From positions 3,100,001 to 3,164,000 of the forward strand of contig NZ_LT629758.1 in the NCBI RefSeq assembly GCF_900104725.1: a DNA stretch of 64,000 nucleotides. The letters are read 5' to 3'. The notes under the pieces were generated by a model. The model saw only the letters and a list, made by a program, of their open reading frames with translations. It ran no database searches and was not told the DNA's origin. The position numbers were made by a program, and so were the translations under genes. How positions within the stretch are numbered: position 1 is the stretch's first letter; each line of letters starts with the position of its first letter. Positions 1 to 64,000 of the stretch are shown here, in pieces. Source of the DNA: Actinoplanes derwentensis. Lineage in GTDB: Bacteria > Actinomycetota > Actinomycetes > Mycobacteriales > Micromonosporaceae.

Positions 1-8187
<8,187 letters not shown>

Positions 8188-8224
8188 CTGACGCCCACCA
8201 TTCGGCAAAAAAGAAACCGCGAAC

Positions 8225-8247
8225 AGCTCACACTTCGGTGTGAAGCT
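8225..8247. terminator. Short hairpin with TTCG loop between the PH-domain gene and the PKS
   Basis: AGCTCACAC, loop TTCG, then GTGTGAAGCT, with one bulged base. It lies in the 98-base gap after the stop of the upstream gene (8286) and before the PKS start (8187). It could be a weak terminator, an attenuator or a 5'-leader stabiliser. There is no T tract. Confidence 0.5.
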
Positions 8248-8285
8248 ATGCGCGGTCACCTACTGCCGAAGCCCCTGCCGCACCC

Positions 8286-9758
8286 CTAGACGAGGAATGG
8301 TTCGAGCATTCCTGGAGTGGCCTCGTCGATGAGGGTGAGGCCGTCGGTGAGGGCGATGTCGCGAATGCGGAATCCGCCCCGGCCGGCGGCGACGAAGGCG
8401 ACCAGGGTGGCCAGTCCGGCACGGCGCTGGGCGGCCGACTGATCGACGCCCCAGCCGATGATCGAGGAGCGGTCGAGCAGGACGGTGCGGCGGGCGTAGG
8501 TCCCGCAGCGGGTCACCAGGTAGGGGCCGTGCAGTCCGGTGCCGAGGTTGCGGTAGGCGTCCACCGCAGCGGCCAGCGCGACCGGCAGCAGTACCAGGGC
8601 GGAGATCCCGGCGATCCACAGCAGTACGTCGGTGAGCAGCACGCCGAGGATCACCAGCGGCAGTTCGGCGACGGCGACGGCGCCCAGCGCCCAGGTGATC
8701 CGGCGGCGCAGCGCGGCCCGGGGCGCTCCGGCCAGGACGATGCCGTCGAGCAGGTCCGGCGGCTCGCCCAGGACGGTGGTGGCGATGTGTTCCACCTCGG
8801 TCCGGGAGGCGGGCGGCAGCAGGGCGCTGCGCATCGACGTCGGCCGGTCGTCGGCGGAGCCGAGGCCGGTGGCGACGGCGTTCAGGCGGGCGCCGCGGGC
8901 CAGGCGCAGCGGCAGCGGTTCGGTGATCTGCACCCCGTGCAGCCGGCGGCGTTCCAGCCACACCGACCGGGTGCTGAACAGGCCGCGGTGCAGCCGGAAG
9001 GCTCCCTCGCCGGCTTCGTCGAGGCGGTAGTCCCACCACGTCTCGACGAAGGTGGCGAGCGAGGTGACCACGCCGAGAAGAACGACGACCAGGATCGGTA
9101 CGACGATCGCCAGCCACAGTGGCAGGCCGGCCAGGGTGAACCAGATGTCGCGCAGGAAGCCGACCTCGGCCGGGTTGATCCGCAGCGAGTCGAGCAGCCG
9201 GGCGAATCCGCCGGCCACGAAGCCGACCCCGGCGACACCCCACAGAGTGAGCGGGGCGTACCGCAGCCAGCGCCAGGTCAGCGCGGCGATGACGCGGTCG
9301 CCGCCGATGCCGGCCCGGGCCAGCCGCCGCAGCCGGTCAGCGTGTTCGGCGGTCACGCCGTCGAGGGTGAGGTGCCGGCCGTCGCCGGCCACGTGCTCGC
9401 CGGTGCTGATCCGGACCGCGCGCAGCCCGAGCAGCCGGTGCAGCGGGGTGGCGGTGACGTCGACGGTGCGGATCCGGTCCCGGGGGATGGTCCGGTAGCG
9501 CCGCAGGAACGCGCCGGTGCGCAGCTCCACCCGGTCGCCGGTGATCCGGTAGCGGGTGGTGCGCAGCCGGACCGTGAACGCCACCGCGATGATCACGAAG
9601 CTGAGGCAGATCGAACCGGTCGTGATCACCGCGGCCAGGTCCAGGTCACCGCCGGTGAGCAGCAGGGTCACCAGGATCGAGCCGAGTGGCGGGACCAGCC
9701 AGGTGAGACTGATCGCGACCATCCGGGGGTGCAGCCGCTGCCAGTCGGCTGTGGTCAT
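8286..9758 (-). CDS. Membrane protein with bacterial PH (YdbT/DUF304-type) domains
   Basis: 490 residues. Paired hydrophobic segments occur near the N-terminus (WLVPPLGSILVTLLL, then VITTGSICLSFVIIAVAF) and again at about 155-250, with further segments near 385-425. Between them are beta-rich segments of the bPH2 family (RYRITGDRVELRTG followed by RYRTIPRDRIRTVDV). Known YdbT-like proteins are membrane proteins of unclear function that occur next to a smaller YdbS-like partner; the same pair is seen here. The start ATG 9758 overlaps the TGA of the partner gene (ATGA), implying translational coupling. It sits directly upstream of the PKS, but nothing in it suggests a biosynthetic role. Confidence 0.85.
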   Translation of the reverse strand: MTTADWQRLHPRMVAISLTWLVPPLGSILVTLLLTGGDLDLAAVITTGSICLSFVIIAVAFTVRLRTTRYRITGDRVELRTGAFLRRYRTIPRDRIRTVDVTATPLHRLLGLRAVRISTGEHVAGDGRHLTLDGVTAEHADRLRRLARAGIGGDRVIAALTWRWLRYAPLTLWGVAGVGFVAGGFARLLDSLRINPAEVGFLRDIWFTLAGLPLWLAIVVPILVVVLLGVVTSLATFVETWWDYRLDEAGEGAFRLHRGLFSTRSVWLERRRLHGVQITEPLPLRLARGARLNAVATGLGSADDRPTSMRSALLPPASRTEVEHIATTVLGEPPDLLDGIVLAGAPRAALRRRITWALGAVAVAELPLVILGVLLTDVLLWIAGISALVLLPVALAAAVDAYRNLGTGLHGPYLVTRCGTYARRTVLLDRSSIIGWGVDQSAAQRRAGLATLVAFVAAGRGGFRIRDIALTDGLTLIDEATPGMLEPFLV

Positions 9759-10279
9759 TGACCGTCTCCGGGATGCTCCTGGGCCCGGCCGGCGAGTTGT
9801 TCGGCGAGTTGTTCGGCGAGCGCGCGATCGAGGCCCTGGATGCGGATCGGGCCGGCCGCCGACGCGGTGGTCACGATCAGGCCGGTGAGCCCGAACAGCC
9901 GCTGGATCGGGCCGCTGACGGTGTCCACCGTCTGCAGCCGGGCCAGCGGAGCGATCCGGGACCGCTGCCAGAACCAGCCGGAGACGGCGTAGACCGCGTC
10001 GGCGGTGCTCTCCCAGCGGTGCACCCGGTATCGCCAGAACGGCATGGCCAGGACGTAGATCAGCCCGATCGTGCCGACGATCGCGCAGCTGAGCCCCAGC
10101 CAGAAGCGGGCCGGGGGGATCAGCGCGGTCAGCAGGGCGAGGACCGCGACCGGGGGCACGGCGACGACGGCGGCCTGCACACTCCACCAGCCGAGGGCGC
10201 GGCGATCGAGACGATGACGGGGACGCCGGAGGCGCGGGGGGTCGCGGTCGGACACCCCGCCAGCATAGGTGCCATTCAT
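9755..10279 (-). CDS. Small PH-domain membrane protein (YdbS-like partner)
   Basis: About 174 residues with two adjacent membrane segments (VVAVPPVAVLALLTAL; GLSCAIVGTIGLIYVLAM) followed by a bPH domain (FWRYRVHRWE, RIAPLARLQTVDTVSGPIQRLFGL). It is first in a two-gene unit with the larger PH-domain protein (4-base overlap). The C-terminus holds a 12-base tandem duplication (LAEQLAEQLA). The start is uncertain: ATG 10279 is used here, and GTG 10255 is the alternative, but its putative RBS abuts the codon. Confidence 0.8.
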   Translation of the reverse strand: MNGTYAGGVSDRDPPRLRRPRHRLDRRALGWWSVQAAVVAVPPVAVLALLTALIPPARFWLGLSCAIVGTIGLIYVLAMPFWRYRVHRWESTADAVYAVSGWFWQRSRIAPLARLQTVDTVSGPIQRLFGLTGLIVTTASAAGPIRIQGLDRALAEQLAEQLAGRAQEHPGDGQ

Positions 10280-10329
10280 TTTCCGGGCTTTGTGGAATTG
10301 CGCACTGGGGTGGTCCGGCCGGGTAGGGG

Positions 10330-10358
10330 TTGCCGATTCCGGGGCGCGTGGATAGCAA
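10330..10358 (+). promoter_or_regulatory. Candidate promoter for the amidohydrolase-monooxygenase operon
   Basis: TTGCCG, 17 bases, TAGCAA. A transcript from about 10365 would exclude a start at 10359 and favours the downstream starts (10389 or 10407). Confidence 0.4.
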
Positions 10359-10406
10359 TTGCCGGTCACGACACAATGCCTGCTCGAAATGCGGGGCGAA
10401 CGACCG

Positions 10407-11225
10407 GTGAATGCTACGGAAACTGCGGGGACGACGCGGGTCGCGTGCTGGCAACCGGAATGGGTGGCGGGCCGGCCGTACCGCGCGGGCTTCCTGTCCC
10501 GGCTGTTCCTGGCCGCGGAGCGGGCGGCGGACGGCGGTGCGGCGCTGCTGATCACGCCGGAGATGTCGGCGACCGGCTACCACCTGGGCCGGGCCCGGAC
10601 CGCGGAACTGGCCGAGCCGGACGGTGGGCCGCTGGCCGACGGTGTCCGGGCGATCGCCGAGCGGACCGGGGTGTCCATCGTCTACGGCTGGCCGGAACTC
10701 GACGGCGACCGGATCTACAACAGTGTGCGGATCACCGGCGCCACCACGGCCCGGTATCGCAAGACCCACCTGTACGGCGAGTTCGACAACTCGGTCTTCA
10801 GCGCCGGTGACGAACTGGTCGTGCAGGCCACCGTCGGCGCTCTCACCGTGGGCCTGCTGGTCTGTTACGACGTGGAGTTCCCCGAGACGGTCCGGGCTCA
10901 CGCGCTGGCCGGGACCGATCTGTTGATCGTACCGACGGCGCTGGTTCGGCCCTGGGAGGTGGTCGCGTGCACGCTGGTGCCGGCGCGGGCCTTCGAGAGT
11001 CAGATGTTCATCGCCTACGTGAACTGGTACAGCGCGAGCGCCGACGGCTATTGCGGGCTGAGCCGGGTCGCCGCCCCGGACGGCACACTGCTGGCCGAGT
11101 GCCCGCCGGACCGGGCGGAGACGCTGTTCTTCGCCGACCTCGATCCGGCGGTGCTGACCGCGGCGCGGCGGGCCACCCCGTACCTGGCCGACCGCCGTCC
11201 CGACCTGTACGGGCCGGCACGATGA
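10407..11225 (+). CDS. Nitrilase-family amidohydrolase, probable 4-guanidinobutyramide hydrolase
   Basis: 272 residues of the carbon-nitrogen hydrolase superfamily with the Glu-Lys-Cys triad visible: Glu in LITPEMSATGY, Lys in RKTHLYGEFD, Cys in LVCYDVEFPE. Homologues in 4-guanidinobutyrate/4-aminobutyrate-primed polyketide pathways convert 4-guanidinobutyramide to 4-guanidinobutyrate. That assignment rests on the neighbouring amine oxidase (ATGA overlap at 11222) and the starter-loading genes downstream. GTG 10407 is chosen because conserved sequence begins shortly after it (VACWQPEW) and a GGGGCGA lies upstream; ATG 10389 is possible. Another aliphatic amidase activity cannot be excluded from sequence alone. 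Confidence 0.85.
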   Translation: MNATETAGTTRVACWQPEWVAGRPYRAGFLSRLFLAAERAADGGAALLITPEMSATGYHLGRARTAELAEPDGGPLADGVRAIAERTGVSIVYGWPELDGDRIYNSVRITGATTARYRKTHLYGEFDNSVFSAGDELVVQATVGALTVGLLVCYDVEFPETVRAHALAGTDLLIVPTALVRPWEVVACTLVPARAFESQMFIAYVNWYSASADGYCGLSRVAAPDGTLLAECPPDRAETLFFADLDPAVLTAARRATPYLADRRPDLYGPAR

Positions 11226-12877
11226 CCACGTTCGGTGAGGCGCCGCCGGTCACCATGTTCGGGCCGGACTTCCCGTTCGGGTACGACCGCTGGCTGGCCC
11301 ACCCGGACGGTCTCGGCATGCTGCCGGCCGACCGGCTCGGCACCTCGGTGGCGGTCGTCGGCGGAGGGATCGCCGGGATCGTCGCCGCTTACGAGCTGAT
11401 GCGCCTGGGGCTGCGCCCGGTGGTGTTCGAAGCCGAGCAACTGGGCGGGCGGATGCGGTCGGTGTCCTTTCCCGGGCATCCGGGGGCGATCGCCGAACTG
11501 GGGGCGATGCGGTTCCCGCCGGCGGCCACCACGCTGTTCCACTACATCGGCCTGGCCGGGCTCAGCACCCGCCCGTTCCCCAATCCGCTCGCCCCGGCCA
11601 CCCCCTACACCGTCGTGGACGTCAACGGCGAACGGCACTTCGCCCGGGACGCCGACGATCTGCCGACGGTGTATCAGGAGGTCGCCGACGCGTGGGCGAA
11701 GCTTCTGGAGGAGGGTGCCGACTTCAGCGCGGTGGAGTCGGCGATCCGCCGCCGGGACACCCCGACGCTCAAGGCCCTGTGGAACCGTCTGGTGCCGCTG
11801 CTGGACGACCAGTCGTTCTACGGTTTCCTGGCCGCCTCCCCCGCGTTCGCCTCGTTCCGGCACCGGGAGATCTTCGGCCAGGTCGGGTTCGGTACCGGCG
11901 GCTGGGACACCGATTTCCCCAACTCGATGTTGGAGATCCTGCGGGTCGTCTACACCGGGGCCGACGACCGGCATCTGACTCTGGCCGAGGGCGCTCAGCA
12001 GTTGCCGTTGCGGCTCTGGGACCACGCGCCGGACCGGATGGCGCACTGGCCGGCCGGCACCTCGCTGGCCGCGCTGCATCCCGGTGGGCCGCGACCGGCC
12101 GTCGCCCGGATCTCCCGCGGCGCCGGTGGATTCCGGGTGGACGCCGTCGACGGGAGCGGCGAGTTCCCGGCGGTGGTGCTCACGCCCCAGGTGCGCCTGC
12201 TGCTGAACCGGATCGACACGGCCGAGGACCTGTTCACCACCGACGTGTGGACCGCTGTGGAACGTACCCACTACATGGGTGCTTCGAAGTTGTTCGCCCT
12301 GGTCGACAGGCCGTTCTGGACCGATGTCGACCACCGCACCGGCCGTCCGGCGATGGGTATGACACTCACCGACCGGTCACCGCGCGGGGTCTACCTGTTC
12401 GACGGCGGGCCGGCCGAGCCCGGGGTGATGTGCCTGTCCTACACGTGGAACGACGACTCGCTGAAGACGGCCGCGCTGCCACCGGCCGCCCGTCTGGACG
12501 TGATGCTGCGCCATCTGGGCCGGATCTATCCGGGTACGGACATCCGGAGCCGGGTCATCGCCGCGCCGGTGACGGTGACGTGGGAGACCGAGCCGAACTT
12601 CATGGGCGCGTTCAAGGCGAACCTGCCCGGCCACTACCGCTACCAGCGCCGTCTCTACACCCACTTCATGCAGCGTGGCCTGCCGTCCCACCAGCGCGGG
12701 GTGTTCCTGGCCGGCGACGACGTCTCCTGGACCGGCGGTTTCGCCGAGGGCGCGGTGACGACGGCTCTGAACGCGGTCTGGGGTGTCCTGAACCACTTGG
12801 GCGGCGTCACCCCGGCCACCAATCCGGGCCCGGGTGACGCCTTCGACACCATCGCGCCGGTGGACCTGCCGCTCTGA
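11222..12877 (+). CDS. FAD-dependent amine oxidase / L-amino acid 2-monooxygenase (probable arginine 2-monooxygenase)
   Basis: 551 residues. FAD-binding Rossmann motif VAVVGGGIAGIVAAYE near residue 41, GGRMRS and ELGAMRFPP after it, and the C-terminal FAD motif GVFLAGDDVSWTGGF near 495. The length and the ELGAMRFP segment match the tryptophan/arginine/lysine 2-monooxygenase group, which oxidatively decarboxylates an amino acid to its amide. With the coupled amidohydrolase it would turn arginine into 4-guanidinobutyrate. Substrate choice is inferred from the ureohydrolase, ligase and acyltransferase at 14565-18003. Start ATG overlaps the previous stop. Confidence 0.88.
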   Translation: MTTFGEAPPVTMFGPDFPFGYDRWLAHPDGLGMLPADRLGTSVAVVGGGIAGIVAAYELMRLGLRPVVFEAEQLGGRMRSVSFPGHPGAIAELGAMRFPPAATTLFHYIGLAGLSTRPFPNPLAPATPYTVVDVNGERHFARDADDLPTVYQEVADAWAKLLEEGADFSAVESAIRRRDTPTLKALWNRLVPLLDDQSFYGFLAASPAFASFRHREIFGQVGFGTGGWDTDFPNSMLEILRVVYTGADDRHLTLAEGAQQLPLRLWDHAPDRMAHWPAGTSLAALHPGGPRPAVARISRGAGGFRVDAVDGSGEFPAVVLTPQVRLLLNRIDTAEDLFTTDVWTAVERTHYMGASKLFALVDRPFWTDVDHRTGRPAMGMTLTDRSPRGVYLFDGGPAEPGVMCLSYTWNDDSLKTAALPPAARLDVMLRHLGRIYPGTDIRSRVIAAPVTVTWETEPNFMGAFKANLPGHYRYQRRLYTHFMQRGLPSHQRGVFLAGDDVSWTGGFAEGAVTTALNAVWGVLNHLGGVTPATNPGPGDAFDTIAPVDLPL

Positions 12878-12897
12878 TCCCGGTCCGGTCGCGCTGT

Positions 12898-13824
12898 TCA
12901 CTGTCGCGGCACGCCCCCTCCGGGTTGCGCGAAATCCCAGCCGTAGCGGCGCCCGGCCGGCTGATCGTCGCGCCAGGTGACCTCCCATGTCCGGTCGGAC
13001 TTCTGTTCGAAGCCCATCAGTTGCCCGTACCCGTTCTGTTCCTTGACCGTCGGCTGCTGGGTGCTCGGCGGAAACCGGAAGATCGCGGTGAAGCTGGTGA
13101 AGGCGGACGGCGCACCGTTGGCGGTCTGCAACCGGTCGTCCCAGTGCAGGGTGTCGAATCCGCGGCGGCGGAACGGTCCCCACAGTTCCTTGGGGCGGTA
13201 CTCGACCCGCCACTCGGTCTTCGTGTGGATCGGCGGGTCGAAGACCAGCCATACCTTCAGTTTGTTGATCTGTTCACGCACCGGGATCAGCGTTATCTCG
13301 CCGTCGGCCCGGTAGGCCCGGAAGCCGATCGCCTCGAGGGTGGCGATCTGTTCACCGTGCATCGGAACGATCGGGCGCATCGTCCGGTTGGTCACCAGCG
13401 GTTCGGGAGTGGTGACCCGGCGCTCGACGATGAGGTCCGATTCGTCGTCCGTCCCGATGTTGATGGTGACTTCGAGGGTCTCGGAGTACAGCGGGCGTTC
13501 GCGTTCACTGATCCGTTCGATGGCCTCCAGGCAGCGCTGGTGCGCGGCACGGACGAGGGTCACCCGCTCCGCCTCGACCGCCACCTGTTTGCGCAATTCG
13601 CGCACCTTCGCCTCGTAGTAGACCTGCCAGATCTTGACGGCGAGAACGACCAGGCCGGTGAGTACGACCGCGATCAGCAGTCCGCGAGCCAGCAGCGTGG
13701 GAACGACACCCAGTTCGGCGATGTCGGCGACGATGCCGAGAAGCGAGGCGGCGAAAAAGCCCGCCACGGCGACCGGTGTCCTCCAGCGATGCGTTCTCTC
13801 TCGATCGGGTAGCGGCGATGACAT
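12898..13824 (-). CDS. Hypothetical membrane protein with two N-terminal membrane segments
   Basis: 308 residues. Two hydrophobic segments lie at about 15-60 (VAVAGFFAASLLGIVADI; GLLIAVVLTGLVVLAV), followed by a charged, probably coiled-coil stretch (YYEAKVRELRKQVAVEAERV) and a soluble C-terminal region. I recognise no family. It is convergent with the amine oxidase (20-base gap) and may be unrelated to the polyketide pathway. Confidence 0.75.
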   Translation of the reverse strand: MSSPLPDRERTHRWRTPVAVAGFFAASLLGIVADIAELGVVPTLLARGLLIAVVLTGLVVLAVKIWQVYYEAKVRELRKQVAVEAERVTLVRAAHQRCLEAIERISERERPLYSETLEVTINIGTDDESDLIVERRVTTPEPLVTNRTMRPIVPMHGEQIATLEAIGFRAYRADGEITLIPVREQINKLKVWLVFDPPIHTKTEWRVEYRPKELWGPFRRRGFDTLHWDDRLQTANGAPSAFTSFTAIFRFPPSTQQPTVKEQNGYGQLMGFEQKSDRTWEVTWRDDQPAGRRYGWDFAQPGGGVPRQ

Positions 13825-14054
13825 CGGTCCCGGCCCCCCTGGCTGTCTGAGTCACCAATGATGCCCAGCAGTTGGAGAGGGGGAAATACTCTAGCGGGTG
13901 ATGCGACTCGGTCGAGGGTCTTTTGTGCGCTGTCCGAGAACGGCCTCTTACGGTGGGCTGAGGTTATTCGGCAGCCCTTGCCTGATGGCGATTCTCTGGG
14001 CATTCTGCGGATGGTTACATCACGCTCTATCGATCACCATGCGGAGGATCGGCC

Positions 14055-14252
14055 ATGTCGAGACCGGGGTTCTCACGTCCCAGACCGAAGGATCATCTAG
14101 CCGATTCGACCGGCGAGGGCGGCAACTTCGCGTTCCGCCTGACCACTGTCATCGGGCCTGCCAGGCTGCTCGCGGCGGCACTCACGGTATCGGCGGTCCT
14201 GGTCGTGCTGGCGACGGTCCTCGTGGGATGGGCGACCGTGGGAATTCCCTAA
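14055..14252 (+). CDS. Small single-pass membrane protein
   Basis: 65 residues with a good GGAGGA ribosome site 8 bases before the ATG. A polar N-terminus is followed by one strongly hydrophobic segment (LLAAALTVSAVLVVLATVLV) and a short tail. No family recognised. Confidence 0.5.
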   Translation: MSRPGFSRPRPKDHLADSTGEGGNFAFRLTTVIGPARLLAAALTVSAVLVVLATVLVGWATVGIP

Positions 14253-14564
14253 CTTCCGCCTTCACCGGTGCGGCGGGCGAGGCGGTAAGCGGTCGAACAG
14301 GCCCACTGAATCATGACGTCTCCTGAATGCTCGTGACTGTTCCGGCCCATCGGCCCCGGGGCGGATCGTGACCACCTTACGGCGCACCATTGCCGTAACG
14401 CCGATGACCACGATCGGGTAACGGGCCCGCGAGGCGGGAATTCACCCGTCCGGCATCGCTGACCGGTTCCGGATCGGCGTCGAAGTATGCCCTGATCAAT
14501 TTACTCCGGCTCCGTGCGCGGCGCGGGTGAAGCCAGGTAATGCTCCCGGGCGTCGGGAAAAGCG
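14253..14564. other. Noncoding gap
   Basis: About 310 bases after the small membrane protein and beyond the stop of the acyltransferase gene. I see no clear gene, strong hairpin or promoter in it. Confidence 0.5.
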
Positions 14565-15464
14565 TCAGCGGCGCGGGCGGACCAGGGCGCGCCGCAGGTC
14601 GCAGAGTTCGACGTCGAAGGCGGCGGTGGTGCCCCGCAGTTTGGCGAGCATCGTGTCGGGCCCGGCGATCCACAGCCGGTCCACACCCCGGTCGCGCAAG
14701 CCCTGGATGGTGTCCAGCCAGCGGATCGGCCGGACGAAACCGTCGAGCAGGGCGGTACGCAGCGCATCGGGCTCGGTGATCTCGGCGCCGTCGTGGTACG
14801 AGATGATCGGGACGCGGGGGGCCGCCAGCTCGTACCGGGCGTACACCTGCTCCATGCGGTCCCGGACTCCGGTGAACAGGGCGGCGTGTGCGGGCGGGCG
14901 CATCGTGTAGAGGGAGTAGCCGCCGGCGTCGCTGATCGCCGCTTTGAACCCGTCCAGCTCGTCCTCCCGCAGCGTCACCATGTGGAAGTCGGTGTCCAGC
15001 CGACCGGAGATCTCGTACCAGGCCAGCCCGGCCAGCAGTTCGCCGAGTTCGGGCACGCGGGTGAACGAGTGGGTGACGACGTCGCGGTGTTCGGTGGCGA
15101 AATACTCCTGTTCGGTACGGGCGATCTCGTCCACCAGGCGCACCGTGTCGGCCGCCGGGAGCGCTCCGGTCCAGCTCAGGGCGGCCCGTTCGCCGAAGCT
15201 GGGGCCGGCGCAGTACGCCGGGTCGGCGCCGAGTTCCTGTTGCGCCCAGTCGGCCAGGGCGAGGCAGGCGAGCAGCACCGCGACCTGTACCGGTGGTGAG
15301 TAGTCGTCCTCCGGCGCGTCGGCGAGGGCGTCGGCGAGGTGGTACCCGAGGGTGTCGTCGGCTTCAGCGAGCCGCTGCCGGGCGTACGGCGAGATCATCA
15401 GGAATGTCCCGAGGTCTCGTCGCCGGACCGGGGAGAGAGCGGGGAAGACGATGGCGCTGGTCAT
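14565..15464 (-). CDS. Discrete acyltransferase for PKS starter loading
   Basis: 299 residues, malonyl-CoA:ACP transacylase (FabD/AT) fold. The nucleophile motif is GPSFGERAAL rather than the usual GHSxGE, so the Ser is kept but the preceding His is Pro. A catalytic-type His appears in RPPAHAALF. Discrete ATs of this type move unusual starter acyl groups (for example 4-guanidinobutyryl) from CoA to a loading ACP. The PKS here begins with a bare ACP and needs such an enzyme. Start ATG overlaps the stop of the acyl-CoA ligase (ATGA), and the order ureohydrolase-ligase-AT forms one operon. Confidence 0.85.
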   Translation of the reverse strand: MTSAIVFPALSPVRRRDLGTFLMISPYARQRLAEADDTLGYHLADALADAPEDDYSPPVQVAVLLACLALADWAQQELGADPAYCAGPSFGERAALSWTGALPAADTVRLVDEIARTEQEYFATEHRDVVTHSFTRVPELGELLAGLAWYEISGRLDTDFHMVTLREDELDGFKAAISDAGGYSLYTMRPPAHAALFTGVRDRMEQVYARYELAAPRVPIISYHDGAEITEPDALRTALLDGFVRPIRWLDTIQGLRDRGVDRLWIAGPDTMLAKLRGTTAAFDVELCDLRRALVRPRR

Positions 15465-16864
15465 GCCAGGGACTCCAGGGCGGCGCGGTCGGGTTTGCCG
15501 TTGCGGTTGAGGGGCAGCCGGGGCAGCACGACGACCTTGTTGGGCTGCTCGTACGCCGGGAGCACCGCGTCGATGCGGGCCCGCCAGTAGGCGACGTCCG
15601 CGCCGTCCTCGTCCTCGACGAAGAAGGTGAGGGAGCTGCCGCGGCGCTCGTCCGGAGTGGCGATGACCTTGGTGGAGCAGCCGGCCTCGGCCATCCGGGC
15701 CTCGATCAGTTCCGGGTAGAGCGTGTACCCCATCCGCCGCACGGCCAGTTTGCGCCCGGCCACGAACAGGTTGCCGTGTGCGTCGAGCCGGCCCAGGTCA
15801 CCGGTGCGCCGCCAGGTGCGCGGGGCCGGTTCCACTTCGCCGTCCTCGCCGAGGTAGCCCCGCATCAGATCCGGCGAGTCCACCTCGATCTCGCCGATCC
15901 GCCCGGCTTCCACGGGCTGCCCGGCGTCGTCGACGATCCGGACGCCCATGCCGTCGACCGGTTGCCCGGTGGCGATCGGGTTCTCGGCGGTGGCGAAGGC
16001 GACGTTGCCGAGTTCGGTGCTGCCGTAACTGTCCAGTAGCGGCTTGCCGCACAGGGCGACGTAACGCTCGGACAGGGTCGGGTCCAGGGGCGCGGCGCCG
16101 CTGCAGTAGAGCCGGACGTGGCGCAGGTCGGCCAGCGGGTCGGGGCGCCGGGAGACCAGGTTGTGGATGGTCCGGTAGCTGGCCGGGGTCGCGTCGATCA
16201 CGGTGGCCCCGGTCTGGCCGGCCATCCGCAGCGCCCGGTCGATCCGCCGGTACGGGGCGACCACCAGCGAGCACCGGACCAGCCAGGCGATCAGGACCAT
16301 CGACAGGCCGTACTGGTGGGAGAAGGGCAGCAGCGGGAGCAGTACGTCGTCCGGCCGGTGACCGATCTGGACGGCGTTGCGTTCCAGGTTGCGCAGGAAG
16401 TCCGCGCCGGTCTTGACGATGCCCTTGGGGACGCCGGTCGACCCGGACGACCACATGATCAGGCCGTCCGGCAGTGCCCGCCACTCGTCCAGGTCGAGGG
16501 GACCGTCCAGGACCGGCGCGGGCCGGGCGGCGGCCTCGGCCAGCAGCTGGTAGACGTACAGCGTCTCGCCGTCGTCCGGCGGCACCGAGTCATCGTCGAC
16601 GATCGTCAGGGCGGCCCGGGTCAGCCGGTGGATCCGGGTGGTCTCCTCGGCCTTGTCCTGCTGGTCGAGCAGCACGATGGAGGCACCGGCCCGGGCCAGG
16701 CCGAGCAGGACGGTGACCCAGGCGGCCGAGTTGCCGGCTTTGAACAGCACCCGGGTGCCGGGCCGGACTCCACGATCGGTGAGGACGGCGGCGACCGCGG
16801 TGGCGGCGCGTTCCACGTCGGCGAGGGTCTGGGCGGAGTCGGGCGCGTAGACAGTGGCCGTCAT
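15461..16864 (-). CDS. ANL-family acyl-CoA ligase (probable 4-guanidinobutyrate:CoA ligase)
   Basis: 467 residues, adenylate-forming enzyme. Visible motifs: phosphate loop WSSGSTGVPKG near 140, LPFSHQYG near 176, DSYGSTELG near 258, TGDLGRLDAHG near 340, and the catalytic Lys in LNRNGKPDR near the C-terminus. The enzyme would activate the starter acid with ATP and CoA for the discrete acyltransferase that overlaps its stop. No carrier domain is attached. Direct transfer to an ACP instead of CoA is an alternative. Confidence 0.88.
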   Translation of the reverse strand: MTATVYAPDSAQTLADVERAATAVAAVLTDRGVRPGTRVLFKAGNSAAWVTVLLGLARAGASIVLLDQQDKAEETTRIHRLTRAALTIVDDDSVPPDDGETLYVYQLLAEAAARPAPVLDGPLDLDEWRALPDGLIMWSSGSTGVPKGIVKTGADFLRNLERNAVQIGHRPDDVLLPLLPFSHQYGLSMVLIAWLVRCSLVVAPYRRIDRALRMAGQTGATVIDATPASYRTIHNLVSRRPDPLADLRHVRLYCSGAAPLDPTLSERYVALCGKPLLDSYGSTELGNVAFATAENPIATGQPVDGMGVRIVDDAGQPVEAGRIGEIEVDSPDLMRGYLGEDGEVEPAPRTWRRTGDLGRLDAHGNLFVAGRKLAVRRMGYTLYPELIEARMAEAGCSTKVIATPDERRGSSLTFFVEDEDGADVAYWRARIDAVLPAYEQPNKVVVLPRLPLNRNGKPDRAALESLA

Positions 16865-16884
16865 CGGCGGGGCCTTTCCAGGGC

Positions 16885-18003
16885 TCAGGTCAGCGGGAAC
16901 TTCAGCTGGCCGGAGGCGATCGGGTTGACGTAGTCGGCGCTGACCATCCCGGCCTTGCGCATGGCCAGGCCGGTCAGGCCCTCGAAGATGGCGCGGCGGG
17001 CATTCATCGTGGTGGTGTAGCCGGGGTCCAGGTGCGGGGCGACCTCCACCACGTCGATGCCGATGACGTTGGTCTCGGCACAGATCCGCCGGAAGGCCGG
17101 AAAGAGTTCGCGAGGTGTCAGGCCGCCGGGTTCCGGGGTGCCGGTGCCGGGGGCGTACGCGGGGTCCAGGACGTCGATGTCGAGTGACAGGTAGACGAAC
17201 TCGGGGCCGTCCTGGATCTCCTCGATGACCTTGTCGAGAACGGCGGTGAAGCCCTTGCGTTCGATCTCGACCATGAAGTGGGTCCGCAGTCCCTGCCGCC
17301 GCATCCAGTTGAACAGCTGGTCATCCGGCCCGGTCGGGGTGCGCAGCCCGACCTGCACGAAGTTCTTGCCGGGGATCTTCTTCTCCTCGATCAGCCGCCA
17401 GATCGGCGTGCCGTGGGTGATGCGGTGACCGAAGATGTGCTCGTGACAGTCGGGGTGAGCGTCGAAGTGGACGACGCCAACCTTGTCCGGGCCGTACAGG
17501 TCGGCCAGCGCGCCGACGCTGGCGATCATCAGCGAGTGGTCGCCGCCGAGGATCACCGGCACGGCTCCGGTCTCGGCGACCTCCTTGACGGTGCCGGCGA
17601 TCGAGGGCAGCGACTTCTCCACGCTGAAGATGTCGATCGCGGCGTCCCCGTAGTCGACCACCTTGAGCTGCTGGAACGGACTGACCCGAGTGCTGGCACT
17701 GATCATCAGCTCGGGCGTGTTGAACAGGTAGCGTTCGTCGGAGCGCAGGGCGCGGGGACCGTAAGCGGCACCCCGGTGACCGGACGACGAGTCCAGCGGC
17801 ACGCCGAGGACAGCGACGTCGACGCCACCGGCGCGCAGGTCCGCCGGTTCCAGGCAGACCGGCAGGCCCATGAAGGTCGGGATGCCGCTGTAGGCGGCCT
17901 GCAGGAAGTTGCGGCGCAGGTCGATCGGGCCGGGTTCGCGCGCGGGCGCCTGCGAACGGTCCACCGGAAGCTGCCAGACCTCACCCGCTCCGTTTTCCTC
18001 CAC
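16885..18003 (-). CDS. Agmatinase-family ureohydrolase (probable guanidino-group amidinohydrolase)
   Basis: 372 residues. Binuclear Mn motifs are complete: GGDHSLM, VVHFDAHPDCHEH and SLDIDVLDPAYAPGTGTPE. Family members release urea from agmatine, guanidinobutyrate or guanidino natural products. In a guanidinobutyryl-primed polyketide pathway it would unmask the terminal amine after assembly. Start is GTG 18003 with GAGGAAGAGG upstream. First gene of the operon with the ligase (20-base gap) and acyltransferase. Hydrolysis of free 4-guanidinobutyrate before loading is the alternative. Confidence 0.9.
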   Translation of the reverse strand: MEENGAGEVWQLPVDRSQAPAREPGPIDLRRNFLQAAYSGIPTFMGLPVCLEPADLRAGGVDVAVLGVPLDSSSGHRGAAYGPRALRSDERYLFNTPELMISASTRVSPFQQLKVVDYGDAAIDIFSVEKSLPSIAGTVKEVAETGAVPVILGGDHSLMIASVGALADLYGPDKVGVVHFDAHPDCHEHIFGHRITHGTPIWRLIEEKKIPGKNFVQVGLRTPTGPDDQLFNWMRRQGLRTHFMVEIERKGFTAVLDKVIEEIQDGPEFVYLSLDIDVLDPAYAPGTGTPEPGGLTPRELFPAFRRICAETNVIGIDVVEVAPHLDPGYTTTMNARRAIFEGLTGLAMRKAGMVSADYVNPIASGQLKFPLT

Positions 18004-18170
18004 GCCGCCTCTTCCTCGTTGTTCATCGGTTCGTCCGGGACCGCGCTGGACACTATGGAATTAAGCGGATGCGCCATACCCCAGGACACCCCCTAGTCCG
18101 GCATTCCCGATTCAGGTTCCAGTCGGTTTCCGGAAAGAATCTGTTAACTTCCCACACAAAAGAGACGGAG

Positions 18171-18199
18171 ACAACACGAACTTTTACCGTACGTGTTGT
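18171..18199. promoter_or_regulatory. Candidate operator: ACAACACG-N13-CGTGTTGT
   Basis: Perfect 8-base inverted repeat separated by 13 bases, in the divergent region about 170 bases before the ureohydrolase start. Spacing suits a dimeric regulator. The factor is unknown; the adjacent LAL regulator is one candidate. Confidence 0.5.
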
Positions 18200-18339
18200 T
18201 TTCGCAGGCCAGCGACGCTTATAAGCGCGAACGTATAGAGTGCTTCGTCCAGATATAAGGTGATCGCATGTTGCCGGGTTTGATGATAATTGCCCCATTT
18301 AGCCAGGCCGTCAGCGACGATTGTTAACGCTTCCTTTCA

Positions 18340-18369
18340 TTGCTGGCCGCCCCTGCCCGGTGCCATACT
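18340..18369 (+). promoter_or_regulatory. Candidate promoter for the LAL regulator
   Basis: TTGCTG, 18 bases, CATACT; about 130 bases before the ATG at 18503. Confidence 0.4.
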
Positions 18370-18502
18370 CGCCGCGTTGATCAACGCAGGTTAAACGGTT
18401 CAGAATCCCACCCGGAATACCATTCTTTTCGACCTGTGCAACGTAGGCATACGCCGATGAGAGTCATGGAAAACGGGGGGTGACTTCGAGGAGAAGCAAC
18501 GC

Positions 18503-21259
18503 ATGTTCGTCGAACGAGAGGGACAACTCGCCGCCTTCACGGAGGCACTGGCCGGCGCGGTCGCCGGCCGGGGCGGAGTCCTCGCCACCACCGGTTCGAT
18601 GGTCAGCGGCAAGTCAACCCTGCTCCGTGCCTTCGCGGATCAGGCGCACCACACCGGCTTCACCGTGCTGCGCGGCACCGGCGCCCGCAACGAACGCGAA
18701 CTGCCGCTGAGCCTGGTCAACCAGTTCGGCCACGATCTGCCGTACCTCAAGACCGGCAAAGCCGAACTCGTCCGGGAGATCCACGAGGCGGCGGTACGCC
18801 ACGGCCGCGGCCGCATGGTGGTCGGCCCCCGCCTGGCCGGCATCCTCGCCACCGCCACCGCCGACCTGATCATGGCCGCCGAGCACACCCCGATCCTGGT
18901 GACCGTCGACGACCTGCACCACGTCGACCCGCTGTCCCTGCACTGCCTGCTCTACCTGGTCCGGCGCCTGCGCAGCTCCCGCATCCTGGTCGCGGTGACC
19001 GGCGGCGACCTCGTCGAACCCACCGACCCGCAGCTGTACGCCGAGTTCATGGAACTGGCCGCCGAGGACCAGCTGACACTGCCGGCGCTGACCCGGCACG
19101 GCGTCGGCGAGATGCTCACCGGCATCCTGGGCGGCCGGCCCGACGAGGCACTGGTGCGCGCCTGCACTTCGGCCTCCGGCGGCAACCCGATGCTGACCCG
19201 CACCCTGATCTACGACCTGCGCACCTCCGGCACCCCCTACCTGGACCGCAACGGCCAGGTCCAGCCGGGACACATGTACGCCACGGCGCTGCGCCGCTAC
19301 GTCGAACGCTGCGCCCCGGAACTGCGCCGGGTCCTGGCCGCCGCCGCCCTGTTCGACGGAACCCCACCGGCCGACGCGCTCACCATCGCCCGGCTAGCCT
19401 CGGTCGACACCGCGGCCGCCAGCCGGGCACTCACCGCCCTGGAGAACGCCGGGCTGGTCACCGGCGCCGGCCTGCCGCACCCCGGCGCCCGGCAGGCCGT
19501 CCTCGACCAGCTCCCACCGGCCGCCCTGACGAGCCTGCACCTCCGGGCGGCGCACCTGCTCTACGAACGTGGATCGGCGCCGCTCTCGGTCGGCCGGCAT
19601 CTGCTGGCCGCCGGGCAGGCGCCCGAGTGGTCCGGTCCGGTGCTGCGGGCCGCCGTCGAGAGCCTGCTCGCCGCCGGCGACAACATGACAGCGGTGGGGC
19701 TGCTGCGCCTGGCCCACGACGGGGCCCCCGACGACCGGAGCCGGGCCGAACTGCGGGTCGCCCTGCTCCGGGCCGAATGGCGCAGCGGCCCCGGCTGTGC
19801 GGAGCACCGGCTCGACCAGCTGATGGCCGACGCCCGGGCCGGGCACCTCACCGCGGCCGACCGGCTGGTCCTCGCGCACTACCTGCTGTGGCTCGGGCGT
19901 ACCACCGAAGTGGTCGAGCTGCTCGACGGGATCACCGGCGACACGCTCCGGCCGGAGATCCGGCTCCTCAAGGCCTGGATCCGCTTCACCTGCCCCGGCC
20001 TGCTCCGGCACGACGACACCGATCCGGCCCCCACCGGCCGCACCGCCGAGACCGCGAACCTCGCCGACCCGATGGCACACGCCCTCGACACCCTGGCCAA
20101 AGGTCCCAGCCTCGCCGCCGTCCTCGCCGCCGAACAGGCCCTGCAACGTTCCCCGCTGGCCGGCCGCAACCAGACGATCATCGCCGCCGCGCTCACCGTC
20201 CTCGTCCACTGCGACCACCTCGAGACGGCGTCACTGTGGACCGAGCGCCTGCTCGCACAGGCCATGGCGCACGCCGCCCCGATCTGGCAGGCCCAGCTGC
20301 TGGCCACCCGGGCCGACATCGCGCTGCGCTCCGGCCGCCCGGCGGAGGCCGAACACTCCGCCGAGGCCGCCCTGGCCATGGTGTCGCGGGACAGTTGGGG
20401 CCCGGCGATCGGCTACCCCCTCAGCACCCTGATCATGGCGCACGTCGCCCGCGGCCGGCTCGACGAGGCCGGCCGGCTGCTCGACGACCCGGTGCCGGAC
20501 AGCATGTTCGACACCGTGTGGGCGCTGGCCTTCCTGCGCGCCCGCGGCAGCCTGTACCTGGCCCGCAATCGCGCGCAGGCCGCCCTCGACGACTTCATCT
20601 CCTGCTGGGACCTGACCGCCCGCTGGAACCTCGACCTGCCGTCGCTCGCACCGTGGCGGGTCGACGCCGCCCACGCGTACCTGCGGCTCAACCAGCCGGA
20701 ACAGGCGCGGGCCCTGGCCGAGGGTCAGCTCACCCAGCTGTCACCGGAGCCGAACCGGGCCCGGGCGGCGACCCTGCGGGTGCTGGCCGCCACGGTGCCG
20801 CTGGCACAGCGGCCGTCACTGCTGCGGGAGGGCGCGGAGATCCTGCGAGCCTGCGGCGACCGCCTGGAACTGGCGCACACCCTGGCCGATCTGGGTGAGG
20901 CGCAGCGGGCGCTCGGCGACTTCCAGCGGGCCCGGATGACCATGCGCCGGGCGTACGACCTGGCCGGTGAATGCCGGGCGGACGCGCTGCGCGGACGGCT
21001 GATGCCGGACATCGACGACCTGGCGGGCGAGACCGCCGACGAGACCGACGCCGAGGCCTTCAACTCGCTCAGCGACGCCGAACGGCGGGTCGCCATGCTG
21101 GCCGCGCAGGGCAGCACCAACCGGCAGATCGCCACCAAACTGTTCGTCACGGTGAGCACCGTGGAGCAGCATCTGACGAAGATCTACCGCAAGCTCAACG
21201 TGGCCCGCCGGGCCGACCTGCTGATCAAACTCGGTCCTCGGCTCAGCAATGTGGCCTGA
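18503..21259 (+). CDS. LuxR-family large ATP-binding regulator (LAL)
   Basis: 918 residues, the usual LAL length. An N-terminal AAA/STAND ATPase shows a Walker A (GSMVSGKSTLL, near 33) and Walker B-like LVTVDDLHHVD near 135. A long TPR-like helical middle is followed by a C-terminal LuxR helix-turn-helix (LSDAERRVAMLAAQG, TNRQIATKLFVTVSTVEQHL, near 860-905). A GAGGAG site precedes the ATG. LAL proteins are typical pathway activators of macrolide and polyene clusters. It is divergent from the starter operon, so it is likely the cluster activator. Confidence 0.93.
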   Translation: MFVEREGQLAAFTEALAGAVAGRGGVLATTGSMVSGKSTLLRAFADQAHHTGFTVLRGTGARNERELPLSLVNQFGHDLPYLKTGKAELVREIHEAAVRHGRGRMVVGPRLAGILATATADLIMAAEHTPILVTVDDLHHVDPLSLHCLLYLVRRLRSSRILVAVTGGDLVEPTDPQLYAEFMELAAEDQLTLPALTRHGVGEMLTGILGGRPDEALVRACTSASGGNPMLTRTLIYDLRTSGTPYLDRNGQVQPGHMYATALRRYVERCAPELRRVLAAAALFDGTPPADALTIARLASVDTAAASRALTALENAGLVTGAGLPHPGARQAVLDQLPPAALTSLHLRAAHLLYERGSAPLSVGRHLLAAGQAPEWSGPVLRAAVESLLAAGDNMTAVGLLRLAHDGAPDDRSRAELRVALLRAEWRSGPGCAEHRLDQLMADARAGHLTAADRLVLAHYLLWLGRTTEVVELLDGITGDTLRPEIRLLKAWIRFTCPGLLRHDDTDPAPTGRTAETANLADPMAHALDTLAKGPSLAAVLAAEQALQRSPLAGRNQTIIAAALTVLVHCDHLETASLWTERLLAQAMAHAAPIWQAQLLATRADIALRSGRPAEAEHSAEAALAMVSRDSWGPAIGYPLSTLIMAHVARGRLDEAGRLLDDPVPDSMFDTVWALAFLRARGSLYLARNRAQAALDDFISCWDLTARWNLDLPSLAPWRVDAAHAYLRLNQPEQARALAEGQLTQLSPEPNRARAATLRVLAATVPLAQRPSLLREGAEILRACGDRLELAHTLADLGEAQRALGDFQRARMTMRRAYDLAGECRADALRGRLMPDIDDLAGETADETDAEAFNSLSDAERRVAMLAAQGSTNRQIATKLFVTVSTVEQHLTKIYRKLNVARRADLLIKLGPRLSNVA

Positions 21260-21266
21260 CCCGGGT

Positions 21267-22094
21267 TCAGCCCAGCACCAGCCGCGGGGTGCCCGGCGTG
21301 GTGCCCCGATGGCGCCACTCCCGCGGGTAGCCGAGCGACACCTCCACGAAGCGGACGCCGTCGTACCAGGTAGTCCGGGGAATGTGCAGGTGACCGTAGA
21401 CGGCCGCGGTGGCCCGGTACCGCACGTGCCAGTCCGCGGTCAGCTCGGTCCCGCACCACTGGGCGAATTCGGGCTTCCACAGAATGCGCGTCGGTTCCCG
21501 GACCAGCGGCCAGTGGTTGATCAGCACGGTCGGCAGGGACTCGTCGACGGCGTCGAGACGGCGGCCGGTCTCCTCGACCCGGGCCCGGCACCAGTCCTCG
21601 CGGCTGGCGTACGGGTCCGGGTGCAGCATGAACTCGTCGGTGCACACCACACCCACCTCGTACGCCCGGGCCAGCGACGCCTGTTTGGTCTCCAGTCCCG
21701 GCATCCGGAAGGTGTAGTCGTAGAGCAGGAACAGCGGCGCGACCACCGCCGGTCCACCGGCACCCGTCCACACCGGGAACTCGTCCTCCGGGGTGACCAC
21801 ACCGAGCCGGCGGCATTGTTCGACCAGCAGCCGGTAGCGCTCCACACCACGGGCCCGCACCGGATCGTCCTTCATCGTCCACAGTTCGTGATTGCCCGGC
21901 GACCAGATCACCTTGGCGAACCGGCCGGCCAGCAGTTCCAGGGTCCGCACCACGTCCTCGAAGATCTCGCCCACGTCACCGGCCACGATCAGCCAGTCAC
22001 CGTCATGAACCGGCCGGATCCCCTCGGTGATCAGCCGATTCTCGGGATAGGAGACGTGCAGGTCGCTGATGGCGTACAGGCCCGGGGTGCTCAC
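21267..22094 (-). CDS. Calcineurin-like metallophosphoesterase
   Basis: About 275 residues from GTG 22094, chosen because AISDLHVSYPENR, the first metal motif, follows at once. Other motifs are present: VAGDVGEIF, SPGNHELW, INHWPL and YGHLHIPRT. This is a complete dimetal centre. It is convergent with the LAL gene (7-base gap) and divergent from the ABC exporter. Phosphoesterases near antibiotic clusters sometimes remove a protective phosphate from an exported precursor. That role here is speculation. Confidence 0.88.
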   Translation of the reverse strand: MSTPGLYAISDLHVSYPENRLITEGIRPVHDGDWLIVAGDVGEIFEDVVRTLELLAGRFAKVIWSPGNHELWTMKDDPVRARGVERYRLLVEQCRRLGVVTPEDEFPVWTGAGGPAVVAPLFLLYDYTFRMPGLETKQASLARAYEVGVVCTDEFMLHPDPYASREDWCRARVEETGRRLDAVDESLPTVLINHWPLVREPTRILWKPEFAQWCGTELTADWHVRYRATAAVYGHLHIPRTTWYDGVRFVEVSLGYPREWRHRGTTPGTPRLVLG

Positions 22095-22164
22095 GGCCGC
22101 AGCGTAACCACGCCCGGCCGGGCCGCCCACCCCTGAACCACCCCGACTCCAGGAGACCTGACCC

Positions 22165-23016
22165 GTGACAGAAGCAGTACGTGTACGCGACCTCCGCAAG
22201 AGCTACCACGGCTCCCCCGCCGTCGACGGTGTCGACCTGGACATCGCCGAAGGTGAGATCTTCGCCCTGCTCGGGCCCAACGGCGCCGGCAAGACGACCA
22301 CCGTCGAGATCCTCGAAGGCTTCCGCAAACGGGACTCCGGTGAGGTCCGGGTGCTCGGCGAGGACCCGCAACGGGCCTCCCGGCGCTGGCGGTACGGCAT
22401 CGGGCTGGTGCTGCAGAACGCCTCCGACATGGCCGACATGACGGTGGCCGAGACCGTCCGGCACTTCGCCCGCTACTACCCCGGCCCACGCCCGGTCGAC
22501 GAGGTGATCGAACTGGTCGGCCTGACCGCCAAGGCCGGCGCCAAGGTGCGGACTCTCTCCGGCGGCCAGCGCCGCCGGGTCGACGTCGCCATCGGGGTGA
22601 TCGGCCGGCCCCGCCTGCTGTTCCTGGACGAACCGACGACCGGTTTCGACCCGGAGGCCCGCCGTCAGTTCTGGGCACTGATCCGGCTGCTGTCCGAGCA
22701 GGACGGCACCACCATCCTGCTCACCACCCACTACCTCGACGAGGCGGAGACCCTGGCCGACCGGGTGGGCGTGATCAACGCCGGCCGGGTGCTGGCCGTC
22801 GACACCCCCGCCGAGCTGGGCGGCCGCTCGACGGCCGAGGCCGAGGTGACCTGGCTCGAGAACGGCGCCACCCAGAGTCTGCACACCAAAGAGCCCACCG
22901 CGGCGGTACGGGACATCGCCGCCCGTTTCGGTGACAGCGCGGAGATCCCGCACCTGGCCGTGCACCGGCCCACCCTCGAAGACGTCTACCTCGACCTGAT
23001 CGGAAGCCCGCGATGA
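22165..23016 (+). CDS. ABC-2 type exporter, ATP-binding protein
   Basis: 283 residues. Walker A GPNGAGKTTT near 45, signature LSGGQRRRVDVA near 140, Walker B RLLFLDEPTTG, switch His in LLTTHYLDEAE. Related to the DrrA/CcmA group of drug and natural product exporters. GTG start 22165 follows a CAGGAGA site. The permease gene overlaps its stop by 4 bases. Placed next to the polyketide cluster, so it is a plausible self-resistance or export component. Confidence 0.92.
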   Translation: MTEAVRVRDLRKSYHGSPAVDGVDLDIAEGEIFALLGPNGAGKTTTVEILEGFRKRDSGEVRVLGEDPQRASRRWRYGIGLVLQNASDMADMTVAETVRHFARYYPGPRPVDEVIELVGLTAKAGAKVRTLSGGQRRRVDVAIGVIGRPRLLFLDEPTTGFDPEARRQFWALIRLLSEQDGTTILLTTHYLDEAETLADRVGVINAGRVLAVDTPAELGGRSTAEAEVTWLENGATQSLHTKEPTAAVRDIAARFGDSAEIPHLAVHRPTLEDVYLDLIGSPR

Positions 23017-23861
23017 CCACCGCGACCACCCCGCGCGAACCCTCGGTCGCGTCCCTGCGCGAACCCTCGGTCGCGTCTCTCTGCGCGGCCCGCGCCGGCG
23101 TCGAACTGCGCCAGTTCTTCCGCGAACGCACCGCCATGGTGTTCACGTTCGCGTTCCCCGTCGTCCTCCTGGTGCTGCTCGGCTCGATCTTCGACCGGCA
23201 GATCGCCGGCCTCGGCATCCCGGCCAGCCAGCTCCTGGTCGCCGGCATGATCGCGGCAGGTGTCGGTTCGACCTGCTTCGTCAACCTCGCCACCAGCATC
23301 ACCAGCGACCGCGAGGACGGCACCCTGAAACGGCTGCGCGGCGTGCCGATGCCGCCGGTCGCCTACTTCGTCGGCAAGGTCGTGCTGGTCCTGGTCACCG
23401 CCGCAGCCGAAGTAGTGATCGTGCTGGCGGTCGGGGTGGGCTTCTACGACCTGCCGCTGCCCTCGGACGCCACCCGCTGGGCCACCTTCACCTGGGTCTT
23501 CCTCCTCGGCGTCATCGGCTGCGCGCTGCTGGGCACCGCCATCAGCAGCATCCCCCGCTCGGTCCGGGCCGCGGCACCGATCGTCAACCTGCCGTTCCTG
23601 ATCCTCCAGTTCGTCTCCGGCATCTTCATCGTGCCGCTGAGCGCCCTGCCGGAGCCGTTGCAGCAGTTCGGCGCGGTGTTCCCGCTCAAATGGATGGCGC
23701 AGGGCTTCCGCTCGGTGTTCCTACCGGACTCCGCGGCCTCCTTGGAGGCGGCCGGCACCTGGGAACACGGCCGCATCGCCCTGGTACTCACCGCCTGGTG
23801 CCTGGGCGGCCTGGCCCTGTGCCTGACCACGTTCCGCTGGCAGGGCCGCAAGGACGGCTGA
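23013..23861 (+). CDS. ABC-2 type exporter, permease
   Basis: 282 residues with about six membrane segments (for example VVLLVLLGSIF, VVLVLVTAAAEVVIVLAVGV, FTWVFLLGVIGCALLGTAI, IALVLTAWCLGGLALCL). Partner of the preceding ATPase by ATGA overlap. Its N-terminus carries a duplicated octapeptide (REPSVASL twice), from a 24-base tandem repeat before the first membrane segment. Confidence 0.9.
   Translation: MTTATTPREPSVASLREPSVASLCAARAGVELRQFFRERTAMVFTFAFPVVLLVLLGSIFDRQIAGLGIPASQLLVAGMIAAGVGSTCFVNLATSITSDREDGTLKRLRGVPMPPVAYFVGKVVLVLVTAAAEVVIVLAVGVGFYDLPLPSDATRWATFTWVFLLGVIGCALLGTAISSIPRSVRAAAPIVNLPFLILQFVSGIFIVPLSALPEPLQQFGAVFPLKWMAQGFRSVFLPDSAASLEAAGTWEHGRIALVLTAWCLGGLALCLTTFRWQGRKDG
23034..23081 (+). 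repeat. 24-bp tandem duplication in the permease N-terminus
   Basis: Two adjacent 24-base copies, 22 of 24 bases identical, encoding REPSVASL twice. In frame. Confidence 0.85.
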
Positions 23862-23882
23862 CCCGAAGGGCCGGGGATCTCT

Positions 23883-24220
23883 TCAACGCCGGTGCCGGGG
23901 CCCCTGGGCTACGTGGGATCTCGGGGTGTCGGCGGGGTCGGGACCGCGGTCGGCGTCGGCCGCGCTCCTGACGTCGCCGGCGTGCAGGTGCAGGTGGGCG
24001 CCGCCGGGCCGGGCCAGGCCGGCGCCTTCGATGTCCACGTCCGGCAGGGCCCGGTCCAGCCACCGCGGAAGCCACCATGCGCTGCGGCCCAACAGGTGCA
24101 ACACCGCGGGGACCAGTGTCATGCGGACGATGAACGCGTCCACGACGACGCCGACGGCCAGGGAGAAGCCGATGGCCTTGATGGTGGCGTCGCTGCCAAG
24201 ATGAAGGCCGCGAACACGCC
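23883..24220 (-). pseudogene. MMPL-family transporter C-terminal remnant
   Basis: The minus strand encodes the characteristic C-terminal end of an MMPL/RND lipid transporter: GVFAAFIL, then in another frame SDATIKAIGFSLAVGV and VVDAFIVRMTLVPAV with LLGRSAWWLPRWLDR. One base is missing near 24198, breaking the frame between the two parts, and everything upstream is gone where the meaB stop begins. No start or ATP/proton-coupling region remains. Confidence 0.8.
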
Positions 24221-24221
24221 G

Positions 24222-25226
24222 TCATGCTCCGAAGGGCAGTGATCCCCGGGTGGCCTGCGGGAGTGCTGAGGCGCGATCGTACGAGGCGAGCAGTTCCTGG
24301 ACGGCCTGGGCCGGAGTGAGGGACCCGTCCAGGACCCGTTGCCGTACGTCACCGGCGGTGGCCCGTACCGCCGGGTGGGTTTCGAAGCGGGTCAGCACGG
24401 CTTGCCGGGCCATCGCCCACATCCAGTCCGCCTGCTGGGCCCGCCGCCTCCCGGCGATGTCCGTCTGCGCGCGGTGCGCGGCCAGCTGGGCCCACACCTC
24501 GTCGACGCCGGTCTCCTCCAGGGCACTGCACGTCAGGACGGGTGTCACCCAGCCACCGCCGTCGTCGAGCATCCGCAGCGCGCCGGACAGGTCCCGGGCT
24601 GCGCGTTTCGCCTCGACGACGTGCGGGCCGTCGGCTTTGTTGACGGCGATGACGTCGGCGAGTTCCAGGATGCCTTTCTTGATGCCCTGGAGCTGGTCGC
24701 CCGCGCGGGCCAGGGCGAGGAACAGGAAGGTGTCGACCATGCCGGCGACGGTGGTCTCGGACTGGCCCACGCCGACCGTCTCCACGATCACCACGTCGTA
24801 CCCGGCGGCCTCCACCACGACGATCGCCTCACGGGTGGTCTTCGCGACACCGCCCAGGGTGCCGCTGGTCGGTGACGGCCGGACGTAGGCGGCCGGGTCG
24901 GCGGCGAGCCGGGCCATCCGGGTCTTGTCGCCGAGGATGCTGCCGCCGGTACGCACCGACGACGGGTCGACGGCGAGCACCGCGACCCGGTGCCCGGCAG
25001 CGGTGAGGTCGCTGCCGAGCGTGTCGATGAAGGTGGACTTGCCGACGCCGGGCACCCCGCTGATGCCGATCCGGTGGGATCGGCCGGCGTCCGGGGTGAG
25101 CAGGGCGAGCAGTTCCTGTGCCCGGATCTGGTGGTCGGCCCGGGTGGACTCGACCAGGGTGATGGCGCGGGCCACCCAGGCCGGGATGCGGGACCGCACC
25201 CCGGCGGCGATCGTCTCGGGGGTCAT
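24222..25226 (-). CDS. meaB: MeaB/ArgK-type GTPase, methylmalonyl-CoA mutase chaperone
   Basis: 334 residues. G1 loop [13 protein letters not shown] near 55, ETVGVGQSE near 150, NKADG near 198. MeaB protects and reloads cobalamin in methylmalonyl-CoA mutase. It is last in the operon with 4-base overlap to mutB, which confirms the assignment. Confidence 0.95.
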
Positions 25227-27421
25227 CCCGGGTGGCCGAGCCGGGCGGACAGGTCGCTGAGCAGACCGAGCGCGGCCTCGGCGAGGACGGTTCCGGGCCC
25301 GAAGATCGCGGCGGCACCGGCGGCGCGCAGCGCGTCGTGGTCCTGCGGCGGAATCACCCCACCCGCGATGATCATGATGTCGGACCGGCCCTGAGCGGCG
25401 AGTTCGTCCCGGAGCGCGGGCACCAGGGTGAGGTGGCCGGCCGCGAGGGAGTTGACGCCGACGATGTGCACGTCGGCTTCGACGGCCTGCCGGGCGACCT
25501 CGGCCGGGGTGGCGAACAGCGGGCCGACGTCCACGTCGAAACCGAGGTCGGCGAAGGCGGTGGCGATCACCTTCTGACCGCGGTCGTGGCCGTCCTGGCC
25601 CATCTTGGCCACCAGGATCCGCGGCTGGCGGCCCTCCGCCTCGGCGAACACGGCGGTGGCCGCACGGGCCTGCTCGATGTTGGTCACCACGCCGGCCTCC
25701 TTCCGGTAGACCCCGGAGATCGTACGGATCTGGGCGACGTGCCGTCCGTACACCCGCTCCAGGGCCGCGGAGATCTCGCCGACGGTCGCCTTCGCCCGGG
25801 CCGCGTCGACCGCCAGGGCCAGCAGGTTCCCGTCACCGTCGGCCGCGGCTCGGGTCAGCGCGTCCAGTGCGGACGTGCAGGCGTCCTGATCACGCTCGGC
25901 CCGCAGCAGGCGCAGCCGCTCGACCTGGCCCGCCCGTACCGCCGCGTTGTCGATCTTGAGAACGTCGATCGGCTCGTCGGCGTCCGGACGGTACTTGTTG
26001 ACGCCGATGACGGTCTGCCGGCCCGAGTCGATGCGGGCCTGGACCCGGGCGGCGGCCTCCTCCACCCGCAGTTTCGGGATGCCCTCGTCGATCGCCCGGG
26101 CCATCCCACCGGCCGCCTCGACCTCGGCGATGTGCTCCCGCGCGCGAGCCGCCAGGTCCCGGGTGAGGCGCTCCACGTAGGCACTGCCGCCCCACGGGTC
26201 GATCGCCCGGGTGGTGCCGGACTCCTGCTGCAGCAGCAGCTGGGTGTTACGGGCGATCCGGGCGGAGAAGTCGGTCGGCAGAGCCAGGGCCTCGTCGAGG
26301 GCGTTGGTGTGCAGCGACTGGGTGTGCCCCTGGGTCGCGGCCATCGCCTCGACACACGTACGCATCACGTTGTTGTAGACGTCCTGGGCGGTCAGCGACC
26401 AGCCGGAGGTCTGGCAGTGCGCCCGCAGGCTGGTCGACCGCGGATCCTTCGGCGCGAACTCGCTCACCAGTTCAGCCCAGAGCAGCCGGCCGGCCCGCAG
26501 TTTGGCGACCTCCATGAAGAAGTTCATGCCGACGCCCCAGAAGAACGACAGCCGGGGCGCGAACGCGTCGATGTCGAGGCCCGCCTTACGCCCCGCACGC
26601 AGGTATTCCACGCCGTCGGCCAGGGTGTAGGCCAGCTCCAGGTCGGCGGAGGCACCGGCTTCCTGCAGGTGGTAGCCGGAGATCGAGATCGAGTTGAAGC
26701 GGGGCATCCGCTGCGAGGTGAACGCGAAGATGTCCGAGATGATCCGCATCGACGGCGCCGGCGGATAGATGTAGGTGTTGCGGACCATGAACTCCTTGAG
26801 GATGTCGTTCTGGATCGTGCCGGACAGTTTCTCCGGCGCGACACCCTGCTCCTCGGCGGCGACGATGTAGAGCGCGAGCACCGGCAGCACCGCGCCGTTC
26901 ATCGTCATCGACACGCTCATCCGGTCCAGGGGGATGCCCTCGAACAGGCGGCGCATGTCGTAGATCGAGTCGATCGCCACCCCCGCCATCCCGACGTCAC
27001 CGGTCACCCGCGGGTGGTCGGAGTCGTAACCACGGTGGGTGGGCAGGTCGAACGCCACCGACAGGCCCTTCTGCCCGGCGGCCAGGTTGCGGCGGTAGAA
27101 CGCGTTCGACTCCTCCGCGGTCGAGAACCCGGCGTACTGCCGGACCGTCCACGGCTGGTTGACGTACATCGTCGGGTACGGACCACGCAGGTACGGCGCG
27201 AGACCCGGATAGCCGTCCAGATCACCCAAACCCTCAAGATCAACACCGGAGAACAGCGGCGGTACGGCGATGCCCTCGGGCGTGTGCCAGGTCAACTCGT
27301 CGGGGGTGTGCCCGGTCTCGGCGAGCACCGCGGCCTGCCACTCCGCTCGGCCGTCCGGACCGCCATCCGGACCTTCCGCCGCGGTGGAGGTCAGCTCGGC
27401 GGTGGAGAAATCGGGGATCAC
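25223..27421 (-). CDS. mutB: Methylmalonyl-CoA mutase, large (catalytic) subunit
   Basis: 732 residues. Catalytic TIM barrel ([18 protein letters not shown], near 85-105; [11 protein letters not shown] near 405), and a C-terminal B12 domain with the lower-ligand motif GQDGHDRG near 605 and GVNSLAAGH near 655. Interconverts succinyl-CoA and (R)-methylmalonyl-CoA with adenosylcobalamin. The product can supply methylmalonyl extender units. The visible PKS ATs look malonyl-specific, but later modules are unseen. Starts overlapping the mutA stop. Confidence 0.97.
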
Positions 27422-29262
27422 TGCGGTACTCCCAAGTCGGCGAGCGTGCTGGTCAGAACGGCGATGGCGTCCCCGCCGACCCGGATGTCACCACGGCCGG
27501 CGATCAGGACCCGGGTCGCTCCGGCCGCCCGCCACTCCTCGGCCACGGCGTCGGCCCGCTCGGCGTAGTCCCGGTCCGAACCGCACAGACAGACGACGCC
27601 GGGCGGCTTCTCGCGCCGTTGCACGTCGCCGGGCGGGTTCTTCTCCTCGCCGGGCCGCTTCTCGTCGCCGGGCGGGTTCTCGTCGCGGGCGGTGGTGACC
27701 GCGATGCCACCAGCGGCGAACAGGTTGGTGGCGAACGTGACGCGCTGACCGGACGCCGCCGGGGAACCGATCGGGACCAGCAGAACCGTGGGCTCATGGC
27801 CCGCACTGCGGTCCCGCAGACGCTCGAACTCCTCCGCGTAATGATGCCGAGGCAGGCCACCCCCGGCCGGCACCACGGCCGGGCGCCGCTGCAGCGGCTT
27901 CTCGTCCAGGTTCGGGAACTCGCTCACACCGGTGATCGGGTCACGGCGATGCGCGAGGTTCTCCCGCCGTCGCTGCCAGGTAGCGGCGAGACGGTCGGCG
28001 ACCAGTCCGCTGTCCAGAGCGGCGGCGAGCCCACCGGCACGTTCGACAGTGGTGAACCAGTCCCACGCGGCACGGGCCAGCTCGTCGGTGTACCGCTCCA
28101 CATACCAGGAGCCGCCGGCCGGGTCCGCCACCCGCGCCACATGCGCCTCCTCGACGAGCAGGATCTGGGTGTTACGGGCCAGCCGCCGGGCGAACCCGTC
28201 CGGCCGGCCGAGCCGATGATCGAACGGCAGCACCGTCACCGCGTCGGCCCCGCCCACTCCCGCGGCGAACGCGGCGACCGTGGTGCGCAGCAGGTTCACC
28301 CACGGGTCCCGGGCGGTCATCATCGCCGCCGAGGTCACCGCGTGCTGGCGCTGCCCACCCGCCCCCGGCACACCACAGATCTCGGCGACCCGGGCCCACA
28401 CCCGGCGGGCCGCCCGCAGCTTCGCGATGGTGGCGAACTGGTCGGCGGTCGCCGCGAACCGGAACTCCAACTGGTCCAGAGCCTGCACCACGGTCAGGCC
28501 CGCCCCGGTGAGCGCCCGCAGGTAGCCGACCCCGGCCGCCACCGCACAGCCCAGCTCCTCCGCCTCGGAACCACCGGCATCGTGGTAGATCGTGGCGTCG
28601 ACGGTGATCGCCCGCAGCCCCGGAGCCTGAGCCGTGCATCGGGCGGCCAGCACCGCGGCATCCCGCAGCGCTCCGGCCAGTCCGCTCGGGTCACCGGTCC
28701 GGGCCCGCCAGCCCAACGGGTCAGCACCGAACCCACCACGAGCCTTCCCGGCAGCGCGAGTCGTCCCGGCACCGCGGGCCTCCAGCAGGGTGAACCATGC
28801 TGGGCCGGCTGCGGCGAAGGCGTCGCCGGAGTCCAGGACCACGGCCGCGAGATCGAGATGGATGCCGTCCAGGGCGTCCGGCAAGGCCTCCAGAGGCAAG
28901 GCGCCGTCACCGACCCGCAGCCAGAGCGAGGTGGCACCGTTCTCCAGATCGGCGAGCGCGGCCTCACGAACCTCTTTGTGGTTCGCGTCGGTGTGCCGCT
29001 GGCGGACATCCCACCCACCGATCAGCCCACCGGCGGCCCGGGCGCCCCGCACGAACGGAAACCGGCCGGGCAGTCCGGTCGGCGGCAGGTCCGCACTACC
29101 GGCCGTCTGCAGCGCCGGGATCCGCAGCCCGTCATAGGTCTGGGCGGCGAGCAGCTCCGCGACCTGTTCCGGACCGGCGTCGTCGCCAGCCGTGCCCGAC
29201 CTGCGGAGTGCGGCCAGCGCCAAGCGCCGCCACTCCGTATCCGGTTGATGATCCTCCGACAC
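27418..29262 (-). CDS. mutA: Methylmalonyl-CoA mutase, small subunit
   Basis: About 614 residues from GTG 29262 (GGGTGG 7 bases upstream). It shows mutase barrel homology ([44 protein letters not shown]), and a C-terminal domain without the DxHxxG cobalamin motif, as expected for the non-catalytic subunit. The linker before that domain contains a Pro/Gly/Glu/Lys-rich repeated insertion (27619-27690). First gene of the mutA-mutB-meaB operon. Confidence 0.95.
27619..27690 (-). repeat. 18-21-bp imperfect tandem repeat in mutA linker
   Basis: Three to four related units (plus-strand core TCGCCGGGCGGGTTCTC) encode an [17 protein letters not shown] charged linker between the barrel and the degenerate B12 domain. 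In frame. Confidence 0.7.
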
Positions 29263-29370
29263 CGTCACGCCACCCAATATGCGTGTTGCCGGGCGGCAAG
29301 GCCAACCCCTATCGCCCTCGATCCACCCGGATCAAGAATCAGTAAACTCGCTTCTGCGACGATCAGCGTC

Positions 29371-30321
29371 ATGAATCCGAGGTCGGAGAGCAGGCGCGTG
29401 GTGCGAACCGGTGACCTGTCGCTGGTCTGTCACGTCCGTGGTCGCGGCCCTCGCTGTGTGGCGCACCCGGCGGGGCCCGGCATGCACTGGAGCTACCTGC
29501 GGATGCCGCTGGCCGAGCGGGACCACACGATGATCTACGTCGAGCCGGCCGGCACCGGCGACTCCAGCGCCCTGCCACGCGGGGTGCGGTATGACTTGGC
29601 TACTTACGTGCGGCACCTGGACGCGGTGGTGCGGGCCTTCGACGACGAGCCGGTCTTCGTGCTCGGCCACGGGCACGGCGGATTCATCGCACAGAGTTAC
29701 GCGCTGACCGACCCGGACGGCCTGGCCGGCCTCGTCCTCTATTCCACCGGTCCGGCGGCGGACGCGCAGATGCTGGCGCAGGCCCGCTGGAACCTGCATC
29801 GCGACACCCTCGACAACCCCACGGGCGCGGCCGAACACGGAGCAAATGGCGATTACTCGGGCGACACGGGCGCAGCCAACAGCGGCACCGGCACGAGTGC
29901 CGCCGACACCGGCGAGTACGACGTTGACGCCGCGACGCGCCGGTTGCGTGAGATCCTTCCGTCGCATTTCGCCCATTGGGAGCACCGGCGGATCGAGTTC
30001 GCCCCGATGGTGGCGCAAGTGCGGTGCTGGCCACGCCCGGCAGCTGACTTCGCCGCCTTCGACCTGCGCCGGGAGCTGTCCTCGATCACCGTGCCCACCC
30101 TGATCCTCGCCGGGGCCCACGACTTCGTCTTCGGCCCGCCCGCCGCCGCGACGTTGCGGGCCGCGATGCCCGAGGCCAGTGTCGCGATCTTCGAGAACAG
30201 CGGCCGTTTCGCACACGTGGAGGAGACGGAACGGTTCGTGCACGTGCTGGCAGAGTTCACGAGCGGCAGCCGACAGCGACAACTCCACGGCCCCGCCGGC
30301 GGAGACGGCCTCGCATGGTGA
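29371..30321 (+). CDS. Alpha/beta hydrolase family protein lacking the nucleophile serine
   Basis: 316 residues, proline-iminopeptidase-like alpha/beta hydrolase. Oxyanion region (AHPAGPGMHWSYLRMPLAE) and strand/helix pattern (DHTMIYVEPAGTGDS) are intact. The nucleophile elbow reads VLGHGHGGFIAQ: where GHSHGG is expected, Ser is Gly (codon GGG). Later acid and His regions are present (LILAGAHDFVFGP; ENSGRFAHVEE). A Gly/Ala/Thr-rich insertion of about 35 residues lies in the lid region. Compare the paralogue at 33479-35320, which keeps GHSHGG. Stop overlaps the SARP start. Likely non-hydrolytic: a binding, lyase or regulatory role. Confidence 0.85.
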   Translation: MNPRSESRRVVRTGDLSLVCHVRGRGPRCVAHPAGPGMHWSYLRMPLAERDHTMIYVEPAGTGDSSALPRGVRYDLATYVRHLDAVVRAFDDEPVFVLGHGHGGFIAQSYALTDPDGLAGLVLYSTGPAADAQMLAQARWNLHRDTLDNPTGAAEHGANGDYSGDTGAANSGTGTSAADTGEYDVDAATRRLREILPSHFAHWEHRRIEFAPMVAQVRCWPRPAADFAAFDLRRELSSITVPTLILAGAHDFVFGPPAAATLRAAMPEASVAIFENSGRFAHVEETERFVHVLAEFTSGSRQRQLHGPAGGDGLAW

Positions 30322-33308
30322 GCCCGAGTCCCGCGCTCCACCTGCAGATCATGGGCCCGTTACGGGTGTGGCGAGACGGCACCGAGATCGACACCGGCCC
30401 CCGCCAGCAGCGCTGCCTACTGGCCCTGCTGTTGGCACGGGTGGGCCAGCCGGTCACCATGACCGATCTGGTGGCACTGATCTGGGGCCCGGCCGCCCCG
30501 CCGAGCGCGGTCAACGTCGTCCACAAGTACATCGGCGTCCTCCGCCGCCTGCTCGAACCCAGCCTTCCCCTCCGCATGCCCGGCACCTACCTGCAGCGCG
30601 ACGCCGGCGGCTACCGCTTCACCGCCGGTCCAGAAGTCCTCGACCTGTCCGCCTTCCGAGCCGAGGTCACCGCAGCCCGAGCCGGCGTCATCGCCGCCCA
30701 GGCCGATCCCGGCCCGGTCCAGACCAGGCACGACGCATTCCGATCAGGTCTCGGCACGACGCAGGGCAGGCACCACACACCCCAAACCGGGCACGACGCG
30801 ATCCGAAGCGGCCACAACGCGCCCCGGGCCAGTCTCGACCCGGACCAGACCAGGCACCACACACCCCAGACCAGGCACCACGCACGCCAGATCGGGCACG
30901 ATGCACCCCAGATCGGGCTGAACACGGACCAGGACGGGCACAGCGCAGCCCTGGGTGGGCTGGACACGGGCCAGAACAGGCACGACGCAACCGGTGCAGC
31001 CCCGGGCGTGGATCCAGACGGCGTCGATGATCCACTGGTTCGTTATGCGAACGCTCTGCGGCTCTGTCACGGGCTCTCCGGTGGGTCGCTGGCTGACAGC
31101 GTCGGAGCGTCGGCCGTGTTCGCGGCGATCGACAGTGAGTTCTGCGAAGCGGCGATCGAGGCGGCGGGCCTCGCCATCCGGTCACGGCGGCCGTCGTCGG
31201 TGCTGGCGCCGTTGCGGCTCGCCGCCGAACTGAACCCCCTCAACGAGGCGGTGTACACCGAGCTGATCACGGCCCTCGCCACCGCCGGGCAGCAGGCGGA
31301 GGCCCTGGCCGTCTACCAGACGATTCGCGGGCGCCTCGCCGAGGACCTGGGCATCGACCCGGGCCAGACCTTGCAGGACGCCCACCGAAAGGTGCTGACC
31401 CAGGACGGCGACACCGAGAGACGCCCGGCCCAGTCGCCTCCCGGCAGGGTGTCGACCCAGAACGGCGACACCGGCGTACGTCCGGCGCAGTTACCTCCCG
31501 ACCTGCCGGTGTTCGTAGGGCGGACAGCCGAACTCGCCACCCTGGGCGCCCTGGTCGACGAGGCTCGCCAGGAGGCTCCATTGATCATTGCGCTGGACGG
31601 GATGGGTGGCGTCGGCAAATCGACCCTCGCCGTCCATTTCGCGCACCGGTGTGCCGACCGGTTCCCGGACGGTCAGCTGTACCTGGATCTTCAAGGCGAC
31701 CGGGCCGACGAGAGCCTCCGGGCCGGTGACGCGTTGCGGTCACTGCTGTACGGGCTGGGAATCCCGTACGCCCGGATTCCCGGCACGTTCGACACCCGGG
31801 TCGGCGCCTACCGCAGTCTGACCGCCGGCCGCCGGATCCTGGTGCTGCTGGACAACGTGCGCGACCCGGCGCAGGTCCGCCCGCTGCTGCCCAACTCGGC
31901 CCAGAGCCTGGTACTGCTGACCAGCCGCCGTCCGCTGCTGGGCCTCGCCGCTCTGGAGGGCGCACACCTGCTGCGAACCGAGTTGCCGGACCTGGCCACG
32001 GCCCAGCAACTGCTACGGCGACGCCTGCCCGCCGACCGCAGGCACCTTCCCCGCGCCCCCGGCCGGCTGGCCAACGCCCCCGGCCGCCTGCATGGCAAGC
32101 CCGGACACCTGTCTGACGGCCCCGGCGGTCAGCCTGGTGACCGCAGACGGGTGCCTGCCGACCCCGGCCGTCTGGCTGAGGGCCTCGGGCACCTGCCTGA
32201 TGACCGTGGGGACATCGACGAGATCATCGAGTTGTGCGGACGGCTGCCGCTGGCGCTGGCGGTTCTGGCCGCCCGGCTGACCGCTCGCCCGGCGCTGTCG
32301 CTGGATTCCGTCGCCGCGGACCTTCGGGACGGCGCGCGACGGCTGGGCGTGTTCACCGCAGGCAGCGGCACACCCGACCCGCGGACTGCCTTCTCTTGGT
32401 CGTACCGGCAGCTCAGCAGTGGCGCAGCTCGGCTGTTCCGGTTGCTGTCGGTGGCATTCGGCGCGGGTGTCACCGCCGGCGCCTGTGCCGGCCTGTCCGG
32501 CGACACCCCGGACCGGACCCGCGCCGACCTGGACGAGCTGACCGAGGCGGCTCTGCTGGACGAACACGACGACGGTCGTTTCACGACACATGTGCTGGTG
32601 AAGGCGTACGCCGACGAGCTCTTCCACACCATCGAGGGCCCGGACGAGCACCGGGCGGCGGTGGACCGGCTGCTGCGCTACTACTTGCACAGCAGCCTCC
32701 ACGCGCAGGCGATCCTGTCCCCGAGCCGACCGCCGATCATGCCGACACCCCCAGCAGCCAGCACCCACCCCGCTCGGACGCAGACCCACGAACAGACCGG
32801 TAACGCCCACTCCGAGCGGCCGCAGAGCCCGAATCGGATCGCCGACAACCGCGCCGTACGGCCGCAGGGCCCGGAACAGATCGTCGGTGTCCACGCCGAA
32901 CGGCCGCAGACCTATGCGCAGGCGCTCGCCTGGTTCGACGGGCAGCGGGAGGCGCTGGCCGAGGCGGTTCGGCTGGCGGACGGGCCGGTGGCCTGGCGGC
33001 TGGCGATCAGCATGCAGCAGTATCTGCAGGTCACCGGCCGTTTCAAGGATTGGGAGGACGTGATGCGGTCCGCGCTGCCGGCCACTCGCGAGAGCCGGGA
33101 CCCGGTCGGCGAGGCACACCTGCTGCGCAGCCTGGCGGGTGCACGATGGTCACTCGGCGCCTCCGAGGAGGCGTTGGACCTGCTCTCCTCAGCCCTGAAG
33201 ATCTTCGAGAAGCAGGGTATGCGCCAGGAACAGGCCCTGACGCACACCAACATCCACCGGATCCTCGAGACTCACCCGGCCCGGCTTATGACCAAGCCAC
33301 CCGCATAA
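30315..33308 (+). CDS. SARP/AfsR-like regulator with NB-ARC ATPase and internal repeat expansions
   Basis: 997 residues. An N-terminal winged helix (LLLARVGQPVTMTDLVALIWG, near 35) is followed by a bacterial transcriptional activation domain, then an NB-ARC ATPase (VFVGRTAEL near 397, GMGGVGKST near 430, LVLLDN Walker B-like, LTSRRP) and a short TPR-like end. The activation domain is split by thirteen 7-residue repeats; further 7-, 14- and 19-residue repeats sit in linkers. The TPR part is short compared with AfsR. ATG 30315 overlaps the hydrolase stop, so the two are probably co-translated. Target genes are unknown. Confidence 0.9.
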   Translation: MVSPSPALHLQIMGPLRVWRDGTEIDTGPRQQRCLLALLLARVGQPVTMTDLVALIWGPAAPPSAVNVVHKYIGVLRRLLEPSLPLRMPGTYLQRDAGGYRFTAGPEVLDLSAFRAEVTAARAGVIAAQADPGPVQTRHDAFRSGLGTTQGRHHTPQTGHDAIRSGHNAPRASLDPDQTRHHTPQTRHHARQIGHDAPQIGLNTDQDGHSAALGGLDTGQNRHDATGAAPGVDPDGVDDPLVRYANALRLCHGLSGGSLADSVGASAVFAAIDSEFCEAAIEAAGLAIRSRRPSSVLAPLRLAAELNPLNEAVYTELITALATAGQQAEALAVYQTIRGRLAEDLGIDPGQTLQDAHRKVLTQDGDTERRPAQSPPGRVSTQNGDTGVRPAQLPPDLPVFVGRTAELATLGALVDEARQEAPLIIALDGMGGVGKSTLAVHFAHRCADRFPDGQLYLDLQGDRADESLRAGDALRSLLYGLGIPYARIPGTFDTRVGAYRSLTAGRRILVLLDNVRDPAQVRPLLPNSAQSLVLLTSRRPLLGLAALEGAHLLRTELPDLATAQQLLRRRLPADRRHLPRAPGRLANAPGRLHGKPGHLSDGPGGQPGDRRRVPADPGRLAEGLGHLPDDRGDIDEIIELCGRLPLALAVLAARLTARPALSLDSVAADLRDGARRLGVFTAGSGTPDPRTAFSWSYRQLSSGAARLFRLLSVAFGAGVTAGACAGLSGDTPDRTRADLDELTEAALLDEHDDGRFTTHVLVKAYADELFHTIEGPDEHRAAVDRLLRYYLHSSLHAQAILSPSRPPIMPTPPAASTHPARTQTHEQTGNAHSERPQSPNRIADNRAVRPQGPEQIVGVHAERPQTYAQALAWFDGQREALAEAVRLADGPVAWRLAISMQQYLQVTGRFKDWEDVMRSALPATRESRDPVGEAHLLRSLAGARWSLGASEEALDLLSSALKIFEKQGMRQEQALTHTNIHRILETHPARLMTKPPA
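30723..30995 (+). repeat. 13 x 21-bp tandem repeats in the SARP activation domain
   Basis: Thirteen units without gaps, each seven codons (TRHDAFR, SGLGTTQ, GRHHTPQ, TGHDAIR, SGHNAPR, and so on). Rough consensus is x-[GR]-H-[DH]-x-x-[QR]. The frame is kept throughout. Confidence 0.9.
32028..32216 (+). repeat. 9 x 21-bp tandem repeats in the SARP ATPase linker
   Basis: Nine 7-codon units (PADRRHL, PRAPGRL, ANAPGRL, HGKPGHL, SDGPGGQ, PGDRRRV, PADPGRL, AEGLGHL, PDDRGDI). Same period as the first array but different sequence. They interrupt the NB-ARC region just before the conserved LPLALAVLA segment. Confidence 0.85.
32766..32933 (+). repeat. 4 x 42-bp imperfect repeats in the SARP C-terminal region
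   Basis: Four 14-codon units (starting HPARTQ, HSERPQ, RAVRPQ, HAERPQ), exactly twice the 21-base period of the other arrays, lying before the TPR-like end. Confidence 0.7.
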
Positions 33309-33440
33309 CCGAACCTGCGCGCGGACCGCCCACGGGTCACCCGCCTGGTCGGGTTCCCGCACCACCCGAATAGCCGAGCCCGCGGGTCACCAGCGCAGCC
33401 GGGTTCCACGACCGTGACGCCCGCAAAACCAAGCCTGTGG
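33299..33440. repeat. Degenerate repeats of about 57 bp after the SARP gene
   Basis: Two to three diverged units sharing CCGAACCTG/CCGAGCCCG-like and GGGTCACC...GGGTT elements between the convergent genes. Weak, by eye only. Confidence 0.35.
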
Positions 33441-33478
33441 GCGGCCGGGCTGACCGCGACCGCCCGTCAGGTGATCGG

Positions 33479-35320
33479 TCAGATCACGGGCCAGCTGCCC
33501 CAGTCGGGTTCCAGGACCGCGCCACTCGCGTAGTCGAAGGCGAACTGGTCGTCGCCCAGTGCTGATTGCGCCGTGGTTCGGGCTCGGGACAGTTCCACCG
33601 CGTCGTCGGGGTCGGGTACCTGGCCGGCGGCAGCGAACGCGCTGTCCGCGTAACCGACCATTCGCGCCGTCCGGGGGTGGTCCCCGTCGGCTGAGGCCAT
33701 CGCGGCGTAGCCGATCGCCAGGTACGGCACGAACGATTGCCAACCCTCGGCGAACACCCGGGCCCGGCACTCGGTGAGCAACTCCCGGGCCCGGGTCAGG
33801 TCGCCCAGGTGCAGTTCGACGAAGGCCAGGTTGTACGACTCGGAGTTCACCTGCTCCGGCTGCCCCAGTTCCTCGTTGAGCGCGATGCTGGCCGAATACC
33901 GCTCGCGGGCCAACGTGTAGTCACCGGAGAGCCGGGCCACGGCGGCGAGCACATGCCGGGGCCGCTCCTCCAGCCGCCGGTCGCCGGACTTCACCGCGAC
34001 GTCCAGCGCCGCCCGGGCCCGCTCGTCGGCCAGGACCAGGTCTCCGGCACGGAGGGCGACACGCGCCGTCGCATACAGCGCCTCCACCCGGCCGTCCGGC
34101 GGCCCCGCTGCCCGCTGCAGTTCCGCTTCGGCCAGCAGCATCACCCCGGCGTCATCGCCACGCCGGAAGGCACCACGGATCTCCTCCGCAAAATCCCGCG
34201 ACAACCCGCCCCACTCCTCCCCCAAAGAATCCCGCAACAACTGGTAGAACGACTCATCCGCAGAGTCCGGCAACCGCTGATCGCCCGGCTCGTACGCGGA
34301 CACCGGCAATGACCGGCCGTCCGGCTCGACACCGGAGACCGCCAACGACCGGCCGCCCGGACCGGGCGGACCGGGCGGACCGGGCGGACCGGGCGGACCG
34401 GGCGGACCGGGCGGACCGGGCGGACCGGGCGGACCGGGCGGACCGGGCGGACCGGGCGGACCGGGCGGTGGATCTCGCAGCAACCAGAGGACTGCCTCGG
34501 TGAAGCGGGCCGGCTCCTCGATGTGGCCGAAATGGCCGCTGTCCTCGAGGATCGTCAGCCGCGAGCCGGCGATGCCTTTGTGCAGCATCTCGGCCCAGAC
34601 CGGACCGCACACGAAGTCGTGCCGGCCGGTGAGGACCACGGTCCGCGCGGCGATCGACGGCAGCTCGGACCGGTAGTCGATCTCGGTCGAGTCGAAGTCG
34701 GTCGGCCACGCGCGGATGCCGGCGCGCAGCGACGCGAACTCGGCCTGCCGGCCCCAGTAGTCGGCGAAGTAGACAGGCAGGACCGCCGCCATCCGAGCGC
34801 TCCGGCCCTCATGACTCCGGTCGGTGAACGGCTGCGCCATGGCGGCAGCCGTCTCGGCGGCCTCGGGAACGGCCGGGAAACGCCGTGGATGCGCCTCCGC
34901 CTGCACCGCACCGGCTTCCCAGAACGCCGCGTCGGTCACCGGTGTCGAGCTGTAGAGGACGAGCCCCGCGACCTTCCCGGGATACCGTATGGCGAACCGC
35001 TGGGCCACGACACCGCCGTGCGAGTGCCCGAGCAGATGCACCGGTGACACACCGAGATGCCGGACCAGACTCCGGAGCATCGCGACATAGGTGTCCACAT
35101 ACGTCGCGTCCTCGGGCAGCGGCCCGGACGCCCCGGTGCCGGCCGGCTCCACATAGACCATGGTGAAGTGGGCTTCGAGCTGTGGCGAGCGCAGGTAGGA
35201 GTGCTCGACGCCGGGTCCGCCGGAGTGCGCGATCATCACCGGCCCGGTCCCGGCGACGTGGTAGACCTGCCGGGTGCCGGCGGAGGTGTGACTGTGGGTG
35301 CCGGGGGTCAGGTCAGTCAT
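33479..35320 (-). CDS. Alpha/beta hydrolase fused through a collagen-like linker to a TPR-like domain
   Basis: 613 residues from ATG 35320, which overlaps the stop of the GNAT gene (ATGACTGA). Residues 1-270 are a proline-iminopeptidase-like hydrolase with an intact nucleophile (LLGHSHGGVVAQ), Asp region (VVLTGRHDFVCGP) and His (LEDSGHFGHIEEP). Then comes a (GPP)12 tract, then three to four 12-residue repeats (RSLAVSGVEPDG, RSLPVSAYEPGD, QRLPDSADESFY). The last 240 residues are Ala/Leu/Arg-rich helical TPR-like repeats (ALYATARVALRAGDLVLADE; YNLAFVELHLGDLTRARELL), resembling the C-terminal sensor part of large regulators. Such a fusion is unusual. Substrate unknown. Confidence 0.88.
   Translation of the reverse strand: MTDLTPGTHSHTSAGTRQVYHVAGTGPVMIAHSGGPGVEHSYLRSPQLEAHFTMVYVEPAGTGASGPLPEDATYVDTYVAMLRSLVRHLGVSPVHLLGHSHGGVVAQRFAIRYPGKVAGLVLYSSTPVTDAAFWEAGAVQAEAHPRRFPAVPEAAETAAAMAQPFTDRSHEGRSARMAAVLPVYFADYWGRQAEFASLRAGIRAWPTDFDSTEIDYRSELPSIAARTVVLTGRHDFVCGPVWAEMLHKGIAGSRLTILEDSGHFGHIEEPARFTEAVLWLLRDPPPGPPGPPGPPGPPGPPGPPGPPGPPGPPGPPGPPGPGGRSLAVSGVEPDGRSLPVSAYEPGDQRLPDSADESFYQLLRDSLGEEWGGLSRDFAEEIRGAFRRGDDAGVMLLAEAELQRAAGPPDGRVEALYATARVALRAGDLVLADERARAALDVAVKSGDRRLEERPRHVLAAVARLSGDYTLARERYSASIALNEELGQPEQVNSESYNLAFVELHLGDLTRARELLTECRARVFAEGWQSFVPYLAIGYAAMASADGDHPRTARMVGYADSAFAAAGQVPDPDDAVELSRARTTAQSALGDDQFAFDYASGAVLEPDWGSWPVI
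34359..34466 (-). repeat. 12 perfect 9-bp tandem repeats encoding (Gly-Pro-Pro)12
   Basis: Unit GGACCGGGC on the plus strand repeats 12 times without a mismatch, giving a collagen-like tract in the hydrolase/TPR protein. A perfect array of this kind is likely to vary in length between strains. Confidence 0.95.
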
Positions 35321-36068
35321 GGCTGAACATGGCCCACGTCTCGACGTCACTGAAGCCGATCGACTCGTACAGCGGGCGGCCCTCGACCGACGGCATCAGA
35401 TAGGCGATCTCGGCGCCGGCGGCGAAACCGTCGGCCAGCGCCCGGACCGTCATCGCCCGGCCCAGCCCTTCGCCACGCCGCGACGGGACGACGGTGACGT
35501 TGTACAGCCCGATCACGCCGTCGCCCTGCACGCCCAGCCCGGTCGCGGCCGAGCCCGCCAGGTATCCGGCGAAGCCCGGCGCGTCGAGCACCTCCCCGCC
35601 CATCACCAGGTCGAACACTTCGACGGGAGCCCCGAACCCGGCCGCCATCGTCGCGATGTAGACATCGGCGGCCTCCGCGCCGGCCCGCTCCACCCGGCCG
35701 GCACTCGCGCGGTCCACGGTCAGCACGGCATCCGCGGCGGGGCAGGCCATCACCGGCATCGCGTGACACTCGGTCAGCCCGTGCCGGGCCGCCACCGACG
35801 CCGCCACCCCGGCTGCGGCCTCGCGCACCACGATCGACCACGGCAGCCCTTGCCGGGCGACGGTGGCGGCCATCTCGTCCAGTGTGCTCAGGTCCGGGTC
35901 GGGAGCCAGCGCGTAGGCGACGTTCAGTGCGGGCGCCGCGGCCCCGATGACGACCGCACCGGTCGTACCCCGCTCGGTGTGCCAGCCCTTCAGGCTCGCG
36001 GCGGCCAGCCGGCGGATGGCATCGGCCCAGGATCTGGCGAGCCGGTCCGGGAGTGGTTCGAACGACAT
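35313..36068 (-). CDS. GNAT family N-acetyltransferase
   Basis: 251 residues. C-terminal acetyl-CoA binding pattern is clear: LYNVTVVPSRRGEGLGRAMTVRAL near 185, with a following YESIGF near 235. The N-terminal half is a weaker, probably degenerate GNAT copy. Overlaps the start of the hydrolase/TPR gene and is probably co-transcribed with it. Acceptor substrate unknown. Confidence 0.85.
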   Translation of the reverse strand: MSFEPLPDRLARSWADAIRRLAAASLKGWHTERGTTGAVVIGAAAPALNVAYALAPDPDLSTLDEMAATVARQGLPWSIVVREAAAGVAASVAARHGLTECHAMPVMACPAADAVLTVDRASAGRVERAGAEAADVYIATMAAGFGAPVEVFDLVMGGEVLDAPGFAGYLAGSAATGLGVQGDGVIGLYNVTVVPSRRGEGLGRAMTVRALADGFAAGAEIAYLMPSVEGRPLYESIGFSDVETWAMFSHD

Positions 36069-36130
36069 GGTGGAAACGCTAGTGGTGGGTTGTTGACGGG
36101 AACTTTACGGCGGGACGGCAGGTCGTTTCG

Positions 36131-37264
36131 TCAACTGAAACGGTCGTCGCGCATCTCCCGGACCAGGGCGGACACCACCGCTTTGAGGCTGCCGTCGCTG
36201 GCCGCGGCGGTCCGCAACTGACGCTGGTAACTGGCGCCGTGGGTGACGATGTCGCGCAGGCCCTCCAACTCGGCCGTGCAGTCCAGCGACTCGGCGATCG
36301 GCGCCAGCCGCCGCAGCAGGTCGTCGAGGTCCTTGGTGACGAGTTCTTCGTCGCCGACCGCGTTCTGGATGATGATCGCGTCCATCCCGTACCGCGCGGC
36401 GCGCCATTTGTTCTCCCGGACGAACCACGGCTGGAGCCTCGGTACGGCCCGGCCGGCGTCGAGTTCGGCGGAGAAGTACTCCACCAGGCACTGGGTCAGC
36501 GCGGCGAGGGAGCCGATCTCCCGCGCGGTGGGGATGCCGTCGAAGGTCCGCACCTCGATCGTGCCCCACACCGGTGACGGGCGGATGTCCCAGCGCAGTT
36601 CGTTCAGTTCCTCGATCACGCCGGTGTGCTGCAGGTCGGCGACCATCGCCTCGTACTGCGCCCAGTCGGTGAACTGCGGCGGCAGCCCGGCCGTCGGCAG
36701 CTGCTGGAACGTCAGGGCGCGGTTGGAGGCGTACCCGGTGGTCTCCCCCGCCCAGAACGGGCTGGACGCGCTGAGGGCCTGGAAGTGTGGCAGGTAGGTG
36801 AGCAGGCCGTCGATGATCGGCAGCACTTTGCGGTGGTCCTCGACGCCGACGTGGACGTGCACGCCCCAGATCATCATCTGCCGGCCCCACCAGCGGGTCC
36901 GGTCGATCAGGGTGTCGTAGCGCGGTTTGCCGGGGGTCACCTGCTGGCGGAACCACTGGCTGAACGGGTGGGTGCCGGACGACATCAGGTCGACGCCCCG
37001 TGGTTCGGCGATGGTGGCGACCCGCTCGGCGAGCCGGGTGAGGTCGGCGACCGCGTCCCGGACCCGGTGGTGCGGCGCGCTGACGATCTCGACGGTGTTG
37101 GTGAGCAGTTCCCCGGTCACGTGCGGGAAGGTGTCCGCCGGGCCGAGCTGTCGGAGCAGGTCGGGTGCGGCCGCGGTGAGTTCGCCGCTACGCCGGTCGA
37201 CGCAGGCGACCTCCCACTCGATCCCTAGACCCGATCTGTTCGATGGGGCGAAGTCGATACCCAT
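36131..37264 (-). CDS. Glutamate-cysteine ligase family 2 (YbdK-type carboxylate-amine ligase)
   Basis: 377 residues. N-terminal GIEWEVACVD, central MSSGTHPFSQW, MMIWGVHVHVGVED and later VRENKWRAARYGMDA are hallmarks of the GCS2/YbdK group, which forms gamma-glutamyl amides at the expense of ATP. In actinomycetes relatives include EgtA-like and generic carboxylate-amine ligases; there is no ergothioneine operon nearby, so the substrate is open. Confidence 0.9.
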   Translation of the reverse strand: MGIDFAPSNRSGLGIEWEVACVDRRSGELTAAAPDLLRQLGPADTFPHVTGELLTNTVEIVSAPHHRVRDAVADLTRLAERVATIAEPRGVDLMSSGTHPFSQWFRQQVTPGKPRYDTLIDRTRWWGRQMMIWGVHVHVGVEDHRKVLPIIDGLLTYLPHFQALSASSPFWAGETTGYASNRALTFQQLPTAGLPPQFTDWAQYEAMVADLQHTGVIEELNELRWDIRPSPVWGTIEVRTFDGIPTAREIGSLAALTQCLVEYFSAELDAGRAVPRLQPWFVRENKWRAARYGMDAIIIQNAVGDEELVTKDLDDLLRRLAPIAESLDCTAELEGLRDIVTHGASYQRQLRTAAASDGSLKAVVSALVREMRDDRFS

Positions 37265-37283
37265 GCCCCCGAGTCTAGAAAGG

Positions 37284-37870
37284 CTATTTGATGATCACCG
37301 CGGCCGAGGTGCCCGACGAGGCCTTCCCGTAGGTGTCACCGGCGAAGGCGGCGGCGAACCGGAACTGGACTCCGCTCGCCGCCTCGATCAGGGTGAACTG
37401 TTCGGTGCCCGAGGCCAGGGTGAACTTCGAGGTCTGCACGGTCGTGACGCTCCGGCCGGCCACCGGCGCGGCGACGGTGAGGGTGGCGATCACGTCGGAC
37501 TTGTCGTGGAAGTAGGCGCCTGGTACGGGCCGGTCCCGGCGGTGGCGTCGACGGAGCCGAGGCCGGGTGTGCCATTGGTGGGGCAGCCGAATCCGTAGAA
37601 CAGGCGGGTGCCGGCGAACGCCAGGTGGACCGGGCACGGGCTGGTCGCCCAGCGCCCGGCCTCGGCCAGGGTGGTGGTGTCCAGCACGGCGACGGTGTTG
37701 CCGTCGGAGACGAAGAGTCTCCCGTTGGCGGCGGCCATCGCCGTGGGCGCGGTGAGCGTGGTGACCGCGGTCGGCACCGCTGAGGTGCCCGCTGAAGTGC
37801 CCGCTGAGGCCGGGGTGGACATCAGACTCGCCGCGATGACACCGATCAATGCTGCCGCCGTATACCTCAT
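37284..37870 (-). pseudogene. Secreted beta-propeller-like protein, frameshifted and probably internally deleted
   Basis: An intact signal peptide (MRYTAAALIGVIAASLMSTPASA) leads into VPTAVTTLTAPTAMAAANGRLFVSDGN-type propeller sequence, which ends in a premature stop at 37490. The sequence resumes in another frame (HDKSDVIATLTVAAPVAGRS...) and runs to 37284, ending in a plausible C-terminus (TSAAVIIK). Only about 190 residues remain in total, short for a propeller protein, so an internal deletion is likely at about 37520. Confidence 0.7.
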
Positions 37871-37918
37871 GGCCCGATCCTAGGCAAAAGCCGCATTCCG
37901 CATCCGTGCTTCGCCGGT

Positions 37919-39445
37919 ATGATCGAGCGGGTGATCAACAGCGAGCGCTTCGTACTGTTCCCCGGGCGCCACCACCTGCTGACCCGCTTCCAGGCGGAGT
38001 ACCTGAACCGGCTCGCCGCCACCGGCCGGACCACCATCGTGTGGGCCGTCACGTCGGCCAATCACGACAACACCCGGCGCAATCCGGTGCCGTACCACCG
38101 CCGGGAAGCCGCCATCGAGCGGTTCAGCCTGCTCAGCGGGTTGCGTTCGCTGGTCGTGCCGATCTTCGACGCCGCGCCCACCGACACGTTCGCCGAGGTC
38201 ACGCTGAAGAGCATCGCGGTGGCCACCGGGATCGAGCTGACCCCGGCGGACACCGTGGTCGCCTGTTCGACACCCGAGGTGGCGAAACTGTACGAGCGGC
38301 TGGGCTTCCCGATCGCCCTGGTCGAGGCCGAGCCGTTGCTGCCGGTGACGCCGGAGCGGCCGTTCGACGTGCTGCTGCGCCTGGCCGCCGGGGACGTGTC
38401 GTGGCGCGAGCTGGCGCACCCGGCGACGATCGACGTCTTCGAGCGGTACCGCCTGGTCGACGCGGTCCGGACGGTGGTCAACGATCCGCTGGTCGGTGAC
38501 GAGGGCGGTCTGACGGCGACCCGCGACTACCGGACGTACGTGGAGGCGTTCGCCGACGCCGCGGAGCGCAAGTGGGCGGCGGTCCGCCGGCACGTGCGGC
38601 CGGGCCGGATCGTGGACATCGGCTGCGGCGCCGGGTCGCTGCTGGAACTGGCCGACCGTGAGCCGGGCCTGCACGAGAGCGACCTGATCGGCGTCGAGGT
38701 GGCCCGGCACCTCTACCAGGAATGCCTGCACAAGAAGGCGCAGGGTGTCTTCCGCAACGCCAACGTCTACTTCTACCAGCGCAACGTCCTCGGCGGCGCG
38801 ATCTTCACGGACCGTTCGGTGGACACCACCCTGACCTTCGCCCTGACCCATGAGATCTGGTCGTACGGCCGTCAGCGCGAGTCGTTGCTGCAGTTCGCCC
38901 GGCGCATCTTCGACCACACCGCACCGGGCGGAGTCTGGATCAACAGTGACGTGTGCGGCCCGGACGACCGCGGGCAGAAGGTGCTGCTCCGGCTGGCCAC
39001 CGACGACGGCGACAATCCGGCCGGACCCCGGCGTGACCTCGACCCCGAGGAGGTCCGCGGATACGTGAGCGGCCTCTCGACCCGGGCCCGGCTGGACCAG
39101 TTCGCCGTCGACTTCGCCTTCCCGTTCGACTTCGAAGCGGTCGACGACCAGACGGTCCGCATCGAGCTGGGCCCGGCGATGGACTTCCTGACCCGCAAGG
39201 ACTACGTGGACAACTGGCTGTCCGAGACGAAGGAACAGTTCTGCGGGCTGTCCTTCGCCGAGTGGGGCGAACTCCTCGCCGAGGCCGGTTTCGTCCTGGA
39301 CCCGGCGTCCACCCCGATCCGCAACGACTGGATCATCGACAACCGGATCGCCCCGGTCGCGTCGCTGACCGACGAGCGGGCGCAGCCGCTCGACTGGCCG
39401 ACCACCCACCTGTTCGTGGTCGCGAGGCGGCCGCACAACAGCTAG
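37919..39445 (+). CDS. Nucleotidyltransferase-like domain fused to SAM-dependent methyltransferase
   Basis: 508 residues. Residues 1-160 look like the NMN/phosphopantetheine adenylyltransferase fold (FVLFPGRHHLLTRFQAEYL; TTIVWAVTSANHDNTRRNP), but HxGH is not seen: GRHHLLTRF stands in its place, and the C-terminal ISSTxxR motif is only CSTPEVAKLYER. A methyltransferase follows from about 225, with motif I VDIGCGAGSLLELAD, motif IV-like GGVWINSDV and a long C-terminal extension. The fused pair suggests a nucleotide-linked or RNA-like substrate. I do not recognise a characterised homologue. It is convergent with the EEP gene (4-base overlap). Confidence 0.8.
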   Translation: MIERVINSERFVLFPGRHHLLTRFQAEYLNRLAATGRTTIVWAVTSANHDNTRRNPVPYHRREAAIERFSLLSGLRSLVVPIFDAAPTDTFAEVTLKSIAVATGIELTPADTVVACSTPEVAKLYERLGFPIALVEAEPLLPVTPERPFDVLLRLAAGDVSWRELAHPATIDVFERYRLVDAVRTVVNDPLVGDEGGLTATRDYRTYVEAFADAAERKWAAVRRHVRPGRIVDIGCGAGSLLELADREPGLHESDLIGVEVARHLYQECLHKKAQGVFRNANVYFYQRNVLGGAIFTDRSVDTTLTFALTHEIWSYGRQRESLLQFARRIFDHTAPGGVWINSDVCGPDDRGQKVLLRLATDDGDNPAGPRRDLDPEEVRGYVSGLSTRARLDQFAVDFAFPFDFEAVDDQTVRIELGPAMDFLTRKDYVDNWLSETKEQFCGLSFAEWGELLAEAGFVLDPASTPIRNDWIIDNRIAPVASLTDERAQPLDWPTTHLFVVARRPHNS

Positions 39446-40446
39446 GACGCGGCTGGAACCGTCAGCGACGCGAAGACCGCCCGGTGGTCGGAATCGGTCA
39501 CGCTGTGCACCGCGACGGCACGCACGCCGATCCGCTCGTCGACCAGCACGTGGTCGATGGTGACCAGGCCCTTGCCGCCGTTGAAAGCGGGCCAGCTCGG
39601 GACCAGGCCCTTGCCGACGGTGGCGGCGGCGTCCCGGTAACCGGTGTCGATCAGGTCCCGCAGCGGCGCGTGGTCGAGGGTGGCGTTGAAGTCGCCGAGC
39701 AGGATCTTCACCGGGCCGTCGCCACCGGCGGCCGGCTGCTCACGGAGGTCGGCACGCCAGCCGTCGTACATGTCCGGCCCGGCCGGGGCGAGCGGGTGCA
39801 CCGACTCCAGGTAGACAGGGGCGGCGCCGTCGGGCTGGATCGTCGCGGTGGCCTGCTGGAATCCGCCGTCGTTGTCCCGGGTCGACTGGGACAGCATCGG
39901 ATAGCGCGAGTAGAGACCCGAGCCACCGGCGTCGCGGGCGGCGGTGAGCTGCTGATGCGGCAGCAGGTCACCGATCCCGGCCGCTTTCAGTGAGGCCTCG
40001 CCGCGCGGGGTGAACTCCTGCACGGCGAGCACTGCCACGTCACCGTCGCGGACCAGCTGGACGATCTGGGCCGCGTCGGCCTCCCCGTACAACATGTTGA
40101 TCGTCAGCACCCGCAACGCGATCCCCTCGGTGGGGCCTTTGTCCAGGTCCGGCAGCGCCCGCGGCAGCACGCAGACGGCCATCCCGACGGCGACCGCCCC
40201 GGCCACCGCGGCGGCCGCCCAGCGCCGGGCGGCCAGCGCGGCGAGCAACGGGACCAGGGTCCACGCCGCCACGAACGGGGTGCCCGCGAACAGCATGATC
40301 AGGGCGCCGCGCTCCAGCCCGAACACCCGGCCGGCCAGCCAGAGTGCGCCGGGGATCAGCAGCAGCCAGATGATGACGGACACCGCGACTCGGCGTCCGG
40401 CCGGAGACACCACGGGTGGAGCGGTCGGCGAGTCGGTGATCGTCAC
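39442..40446 (-). CDS. Membrane-anchored endonuclease/exonuclease/phosphatase family protein
   Basis: 334 residues. Three N-terminal membrane segments (VSVIIWLLLIPGALWLAG; ALIMLFAGTPFVAAWTLVPLL; AAAVAGAVAVGMAVCV) precede an EEP domain: RVLTINMLYG, LAVQEF, LLGDFNATLDH, TIDHVLVDE, SDHRAVF. All metal and catalytic residues of the DNase I-like fold appear intact, so it is active outside the membrane or cell. Substrate is unknown (nucleic acid, phosphoester or lipid). Confidence 0.88.
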   Translation of the reverse strand: MTITDSPTAPPVVSPAGRRVAVSVIIWLLLIPGALWLAGRVFGLERGALIMLFAGTPFVAAWTLVPLLAALAARRWAAAAVAGAVAVGMAVCVLPRALPDLDKGPTEGIALRVLTINMLYGEADAAQIVQLVRDGDVAVLAVQEFTPRGEASLKAAGIGDLLPHQQLTAARDAGGSGLYSRYPMLSQSTRDNDGGFQQATATIQPDGAAPVYLESVHPLAPAGPDMYDGWRADLREQPAAGGDGPVKILLGDFNATLDHAPLRDLIDTGYRDAAATVGKGLVPSWPAFNGGKGLVTIDHVLVDERIGVRAVAVHSVTDSDHRAVFASLTVPAAS

Positions 40447-40467
40447 GCGGCAAAATTAGCCGCCGCA

Positions 40468-40520
40468 CCCTGACAGCACGCTGTGACAGCGGCCGAAGTC
40501 ACAGCGTGGGACGGTCAGGG
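40468..40520. terminator. Strong hairpin at the end of the UDP-glucose dehydrogenase operon
   Basis: Inner perfect arms CACGCTGTGAC / GTCACAGCGTG (40477-40487 and 40498-40508) around a 10-base loop, extended by outer arms CCCTGAC / GTCAGGG. It spans the ugd stop codon (40515). No T tract, as is common for actinomycete terminators. Confidence 0.75.
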
Positions 40521-41828
40521 ACGGCCCGGCGCCCGGTACTGCCAGCCGGCGTCGCGCCAGACGTCCGGGTCGAGCACGTTGCGGCCGTCGACGATGTTGC
40601 GCCGGGCGACGACCGCGCCGAGCACCTCCGGGTCGAGCTCGGTGAACTCGGTCCATTCGGTGAGCAGCAGGACCACCGTCGCCCCGGTGGCCGCGTCGAG
40701 CGCGGACTCGGCGTAGTTCAGGGCGGGGTACTTCTTGCGGGCGTTGTCGAGTGCGGCCGGGTCGTAGACCGAGACCAGCCCGCCCTCCCGGTCGATCGCG
40801 GTGGCCACGTCGAGGGCCGGCGAGTCCCGGATGTCGTCGGAGTCCGGCTTGAACGCGGCGCCGAGCACCGCCACCCGGGCACCGTCGATCGAGCCGCCGA
40901 GCAGCTGCCGGGCCAGGGCGGCGACCCTGGTCCGGCGCCTGGTGTTGATCGCGTCGACCTCCTCGAGGAAGGCCAGCGCACGGCCGGCGCCCAGTTCGTC
41001 GGCGCGCGCCATGAACGCCCGGATGTCCTTGGGCAGGCAGCCGCCACCGAACCCGACGCCCGGGTGCAGGAAACGGCCGCCGATCCGGGTGTCGTACGAC
41101 AGCGCCCGGGAGAGTTGGACCACGTCCCCGCCGGTGGCCTCGCAGACCTCGGCCATCGCGTTGATGAAGGAGATCTTGGTGGCCAGGAACGCGTTGGCGG
41201 CGACCTTGACCAGTTCGGCGGTGGTGAAGCCGACCGTCACGGTCGGGATGTCGCCGAGGGGCGAGTACACCTCCCGCAGGATCATCTCGGCGCGCCGGTT
41301 GCGGACCCCGAGCACGATGCGGTCCGGGCGCAGGGTGTCCTGCACGGCGAAGCCCTCGCGGAGGAACTCCGGGTTCCACGCCAGGTCGGTCCGCACCCCG
41401 GCCGGGGCGAGTTCGGCCAGCCGGTCGGCCAGTCGTTCCGCGGTGCCGACCGGGACCGTGGACTTCCCGACGACCAGGCAGTCCTTGACCAGGTGCGGTG
41501 CCAGGGCCTCGATCGCCGCGTCGAGCTGCGAGACGTCGGCCCGGTACTCCCCCGGCTTCTGCGGGGTGCCGAGGCACAGGAAGTGCACGTCACCGAACCC
41601 GGCGGCCTCGGCGTACGACGTGGTGAACCGCAGTCGCCCGCTGTCCAGCCCGCGGCGCAGCAGTTCACCCAGCCCGGCCTCGTAGATGGGTAGTTCACCC
41701 GCGTTGAGCTGGCGGACCTTGTCCTCGTCGATGTCCAGCCCGAGCACCTCGTAGCCCAGGTCGGCCATGCAGGCGGCGTGGGTGATGCCGAGGTAGCCGG
41801 TGCCGATGACAGTCATCCAATACCGCAT
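40515..41828 (-). CDS. ugd: UDP-glucose 6-dehydrogenase
   Basis: 437 residues. NAD motif MTVIGTGYLGITHAACMAD, LVVGKSTVPVGTAE, LAWNPEFLREG, catalytic Cys in VGFGGGCLPKD near 265, and LGAAFKPDSDDIRDSPALD near 320. Oxidises UDP-glucose to UDP-glucuronate. Last gene of a five-gene operon (15 bases after the MFS gene), so it probably supplies UDP-glucuronate for the glycosyltransferase-like protein encoded upstream. Confidence 0.95.
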   Translation of the reverse strand: MRYWMTVIGTGYLGITHAACMADLGYEVLGLDIDEDKVRQLNAGELPIYEAGLGELLRRGLDSGRLRFTTSYAEAAGFGDVHFLCLGTPQKPGEYRADVSQLDAAIEALAPHLVKDCLVVGKSTVPVGTAERLADRLAELAPAGVRTDLAWNPEFLREGFAVQDTLRPDRIVLGVRNRRAEMILREVYSPLGDIPTVTVGFTTAELVKVAANAFLATKISFINAMAEVCEATGGDVVQLSRALSYDTRIGGRFLHPGVGFGGGCLPKDIRAFMARADELGAGRALAFLEEVDAINTRRRTRVAALARQLLGGSIDGARVAVLGAAFKPDSDDIRDSPALDVATAIDREGGLVSVYDPAALDNARKKYPALNYAESALDAATGATVVLLLTEWTEFTELDPEVLGAVVARRNIVDGRNVLDPDVWRDAGWQYRAPGRP

Positions 41829-41843
41829 GTGCTGACTCCACTT

Positions 41844-43055
41844 CTAGGGTGAGACGGCCCGCAGCCGCCGGATGGGTGCCACCAGCAGCAGGGCGATGGC
41901 GCAGCCGAGACTCATCACGGTCGCCAGCAGCAACAGCGGCCGGACGCCGAGCAGGTGGGTGGCCGGGCCGGAGATGACCTGGCCGAGGGGGACGGCCAGG
42001 ATCGACCCGGCGATCTCGTACGCGGAGACGCGGTTGAGCCGGTCGGCCGGGATCTGGGTCTGGATCGTGGTGGCCCACTGCACGCCCCAGAACGCCCAGC
42101 CGAGCCCGCTCACCGCGTAGCCGAGCAGCAGCAGCGGGATCGACGGGGTCAGAGCCGCGGCCAGGGGCATCAGCGGGAAGAGGAACATCGCGATGCCACC
42201 GGCCAGCAACGGGCGCGTGGCCCGGATCCGGATCGCGACCAGGGCGCCGAGCACCGAGCCCGCGCCGAAGGCCGCCTCGGCGTACCCGAACGCGGCCTTA
42301 CCGTGCTCACCGATGATCGACACCGCGCCGACCGGGGTGATCGGGCCCCAGACGAAGACGCCGAGCACCCACCAGATCAGGATGACCGCCCACAGCCAGG
42401 ATCGGGAGCGGAAGTCGTCCCAGCCGAACCGCAGGTTCTCCAGCATCGAACCGGACCGGTCGACGGTGAACGCCGGCAGGCGCAGCGCGGCGAGGCAGAT
42501 CCCGCTGATCACGAAGGTGGCGGCGTCGACGGTGAACGCCACCGCCGGTGTCGTGGTGGCGACCAGGACGCCGCCGATCGCCGGGCCGGCCATGGTGGCC
42601 AGTCCCTGGCTGACCCGGACCACCCCGTTGGCCTTCTGCACGTCGGTGGAGACCTGCGGCACCAGGCTGTTCAGGCCGGGCTGGAACATCGCTGTCGCGA
42701 GACCGCCGATCAGCGAGGTGCCGATCAGGAACCACAGTGGGGTGTCGCCGGCCCAGATCCAGGCGGCCAGGGCCAACTGGACCACCGCGCGGACCACGTC
42801 GGCGCCGATCATCTGGGGCCGGGGGTGGAAGCGGTCCGCGAACACCCCGCCGAACACGACGAAGAGCGCGAACGCTCCCATCCAGGCGCCGAGGGCGTAG
42901 CCGATGCCGCTCACGCCGTAGCCGAGGCCGAGCATAGCGACCGCCAGGGCGACCGGAACCATCGTGTCGCCCAGCACCGACATGATGCGGGCGGTGAAGT
43001 ACAGGGTGAAGTTGCGGTTCCACAGGCGCACGGGCGGAGCGTCGGTCACAGCCAT
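41844..43055 (-). CDS. Major facilitator superfamily exporter (EntS-like)
   Basis: About 403 residues from ATG 43055 (AGGAAC upstream region and conserved start of homology at LWNRNFTLYFTARIMSVLGD). Twelve membrane segments by eye; FADRFHPRPQM-type motif between segments 2 and 3, and QGLATMAGPAIGGVLVA in segment 5. The EntS-like MFS group exports siderophores and macrolides. Its place inside the biosynthetic operon suggests it exports the operon's product. Confidence 0.9.
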   Translation of the reverse strand: MAVTDAPPVRLWNRNFTLYFTARIMSVLGDTMVPVALAVAMLGLGYGVSGIGYALGAWMGAFALFVVFGGVFADRFHPRPQMIGADVVRAVVQLALAAWIWAGDTPLWFLIGTSLIGGLATAMFQPGLNSLVPQVSTDVQKANGVVRVSQGLATMAGPAIGGVLVATTTPAVAFTVDAATFVISGICLAALRLPAFTVDRSGSMLENLRFGWDDFRSRSWLWAVILIWWVLGVFVWGPITPVGAVSIIGEHGKAAFGYAEAAFGAGSVLGALVAIRIRATRPLLAGGIAMFLFPLMPLAAALTPSIPLLLLGYAVSGLGWAFWGVQWATTIQTQIPADRLNRVSAYEIAGSILAVPLGQVISGPATHLLGVRPLLLLATVMSLGCAIALLLVAPIRRLRAVSP

Positions 43056-43071
43056 CTGGAAAGTTCCTTTG

Positions 43072-44871
43072 CTATTGGAGGGACAGCTCGACACCATAGG
43101 TGCTGATCCAGCTGTCCACTTGCAACACGGTCTCCAGCACGGCGCGGCTGACGCCGCCTTCCAGAGCCTTCACCCCGATTTCCCGTACGTCCTTCAGGAA
43201 CCGTTGCGACAGCAGCGGGCCGATCGCGCTCGCCGGATCACCGGCCAGCGTCACCACCCGCTCGCGCAGCACCTGGTCGTAGATCCGGTCCCGCAGGTTC
43301 GGGTAGGGCAGCTTGACCCGGTTCGCCACCGGCTCCGGCAGCAGGTCCTTCATCGCCGCCCGCAGCAGGCTCTTCTCCCGGCCGTCGAAACTCTTCATCG
43401 CCCAGGGGATGTTGAAGGTGTAGTCGACCAGCCGGGGATCGGCGAACGGGATCCGCACGTCCAGCCCGGACGCCATGCCGAGCCGGTCGAGGCGATCGAA
43501 CAGGACCCGCGAGTGCCGGGTGTGCGCCAGATAGGTGACCTCCCGGAACCGGGCCTCGGTCTTGTCGTCGAGGTGGTCGCCGGCCGCGATCTCGGCGAGC
43601 GCCGCCCGGTGACAGTCGTATTCATAACCGGCCAGGTCGAGCCCGGCGAGCAGCGCCGGATCGAAGACGACGTCGTTGCCGGCGAACCGCGGCCGGCCCT
43701 CGTGGACCCACGGGAACGTGTCGGTCATGACCAGTTCGGGCAGCCGCAGCCAGTTGTAGCCGCCGAACACGTCGTCGCCGAGTTCGCCGGAGAGCGCGGC
43801 GGGCGAGTGCTCGCGGGCGGTCCGGAACAGCAGGTGCAGCGACGCGTACTGGTCGCCCTTGTTGATCGGGATGTCGTAGGCGGCCAGCACCGACGCCCGC
43901 AGCTGCGGGTCGAGCAGCCGCCCGGTGTCCAGCGGCAGCTCACGGTGGTCGGTGCCGACGTGGTCGGCGAGCATTCTGGCGTAGAGGTGGTCGTCGTTGC
44001 CGGGCGCGCCCGAGTCGTGGGCCGGGTCGCGGTCGCTGACGGCCAGGGAGAGCAGCGGGCCGCGGCCCTGCCGGTTCGCCTCCTGAACGGCCAGGGCGGT
44101 CAGGCTGCTGGAGTCGAGCCCGCCGGAGAGCAGTGAACAGGGCAGCGCGTCGCCGGCGAGGCGTTCGGCGACGATGCTCTCCAGCATCTCCCGGACGGTG
44201 CCGATGGTGCGGTCCAGCGAGTCGGGGTGATCCCGGACCGCGAGACGCCAGTAGGGCTGCTCGTCCAGGCCGGCTCTGGTCACCCGTACGACATGACCGG
44301 GTTTGACCTCTCGCATGCCGCGGAAGATCGCGTGGCCCGGCACCCGGGCGACGGACAGGATGTCGCGGAGCCCGTCGGTGTCCAGGACGGCCCGGAAACC
44401 GGGATGCGCGAGGATGACCTTGGGCTCGGAGCCGAAGATCACCCCGTCCGGAGTGGGCGCGAAGAACAGCGGCTTGACGCCCATCTGGTCCCGGACCAGG
44501 AGCAACTCCTGACGGCGGACGTCCCAGACCGCGAAGGCGTAGGTGCCGCGCAGGTGACCGGCCAGGTCGGGCCCCCACTCCAGGTAGGCCCGCAGCACCA
44601 GCTCCCGGTCGCCGGCGCCGGACGCTCCGAGACGGGCCCGGATCTCGGCCCGGTTGTGGATCTGTCCGGCGAAGGTCACCACGGCGTGTGGTGACGGCTC
44701 ACCGGCCGCGGCGGCCGGCTGTCCGCGATGGGCCAGCACCGCGTGCTCGAAGGACCAGACGGTGCCGGTGCCGGGGGCTCGCCGTGCCAGGGTGGTGGTC
44801 ATGGCGTGCGCGACGTCCAGCTCCGGGGAAACGTCCCGAACGAAATCGACCCAGCCCGCAATGCCGGACAT
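43072..44871 (-). CDS. Asparagine-synthetase-like amide ligase without the glutaminase cysteine
   Basis: 599 residues. The first residues are MSGIAGWVDF where glutamine-dependent synthetases have MCGI, so the N-terminal nucleophile Cys2 is Ser. Other glutaminase positions are also eroded (RRAPGTGTVW for RRGPD-type, FAGQIHNRAEI for YNGEIYN-type). The ATP pyrophosphatase domain is intact: LLSGGLDSSSLTAL near 235, LSGELGDDVFGGYNW near 360. Similar loss of glutaminase function is known in beta-lactam synthetase and lasso cyclases, which use an internal or external amine rather than ammonia. I infer that it makes an amide bond in the operon's product. It is third of five genes. Confidence 0.88.
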   Translation of the reverse strand: MSGIAGWVDFVRDVSPELDVAHAMTTTLARRAPGTGTVWSFEHAVLAHRGQPAAAAGEPSPHAVVTFAGQIHNRAEIRARLGASGAGDRELVLRAYLEWGPDLAGHLRGTYAFAVWDVRRQELLLVRDQMGVKPLFFAPTPDGVIFGSEPKVILAHPGFRAVLDTDGLRDILSVARVPGHAIFRGMREVKPGHVVRVTRAGLDEQPYWRLAVRDHPDSLDRTIGTVREMLESIVAERLAGDALPCSLLSGGLDSSSLTALAVQEANRQGRGPLLSLAVSDRDPAHDSGAPGNDDHLYARMLADHVGTDHRELPLDTGRLLDPQLRASVLAAYDIPINKGDQYASLHLLFRTAREHSPAALSGELGDDVFGGYNWLRLPELVMTDTFPWVHEGRPRFAGNDVVFDPALLAGLDLAGYEYDCHRAALAEIAAGDHLDDKTEARFREVTYLAHTRHSRVLFDRLDRLGMASGLDVRIPFADPRLVDYTFNIPWAMKSFDGREKSLLRAAMKDLLPEPVANRVKLPYPNLRDRIYDQVLRERVVTLAGDPASAIGPLLSQRFLKDVREIGVKALEGGVSRAVLETVLQVDSWISTYGVELSLQ

Positions 44872-44934
44872 GAGACTCCTCTGAAAAGTCGTGGGGGTGG
44901 TGCCGGGGCGCCCGAGGACGCCCCGGCGGTGGGG

Positions 44935-46734
44935 TCAGATCCGGTGGTCGTTGGCGCCGTGGATGTCGCAGGCGTACCACTGGGCCAGGGCGCGCATGCC
45001 CTCGAAGATCGGCGCGGTCGGCCGCCACCGCAGCTCGGCGGTGATCAGGCCGGTCTCCAGAGCCCAGTGCTCGGCGGGCCCGTCGACGGTTTCCCAGGGC
45101 GTCTTGCGGGAGGCCTCGGCCAGCAGAGCGGCCAGTTCCTGTTCGCCGTACGTCGCCGAGGCCACGTTGAGCACCGGCCGGGCCGCCGGGGCGGACAGCA
45201 CGGCGCCGATCGCGCCGGCCATGTCCCGGTAGTCCAGCACGTGGTGCACGCCGTCCGGGTTGAGCCGCAGCGGCTGGCGGGTCCATGCCAGGTGGACGAA
45301 CTCCCGTGGGGTGGTGCCGTCCGGGGCGTACGGGCCGACCGGTGCGGCGAGCCGCAGGACCTGGACCGGGATCCCGCTGTCCCGGCAGCGTTGTTCGGCG
45401 AGCCACCACTGCCGGGCCACCGGATCGGCGGGTTCACCGGTGACCGACGACTCGGTGGCCGGTCCCGCCCCGAGACCCCGGTAGACCGCGGTGGAGGAGA
45501 GGTAGACGAGCCGGCCGGCCACCGCGAGCACGCCGTCCAGCAATGTCGCGTCCTCGGCGGGGCTGCCGAGGTGCACCACGGAAGCGGTGTCCCCGATGTC
45601 GGCCGGGGCGGCCACGTAGGACGCCCGGAACCCGAGATCGCCCAGCAGCGCGGCCAGTTGGCGGCCGGCGTCCCGGTCGGGGCCGGTGACGGCCACCCGT
45701 GGGCTCACCGCGGGTGCCGGGTCCTGACGTCCCTGGTGGAGCGCCTGCAGCGCCAGGTCACGGACCGGGTGTGACAGGGCGATCAGCTCGTCGACGGTGT
45801 ACTCCTCGCACAGGCCGCCCGCCCCCAGGGTCTCCATCACCGCGGCGGCGACCGACGGGTCCGGCTCGGGTTCGTCGGCGGTGACGGCGCCGATAGCGAA
45901 GGCGGTCAGCCAGACCGCCCGGCTGATCCGGCCGGGCAGCTCGGTGGCCGCCGCCGCGTAACCGGCCAGGCAGCGGTCCAGCACGCCGATCCGGCTCAGG
46001 TAGCGATCGGTCTCGACGTAGTCCCAGTCCGCACCGTCCCGCACGGCGCAGCGGGCGTCGCCGTACTGGTAGAACGGCACCACGTCGAACCGGGCGGCGT
46101 CGTACGACTCCGGTTCGCCCGCCTTGCCGGTGTAGAGGGTGGCCTGCCGGTAGCCGTGGTAGCTGTTGCCGGCCAGGCTGGGCAGTTCGGTGTGCTGGAC
46201 CGTGCTCGGGGTGCAGAACCGCACCGGGATGCCACGGGCGTTCAGGTAACGCTGCACGACCACGTCGTACGGCCAGCCGTCGCCGTGTTCCTCCTGGTAG
46301 GCGGCGTAACCGCGGGCGACCTCGGCAGGCAGCATCAGCGCCTGGCACGGCGTGTGCTCCTGCAGGGTGTACGCCCACTCCACGCCGGTCAGCGCGGCCA
46401 GCCGGGCCACCGCGCCGTTACGGGCCTCCCATCCGGCGTAGAACGAGATCGCCTCGCCCGGCGCCGCCGCGGCCGCCCGCTCGGCGTGGTCGAAGAATCC
46501 GTCGGCCAGCTCCACGTCGTCCTGGAGCACCAGGTGGTGGGTGGCGTCCGGCGGCACACACGACCAGGTCAGCGGGGCGGTGCGCAGGGCGGTCGGACGG
46601 CCGGACGGATCGGGGTCGGTGACGACCAGGATCCGGCCCGCCGGGTCGGCGTCGGCGATGAGCTGGGCTTCGGCGAGGCGCTTCGGGTGCGCCATCACCG
46701 CTCCGCTCAGGGTCACGGGCTGTCGTGATGTCAC
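44935..46734 (-). CDS. Glycosyltransferase-like / NAD-dependent epimerase-like fusion
   Basis: 599 residues from GTG 46734 (GAGG 6 bases upstream). The N-terminal half resembles GT25/GT-A glycosyltransferases: HLVLQDDVELADGFFDH near 66 with a DxD-like DDVE, CQALMLPAEVA, WPYDVVVQRYLNARGIPVR, then STVQHTELPSLAGNSYHG. The C-terminal half (about 345-590) is an extended SDR: VAVTGPDRDAGRQLAALL, VYLSSTAVYRG, then QWWLAEQRC where YxxxK is expected, so the catalytic Tyr and Lys appear to be replaced; VLRLAAPVGPYAPDG and LDYRDMAGAI follow. Second of five genes, 7 bases after the dioxygenase. It would pair with UDP-glucuronate from the operon's dehydrogenase. Confidence 0.75.
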   Translation of the reverse strand: MTSRQPVTLSGAVMAHPKRLAEAQLIADADPAGRILVVTDPDPSGRPTALRTAPLTWSCVPPDATHHLVLQDDVELADGFFDHAERAAAAAPGEAISFYAGWEARNGAVARLAALTGVEWAYTLQEHTPCQALMLPAEVARGYAAYQEEHGDGWPYDVVVQRYLNARGIPVRFCTPSTVQHTELPSLAGNSYHGYRQATLYTGKAGEPESYDAARFDVVPFYQYGDARCAVRDGADWDYVETDRYLSRIGVLDRCLAGYAAAATELPGRISRAVWLTAFAIGAVTADEPEPDPSVAAAVMETLGAGGLCEEYTVDELIALSHPVRDLALQALHQGRQDPAPAVSPRVAVTGPDRDAGRQLAALLGDLGFRASYVAAPADIGDTASVVHLGSPAEDATLLDGVLAVAGRLVYLSSTAVYRGLGAGPATESSVTGEPADPVARQWWLAEQRCRDSGIPVQVLRLAAPVGPYAPDGTTPREFVHLAWTRQPLRLNPDGVHHVLDYRDMAGAIGAVLSAPAARPVLNVASATYGEQELAALLAEASRKTPWETVDGPAEHWALETGLITAELRWRPTAPIFEGMRALAQWYACDIHGANDHRI

Positions 46735-46741
46735 CGGTGCC

Positions 46742-47518
46742 TCAGTTCTCGGCGAAGTCGGCGTTGCGGACCTTGCGCTCGTTGTCCTCCAGGCCGTGGT
46801 CCATGCCCTGTTCCCGTTCGAGCGCGATCATCGAGGCCGGGCGGTAGTTGAGGATGTACGCCCGGCGCTGCAGCCCGGTGGTGTTGCCCCGCGAGTAGTG
46901 CAGTGTGGTGCCGGAGTGGGCGGCACCCTGACCGGGCGAGAGCGGCACCGCGGTCGCGCCGGGCTCGTCCTCGGAGCAGTCACATTCGATGTTGCTGCCG
47001 TCGCTGGTCGGGCGGTGGACTCGCAGCGGCTGCCGGTGCGAGTCCCGGACGTACCACATGCAGCCGTTGTCCGGCACGGCCTCGTCGAGGGCCACCCAGA
47101 TGGAGACGGCGCGCTTGTCGGGCAGGTCGATCCAGTACGCCGCGTCCTGGTGCCAGGGCGTCGCGACACCGCTGTGCGGGGCCTTGTGGATCAGCATGTC
47201 GAAGTCGAGGATCGCGTCGTCGCCGATCAGCTCCTTGGCGATGGCCAGTCCCCGGACGTGCAGCGGCATCTCGATCAGCTGCTTGTACAGGTCGGACGGC
47301 CACATGATCTGCGTGATGTTCTCCCTTTCGGCGTCCTTGCGGGGCACGTGCGATCCCAGGTCGGAACGCTTGTCGCCACTCTCGATATCGCCACTGATGA
47401 AACGGTCGTAAATAGCGCGGTACGTTTCGACCTCATCCGGCGTGAGAATGGAGTCAATAACAGCGAAACCGTTCTGGTGGAATTCTTTGGACAGGTCGGT
47501 GCCGGCACTAACGGACAT
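46742..47518 (-). CDS. Phytanoyl-CoA dioxygenase (PhyH) family Fe(II)/2-oxoglutarate enzyme
   Basis: 258 residues from ATG 47518, chosen for the AAAGGGA site 6 bases upstream and the immediate start of homology (FHQNGFAVIDSILTPDEVE). The iron-binding triad is visible: His and Asp in TPWHQDAAYW near 138, and the distal His in AAHSGTTLHYSRGN near 211, with a 2-oxoglutarate-binding Arg in the following RRAYILNYRP. Members hydroxylate small molecules. It leads the five-gene operon, so hydroxylation of the ligase or glycosylation substrate is likely. Confidence 0.88.
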   Translation of the reverse strand: MSVSAGTDLSKEFHQNGFAVIDSILTPDEVETYRAIYDRFISGDIESGDKRSDLGSHVPRKDAERENITQIMWPSDLYKQLIEMPLHVRGLAIAKELIGDDAILDFDMLIHKAPHSGVATPWHQDAAYWIDLPDKRAVSIWVALDEAVPDNGCMWYVRDSHRQPLRVHRPTSDGSNIECDCSEDEPGATAVPLSPGQGAAHSGTTLHYSRGNTTGLQRRAYILNYRPASMIALEREQGMDHGLEDNERKVRNADFAEN

Positions 47519-47948
47519 GACGGATCCCTTTCTCGAAACAGATGACTCACACGCCGCCGGCGGAACCCGGGCAGGCGGAATCGACCTGGGACACCGCGAT
47601 GTGTCCAGGCGTATCAGCTGGTGGAAGGCCACTCGGCGATCAGACGCCGAGGGCGGGATGGGTTCCGGCTACGCCCGACGCGCAGCACCCTGGATGTGAA
47701 GCATTCCCTCTGACCCCCGTCAATGTTCTGCAACTTGCACGACCCTACCAACAGGTTTCTTAACAGAACAACCCCGTTACCCTCCGCAGTGGATGCACCG
47801 AGGGCCGGTAACCAGGAAACCCAAGGCCAAAGAGTGTGCGGATCGGCAAGTGATCCAGGTTACATTGTGGTTCTTGATTCAGCCTGCTGTGATCCTGGCG
47901 AAAACGGCCCGCCTCCCATTCGGGCCGGTGAATTCAGGAGGATCCGTC
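47519..47948. promoter_or_regulatory. Divergent 430-base intergenic region
   Basis: Lies between the dioxygenase operon (minus) and the His-rich gene (plus). AT-richer stretches near 47715-47780 and 47850-47885 are likely promoter zones for the two directions, but no convincing hexamer pair or operator was found. Confidence 0.45.
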
Positions 47949-48545
47949 ATGACGGTCGTGCGCGCACACCATCACCACAACCCCTATGACCATCTGTTCG
48001 GCGGCGACGAGTTCGACGAACTGCTGCGGGACCTCGGACAGCGGCGCGCGGCCAGCATCGAACACCACCACCGGGCCGGGACGTACCCGCGCGCCGCCAT
48101 GGGGTTCGTCATCCTGGACCCGACCGCGGGCCCCTGGGTCCCGAACACCTCGGCGGTACTGGGTGCCATCACGATCGGGCCGGACAGCGAGCGTTTCCTG
48201 CCCAACGCCGCCGCCAAAGCCGGCGGCCACCGGCGGCTGGGCCGCAACTACGGCGAGGCGGTCCTGGTCGACCCGCATCTGTGCGGGCGGGCCGCGTTCC
48301 GGTACGGCCACTCCGCACAGGTCCGCGGAGTCATCGTCGGCGCCAGCTCACAGGCCCCCGACCAGGATCTCTACGAAGCGGGACAGCTGGCCGCCGACTT
48401 CGTCACCGCGATCGCCGCACGGCAGGCCGGCTGGGAGTCGAAGACCGGCGAGACCGACTGGCTGTCCGCCGACGACCGCCCCGACCGGGAATACCGCGAC
48501 ATGGTGTCCTTCTTCGATGCCGGAGCACCTGCCGATCGGCCATGA
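47949..48545 (+). CDS. Histidine-rich hypothetical protein
   Basis: 198 residues from ATG 47949, with a strong AGGAGG site 7 bases before it. His clusters occur at the N-terminus (RAHHHHNPYDHLFGG) and near 38 (IEHHHRAG), which could bind metal. The middle (GFVILDPTAGPWVPN; GVIVGASSQAPDQD) is globular without a recognised fold. No signal peptide or membrane segment. It is divergent from the PhyH operon and could share its control region. Confidence 0.7.
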   Translation: MTVVRAHHHHNPYDHLFGGDEFDELLRDLGQRRAASIEHHHRAGTYPRAAMGFVILDPTAGPWVPNTSAVLGAITIGPDSERFLPNAAAKAGGHRRLGRNYGEAVLVDPHLCGRAAFRYGHSAQVRGVIVGASSQAPDQDLYEAGQLAADFVTAIAARQAGWESKTGETDWLSADDRPDREYRDMVSFFDAGAPADRP

Positions 48546-48643
48546 TGCCCCCGGCCACCTCGCGGACCGTCGTTACTGGCGCTCCGCGCGATACCGTCAC
48601 CTGACGTGAACGAAGCGCAACCGGCACGGCCTACGTTGCGGGC

Positions 48644-49025
48644 ATGACGAACCCGCATGTGCTCTTCATCCACTGGACAGCAAGCCGATCCCGATCGGGC
48701 ACTCGTTCGGCGGCATGATCGCCCAGAAGCTCCTCGGCCAGGACCTCGCCGCGGCGGCCGTCGCGATCGACGCCGCGCAGGTCAAGGGGGTGCTGCCGCT
48801 GCCGCTGCCCTCGCGGCGGGTCACCTTCCCGGTCGTCAAGAACCCGGCCAACCGCAACCGGTCGGTGTCGCTGACGGCCGAGCAGTTCCGGTACGCAGCA
48901 CGGCCTCTGAGCAGTCCGACCAGGCCGCCGCCGGCGCGGCCACCGGCCGTTTCACCGAACCGGACGAGGCCCCGACCTGGTCCTGCTGCTGGCCAGCGAC
49001 CGAGCCGGCACCGACAGTGGCCTGA
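48644..49025 (+). pseudogene. Alpha/beta hydrolase remnant with internal deletion
   Basis: MTNPHVLFIH is a normal hydrolase start, but the sequence jumps directly and out of frame to KPIPIGHSFGGMIAQKLLG, the nucleophile elbow. Roughly 60 residues are missing, and the rest drifts into frame-shifted sequence without the usual acid and His region. Confidence 0.8.
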
Positions 49026-49037
49026 CCGCACTGTGTG

Positions 49038-49070
49038 GTGGGTTGGGGTTCGGATCGCACCCCAACCCAC
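49038..49070. terminator. Perfect 11-base stem hairpin
   Basis: GTGGGTTGGGG, an 11-base loop, CCCCAACCCAC. Placed between the hydrolase remnant (plus) and the end of the DedA gene (minus), where it can serve both strands. Confidence 0.75.
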
Positions 49071-49085
49071 TACAGAAGTGGACCG

Positions 49086-49853
49086 TCAGTGGTGGTCGCT
49101 GGGCACCCGGGCCGTGCCGCGGGCCGGGTGCCGTGGGGTCGGGTAGTGGTTCGGGCTGCCGAGCCCGTCGAAGTCCGCGGCCACATGCCCGTCCACGTCG
49201 GCCTCGGCCGGGTCGACCCCGGCAGCCAGGGCCCGGCGGCGGGCCAGCACCCGGCGCACCACCAGGAAGATCACGAACGAGATCCCGAGGCCCAGCACGA
49301 CCTTGCTGAGCGGGCTGAGGTAGCCCTCGACGCTCTCCCAGTTGTCGGCGAGCGTCCAGCCCGCGCCGATCAGCGCGGCGTTCCAGATGCCACTGCCGAC
49401 CGTGGTGAACACGATGAACCGGATCAGCGGCATGCGGGCGACACCGGCCGGCAGCGAGATCAGGCTCCGCACGATCGGGATGCAGCGGGCCACCAGGACC
49501 AGCCAGCTGCCGTACTTCTCGAAGAGCGCGTAACCCCGCTCCACGTCCGCCCGGGTGGCGAGCACGAACCAGCGTTTCCCGGCGAGGGCGTGCAGCCGGT
49601 CGTAGCCGAGCAGGGCGCCGACGTAGTAGAGCACCAGCGCACCGGCGACCGCGCCGATGGTGGCGGTGATCCAGACGGCGATCAGGTTGAGATCACCGGC
49701 TCGCGCGTGGAATCCGGCGAGCGGCAGGATCAGCTCCGAGGGGATCGGCGGGATCACCGTCTCCAGGAAGAGCAGCAATCCCACGCCGACCGCGCCGAGG
49801 CCGTCAACCAGGCGAAAGACCCATTCGGTGATCAAGTCGGTGATACCACCCAT
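49086..49853 (-). CDS. DedA family membrane protein
   Basis: 255 residues. Typical segments: FLETVIPPIPSELILPLAGF near 30, FEKYGSWLVLVARCIPIVRSLISLPAG near 110-135, then further membrane helices. The conserved Glu and Arg/Pro residues of DedA flippase-like proteins (lipid carrier recycling, membrane potential maintenance) are present. Monocistronic by spacing. Confidence 0.92.
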   Translation of the reverse strand: MGGITDLITEWVFRLVDGLGAVGVGLLLFLETVIPPIPSELILPLAGFHARAGDLNLIAVWITATIGAVAGALVLYYVGALLGYDRLHALAGKRWFVLATRADVERGYALFEKYGSWLVLVARCIPIVRSLISLPAGVARMPLIRFIVFTTVGSGIWNAALIGAGWTLADNWESVEGYLSPLSKVVLGLGISFVIFLVVRRVLARRRALAAGVDPAEADVDGHVAADFDGLGSPNHYPTPRHPARGTARVPSDHH

Positions 49854-49948
49854 GCAACAGTCGTCTCCCGCTCCGTGGCCGGCGGCCGTCGCCGGTCCCC
49901 TTCGCCGCCGAAGATACGTGCGCTACCTGCACACCTGCTGTGAGACGG

Positions 49949-50326
49949 TCACAGGATCCCGGTGGTGGCGAACGAGTAGGCCATCACGGCGCCGGTGACC
50001 GCCCAGACGATCACGATGTGCCCGGCGATGGTCAGAGCCGTACGGGCCGCGGTGGGCGCGGACGGCCCCCGCTGCGCGAAGTTGACGGCCGCGAACGGCG
50101 ACACCGCCATCAGGACCGCGACGAGCACTGCGGGCGGCGCCCAGAGCACGTCGCTGTCGTCGCATTCACTGCCGAAGCACACGATCGTCGCCAGCGCGGT
50201 GAGCAGGAAGTACAGCACCGGCACCGTCACGGTGAGCAGGCCGGCGACGAGGACCGTGGTCGCCTTCCCGGAGCGCGGCAACCAGGACGAAGGGGTCGGG
50301 GTGGCGTAAATCGGTTCGGTGGACAC
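49949..50326 (-). CDS. Small four-segment membrane protein
   Basis: 125 residues with about three to four hydrophobic segments (TTVLVAGLLTVTVPVLYFLL; VLWAPPAVLVAVLMAVSPFA; GHIVIVWAVTGAVMAYSF) and two Cys in a short loop (VCFGSECDD). No family recognised. Confidence 0.7.
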   Translation of the reverse strand: MSTEPIYATPTPSSWLPRSGKATTVLVAGLLTVTVPVLYFLLTALATIVCFGSECDDSDVLWAPPAVLVAVLMAVSPFAAVNFAQRGPSAPTAARTALTIAGHIVIVWAVTGAVMAYSFATTGIL

Positions 50327-50388
50327 GCTGTCGAACCGTACAGCAAGGTATGAATGTCTTTCATGTTTGGTTCGGTAAAGTTTCCGAC

Positions 50389-51951
50389 CTAACGAGTCAG
50401 CGGCTCCCGGGGCAGCCGGACCACGAACGTGGTGCCGGGCCCGGCGGTGTCGGCCACGGCGATCGTGCCGTGATGCCGCTCGATGATCGTCCGGGTGATG
50501 ACCAGGCCCAGCCCGGTTCCGGGGATCTTGGCGGCCACCGCCGTCGACGCCCGGTAGAAACGCCGGAACAGCCGGGACCGCTCCTCCGGCGGAATCCCGA
50601 TGCCGGTGTCGGCCACCGCCCAGGTCACCCAGCCGGGCCGGTCCGCGTCCGGGCCCGCGGTGACCGTGATCGTGCCGCCCCGCGGGGTGTACTTGACCGC
50701 GTTGGCCAGCAGATTGTCGGCCACCTGCCGGAGCCGGTCCGGATCGCCGGTCACCGGCAGCCGGGCCGGCAGGTCGGTCCGCACGGTGAGGTCCTTGGCG
50801 CTGGCCGCGATCACGGCGGAGGTGATGCTCTCGTGCAGCAGTCCAGCCAGGTCCAGCTCAGCCGTCCGGATCTCCAGGCTGCCGGACTCCAGCCGGGCCA
50901 GGTCGAGCAGGTCGTCGGCCATCACACTGAGCCGTTTCGCGCTGGTCTCGATGATCCCTAGATGCCGGTGCCGTTCCGCGGCGGCGATGTCGTCGTCGAG
51001 CAGGGCGATTGTACCGAGAATGACGGCCAGCGGATTGCGCAGCTCATGTGTGACCAGGGTGAGGAACTCGTCCTTGGTCCGGGCCAGGTCGATGGCGAGT
51101 TCCTCGGCGCGGCGCCGCTCCAGGTACTGCCCGACATGCGCGGCCAGCCCGGAGAGCAGGCCGATCAGGGTGGTGTCGGACTTCTCGGCCCGGTCACCGA
51201 AGACACAGAGAGCGCCGAGCACTTGGGGCCCACTGCGGATCGGCACACCGACCGCGACCCGCAGGCCGACCCGGGCGGCGGCCTGACGGCGCGGCGACGA
51301 GGCATCGGCGGCCAGGTCCGGCACCCAGTGCGGGCGGCCGTCCCGGTAGACCGCGCCGGGCAGTCCGGAGTCCCGCGCCATCTCGGGCAGCGCGAACCCG
51401 GTCAGGTCCCGGCGGGCCCGGTTGTGGCGGGCGATGCAGATCAGCGCCGCCCGGTCGGGGTCGAACAACCACAGTTCGCAGACCGGCCATCCCATCCGCA
51501 CGCCCAGTGCCTCGACCACCCGAACCGCCGCGTCGTCGCTGCTCGGCGCTTCCGCCAGGGCCCGCAGGACGGCTGCTTCGACCATGATGAACCGGCTGCC
51601 CCGCAGGGCTACCGACACGTCGTGGGCGAGCGCGTGCACGACCTCGCCGGTGATGGTCAGGATGGTCTCGACCGGCAGCTCGTGGCCGTCCCGGTGGATC
51701 GCGGTGAACTGTAGACGGCGTTCGAGGAACCGGCCCGGGTCACCGCCGGCGATACGCCGCAGCGCCTCCCGATAGCTGTCCCGGTGCCGGTTCGCAATGA
51801 TCAGCCGGACGACGTCGGCGCCGATCGCCTGGTCCCGGGTCCAGCCGAAGGTCGCCTCGGCCGCCGGATTCCACTCCACCACCCGGCCGTCGCCGGTGAC
51901 CGCCACGTACGCCTCGGAGATCACCGCGAGTACCGCCGCCGAGTGGTTCAT
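50389..51951 (-). CDS. Soluble PAS-GAF sensor histidine kinase (orphan)
   Basis: 520 residues. A PAS domain (VISEAYVAVTGDGRVVEWNPAAEATFGW) is followed by a GAF-like domain (about 130-280, VGVPIRSGPQVLGALCVFGDRAE), HisKA with phospho-acceptor His302 (LVTHELRNPLAVIL) and HATPase (DNLLANAVKYTPRGG; VADTGIGIPPEERSRLF; GTGLGLVIT). No membrane segments, so it senses a cytoplasmic signal. No response regulator is adjacent. Confidence 0.93.
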   Translation of the reverse strand: MNHSAAVLAVISEAYVAVTGDGRVVEWNPAAEATFGWTRDQAIGADVVRLIIANRHRDSYREALRRIAGGDPGRFLERRLQFTAIHRDGHELPVETILTITGEVVHALAHDVSVALRGSRFIMVEAAVLRALAEAPSSDDAAVRVVEALGVRMGWPVCELWLFDPDRAALICIARHNRARRDLTGFALPEMARDSGLPGAVYRDGRPHWVPDLAADASSPRRQAAARVGLRVAVGVPIRSGPQVLGALCVFGDRAEKSDTTLIGLLSGLAAHVGQYLERRRAEELAIDLARTKDEFLTLVTHELRNPLAVILGTIALLDDDIAAAERHRHLGIIETSAKRLSVMADDLLDLARLESGSLEIRTAELDLAGLLHESITSAVIAASAKDLTVRTDLPARLPVTGDPDRLRQVADNLLANAVKYTPRGGTITVTAGPDADRPGWVTWAVADTGIGIPPEERSRLFRRFYRASTAVAAKIPGTGLGLVITRTIIERHHGTIAVADTAGPGTTFVVRLPREPLTR

Positions 51952-52215
51952 CAGGGCTCGATCGTCAGGTTCCCGGCGTCGGCCGCCATGAGGACACGTT
52001 CCACCGGCTCAACCTAGGTGCCGATGACAGCGGTGTCCCGGAATTCCCGGTTCCTCACCCGTGTCGTGCAGATGGGCAGATGTGACGTGGGGACACGGCC
52101 AGCCGCTGGTGGCCGAGCTGTTGTCACTCGTACCGGCGGCAATGATCCTGGGTCGTGCCTTGACCGGCAAGCGCGGGCACTGGCCGTCCGCCACGACATC
52201 GAGTTGAATGACTGC

Positions 52216-53136
52216 ATGCTGAATAGCCTCGTCTACCTGCTGACAGGCAGCCTTCTCGCCGCGGTCATCGGGCTTCCGGGCTGGTGGGTCGTGGACCGGA
52301 ACACCGTCAGCGACGCGGACCTGCAACGGGAGTCGGCGCGGCTGGTGCAGGAGTACGTACCGAGCTGTGACGGCGAGACGATGCGCCCCGGAGACACCTG
52401 CCTCGCCTACGGCAAGGGCTCCGGCGGCCGGGCCGGGTCGTACGAGCGTCTGGTGGAGCAGCACACGAGCAGCGTCGCGCCGGCCGAACTGGCCAGGACT
52501 CACCGCAACTGGCGCTGGTTCGGCCAGGGACTCGAGGCACTGGCCGGAGCCGTACTGCTGATCGGGGTGCTCGTCGCTCTGGTCTCGCTGGTGAAGGAAC
52601 TTCGGCTGCGCTCGGTTCTGCGCCGGGCCGCGGCGGGCCGGCGGGTTCTGGCCGCCGATCACGGCTGGACCTACACCGACGTGCACAAGACCCTGGCCAA
52701 GCAATCCGCGGCCGGGATCTTCGTCCGCGACGGGACAGCGACCGGAGTCGTCGACGGCGTCCGGGACGGCACACCGTTTCAGATGTACACCCATGTCACG
52801 AACCTGGCCTACACCGAGGCCAGAGCCGTCTACCGGGTGACACTGCCCGTCTCTCTCCCCCAGTTCAGCGGGTACCCCGGGCAGTCCAGAAGCATCAGTA
52901 GCGCCGAGGATCCGCTGGTCGGCCGCTGGCTCGTGAAGACGCTCGGTCCCGCGCTCACCGATTCCACGTTGCCGAAGTTCACCGTCGACGGAACGGATCT
53001 GGTCGCCGAGACCCGGGCCGGATCCGATCCGGAGGCCATGCTGACTGTCCTGGACCGCACTCTGGAACTGCGCCGCCGGTTGGTCGCCGCGGCGGAGAAG
53101 GCGCCACCGGTTCCGGCCAGCGGCGCTTCGGCCTGA
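52216..53136 (+). CDS. Hypothetical membrane protein (two-segment)
   Basis: 306 residues from ATG 52216, chosen because a membrane segment follows at once (NSLVYLLTGSLLAAVIGLPG). A polar loop with two Cys (SCDGETMRPGDTC) precedes a second segment (GAVLLIGVLVALVSLV), then a soluble C-terminus of about 190 residues. Earlier in-frame codons lack a credible ribosome site. No family recognised. Confidence 0.7.
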   Translation: MLNSLVYLLTGSLLAAVIGLPGWWVVDRNTVSDADLQRESARLVQEYVPSCDGETMRPGDTCLAYGKGSGGRAGSYERLVEQHTSSVAPAELARTHRNWRWFGQGLEALAGAVLLIGVLVALVSLVKELRLRSVLRRAAAGRRVLAADHGWTYTDVHKTLAKQSAAGIFVRDGTATGVVDGVRDGTPFQMYTHVTNLAYTEARAVYRVTLPVSLPQFSGYPGQSRSISSAEDPLVGRWLVKTLGPALTDSTLPKFTVDGTDLVAETRAGSDPEAMLTVLDRTLELRRRLVAAAEKAPPVPASGASA

Positions 53137-53167
53137 TCAGGACCCGGCTGTCCTTGATCACATCGAG

Positions 53168-53198
53168 TTGACCAGAAAATAAAGGTAGCCTTACCTTA
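53168..53198 (+). promoter_or_regulatory. Iron box overlapping the promoter of the siderophore uptake operon
   Basis: A TTGACC -35, 17 bases, TTACCT -10. A 19-base element at 53180-53198, read on the minus strand, matches the DtxR/IdeR/DmdR iron-box consensus at about 13 of 19 positions, with the AGG...GGCTA..C core intact, and covers the -10. Transcription would begin at about 53203, next to the GTG start at 53204, implying a leaderless mRNA repressed by iron. Confidence 0.75.
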
Positions 53199-53203
53199 CC
53201 TCC

Positions 53204-54211
53204 GTGCGACCCTCACTCATCCGAAGACTCGGTGTCTTCGCCGGGACGGTGGCCGTCCTCGGCGTGGCCGTCGTCCTCAGCCTGATGGTGGGCCGGCAGG
53301 CGATCTCCCCAGTGGACGTCCTCCACGCGCTGATGCCCGGCGCGACCGGCGACAACGCTGACATCGTCCGTGGACTCCGGCTCGAACGAACCGTCATCGG
53401 CCTGGTCGCCGGTGCGGCCTTCGGCGGTGCCGGCGCCCTCATGCAGGCCCTCACCCGCAACCCGCTCGCCGATCCCGGCCTGCTCGGCGTCAACGCCGGA
53501 GCCGCCGCCGCGGTGGTGACCGGCTTCGCGGTCTTCGGTGTCACCGACGGTTTCGCACAGACCTGGCTCGGCCTGGCCGGCGCCGCCATCGCGTCGGTCG
53601 CCGTCTACCTGCTCGGCAGCGGCTCCCAGTCGGCGGCCACCCCGGCCCGGCTCGCCCTGGCCGGGGCCGCGCTGACCGCGGTGCTGTTCTCCTACATCAC
53701 CGCACTGTCCATGCGTGACCAGGACAGCTATAACGAGATGCGGTTCTGGGTGGTCGGCTCGGTGGTCAACCGCGGCATGGACCGGCTGCTGCTCGCACTG
53801 CCGCTGATCCTGGCCGGCGTCGTGATCGCGTTGCTGGTGACCCGGTCGTTGAACGCGATCGCGTTCGGCGACGACACCTCGAAAGCCCTCGGCCTCGGTC
53901 TCGGCAAGGCCCGGATCGCCACCGCCGTCGCCATCACCCTGCTCTGCGGCGCCGCCACCTCGGTCGCCGGGCCGTTCGTCTTCGTCGGACTCGCCGTACC
54001 GCACGTGGCCCGGATCCTGGCCGGCGCCGACCAGCGCAAGGTGATCCCCCTGTCGATGCTGCTCGCGGCCGCGTTCCTGGTCCTCTGCGACACCCTCGGC
54101 CGGATCGTCTCCAGCGGCGCCGAGATCGAGGCCGGCGCGGTGACCGCCATCCTGGGAGCCCCCTTGTTCATCGCTCTCGTGCGCCGCCGCACCCTGACGG
54201 CCACCTCATGA
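53204..54211 (+). CDS. FecCD-family ferric-siderophore permease, first subunit
   Basis: 335 residues, about ten membrane segments. FecCD signatures: RTVIGLVAGAAFGGAGALMQALTRNPLADPGLLGVNAGA near 65-100, FVGLAVPHVARILAGADQRK near 263. GTG start directly follows the predicted promoter. First gene of the uptake operon, overlapping the next by 4 bases. Confidence 0.95.
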   Translation: MRPSLIRRLGVFAGTVAVLGVAVVLSLMVGRQAISPVDVLHALMPGATGDNADIVRGLRLERTVIGLVAGAAFGGAGALMQALTRNPLADPGLLGVNAGAAAAVVTGFAVFGVTDGFAQTWLGLAGAAIASVAVYLLGSGSQSAATPARLALAGAALTAVLFSYITALSMRDQDSYNEMRFWVVGSVVNRGMDRLLLALPLILAGVVIALLVTRSLNAIAFGDDTSKALGLGLGKARIATAVAITLLCGAATSVAGPFVFVGLAVPHVARILAGADQRKVIPLSMLLAAAFLVLCDTLGRIVSSGAEIEAGAVTAILGAPLFIALVRRRTLTATS

Positions 54212-55233
54212 CCCTCTTGAAAGCGGGCCCCTTCTCGGTACGGGTTCGCCACCGCAGCCTGCTCGTCAGCGTCGTCCTGCTCGCGCTGCTGGCCGCGGCC
54301 CTGCTCGCGACCCTCGCGGCCGGGGTCAACGCGTTCCCGATCCCGCGCGTGATCGCCGCCGTCCTCGGTGACGGCACCCCCGCCGAGAACCTGATCATCG
54401 GCGAACTGCGCCTGCCCCGAGCCGTCGTCGCCGCCCTGGTCGGCATCGCGTTCGGAGTCTCCGGCGGCATCTTCCAGTCGATCACCCGCAACCCGCTCGG
54501 CAGCCCCGACGTCGTCGGCTTCAGCGTCGGCGCCTCCACCGGCGCCCTCGTTGTCCTGCTCGTCCTCAAAGGCAGCCTGGCCGCCACCTCACTCGGCGCC
54601 GTCGCCGGTGGCACGGTGACCGCCGCGCTCGTGTTCGCACTGTCCTCCCGGGGCGGCGTCGCCCCACTGCGGCTGGTCCTGGTCGGCATCGGCCTGGGCG
54701 CCGCCCTGAACGCCCTGAACTCGCTGCTGATCGTGCGCGCCCAGGTCTACGACGCGCAGAGCGCCTCGGCGTGGCTGGTCGGCAACCTGGTCGGCCGCGA
54801 CTGGGACGAAGCCCGCCTGGTCGGCGGGGTCCTGATAGCCGGCTTCGTGCTGAGCCTGGTCCTGCACCGGCCGCTGTCGCTGAGCGAGTTCTCCGACGAA
54901 CGGTCCGCCAGCTTCGGCCTGTCCACCGACCGGACCCGGCTGCTCGCCGTCGGCACCGGCGTCCTGCTCGCCTCGGGTGCCGTCGCCGTCGCCGGGCCGA
55001 TCCAGTTCATCGCCCTCACCGCCCCCCAGGTCGCCCGCCGGCTGACCGGCGCGCCGGGCCCCAACCTCGTCGCCTCCGGACTGACCGGCGCGCTGCTCCT
55101 GGTACTCGCCGACCTGGCGGCCCGCGAGGCGTTCCAGCCGCGGCAGCTGCCGGTCGGCGTCCTCACCGGCCTCGTCGGAGGCCTGTATCTCGCGTGGCTA
55201 CTGAGCCGCGAATGGCGAAAGGGCAGAGCATGA
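54208..55233 (+). CDS. FecCD-family ferric-siderophore permease, second subunit
   Basis: 341 residues. LPRAVVAALVGIAFGVSGGIFQSITRNPLGSPDVVGFSVGAS near 70-110 and QFIALTAPQVARRLTG near 270 mark the family. Heterodimer partner of the upstream permease. ATGA overlaps at both ends show tight coupling. Confidence 0.95.
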   Translation: MTLLKAGPFSVRVRHRSLLVSVVLLALLAAALLATLAAGVNAFPIPRVIAAVLGDGTPAENLIIGELRLPRAVVAALVGIAFGVSGGIFQSITRNPLGSPDVVGFSVGASTGALVVLLVLKGSLAATSLGAVAGGTVTAALVFALSSRGGVAPLRLVLVGIGLGAALNALNSLLIVRAQVYDAQSASAWLVGNLVGRDWDEARLVGGVLIAGFVLSLVLHRPLSLSEFSDERSASFGLSTDRTRLLAVGTGVLLASGAVAVAGPIQFIALTAPQVARRLTGAPGPNLVASGLTGALLLVLADLAAREAFQPRQLPVGVLTGLVGGLYLAWLLSREWRKGRA

Positions 55234-56033
55234 CCTCGCGACTGCGGGCCGAACAGGTCACGCTCGGCTACGACGGCCGGGCGATCGTGCACGACCTGGA
55301 CCTGACCGTGCCGGACGGGTCGTTCACCGCCATCGTCGGCGCCAACGGCAGCGGCAAGTCCACCCTGCTGCGCGGGCTCGCCCGGCTGATGAAACCGCAG
55401 GGCGGCGCGGTCATCCTGGACGGCAAGGCCATCCACGACCACCCGTCCAAGGAGGTCGCCCGCCGGCTCGGGCTGCTCCCCCAGTCCCAGTCCGCGCCGG
55501 AGGCGATCAGCGTCGCCGACCTGGTGGCCCGCGGCCGCTACCCGCACCAGTCACTGTTGCGCCAGTGGTCACCCGCCGACCAGACCGCGGTGACCGCCGC
55601 CCTGGAACTGACCGACACCTCCGGTCTCGCCACCCGAGGATTCCACGAACTGTCCGGCGGCCAGCGGCAACGGGTCTGGCTGGCGATGGCCCTCGCGCAG
55701 GAGACCGACATCCTGCTGCTCGACGAGCCGACCACCTACCTGGACATCGCCCACCAGATCGACGTGCTCGACCTGTGCGCCCGGCTCCGCCGCGAACGCG
55801 GCTCCACCCTGGTCGCGGTCCTGCACGACCTGAACCTCGCCGCCCGCTACGCCACCAACCTGGTGGCCATGAAGGACGGCCGGATCGTGGCCGAGGGCGA
55901 CCCCACCACGATCATCACCCCCGAACTCATCGAAGAGGTCTTCGGGCTCGCCTGCCGCATCATCACCGACCCCGAGTCGAAGACGCCTCTGGTCATCCCG
56001 CGTCACACCCCTGAGAGGACCCCCACTTCATGA
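55230..56033 (+). CDS. Ferric-siderophore ABC transporter ATP-binding protein (FecE-type)
   Basis: 267 residues from ATG 55230, overlapping the previous TGA. Walker A VGANGSGKSTLLRGL near 42, signature ELSGGQRQRVWLAMALAQ near 143, Walker B DILLLDEPTTYLDIAHQ, switch His in VAVLHDLNLAARYA. The DEPTTYLDIAHQ segment is typical of siderophore importers. Confidence 0.96.
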   Translation: MTSRLRAEQVTLGYDGRAIVHDLDLTVPDGSFTAIVGANGSGKSTLLRGLARLMKPQGGAVILDGKAIHDHPSKEVARRLGLLPQSQSAPEAISVADLVARGRYPHQSLLRQWSPADQTAVTAALELTDTSGLATRGFHELSGGQRQRVWLAMALAQETDILLLDEPTTYLDIAHQIDVLDLCARLRRERGSTLVAVLHDLNLAARYATNLVAMKDGRIVAEGDPTTIITPELIEEVFGLACRIITDPESKTPLVIPRHTPERTPTS

Positions 56034-57034
56034 TCAATAAAATTGCCGGTACGGCCATGGCGCTCGTCGCGTCACTCGCCCTGACCGCTTGCGGTGGTGG
56101 CACCGAGGCCGCCACCACCGACAGCGCCGCCTCCACCGCGCCCGCCGGCCCGTTCGAATACACCGACGCCCTCGGCAAGGCCATCAAGCTGGACAAGGCG
56201 CCGTCCGTCGTCGTCGCGCAGAGCAGCGTCGCCGCCGCACTGCTGGACGCCGGTTTCCAGGTCAAGGGCGCCTACGGCGAACTGAAGCCGGACGCCGCAG
56301 GCAAGCTCAGCTACCAGGCCGGTTCGCTGGACCTCAACAAGATCACGGTGGTCGGCAGCACCTACGGTGAGTTCGACACCGAGAAGTACGCGCTGATGAA
56401 CCCGGAACTGCTCGTCGACTACACGTTCGACGCCAAGACCCTCTGGTACGTCCCGGCCGCCCAGTCCGAGAAGATCCTCGGCCTCGCGCCCGCCGCCGCC
56501 GTCCCCGGCAACTACGAGACCACCGACGAAGCCATCGAGACCTTCGTCGACCTGGCCGGCAAACTCGGCGCCGACACCGCCCGGACCGACCTGACCACCG
56601 CCAAGGCCGACTACACCACCGCCCTCACCGCCATCGGTGAAGCCGCCAAGGCGTCCGGTCTCAAGGTCGCCATCATGTCGCCGGGCACCGACAGCCTCTA
56701 CGTCGCCGACCCCGCGTACCTGCCCGAGGGCAACACCCTGAAGAAGGCCGGCCTCGACGTGGTCAGCCCGGAGAACCCGAAGAAGGAGGTCTTCGCGCAG
56801 CTCAGCTGGGAGCAGGCCACCCAGTTCACCGACGCCGACGTGATCCTGGTGGACGCCCGCACCTACGACGCCGGCAAAGCCGACCTGGCGAAGGTCGCGA
56901 CCTGGGCGAACCTGCCCGCTGTCAAGGCCGGTCAGGTCTACAACTGGTACGCGGCCGCGCCGTACTCCTACCAGTCGTACGCGAAGATCTACGCCGAGCT
57001 GGCCGCCCAGCTCAAGGCCGCGAAGAAGCTCTGA
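56030..57034 (+). CDS. Siderophore-binding lipoprotein (FecB/FepB-type)
   Basis: 334 residues. Lipoprotein signal MINKIAGTAMALVASLA with lipobox LTAC, then a Ser/Thr/Ala linker and a periplasmic binding fold (DALGKAIKLDKAPSVVVAQ; DTEKYALMNPELLVD). Delivers the ferric siderophore to the FecCD pair. The siderophore itself is not made by genes in this window. Confidence 0.94.
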   Translation: MINKIAGTAMALVASLALTACGGGTEAATTDSAASTAPAGPFEYTDALGKAIKLDKAPSVVVAQSSVAAALLDAGFQVKGAYGELKPDAAGKLSYQAGSLDLNKITVVGSTYGEFDTEKYALMNPELLVDYTFDAKTLWYVPAAQSEKILGLAPAAAVPGNYETTDEAIETFVDLAGKLGADTARTDLTTAKADYTTALTAIGEAAKASGLKVAIMSPGTDSLYVADPAYLPEGNTLKKAGLDVVSPENPKKEVFAQLSWEQATQFTDADVILVDARTYDAGKADLAKVATWANLPAVKAGQVYNWYAAAPYSYQSYAKIYAELAAQLKAAKKL

Positions 57035-57040
57035 CCCACG

Positions 57041-57859
57041 ATGCAGTCCCGGTTCGTGGCGGTCGGTGACCGGCGCCTGCACGCACGCGTCGCCGGCGAC
57101 GGTGCGGCCACCGTCGTGTTCGAAGCGGGACTCGGCATGTCCGGGGTGTACTGGGGCCTGGTCGCCCCGGTGATCGCGCAGCATGCCCGCACGGTCGTCT
57201 ACGACCGTGCGGGCATCGCCGCCAGCGACGACGGCCCCCGCCCGCGCACCCTGGACCGGCTCGCCGACGACCTCGGCGCGCTCCTGGACTCTTTCTCCGG
57301 GCCTTTCGTGCTGGTCGGGCACAGTTACGGCGGCCCGATCGTGCGACTCGCCGCAAGCCGGCGACCCGACGTGCACGCTCTCGTGCTGGTCGACCCGTCC
57401 GACGAACGGTTCGACGAATTCTTCACCCCCGGCACCGCCCGGCGGATGGCCGTCGCCGGCCCGGTGACCAGGATCCTGGCCGCCACCGGTGTCTACCGGA
57501 TGGCCGCCCGGATGGGCAGCGCCCTACCGGCGGACCAGTTCGCCCGGTTCCGCACCGAGAACTTCGGCCGTCGTGCGGCCCGTGCCCTGCACGACGAGGT
57601 ACGGCACTTCATGCCCGGCCTGGCCGCACTGCGCTCCAGCCCACCCGACCTGGGCGACCGCCCGCTCACCATCGTCTCGACCGGCGCCACCGACGGCACC
57701 GCACCAGGCCTCCGCGCAGCCCACGCCGCCTCCGCGGCGGCCACCCCGAACGGCCGCCATGTGGTAGCCGAGGGATCCGGCCACAACGTCATGCTCGACC
57801 GCCCCGACCTGCTGATCACCGAAATCCTCGCCGCCCTGCCCGGCCCTCGCACCCCGTAA
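57041..57859 (+). CDS. Alpha/beta hydrolase
   Basis: 272 residues. Nucleophile VLVGHSYGGPIVRLAA near 88, oxyanion region EAGLGMSGVYW, Asp region VLVDPSDERFD, and catalytic His in EGSGHNVMLDRP near 250. It begins 6 bases after the binding-protein stop, so it is probably co-transcribed with the siderophore importer. Cleavage of the imported siderophore is a possible but unproven role. Confidence 0.85.
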   Translation: MQSRFVAVGDRRLHARVAGDGAATVVFEAGLGMSGVYWGLVAPVIAQHARTVVYDRAGIAASDDGPRPRTLDRLADDLGALLDSFSGPFVLVGHSYGGPIVRLAASRRPDVHALVLVDPSDERFDEFFTPGTARRMAVAGPVTRILAATGVYRMAARMGSALPADQFARFRTENFGRRAARALHDEVRHFMPGLAALRSSPPDLGDRPLTIVSTGATDGTAPGLRAAHAASAAATPNGRHVVAEGSGHNVMLDRPDLLITEILAALPGPRTP

Positions 57860-57905
57860 GCTTGCCGTTTAACCTTCGACCGTTCACCTCGGCTGGCTGC
57901 CCAGG

Positions 57906-58400
57906 TCAGCGGCCGGTGGCACCATCGATGAGTTCCCGCAGGATGTCGGCGTGCCCAGCGTGCCGAACGGTTTCACTCGTCATGTGGGCGATCACCCAGC
58001 GAAGCGTGCGCGTCTCGTCGTTCACCGGCTGCGCTGTGCGCACGTTGAGGTCGTCGGCTCCCCGGATGTGCGCGTCGCTTTCGACAATCGCGGCCCGGTA
58101 GCCGGCGATAACCTCCTCTGCGGATCGCTCAGGGGCGACCACCATGTCGGAGGTAACTTCGGCGTACCTCGAGTCGCCAGCCAGCGTGTACCCGAACCAG
58201 TACCGCTCGGCGTCGGTCAAGTGCTGAACCAGTCCCAACAAGGTCGTGTCTGACACGACCAGGCGGCGGCGAAGCTGTTCCTCGTCCAGTCCGTTGACCT
58301 TCTTCAGTACGCAGGATCGAGCGAAGGCCAGGAATGCCAGCGCCGTATCCGGCTCACCGCCGTCAATTAAGGGCACACGTTCGCGTTGTGACTCGAGCAT
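57906..58400 (-). CDS. DinB/DUF664-family protein
   Basis: 164 residues. LLGLVQHLTDAERYWFGYTL near 55, ETVRHAGHADILRELIDG near 140: the spaced His residues of the four-helix DinB/DUF664 metal site. Family members are thought to be thiol-dependent (mycothiol-type) transferases; substrate unknown. Convergent with the hydrolase. Confidence 0.85.
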   Translation of the reverse strand: MLESQRERVPLIDGGEPDTALAFLAFARSCVLKKVNGLDEEQLRRRLVVSDTTLLGLVQHLTDAERYWFGYTLAGDSRYAEVTSDMVVAPERSAEEVIAGYRAAIVESDAHIRGADDLNVRTAQPVNDETRTLRWVIAHMTSETVRHAGHADILRELIDGATGR

Positions 58401-58468
58401 GCGGCCGACCTTACATTCGGGCGGGCGCGCAGCCGCGTCTTGGCCAATCGATGCTCGTTGTCGTCGTC

Positions 58469-59634
58469 ATGGCTGACCAAGCGAAAGTGAAGGATGTCCT
58501 GGCGGAGTTCCGCGACCGCAGCGCTCGTTCTGCCACACCTACGGGCGCGGCAAGGACGAACACCGCATGATCCCCGGCTGGCCGTACTCGATCGTCGACG
58601 CCTTGGAGACCGGCCGGACCTCCTGGACCGCGCTGCTCGACGCGGTTCGCCTGCCGCCCGGCGCGAACGTCACCACGATCACGTGCGCGCAGATCCGGCA
58701 GCTCGTCGACCGCCTCACCGGCGCCGGGCAGTGGAAGCTCGGTGACCGCGACATTCTCATCGTGCTCGACGCTGGCTACGAGGCGCCGCGCATAGCGTGG
58801 CTGCTGCGTGACCTGCCGGTGGAGATCCTCGGCCGGATGCGCTCCGACCGGGTGCTGCGCCGAGCGACCCCTCCACGGGCCTACAACCCCGACGGCGGGC
58901 GCCCGGCCAAGCACGGCGGGGAGTTCGTCTTCGGTGACCCCGCCACTTGGGATGTCGAGCAGGCGGTCACGCGCACCGACACCCGGCTCTACGGCCAGGT
59001 GAAGACGCAGGCGTGGGACCGGCTGCATCCGCGGCTGACGCGTCGGGCGGCCTGGGTCGACCATGACGGGGCGTTGCCGATCATCGCCGGCACGGTCATC
59101 CGGCTCACAGTCGACCACCCGCCCAGCCACGGTGAGCCGAAGCCGGTTTGGCTGTGGTGGTCCAAGGTCGACGCCACCGATGCTGATGTCGACCGGTGCT
59201 GGCAGGCATTTCTGCGCCGTTTCGACATCGAGCACACCTTCCGCCTGCTGAAACAGACGCTCGGCTGGACCGCCCCGCAGCTCCGCGAGCCCGCCGCCGC
59301 GGACCGCTGGACCTGGCTCATCCTGGCCGCGCATACTCAGCTGCGCTTGGCCCGGCCCCTCGCCCAGGACCTACGCCGACCATGGGAACGCCCGATGGCA
59401 CCGGAGCGGCTCACGCCGGCCAGGGTGCGACGGGGGTTTCGGAACCTCCGAGCGACCAGCGGCTCACCAGCGCGTGCACCTAAACCCAGCCGCCCGGGCC
59501 CCGGACGCCCGCCAGGCTCCCGCAATCGGCAGTCCGCCGCTCGCCACGACGTAGGACTCATCCTGGTCACCGGCCAGGCACACCAACGACCGGCCCGCCA
59601 CAAGAAGGGCACCAAGCCCTGCCGAACTGGTTAA
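58469..59634 (+). mobile_element. IS transposase with internal deletion (inactive remnant)
   Basis: A normal start (MADQAKVKDVLAEFRDR) is followed by a frame jump to RSFCHTYGRGKDEHRMIPGW, then a long open frame from 58567 to the end (MIPGWPYSIVDALE..., DIEHTFRLLKQTLGW with the catalytic Glu and Lys of the DDE/YREK type). Roughly 50-80 residues of the N-terminal part, including the first catalytic Asp, are missing. Terminal repeats were not identified. It separates the DUF664 gene from a truncated P450-like gene. Confidence 0.8.
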
Positions 59635-60143
59635 ACGACAAGGTAAGGCCTTGTTCCGGAACGATATTCGCCCGGAGGTACGCGCTGGTTCTGCGATCGG
59701 GCGCCGGGTCCACCGGAGCCGCGACGCTTCGGCCAGGGCGCGGTCGCCTCGTCGTGAGCGCCGCCGAACACCTGGACCAGCGCGCTGACCGCCACATCGG
59801 CGCGTGATTCGTCACCGGTCTCCGGCTGATACGCCTGGGCGGCCGCACGAACCAGATCGACGATCGGTCCGGTGACGCCCATCGCCCGAGCCAGCGTCTC
59901 CACCGGGTGTGCCGGGTGCGGCGGGTGCGGCGGGTCGTTGTTTCTCAGTGTCTCGGGTGGGATTTCGGCCAAGATGGCGATCTGGGTGGCGCGTCTTCGT
60001 TCGTGGGCCTCGCCGTTGGTGAAGCGGCCGACGGTGGCCCGCAGCCAGGCGATCCCGGATGTGGCGGGCAGCGCCGGGGTCACCACGAACGTGACGTCGT
60101 TGAGTACGGCTCGGGCGGTTTCCAGGTCGTCGATCAGGTGCAT
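59631..60143 (-). pseudogene. Truncated P450-like N-terminal fragment
   Basis: From ATG 60143: HLIDDLETARAVLND, GIAWLRATVGRFTNGEAHERRR, then FGGAHDEATA, patterns I associate with a group of actinomycete cytochrome P450-like proteins. The sequence becomes unrelated (PWPKRRGSGGPGARS) after about 140 residues and stops at the edge of the IS remnant. The haem-binding Cys region is absent. Family call moderate; truncation is clear from the IS junction. Confidence 0.5.
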
Positions 60144-60194
60144 GTTCGGACCGTACGACCGCGATTGTTCGGTCTTCGCCGAACTTCCGTCGCC

Positions 60195-60487
60195 CTGACC
60201 TGGGACGGTCTGTTCGCCGAGGAGCGACAGGGCCGCCATCGGTACGTGCGGCTCGCCGATCCGGGAGTCGCACAGTTGATCGAGGATCTGGCGGGTGGGC
60301 TCGCCCCGCGCCCGGTCCGGTTCGAGGGTTGCGGGCGGCGGCCGCTTCGGAGGCGCTGCGCCGGGGCCGGACCTGCTACGACCATCTGGCCGGGCGGCTC
60401 GGGGTTCAGGTGACCGAGGCGATGACCGGCCGGGGACTACTCGATCGAGCGGGTGGTTTCGCGCTCACCTGCTGGGCCTGCGGGTGA
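60195..60487 (+). pseudogene. ArsR-family regulator remnant
   Basis: GLFAEERQGRHRYVRLADPGVAQLIEDLAGG is the wing and dimer helix of an ArsR winged-helix protein, lacking the N-terminal recognition helix. A frameshift near 60325 is needed to read on into LRAAAASEALRRGRTCYDHL and LLDRAGGFALTCWACG, ending at TGA 60487. Confidence 0.7.
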
Positions 60488-60520
60488 AGCCGGTGGACGG
60501 CCTCACCCGCGACGGCACGG

Positions 60521-60667
60521 TCAGTCGGTGAGGACGGGCCAGGAGTAGGCCAGCAGCGCGAAAGCGGCACCGAGCAGGGCCAGGCTGATGCGGCCGGTGT
60601 TGACCGGCAGGGCGGCGATGACCAGCAGGATGATGGCGACGATGTAGAAGAGTCCCTGGATGGACAT
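60521..60667 (-). CDS. Small two-segment membrane protein
   Basis: 48 residues with a GAGGAGC site before the ATG: GLFYIVAIILLVIAALPV, then ISLALLGAAFALLAYSWPV. Similar tiny hydrophobic proteins are common in actinomycetes. Function unknown. Confidence 0.65.
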   Translation of the reverse strand: MSIQGLFYIVAIILLVIAALPVNTGRISLALLGAAFALLAYSWPVLTD

Positions 60668-60902
60668 CTTGTGCTCCTCATGTGGGGGGTGGTGGGGCGG
60701 CGTCGCAGTACCCGCACCGCGCGGAGCGTTAAACCAGGGTGACGACCCGGCCCGGTAACGGTTCTGCACCGCCTCGTCCACCATGGCCGCGGCCACTGTC
60801 GCGCGGCTCACTCCGGCGGGGAACAGGCGCCGTGGGGCCTGGTCCACCGGGAGCACCTGCCACGAGGAGGACAGTGCGCCGGGGCGGGCGCCACCCGGCG
60901 GG

Positions 60903-61688
60903 TCACAGCGCGCCCTGCAGCACCGTCAGTGCGGCGGCGTGCACGCCGGGCGCGGCGGCCAGGTAGCCGCTGCTGGTGATCTCCCATGGCTTGCCGTCGA
61001 GATCGGTCACGGTCGCGCCGGCTTCGCGGGCCAGCAGGACCGGGCCGATGTGGGAGCGGACGTTCTCGAACTGCCAGTGGGCGTCCATCCGGCCGGCGGC
61101 GACCTGGGCGAGCTGGTGGCCGACCGGGACCGACGAGCGGACGTACAGAACGTTCTGCATCATCGTGGCGATCGAGTCGCCGAACCGCCGGGTCACCTCG
61201 GGCGAGTGGCCGGGGCGGGCCTGACCGGTTCCGGTCAGGGCGAGCGCGAGGTCGGTCTTGGCGGAGACCGTGATCGGTACGTCGTTCAGGAACGCTCCCC
61301 CGCCGTCGCTCGCGGTGTACATCTCGTCGAACAGCGGCGCGTAGAGCACCGCGAAGGCCGGGCGGCCGTCGCGGACCAGGCTGACGCCGATGTTCCAGTC
61401 GGGCATGCCGTGCACGTGGTTCATGTTGCCGCCGACCGGGTCGACGACCCAATGGTCACCGCCGGCGATGGGGCCGGTGGCGTGTTCGTCTTCTTCCCAG
61501 CCGGAGCCGGGCAGTGCGGCGAGCAGTCCGGGCTGGAGCAGGGCGGTGACGATGTCGTCGTTGGCGCGCACGGCGGCGTAGAGATCGCGGGGCCGGTTGC
61601 CGGGCGAGTAGCGCTCGAGCAGGAGAGCGCCCGCGGTGCGGACGAGGTCGGTAGAGGCGGAAAGAGCGGCAGCGGTGGAGGAGGTCAT
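60903..61688 (-). CDS. Inositol-monophosphatase-family protein with altered metal motif
   Basis: 261 residues from ATG 61688. IMPase features: EED-like GWEEDE near 68, the motif WVVDPVGGNMNHVHG near 80 and C-terminal HIGPVLLAREAGATVTDLDG near 215. The canonical DPxDGTxNF reads DPVGGNMNH, so the second metal Asp is Gly and Thr is Asn. It could be a diverged phosphatase with changed metal use or a non-catalytic member. Divergent from the LysR regulator, which probably controls it. Confidence 0.85.
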   Translation of the reverse strand: MTSSTAAALSASTDLVRTAGALLLERYSPGNRPRDLYAAVRANDDIVTALLQPGLLAALPGSGWEEDEHATGPIAGGDHWVVDPVGGNMNHVHGMPDWNIGVSLVRDGRPAFAVLYAPLFDEMYTASDGGGAFLNDVPITVSAKTDLALALTGTGQARPGHSPEVTRRFGDSIATMMQNVLYVRSSVPVGHQLAQVAAGRMDAHWQFENVRSHIGPVLLAREAGATVTDLDGKPWEITSSGYLAAAPGVHAAALTVLQGAL

Positions 61689-61755
61689 GGGAAAGAGCCT
61701 GATGGACCCGTACGGATAAGTCCAATGCACTGTCTTTAAGCTAAGATTTACCCCC
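61689..61755. promoter_or_regulatory. Shared control region of the IMPase-like gene and LysR regulator
   Basis: 67 bases between divergent starts. TAAGAT at 61742-61747 is a plausible -10 for the LysR gene, placing its transcript start within a few bases of the ATG. The CTTTAAGCTAAG stretch is a candidate LysR-type T-N11-A site. No clear -35. Confidence 0.4.
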
Positions 61756-62667
61756 ATGCAATTGGATCTGAATCTGCTGACGGTTCTGGACGCTCTGCTG
61801 ACCGAGGGCAGCGTGATGGGCGCGGCGGACCGGCTGCATCTGTCGTCACCGGCGGTGAGCCGTTCCCTCGGGCGGATCCGGCGGCTGACCGGCGACGACA
61901 TCCTCGTGCGCACCGGCCGGACGATGACCCCGACGCCGTACGCGATCACGATCCGTGAACAGGTCAGCGCCCTGGTCCGGCAGTCGGAGGAGGTGCTGCG
62001 GCCGAGCCGGGACCTCGACCTGGCGACGTTGGAGCGCACCTTCACGCTGCAGTGCCACGATGCTCTGACCGCCGCTCTGGCGCCGGCTCTGCTGGCCGCG
62101 ACGATCCACACCGCGCCGGGGGTACGCCTGAGGTTCCTCACCGAGGCCGCCGCCGACACCGACGATCTGCGGCACGGCCGGGTGGACCTGGAGATCGGCG
62201 CGTCGACGCCGGAGCAGCCGGAGTTCCGCGCCGAGACGATCGGGTACGACCGGCTCGTCGTGGTCGTGCGCCCTGGTCACCCGTACCAGAGCAATCTGGA
62301 TCTCGGGGTCTTCGCGGCGCAGGCGCATGTGCTCGTCTCGCGCCGGGGCCGCCTGAGCGATCCGGTGGACGACCTGCTCTCGGCGCGCGGGTTGCGGCGG
62401 CGGGTGCTGGCGTCGGTCGGCAGCACCGCGAGCGCTTTGCGGATCGTCGCGGGCAGCGACGCGGTGGTGATCGCGGCGGAGTCGACGTGCCGCCCGTTGA
62501 TCGAGGCGTTCGGGCTGCTCACCGTGCCTGCTCCGGTGGAGTTGCCGCCGTTGCCGGTGGTGACGGTGTGGCATCAGCGTTACGACAGCGAACCCGGTCA
62601 CGCATGGCTGCGTGACCGGGTCCGGGAGGCGCTGGATCAGAGGTTCAGGGACCAGCTGTTGAGGTAA
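61756..62667 (+). CDS. LysR-family transcriptional regulator
   Basis: 303 residues. N-terminal winged helix (NLLTVLDALLTEGSVMGAADRLHLSSPAVSRSLGRIR) and a two-lobe effector domain (VDLEIGASTPEQPEF; LVVVVRPGHPYQ). Divergent from the IMPase-like gene, the usual LysR arrangement. Its end overlaps the peptidase gene tail-to-tail by 31 bases. Confidence 0.93.
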   Translation: MQLDLNLLTVLDALLTEGSVMGAADRLHLSSPAVSRSLGRIRRLTGDDILVRTGRTMTPTPYAITIREQVSALVRQSEEVLRPSRDLDLATLERTFTLQCHDALTAALAPALLAATIHTAPGVRLRFLTEAAADTDDLRHGRVDLEIGASTPEQPEFRAETIGYDRLVVVVRPGHPYQSNLDLGVFAAQAHVLVSRRGRLSDPVDDLLSARGLRRRVLASVGSTASALRIVAGSDAVVIAAESTCRPLIEAFGLLTVPAPVELPPLPVVTVWHQRYDSEPGHAWLRDRVREALDQRFRDQLLR

Positions 62668-64000
62668 CCGGTGTCGATCGACGCCGCGTCCTGCACCCGC
62701 AGTTTCCAGGCGCCGTCACCAGCCTCGGCGGACAGGTTGACGGCGTAGGTGGTGTCGATGTTGTCGGTGCTACCGCCGGTGCGGCTCTGCAGCGTGTAGA
62801 CGCTGCCGTCCGGGGCGACCAGGGAGACGACCAGGTCACCGATGTACGTGTGGACGATGTGCACCTCGACGCTGCTGGTCGAGGAGGCGTTGCCGGCACA
62901 GCCGTTGATCACGATCGTGGACTCGACGGTGGTGTTGTCGGAGATCGCGACGTCGGTGGCGTTGCTGCCGGAGCAACCGGGCAGACCGTTGACGGTCAGT
63001 GCCACGTTTGCCTGGCGGATCGTCGCCGGCGAGGTGCCGATGACGGTGACGGTGGACTGGCCGCTGTCGGCTTCGGCCGAGGCGGTGAGCGTCAGCGTGG
63101 TCGTCTCGCCGGCGGTGACCGACGGGGAGGCGAACGCCGCGGTCACGCCGGACGGCAGGGCCGAGGTGGTCAGATTGATGGTCTGCGCTTCACCGTCGAG
63201 GCTCGCGGTGGTGACGGTGACGTCGGCCGTGGTGCCCGGGTCGAGGGTCACCGTGGTCGGCGAGACCGCGACGGAGAAGTCGTTGGCGACCGGGCATTCG
63301 AGGTCGCTGCCGGCCACGTTGACCGCGGTCCACGCCGCCTGGACCGCCTTGTACTCAGTCGAGCACAGACCGTACAGGTCGGTCGCGGCGGACAGGGTGT
63401 AGGCGCGGGAGGTGTTCGCCGGGGTGGTGGTGTTGACGTAGCGGGTGTTCGAGGTGAAGTACACGTCGAGCGCCCGGTACCAGATCTTCTCGGCCTTCTC
63501 GCGGCCGATGCCGACGACGCCGGGGGCGGTGCCGCAGATCGGGGAGGTGCCGTACGCGGTGGCGCCGGTGCCTTCGGCCAGGTTGAAGAAGAAGTGGTTG
63601 CCCGGACCGGACGAGTAGTGCACGTCGACGCTGTTGGTGCTGGTCGACCAGCAGCCGTGCGAGCGGGAGTCCAGGGTCGGGTTGTACATGTAGCGCAGCG
63701 GGGTGCCGTTGCCGTTGATGTCGATCTTCTCGCCGACGTCGTAGTCACCCGGGTCGCTGGCGGTGTTGGCGTAGAACTCGACCATCGAGCCGAAGATGTC
63801 GCTGGTGGACTCGTTGAGGCCACCGGACTCACCGGAGTAGGTCAGGCCGCCTGCGACCACGTTCTCGGTCACGCCGTGCGCCATCTCGTGCCCGGCCACG
63901 TCCAGGGAGACCAGCGGCTTCGCGTTGCCCGTGCCGTCGCCGTAGGTCATCTGGGCGCCGTCCCAGAACGCGTTGACGTACGCACTGCCGTAGTGCACCC
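62637..64000 (-). CDS. Secreted M4 (thermolysin-type) metallopeptidase with proprotein-convertase P-like C-terminal domain, N-terminus off window
   Basis: About 454 residues visible, open past base 64000. Zinc site DVAGHEMAHGVTEN near 36 (HExxH) with the third ligand Glu in GGLNESTSDIFG. A central region with GPGNHFFFNLAEG continues the M4 catalytic domain. Then comes an Ig-like stretch (TVTLDPGTTADVTVTT), and a C-terminal P-like beta domain (VEVHIVHTYIGDLVVSLVAPDG; DGAWKLRVQD). Signal and propeptide lie outside. Extracellular protein degradation is the likely role. Confidence 0.93.
   Translation of the reverse strand, partial: VHYGSAYVNAFWDGAQMTYGDGTGNAKPLVSLDVAGHEMAHGVTENVVAGGLTYSGESGGLNESTSDIFGSMVEFYANTASDPGDYDVGEKIDINGNGTPLRYMYNPTLDSRSHGCWSTSTNSVDVHYSSGPGNHFFFNLAEGTGATAYGTSPICGTAPGVVGIGREKAEKIWYRALDVYFTSNTRYVNTTTPANTSRAYTLSAATDLYGLCSTEYKAVQAAWTAVNVAGSDLECPVANDFSVAVSPTTVTLDPGTTADVTVTTASLDGEAQTINLTTSALPSGVTAAFASPSVTAGETTTLTLTASAEADSGQSTVTVIGTSPATIRQANVALTVNGLPGCSGSNATDVAISDNTTVESTIVINGCAGNASSTSSVEVHIVHTYIGDLVVSLVAPDGSVYTLQSRTGGSTDNIDTTYAVNLSAEAGDGAWKLRVQDAASIDTGYLNSWSLNL

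Follow-up and report, generated by a model that had tools for sequence, protein, structure and literature searches.

The moenomycin uronamide pathway pairs MoeE5 with AsnB-like enzymes, and the beta-lactam synthetase and the lasso cyclases are AsnB-fold synthetases with a non-functional glutaminase. A further system is found among the surface sugars of Porphyromonas and Pseudomonas where, according to the published account, the Wbp nucleotide-sugar dehydrogenase pathway and the AsnB-like amidotransferase WbpS act on a uronic acid to give a uronamide (PMC7468200). The locus described here lies in a 64,000-base stretch of DNA that we call the window (bases 3100001–3164000 of the 10.65-Mb single-contig genome of Actinoplanes derwentensis), and it resembles this last system in joining a nucleotide-sugar dehydrogenase to an AsnB-like enzyme; however, it adds a PhyH oxygenase, a glycosyltransferase (GT) fused to a pseudo-SDR, an MFS exporter and an HbpS-like protein, and its AsnB, of what we term type A, is without the glutaminase Cys and falls well short of the family cut-off of the WbpS model TIGR03108 (eps_aminotran_1; 209 bits in the window and 353 for the type B AsnB, against 817).

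The other likenesses are similarly partial. The window PhyH has an HxD...H...R centre in common with the everninomicin and avilamycin oxygenases EvdO2, EvdO1 and AviO1, although the set has none of the multi-GT, deoxysugar or PKS genes of those systems. Unlike its counterpart in the moenomycin pathway, the window SDR is without catalytic residues and is GT-fused, while similarity to the beta-lactam synthetase and lasso cyclases is low, with no matching substrates in the window set. The hydroxyamidotransferase 7ylz shares the AsnB fold and, with type B, a YSGETYN stretch, yet it keeps the Cys2 that type A AsnB has lost. Finally, the divergent gene product HP199 has the predicted fold of the GlcG/HbpS/DUF336 proteins (HbpS, EfgA, PduO-C), with no match to any Pfam family up to an E-value of 1, PF03928 included. 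The preliminary description of the locus could not place it with a described cluster, and we likewise found none with this gene combination in the open-licence literature, nor anything of this make-up among the matches listed for uronamides there. We propose, at a probability of roughly 55%, that the locus is a self-contained and apparently undescribed specialised-metabolite cluster making a glycosyl-uronic acid amide, a glycosylated amide being the best class of product.

Table 1. Features of the gene set in the window, with positions counted from the first base of the window
Feature	Position	Strand	Basis
PhyH oxygenase	46742-47518	-	ORF and PF05721
GT/pseudo-SDR fusion	44935-46734	-	ORF, GTG start
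AsnB-like ATP-dependent amide synthetase	43072-44871	-	ORF and Asn_synthase
MFS exporter	41844-43055	-	ORF and MFS_1
UDP-glucose 6-dehydrogenase (UGD)	40515-41828	-	ORF and UDPG dehydrogenase domains, TIGR03026
Inverted repeat behind UGD, possible terminator	40477-40508	-	repeat search, fold
Sixth gene HP199, divergently read, with HbpS/GlcG (DUF336) fold	47949-48545	+	predicted fold, no family model
Divergent intergenic region, presumed regulatory	47519-47948	.	position only

The minus-strand genes (Table 1) are as tightly spaced as the preliminary description had it (7–63 bases), the gaps from PhyH through UGD measuring 7, 63, 16 and 15 bases by ORF coordinates. For the MFS gene we use the ATG at 43055, preceded by AAAGGAAC; the mechanical ORF start at 43097 would overlap AsnB. 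As to the strong hairpin said to end the operon, an inverted repeat of two 16-nt arms (40477–40492 and 40493–40508, 88% complementary) lies behind UGD, the predicted fold of 40440–40530 has an energy of -45.7 kcal/mol (z -2.8, equalled in 3 of 200 shuffles) and TAATTTTG starts 18 bases past the repeat, but a terminator-pattern scan of the region stayed at chance level (4 found against 2.3 ± 1.6 in shuffles). No sigma-70-type promoter was found in a scan of the same region. Of the original family calls, those for PhyH, AsnB, MFS and UGD are supported by Pfam, whereas "SDR" describes no more than a fold; "AsnB-like" is right as to the synthetase motifs but overlooked an eroded glutaminase site, and the five-gene extent overlooked HP199, the divergent sixth gene.

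A search with the GT/SDR protein scored 7993 candidates and returned 89 relatives, of which 76 span 97% or more of the protein, including a 78% identical protein named Actinoplanes missouriensis. We picked 14 loci besides the window by their close full-length GT/SDR (L031–L034, L063–L071 and L083; L084, which coincides with L067, was left out of the count), in Streptomyces, Kitasatospora, Streptantibioticus and Actinokineospora; because of this selection, the presence of GT/SDR carries no weight in the counts. An exporter was found at all 14 loci, AsnB at 13 (missing from L083, 25.8 kb), a nucleotide-sugar dehydrogenase at 13 (missing near the type A locus L031), PhyH at 12 (missing from L071 and from L069, whose sequence starts at a contig end) and HP199 at 11 (missing from L031, L071 and, again at the contig end, L069). 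The gene-neighbourhood check put forward at the outset thus found the set again at 14 other loci, and the lack of conservation that had been named as the adverse outcome was absent; the operon is conserved, self-contained, exporter-bearing and without PKS or NRPS genes of its own. Cluster-finding programs look for PKS, NRPS, RiPP or terpene cores; this six-gene set has no such core but still recurs in scattered actinobacterial genomes.

The distances that each gene shows across loci correlate in all 15 pairs of the six (6–14 loci each, r 0.63–0.95, e.g., 0.82 for PhyH–AsnB and 0.94 for GT/SDR–UGD; permutation p ≤0.04 in 14 pairs and 0.06 for PhyH–UGD), host descent being uncontrolled in these values. 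The other called window genes match at most one of the 14 loci at 1e-12, with the exception of an ABC ATPase (two loci). Extension of the cluster to the neighbouring phosphatase (39442), methyltransferase (37919) and GCS2 ligase (36131) was accordingly ruled out (0 of 14 loci at 1e-12), as was extension to the FecCD genes (53204; 1 of 14 loci). The latter belong to an iron/cobalamin-type uptake set of FecCD permease and periplasmic binding protein genes (53204–57034), and a DDE transposase-like gene (58567–59634) lies ~10 kb from the operon. At the other end of the window, a long minus-strand frame (1–8259), taken as a putative PKS gene, contains two ASpks antisense RNA matches (2548–2619 and 6817–6888).

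Close full-length GT/SDR proteins are rare. They were found in 1 of 250 genomes of the host's family (the host's own), 6 of 392 in the genus taken as Streptomyces on the strength of L067, a Streptomyces record, 4 of 70 in the Kitasatospora aureofaciens genus (where an additional copy in G1057, residues 6–321, is cut at a contig end and stands outside the 14 loci), 1 of 249 in the Actinokineospora family (already among the 14 loci) and 2 of 394 of the class, host included. Three plasmid records from two strains, megaplasmids included, also carry one. The set spans at least three actinobacterial families (the host's, Streptomycetaceae and Pseudonocardiaceae), and a Streptosporangium protein name in the GT/SDR search adds a fourth. 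This patchy distribution is the pattern expected of a transferable metabolite cluster. HP199 was found in exactly the same six of 392 Streptomyces genomes as the close full-length GT/SDR and belongs to the gene set as its sixth member; its structural match to the HbpS/GlcG fold (DUF336, PF03928) spans approximately residues 11–158, the parts outside being unmatched. The start regions of PhyH and HP199 share GGATCCGTCATG (47511–47527 and 47940–47956, 17 nt, 88%), which we dropped as an operator candidate because it did not appear in the leaders listed for relatives of PhyH (11) and HP199 (10), a few of which have doubtful start sites.

The loci fall into two types, in which PhyH, GT/SDR, AsnB and HP199 are orthologous. 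Type A (the window, L031–L034, L063, L069 and L070) has the window's MFS, UGD (except L031) and an AsnB with Ser2 (the start being ambiguous in L069), while type B (L064–L068, L071 and L083) has another MFS, another nucleotide-sugar dehydrogenase (25–30% identical to UGD) and, in all six loci having AsnB, Cys2. That dehydrogenase and exporter have each been exchanged for a non-orthologous gene with an equivalent role speaks most strongly for the pathway logic. A related regulator gene accompanies five of the seven type A relatives (L031, L033, L063, L069 and L070); the one copy scanned, that of L033, scored 219 bits against the LmbU family, above the cut-off of 125, and the only LmbU-family gene of the window genome lies ~3.5 Mb away.

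The window UGD has three UDPG dehydrogenase domains by Pfam (195, 106 and 93 bits), scores 412 bits against TIGR03026 (cut-off 190), is 71–75% identical to its counterparts at six of seven type A loci, and has four weaker paralogues in the host genome (best 42%). The exporter matches MFS_1 (88 bits) and, under its cut-off, TIGR00900 (148 bits), and is 69–74% identical at all seven type A loci. UGD also matches the TuaD and AglM models, if far under their cut-offs (356 bits each, against 700 and 670), and uronamide enzymes of the AsnB type have been described for surface sugars (PMC7468200); these points would suit a role in which a wall glycan or exopolysaccharide receives uronamide residues through UGD, GT and AsnB, the MFS being an unrelated efflux protein. 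We consider such cell-surface decoration unlikely, given the rarity and patchiness of the close full-length GT/SDR (1 of 250 family and 6 of 392 Streptomyces genomes), the exporter at 14 of 14 loci and the LmbU-type regulator gene at five (one copy scanned). Furthermore, since the other window genes, save the ABC ATPase, match at most one locus, no window polymerase, flippase or priming transferase travels with the set, and we found no cell-wall roles for orthologues of the operon genes.

The GT/SDR protein, which has no Pfam or NCBIfam match at 1e-3, combines a putatively GT-A-like N-terminal half (approximately residues 1–325) with a C-terminal NDP-sugar epimerase fold. The latter was recognised both by predicted structure and by PF01370 in three homologues, but its catalytic Tyr and Lys (YxxxK) are missing in all 73 homologues covering that region, alignment with 1r6d putting V and W at these positions, and for this reason the SDR half is probably not an epimerase; a UDP-GlcA epimerase was ruled out on the same residues. 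The GT half matches no known GT family model, its best profile match in the PDB being a guanylyltransferase at an E-value of 0.013, and the PDB fold list for the whole protein is filled by SDR-half matches. We read this half as GT-A-like based on a DD motif (D58 D59) invariant in 33 of 33 aligned rows and on weak structural matches, such as those to GT and GT25 models in a viral structure library (1.9e-4 to 6e-3, the aligned part of GT/SDR being unstated).

For PhyH (PF05721, 109 bits) the nearest solved relative is the orthosomycin oxygenase EvdO2 (4xab, 104 bits, over residues 11–229 of 258; the next scores 51). H123, D125, H207 and R219 are present in the window protein and in all 11 aligned relatives, L083 standing outside the alignment. 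An HxD...H facial triad marks the hydroxylase type, halogenases having HxA/G; PhyH would thus be an Fe(II)/2-oxoglutarate hydroxylase or cyclase, and a halogenase was ruled out by the Asp of HxD (D125) in 12 of 12 aligned rows. A further reading is an orthosomycin-like saccharide, in which PhyH would close an orthoester, methylenedioxy or other C–O ring between sugars and AsnB would only tailor. We hold this to be improbable, as the set has a single glycosyltransferase gene and no deoxysugar genes, and the nearest solved relative says little on the reaction.

The AsnB-like protein matches Asn_synthase (201 bits) and TIGR01536 (299 bits, cut-off 267), and the host genome has only two further AsnB relatives in the AsnB search, ~30% identical. 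Its synthetase motifs, SGGLDSS and the equivalent of E348, are kept; among the 88 of 133 aligned rows printed, the PP-loop SGGLDSS occurs in nearly all, the exceptions being SGGLDSG in P0213 and in P0243 and a gap in P0254, while every one has the catalytic Glu equivalent to E348. The glutaminase site is another matter. In what we take to be E. coli numbering, the window protein has Ser2 for Cys, a deleted Arg49 loop, Ala at 74 and Gln for Glu76, with Gly75 and Asp98 retained. Across the 133 rows, read against a Cys2 protein, position 2 is Cys in 97, Ser in 34 and another letter in two with uncertain starts. The Cys2 rows retain Arg49, Gly75, Glu76 and Asp98 throughout (97 of 97), with Ser or Thr at 74, whereas the Ser2 rows keep Arg49 in 15, Gly75 in 34, Glu76 in 11 and Asp98 in 21 of 34, position 74 being variable. 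When 90 of the 120 proteins listed were placed in a tree, a single change accounted for Ser2 (28 of 90 proteins, SH-aLRT 99, 0 of 500 shuffles as low); the window protein (P0194) and P0251 are long branches of unsure placement. From this single origin and the eroded residues, glutamine use was probably lost once, and one enzyme of the set seems to have switched to a different chemistry within this branch of the family. Carboxylate activation should persist in type A, and with the glutaminase site eroded the amine is probably not glutamine-derived, so that the donor should be free ammonia or some other amine.

The beta-lactam synthetase and lasso cyclases have in common that the glutaminase nucleophile is gone. 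An AsnB eroded in this way might instead close an intramolecular lactam in an amino-uronic or amino-acid glycoside, a reading to which its sub-cut-off matches to the lasso cyclase model (154 bits against 525) and the macrolactam cyclase model (103 against 300) also point. This too we regard as a slim prospect, considering that no amino-group source was seen in type A and that similarity to the beta-lactam synthetase is low (61 bits). The best PDB match of AsnB, at 406 bits, is 7ylz, which we take to be TsnB9, but filing AsnB with it was dropped: 4099 of 7997 scored proteins reach 1e-120 in the AsnB search and the 120 listed of these all score at least 554 bits, and 7ylz is therefore not specially close. 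Hydroxylamine transfer by AsnB to give an iron chelator exported by the MFS, which could draw on that match, on the HbpS-like partner HP199 and on the FecCD and periplasmic binding genes at 53–57 kb of the window, is very improbable, there being no Cys2 in type A AsnB, no hydroxylamine-forming gene noticed in the set and a FecCD match at only one of 14 loci. TsnB-type hydroxamate transfer (PMC13418202) is less likely here than uronamide formation.

For the glycosyl-uronic acid amide that we favour, we infer substrates, activities, step order and product as follows. UGD would make UDP-glucuronate, and its type B counterpart another NDP-uronate; the GT-A-like domain would transfer a sugar to a small acceptor, while the SDR domain fused to it, being non-catalytic, would serve structurally or in sugar-nucleotide binding. 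Adenylation of a carboxylate, which is most likely C6 of the uronate, and formation of the amide would then fall to the AsnB-like enzyme, using ammonia from glutamine in type B and, in type A, free ammonia or a different amine. PhyH may hydroxylate or oxidatively cyclise the sugar or the acceptor, and the MFS would export the product, giving the order NDP-uronate supply, glycosyl transfer, amide formation, oxidation and export; HP199 could be a sensor or helper that takes up heme, iron or some small ligand. Several observations count against this pathway. The set includes no scaffold-making enzyme, which leaves the acceptor unexplained by it, and no gene supplying a special amine was seen; the nearest solved AsnB relative, 7ylz, is a hydroxyamidotransferase and not a uronate enzyme; members are missing at L031, L069, L071 and L083; L103 has its own architecture; and the GT half is without a family model.

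More tentatively, and only as a possibility that we would put well short of even odds, the products may be glycosyl-uronoyl amides, the dead-glutaminase AsnB joining a sugar acid to an amine other than ammonia and the stripped epimerase fold serving as a fixed GT module. Should this doubtful version hold, it would define a new natural-product family with an amide formed without PKS, NRPS or tRNA, and the two types would amount to a natural experiment, dehydrogenase and exporter having changed alongside the amide donor. If an exported sugar amide is made, the pathway is small and easily cloned. Because the Cys2-to-Ser2 switch maps to one branch and goes together with different sugar and exporter genes, a change of AsnB amine donor is directly testable in existing ortholog pairs.

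Loci more distant from the window differ in gene content. Twelve with only a distant GT/SDR relative (L072–L082 and L085) had no set partners at 1e-8; four of these (L073, L077, L079 and L085) have a weak arginine-deiminase-type match, which we read as an amidinotransferase (L085 scanned), and L073 and L085 a radical SAM gene (the L085 copy scanned). At ten further distant loci, in the Actinokineospora family (L103–L112), partners were single or partial, with PhyH and HP199 in none of the ten: L105–L108 have an MFS relative at 49–51%, L104 a weak exporter match, L112 a sugar dehydrogenase near the distant GT/SDR relative and L109–L111 no partners, while at L105 the GT/SDR relative has a dehydratase (Polysacc_synt_2) and an aminotransferase (DegT) as neighbours; the company of sugar genes at L105 and L112 speaks for the pathway that we favour. 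Beside the type B cluster of L064 is a reading frame (14345–17446), a stretch of which presumably resembles an IucA/IucC siderophore synthetase. L103, whose protein names tentatively point to Amycolatopsis, represents a third architecture, with AsnB, the type B dehydrogenase and exporter, and a distant GT/SDR, without PhyH or HP199; its region 990–10303 holds, besides the Cys2 AsnB and these partners, a GT4 gene and a YcaO-TfuA pair, and it is perhaps a thioamide or thio-sugar variant.
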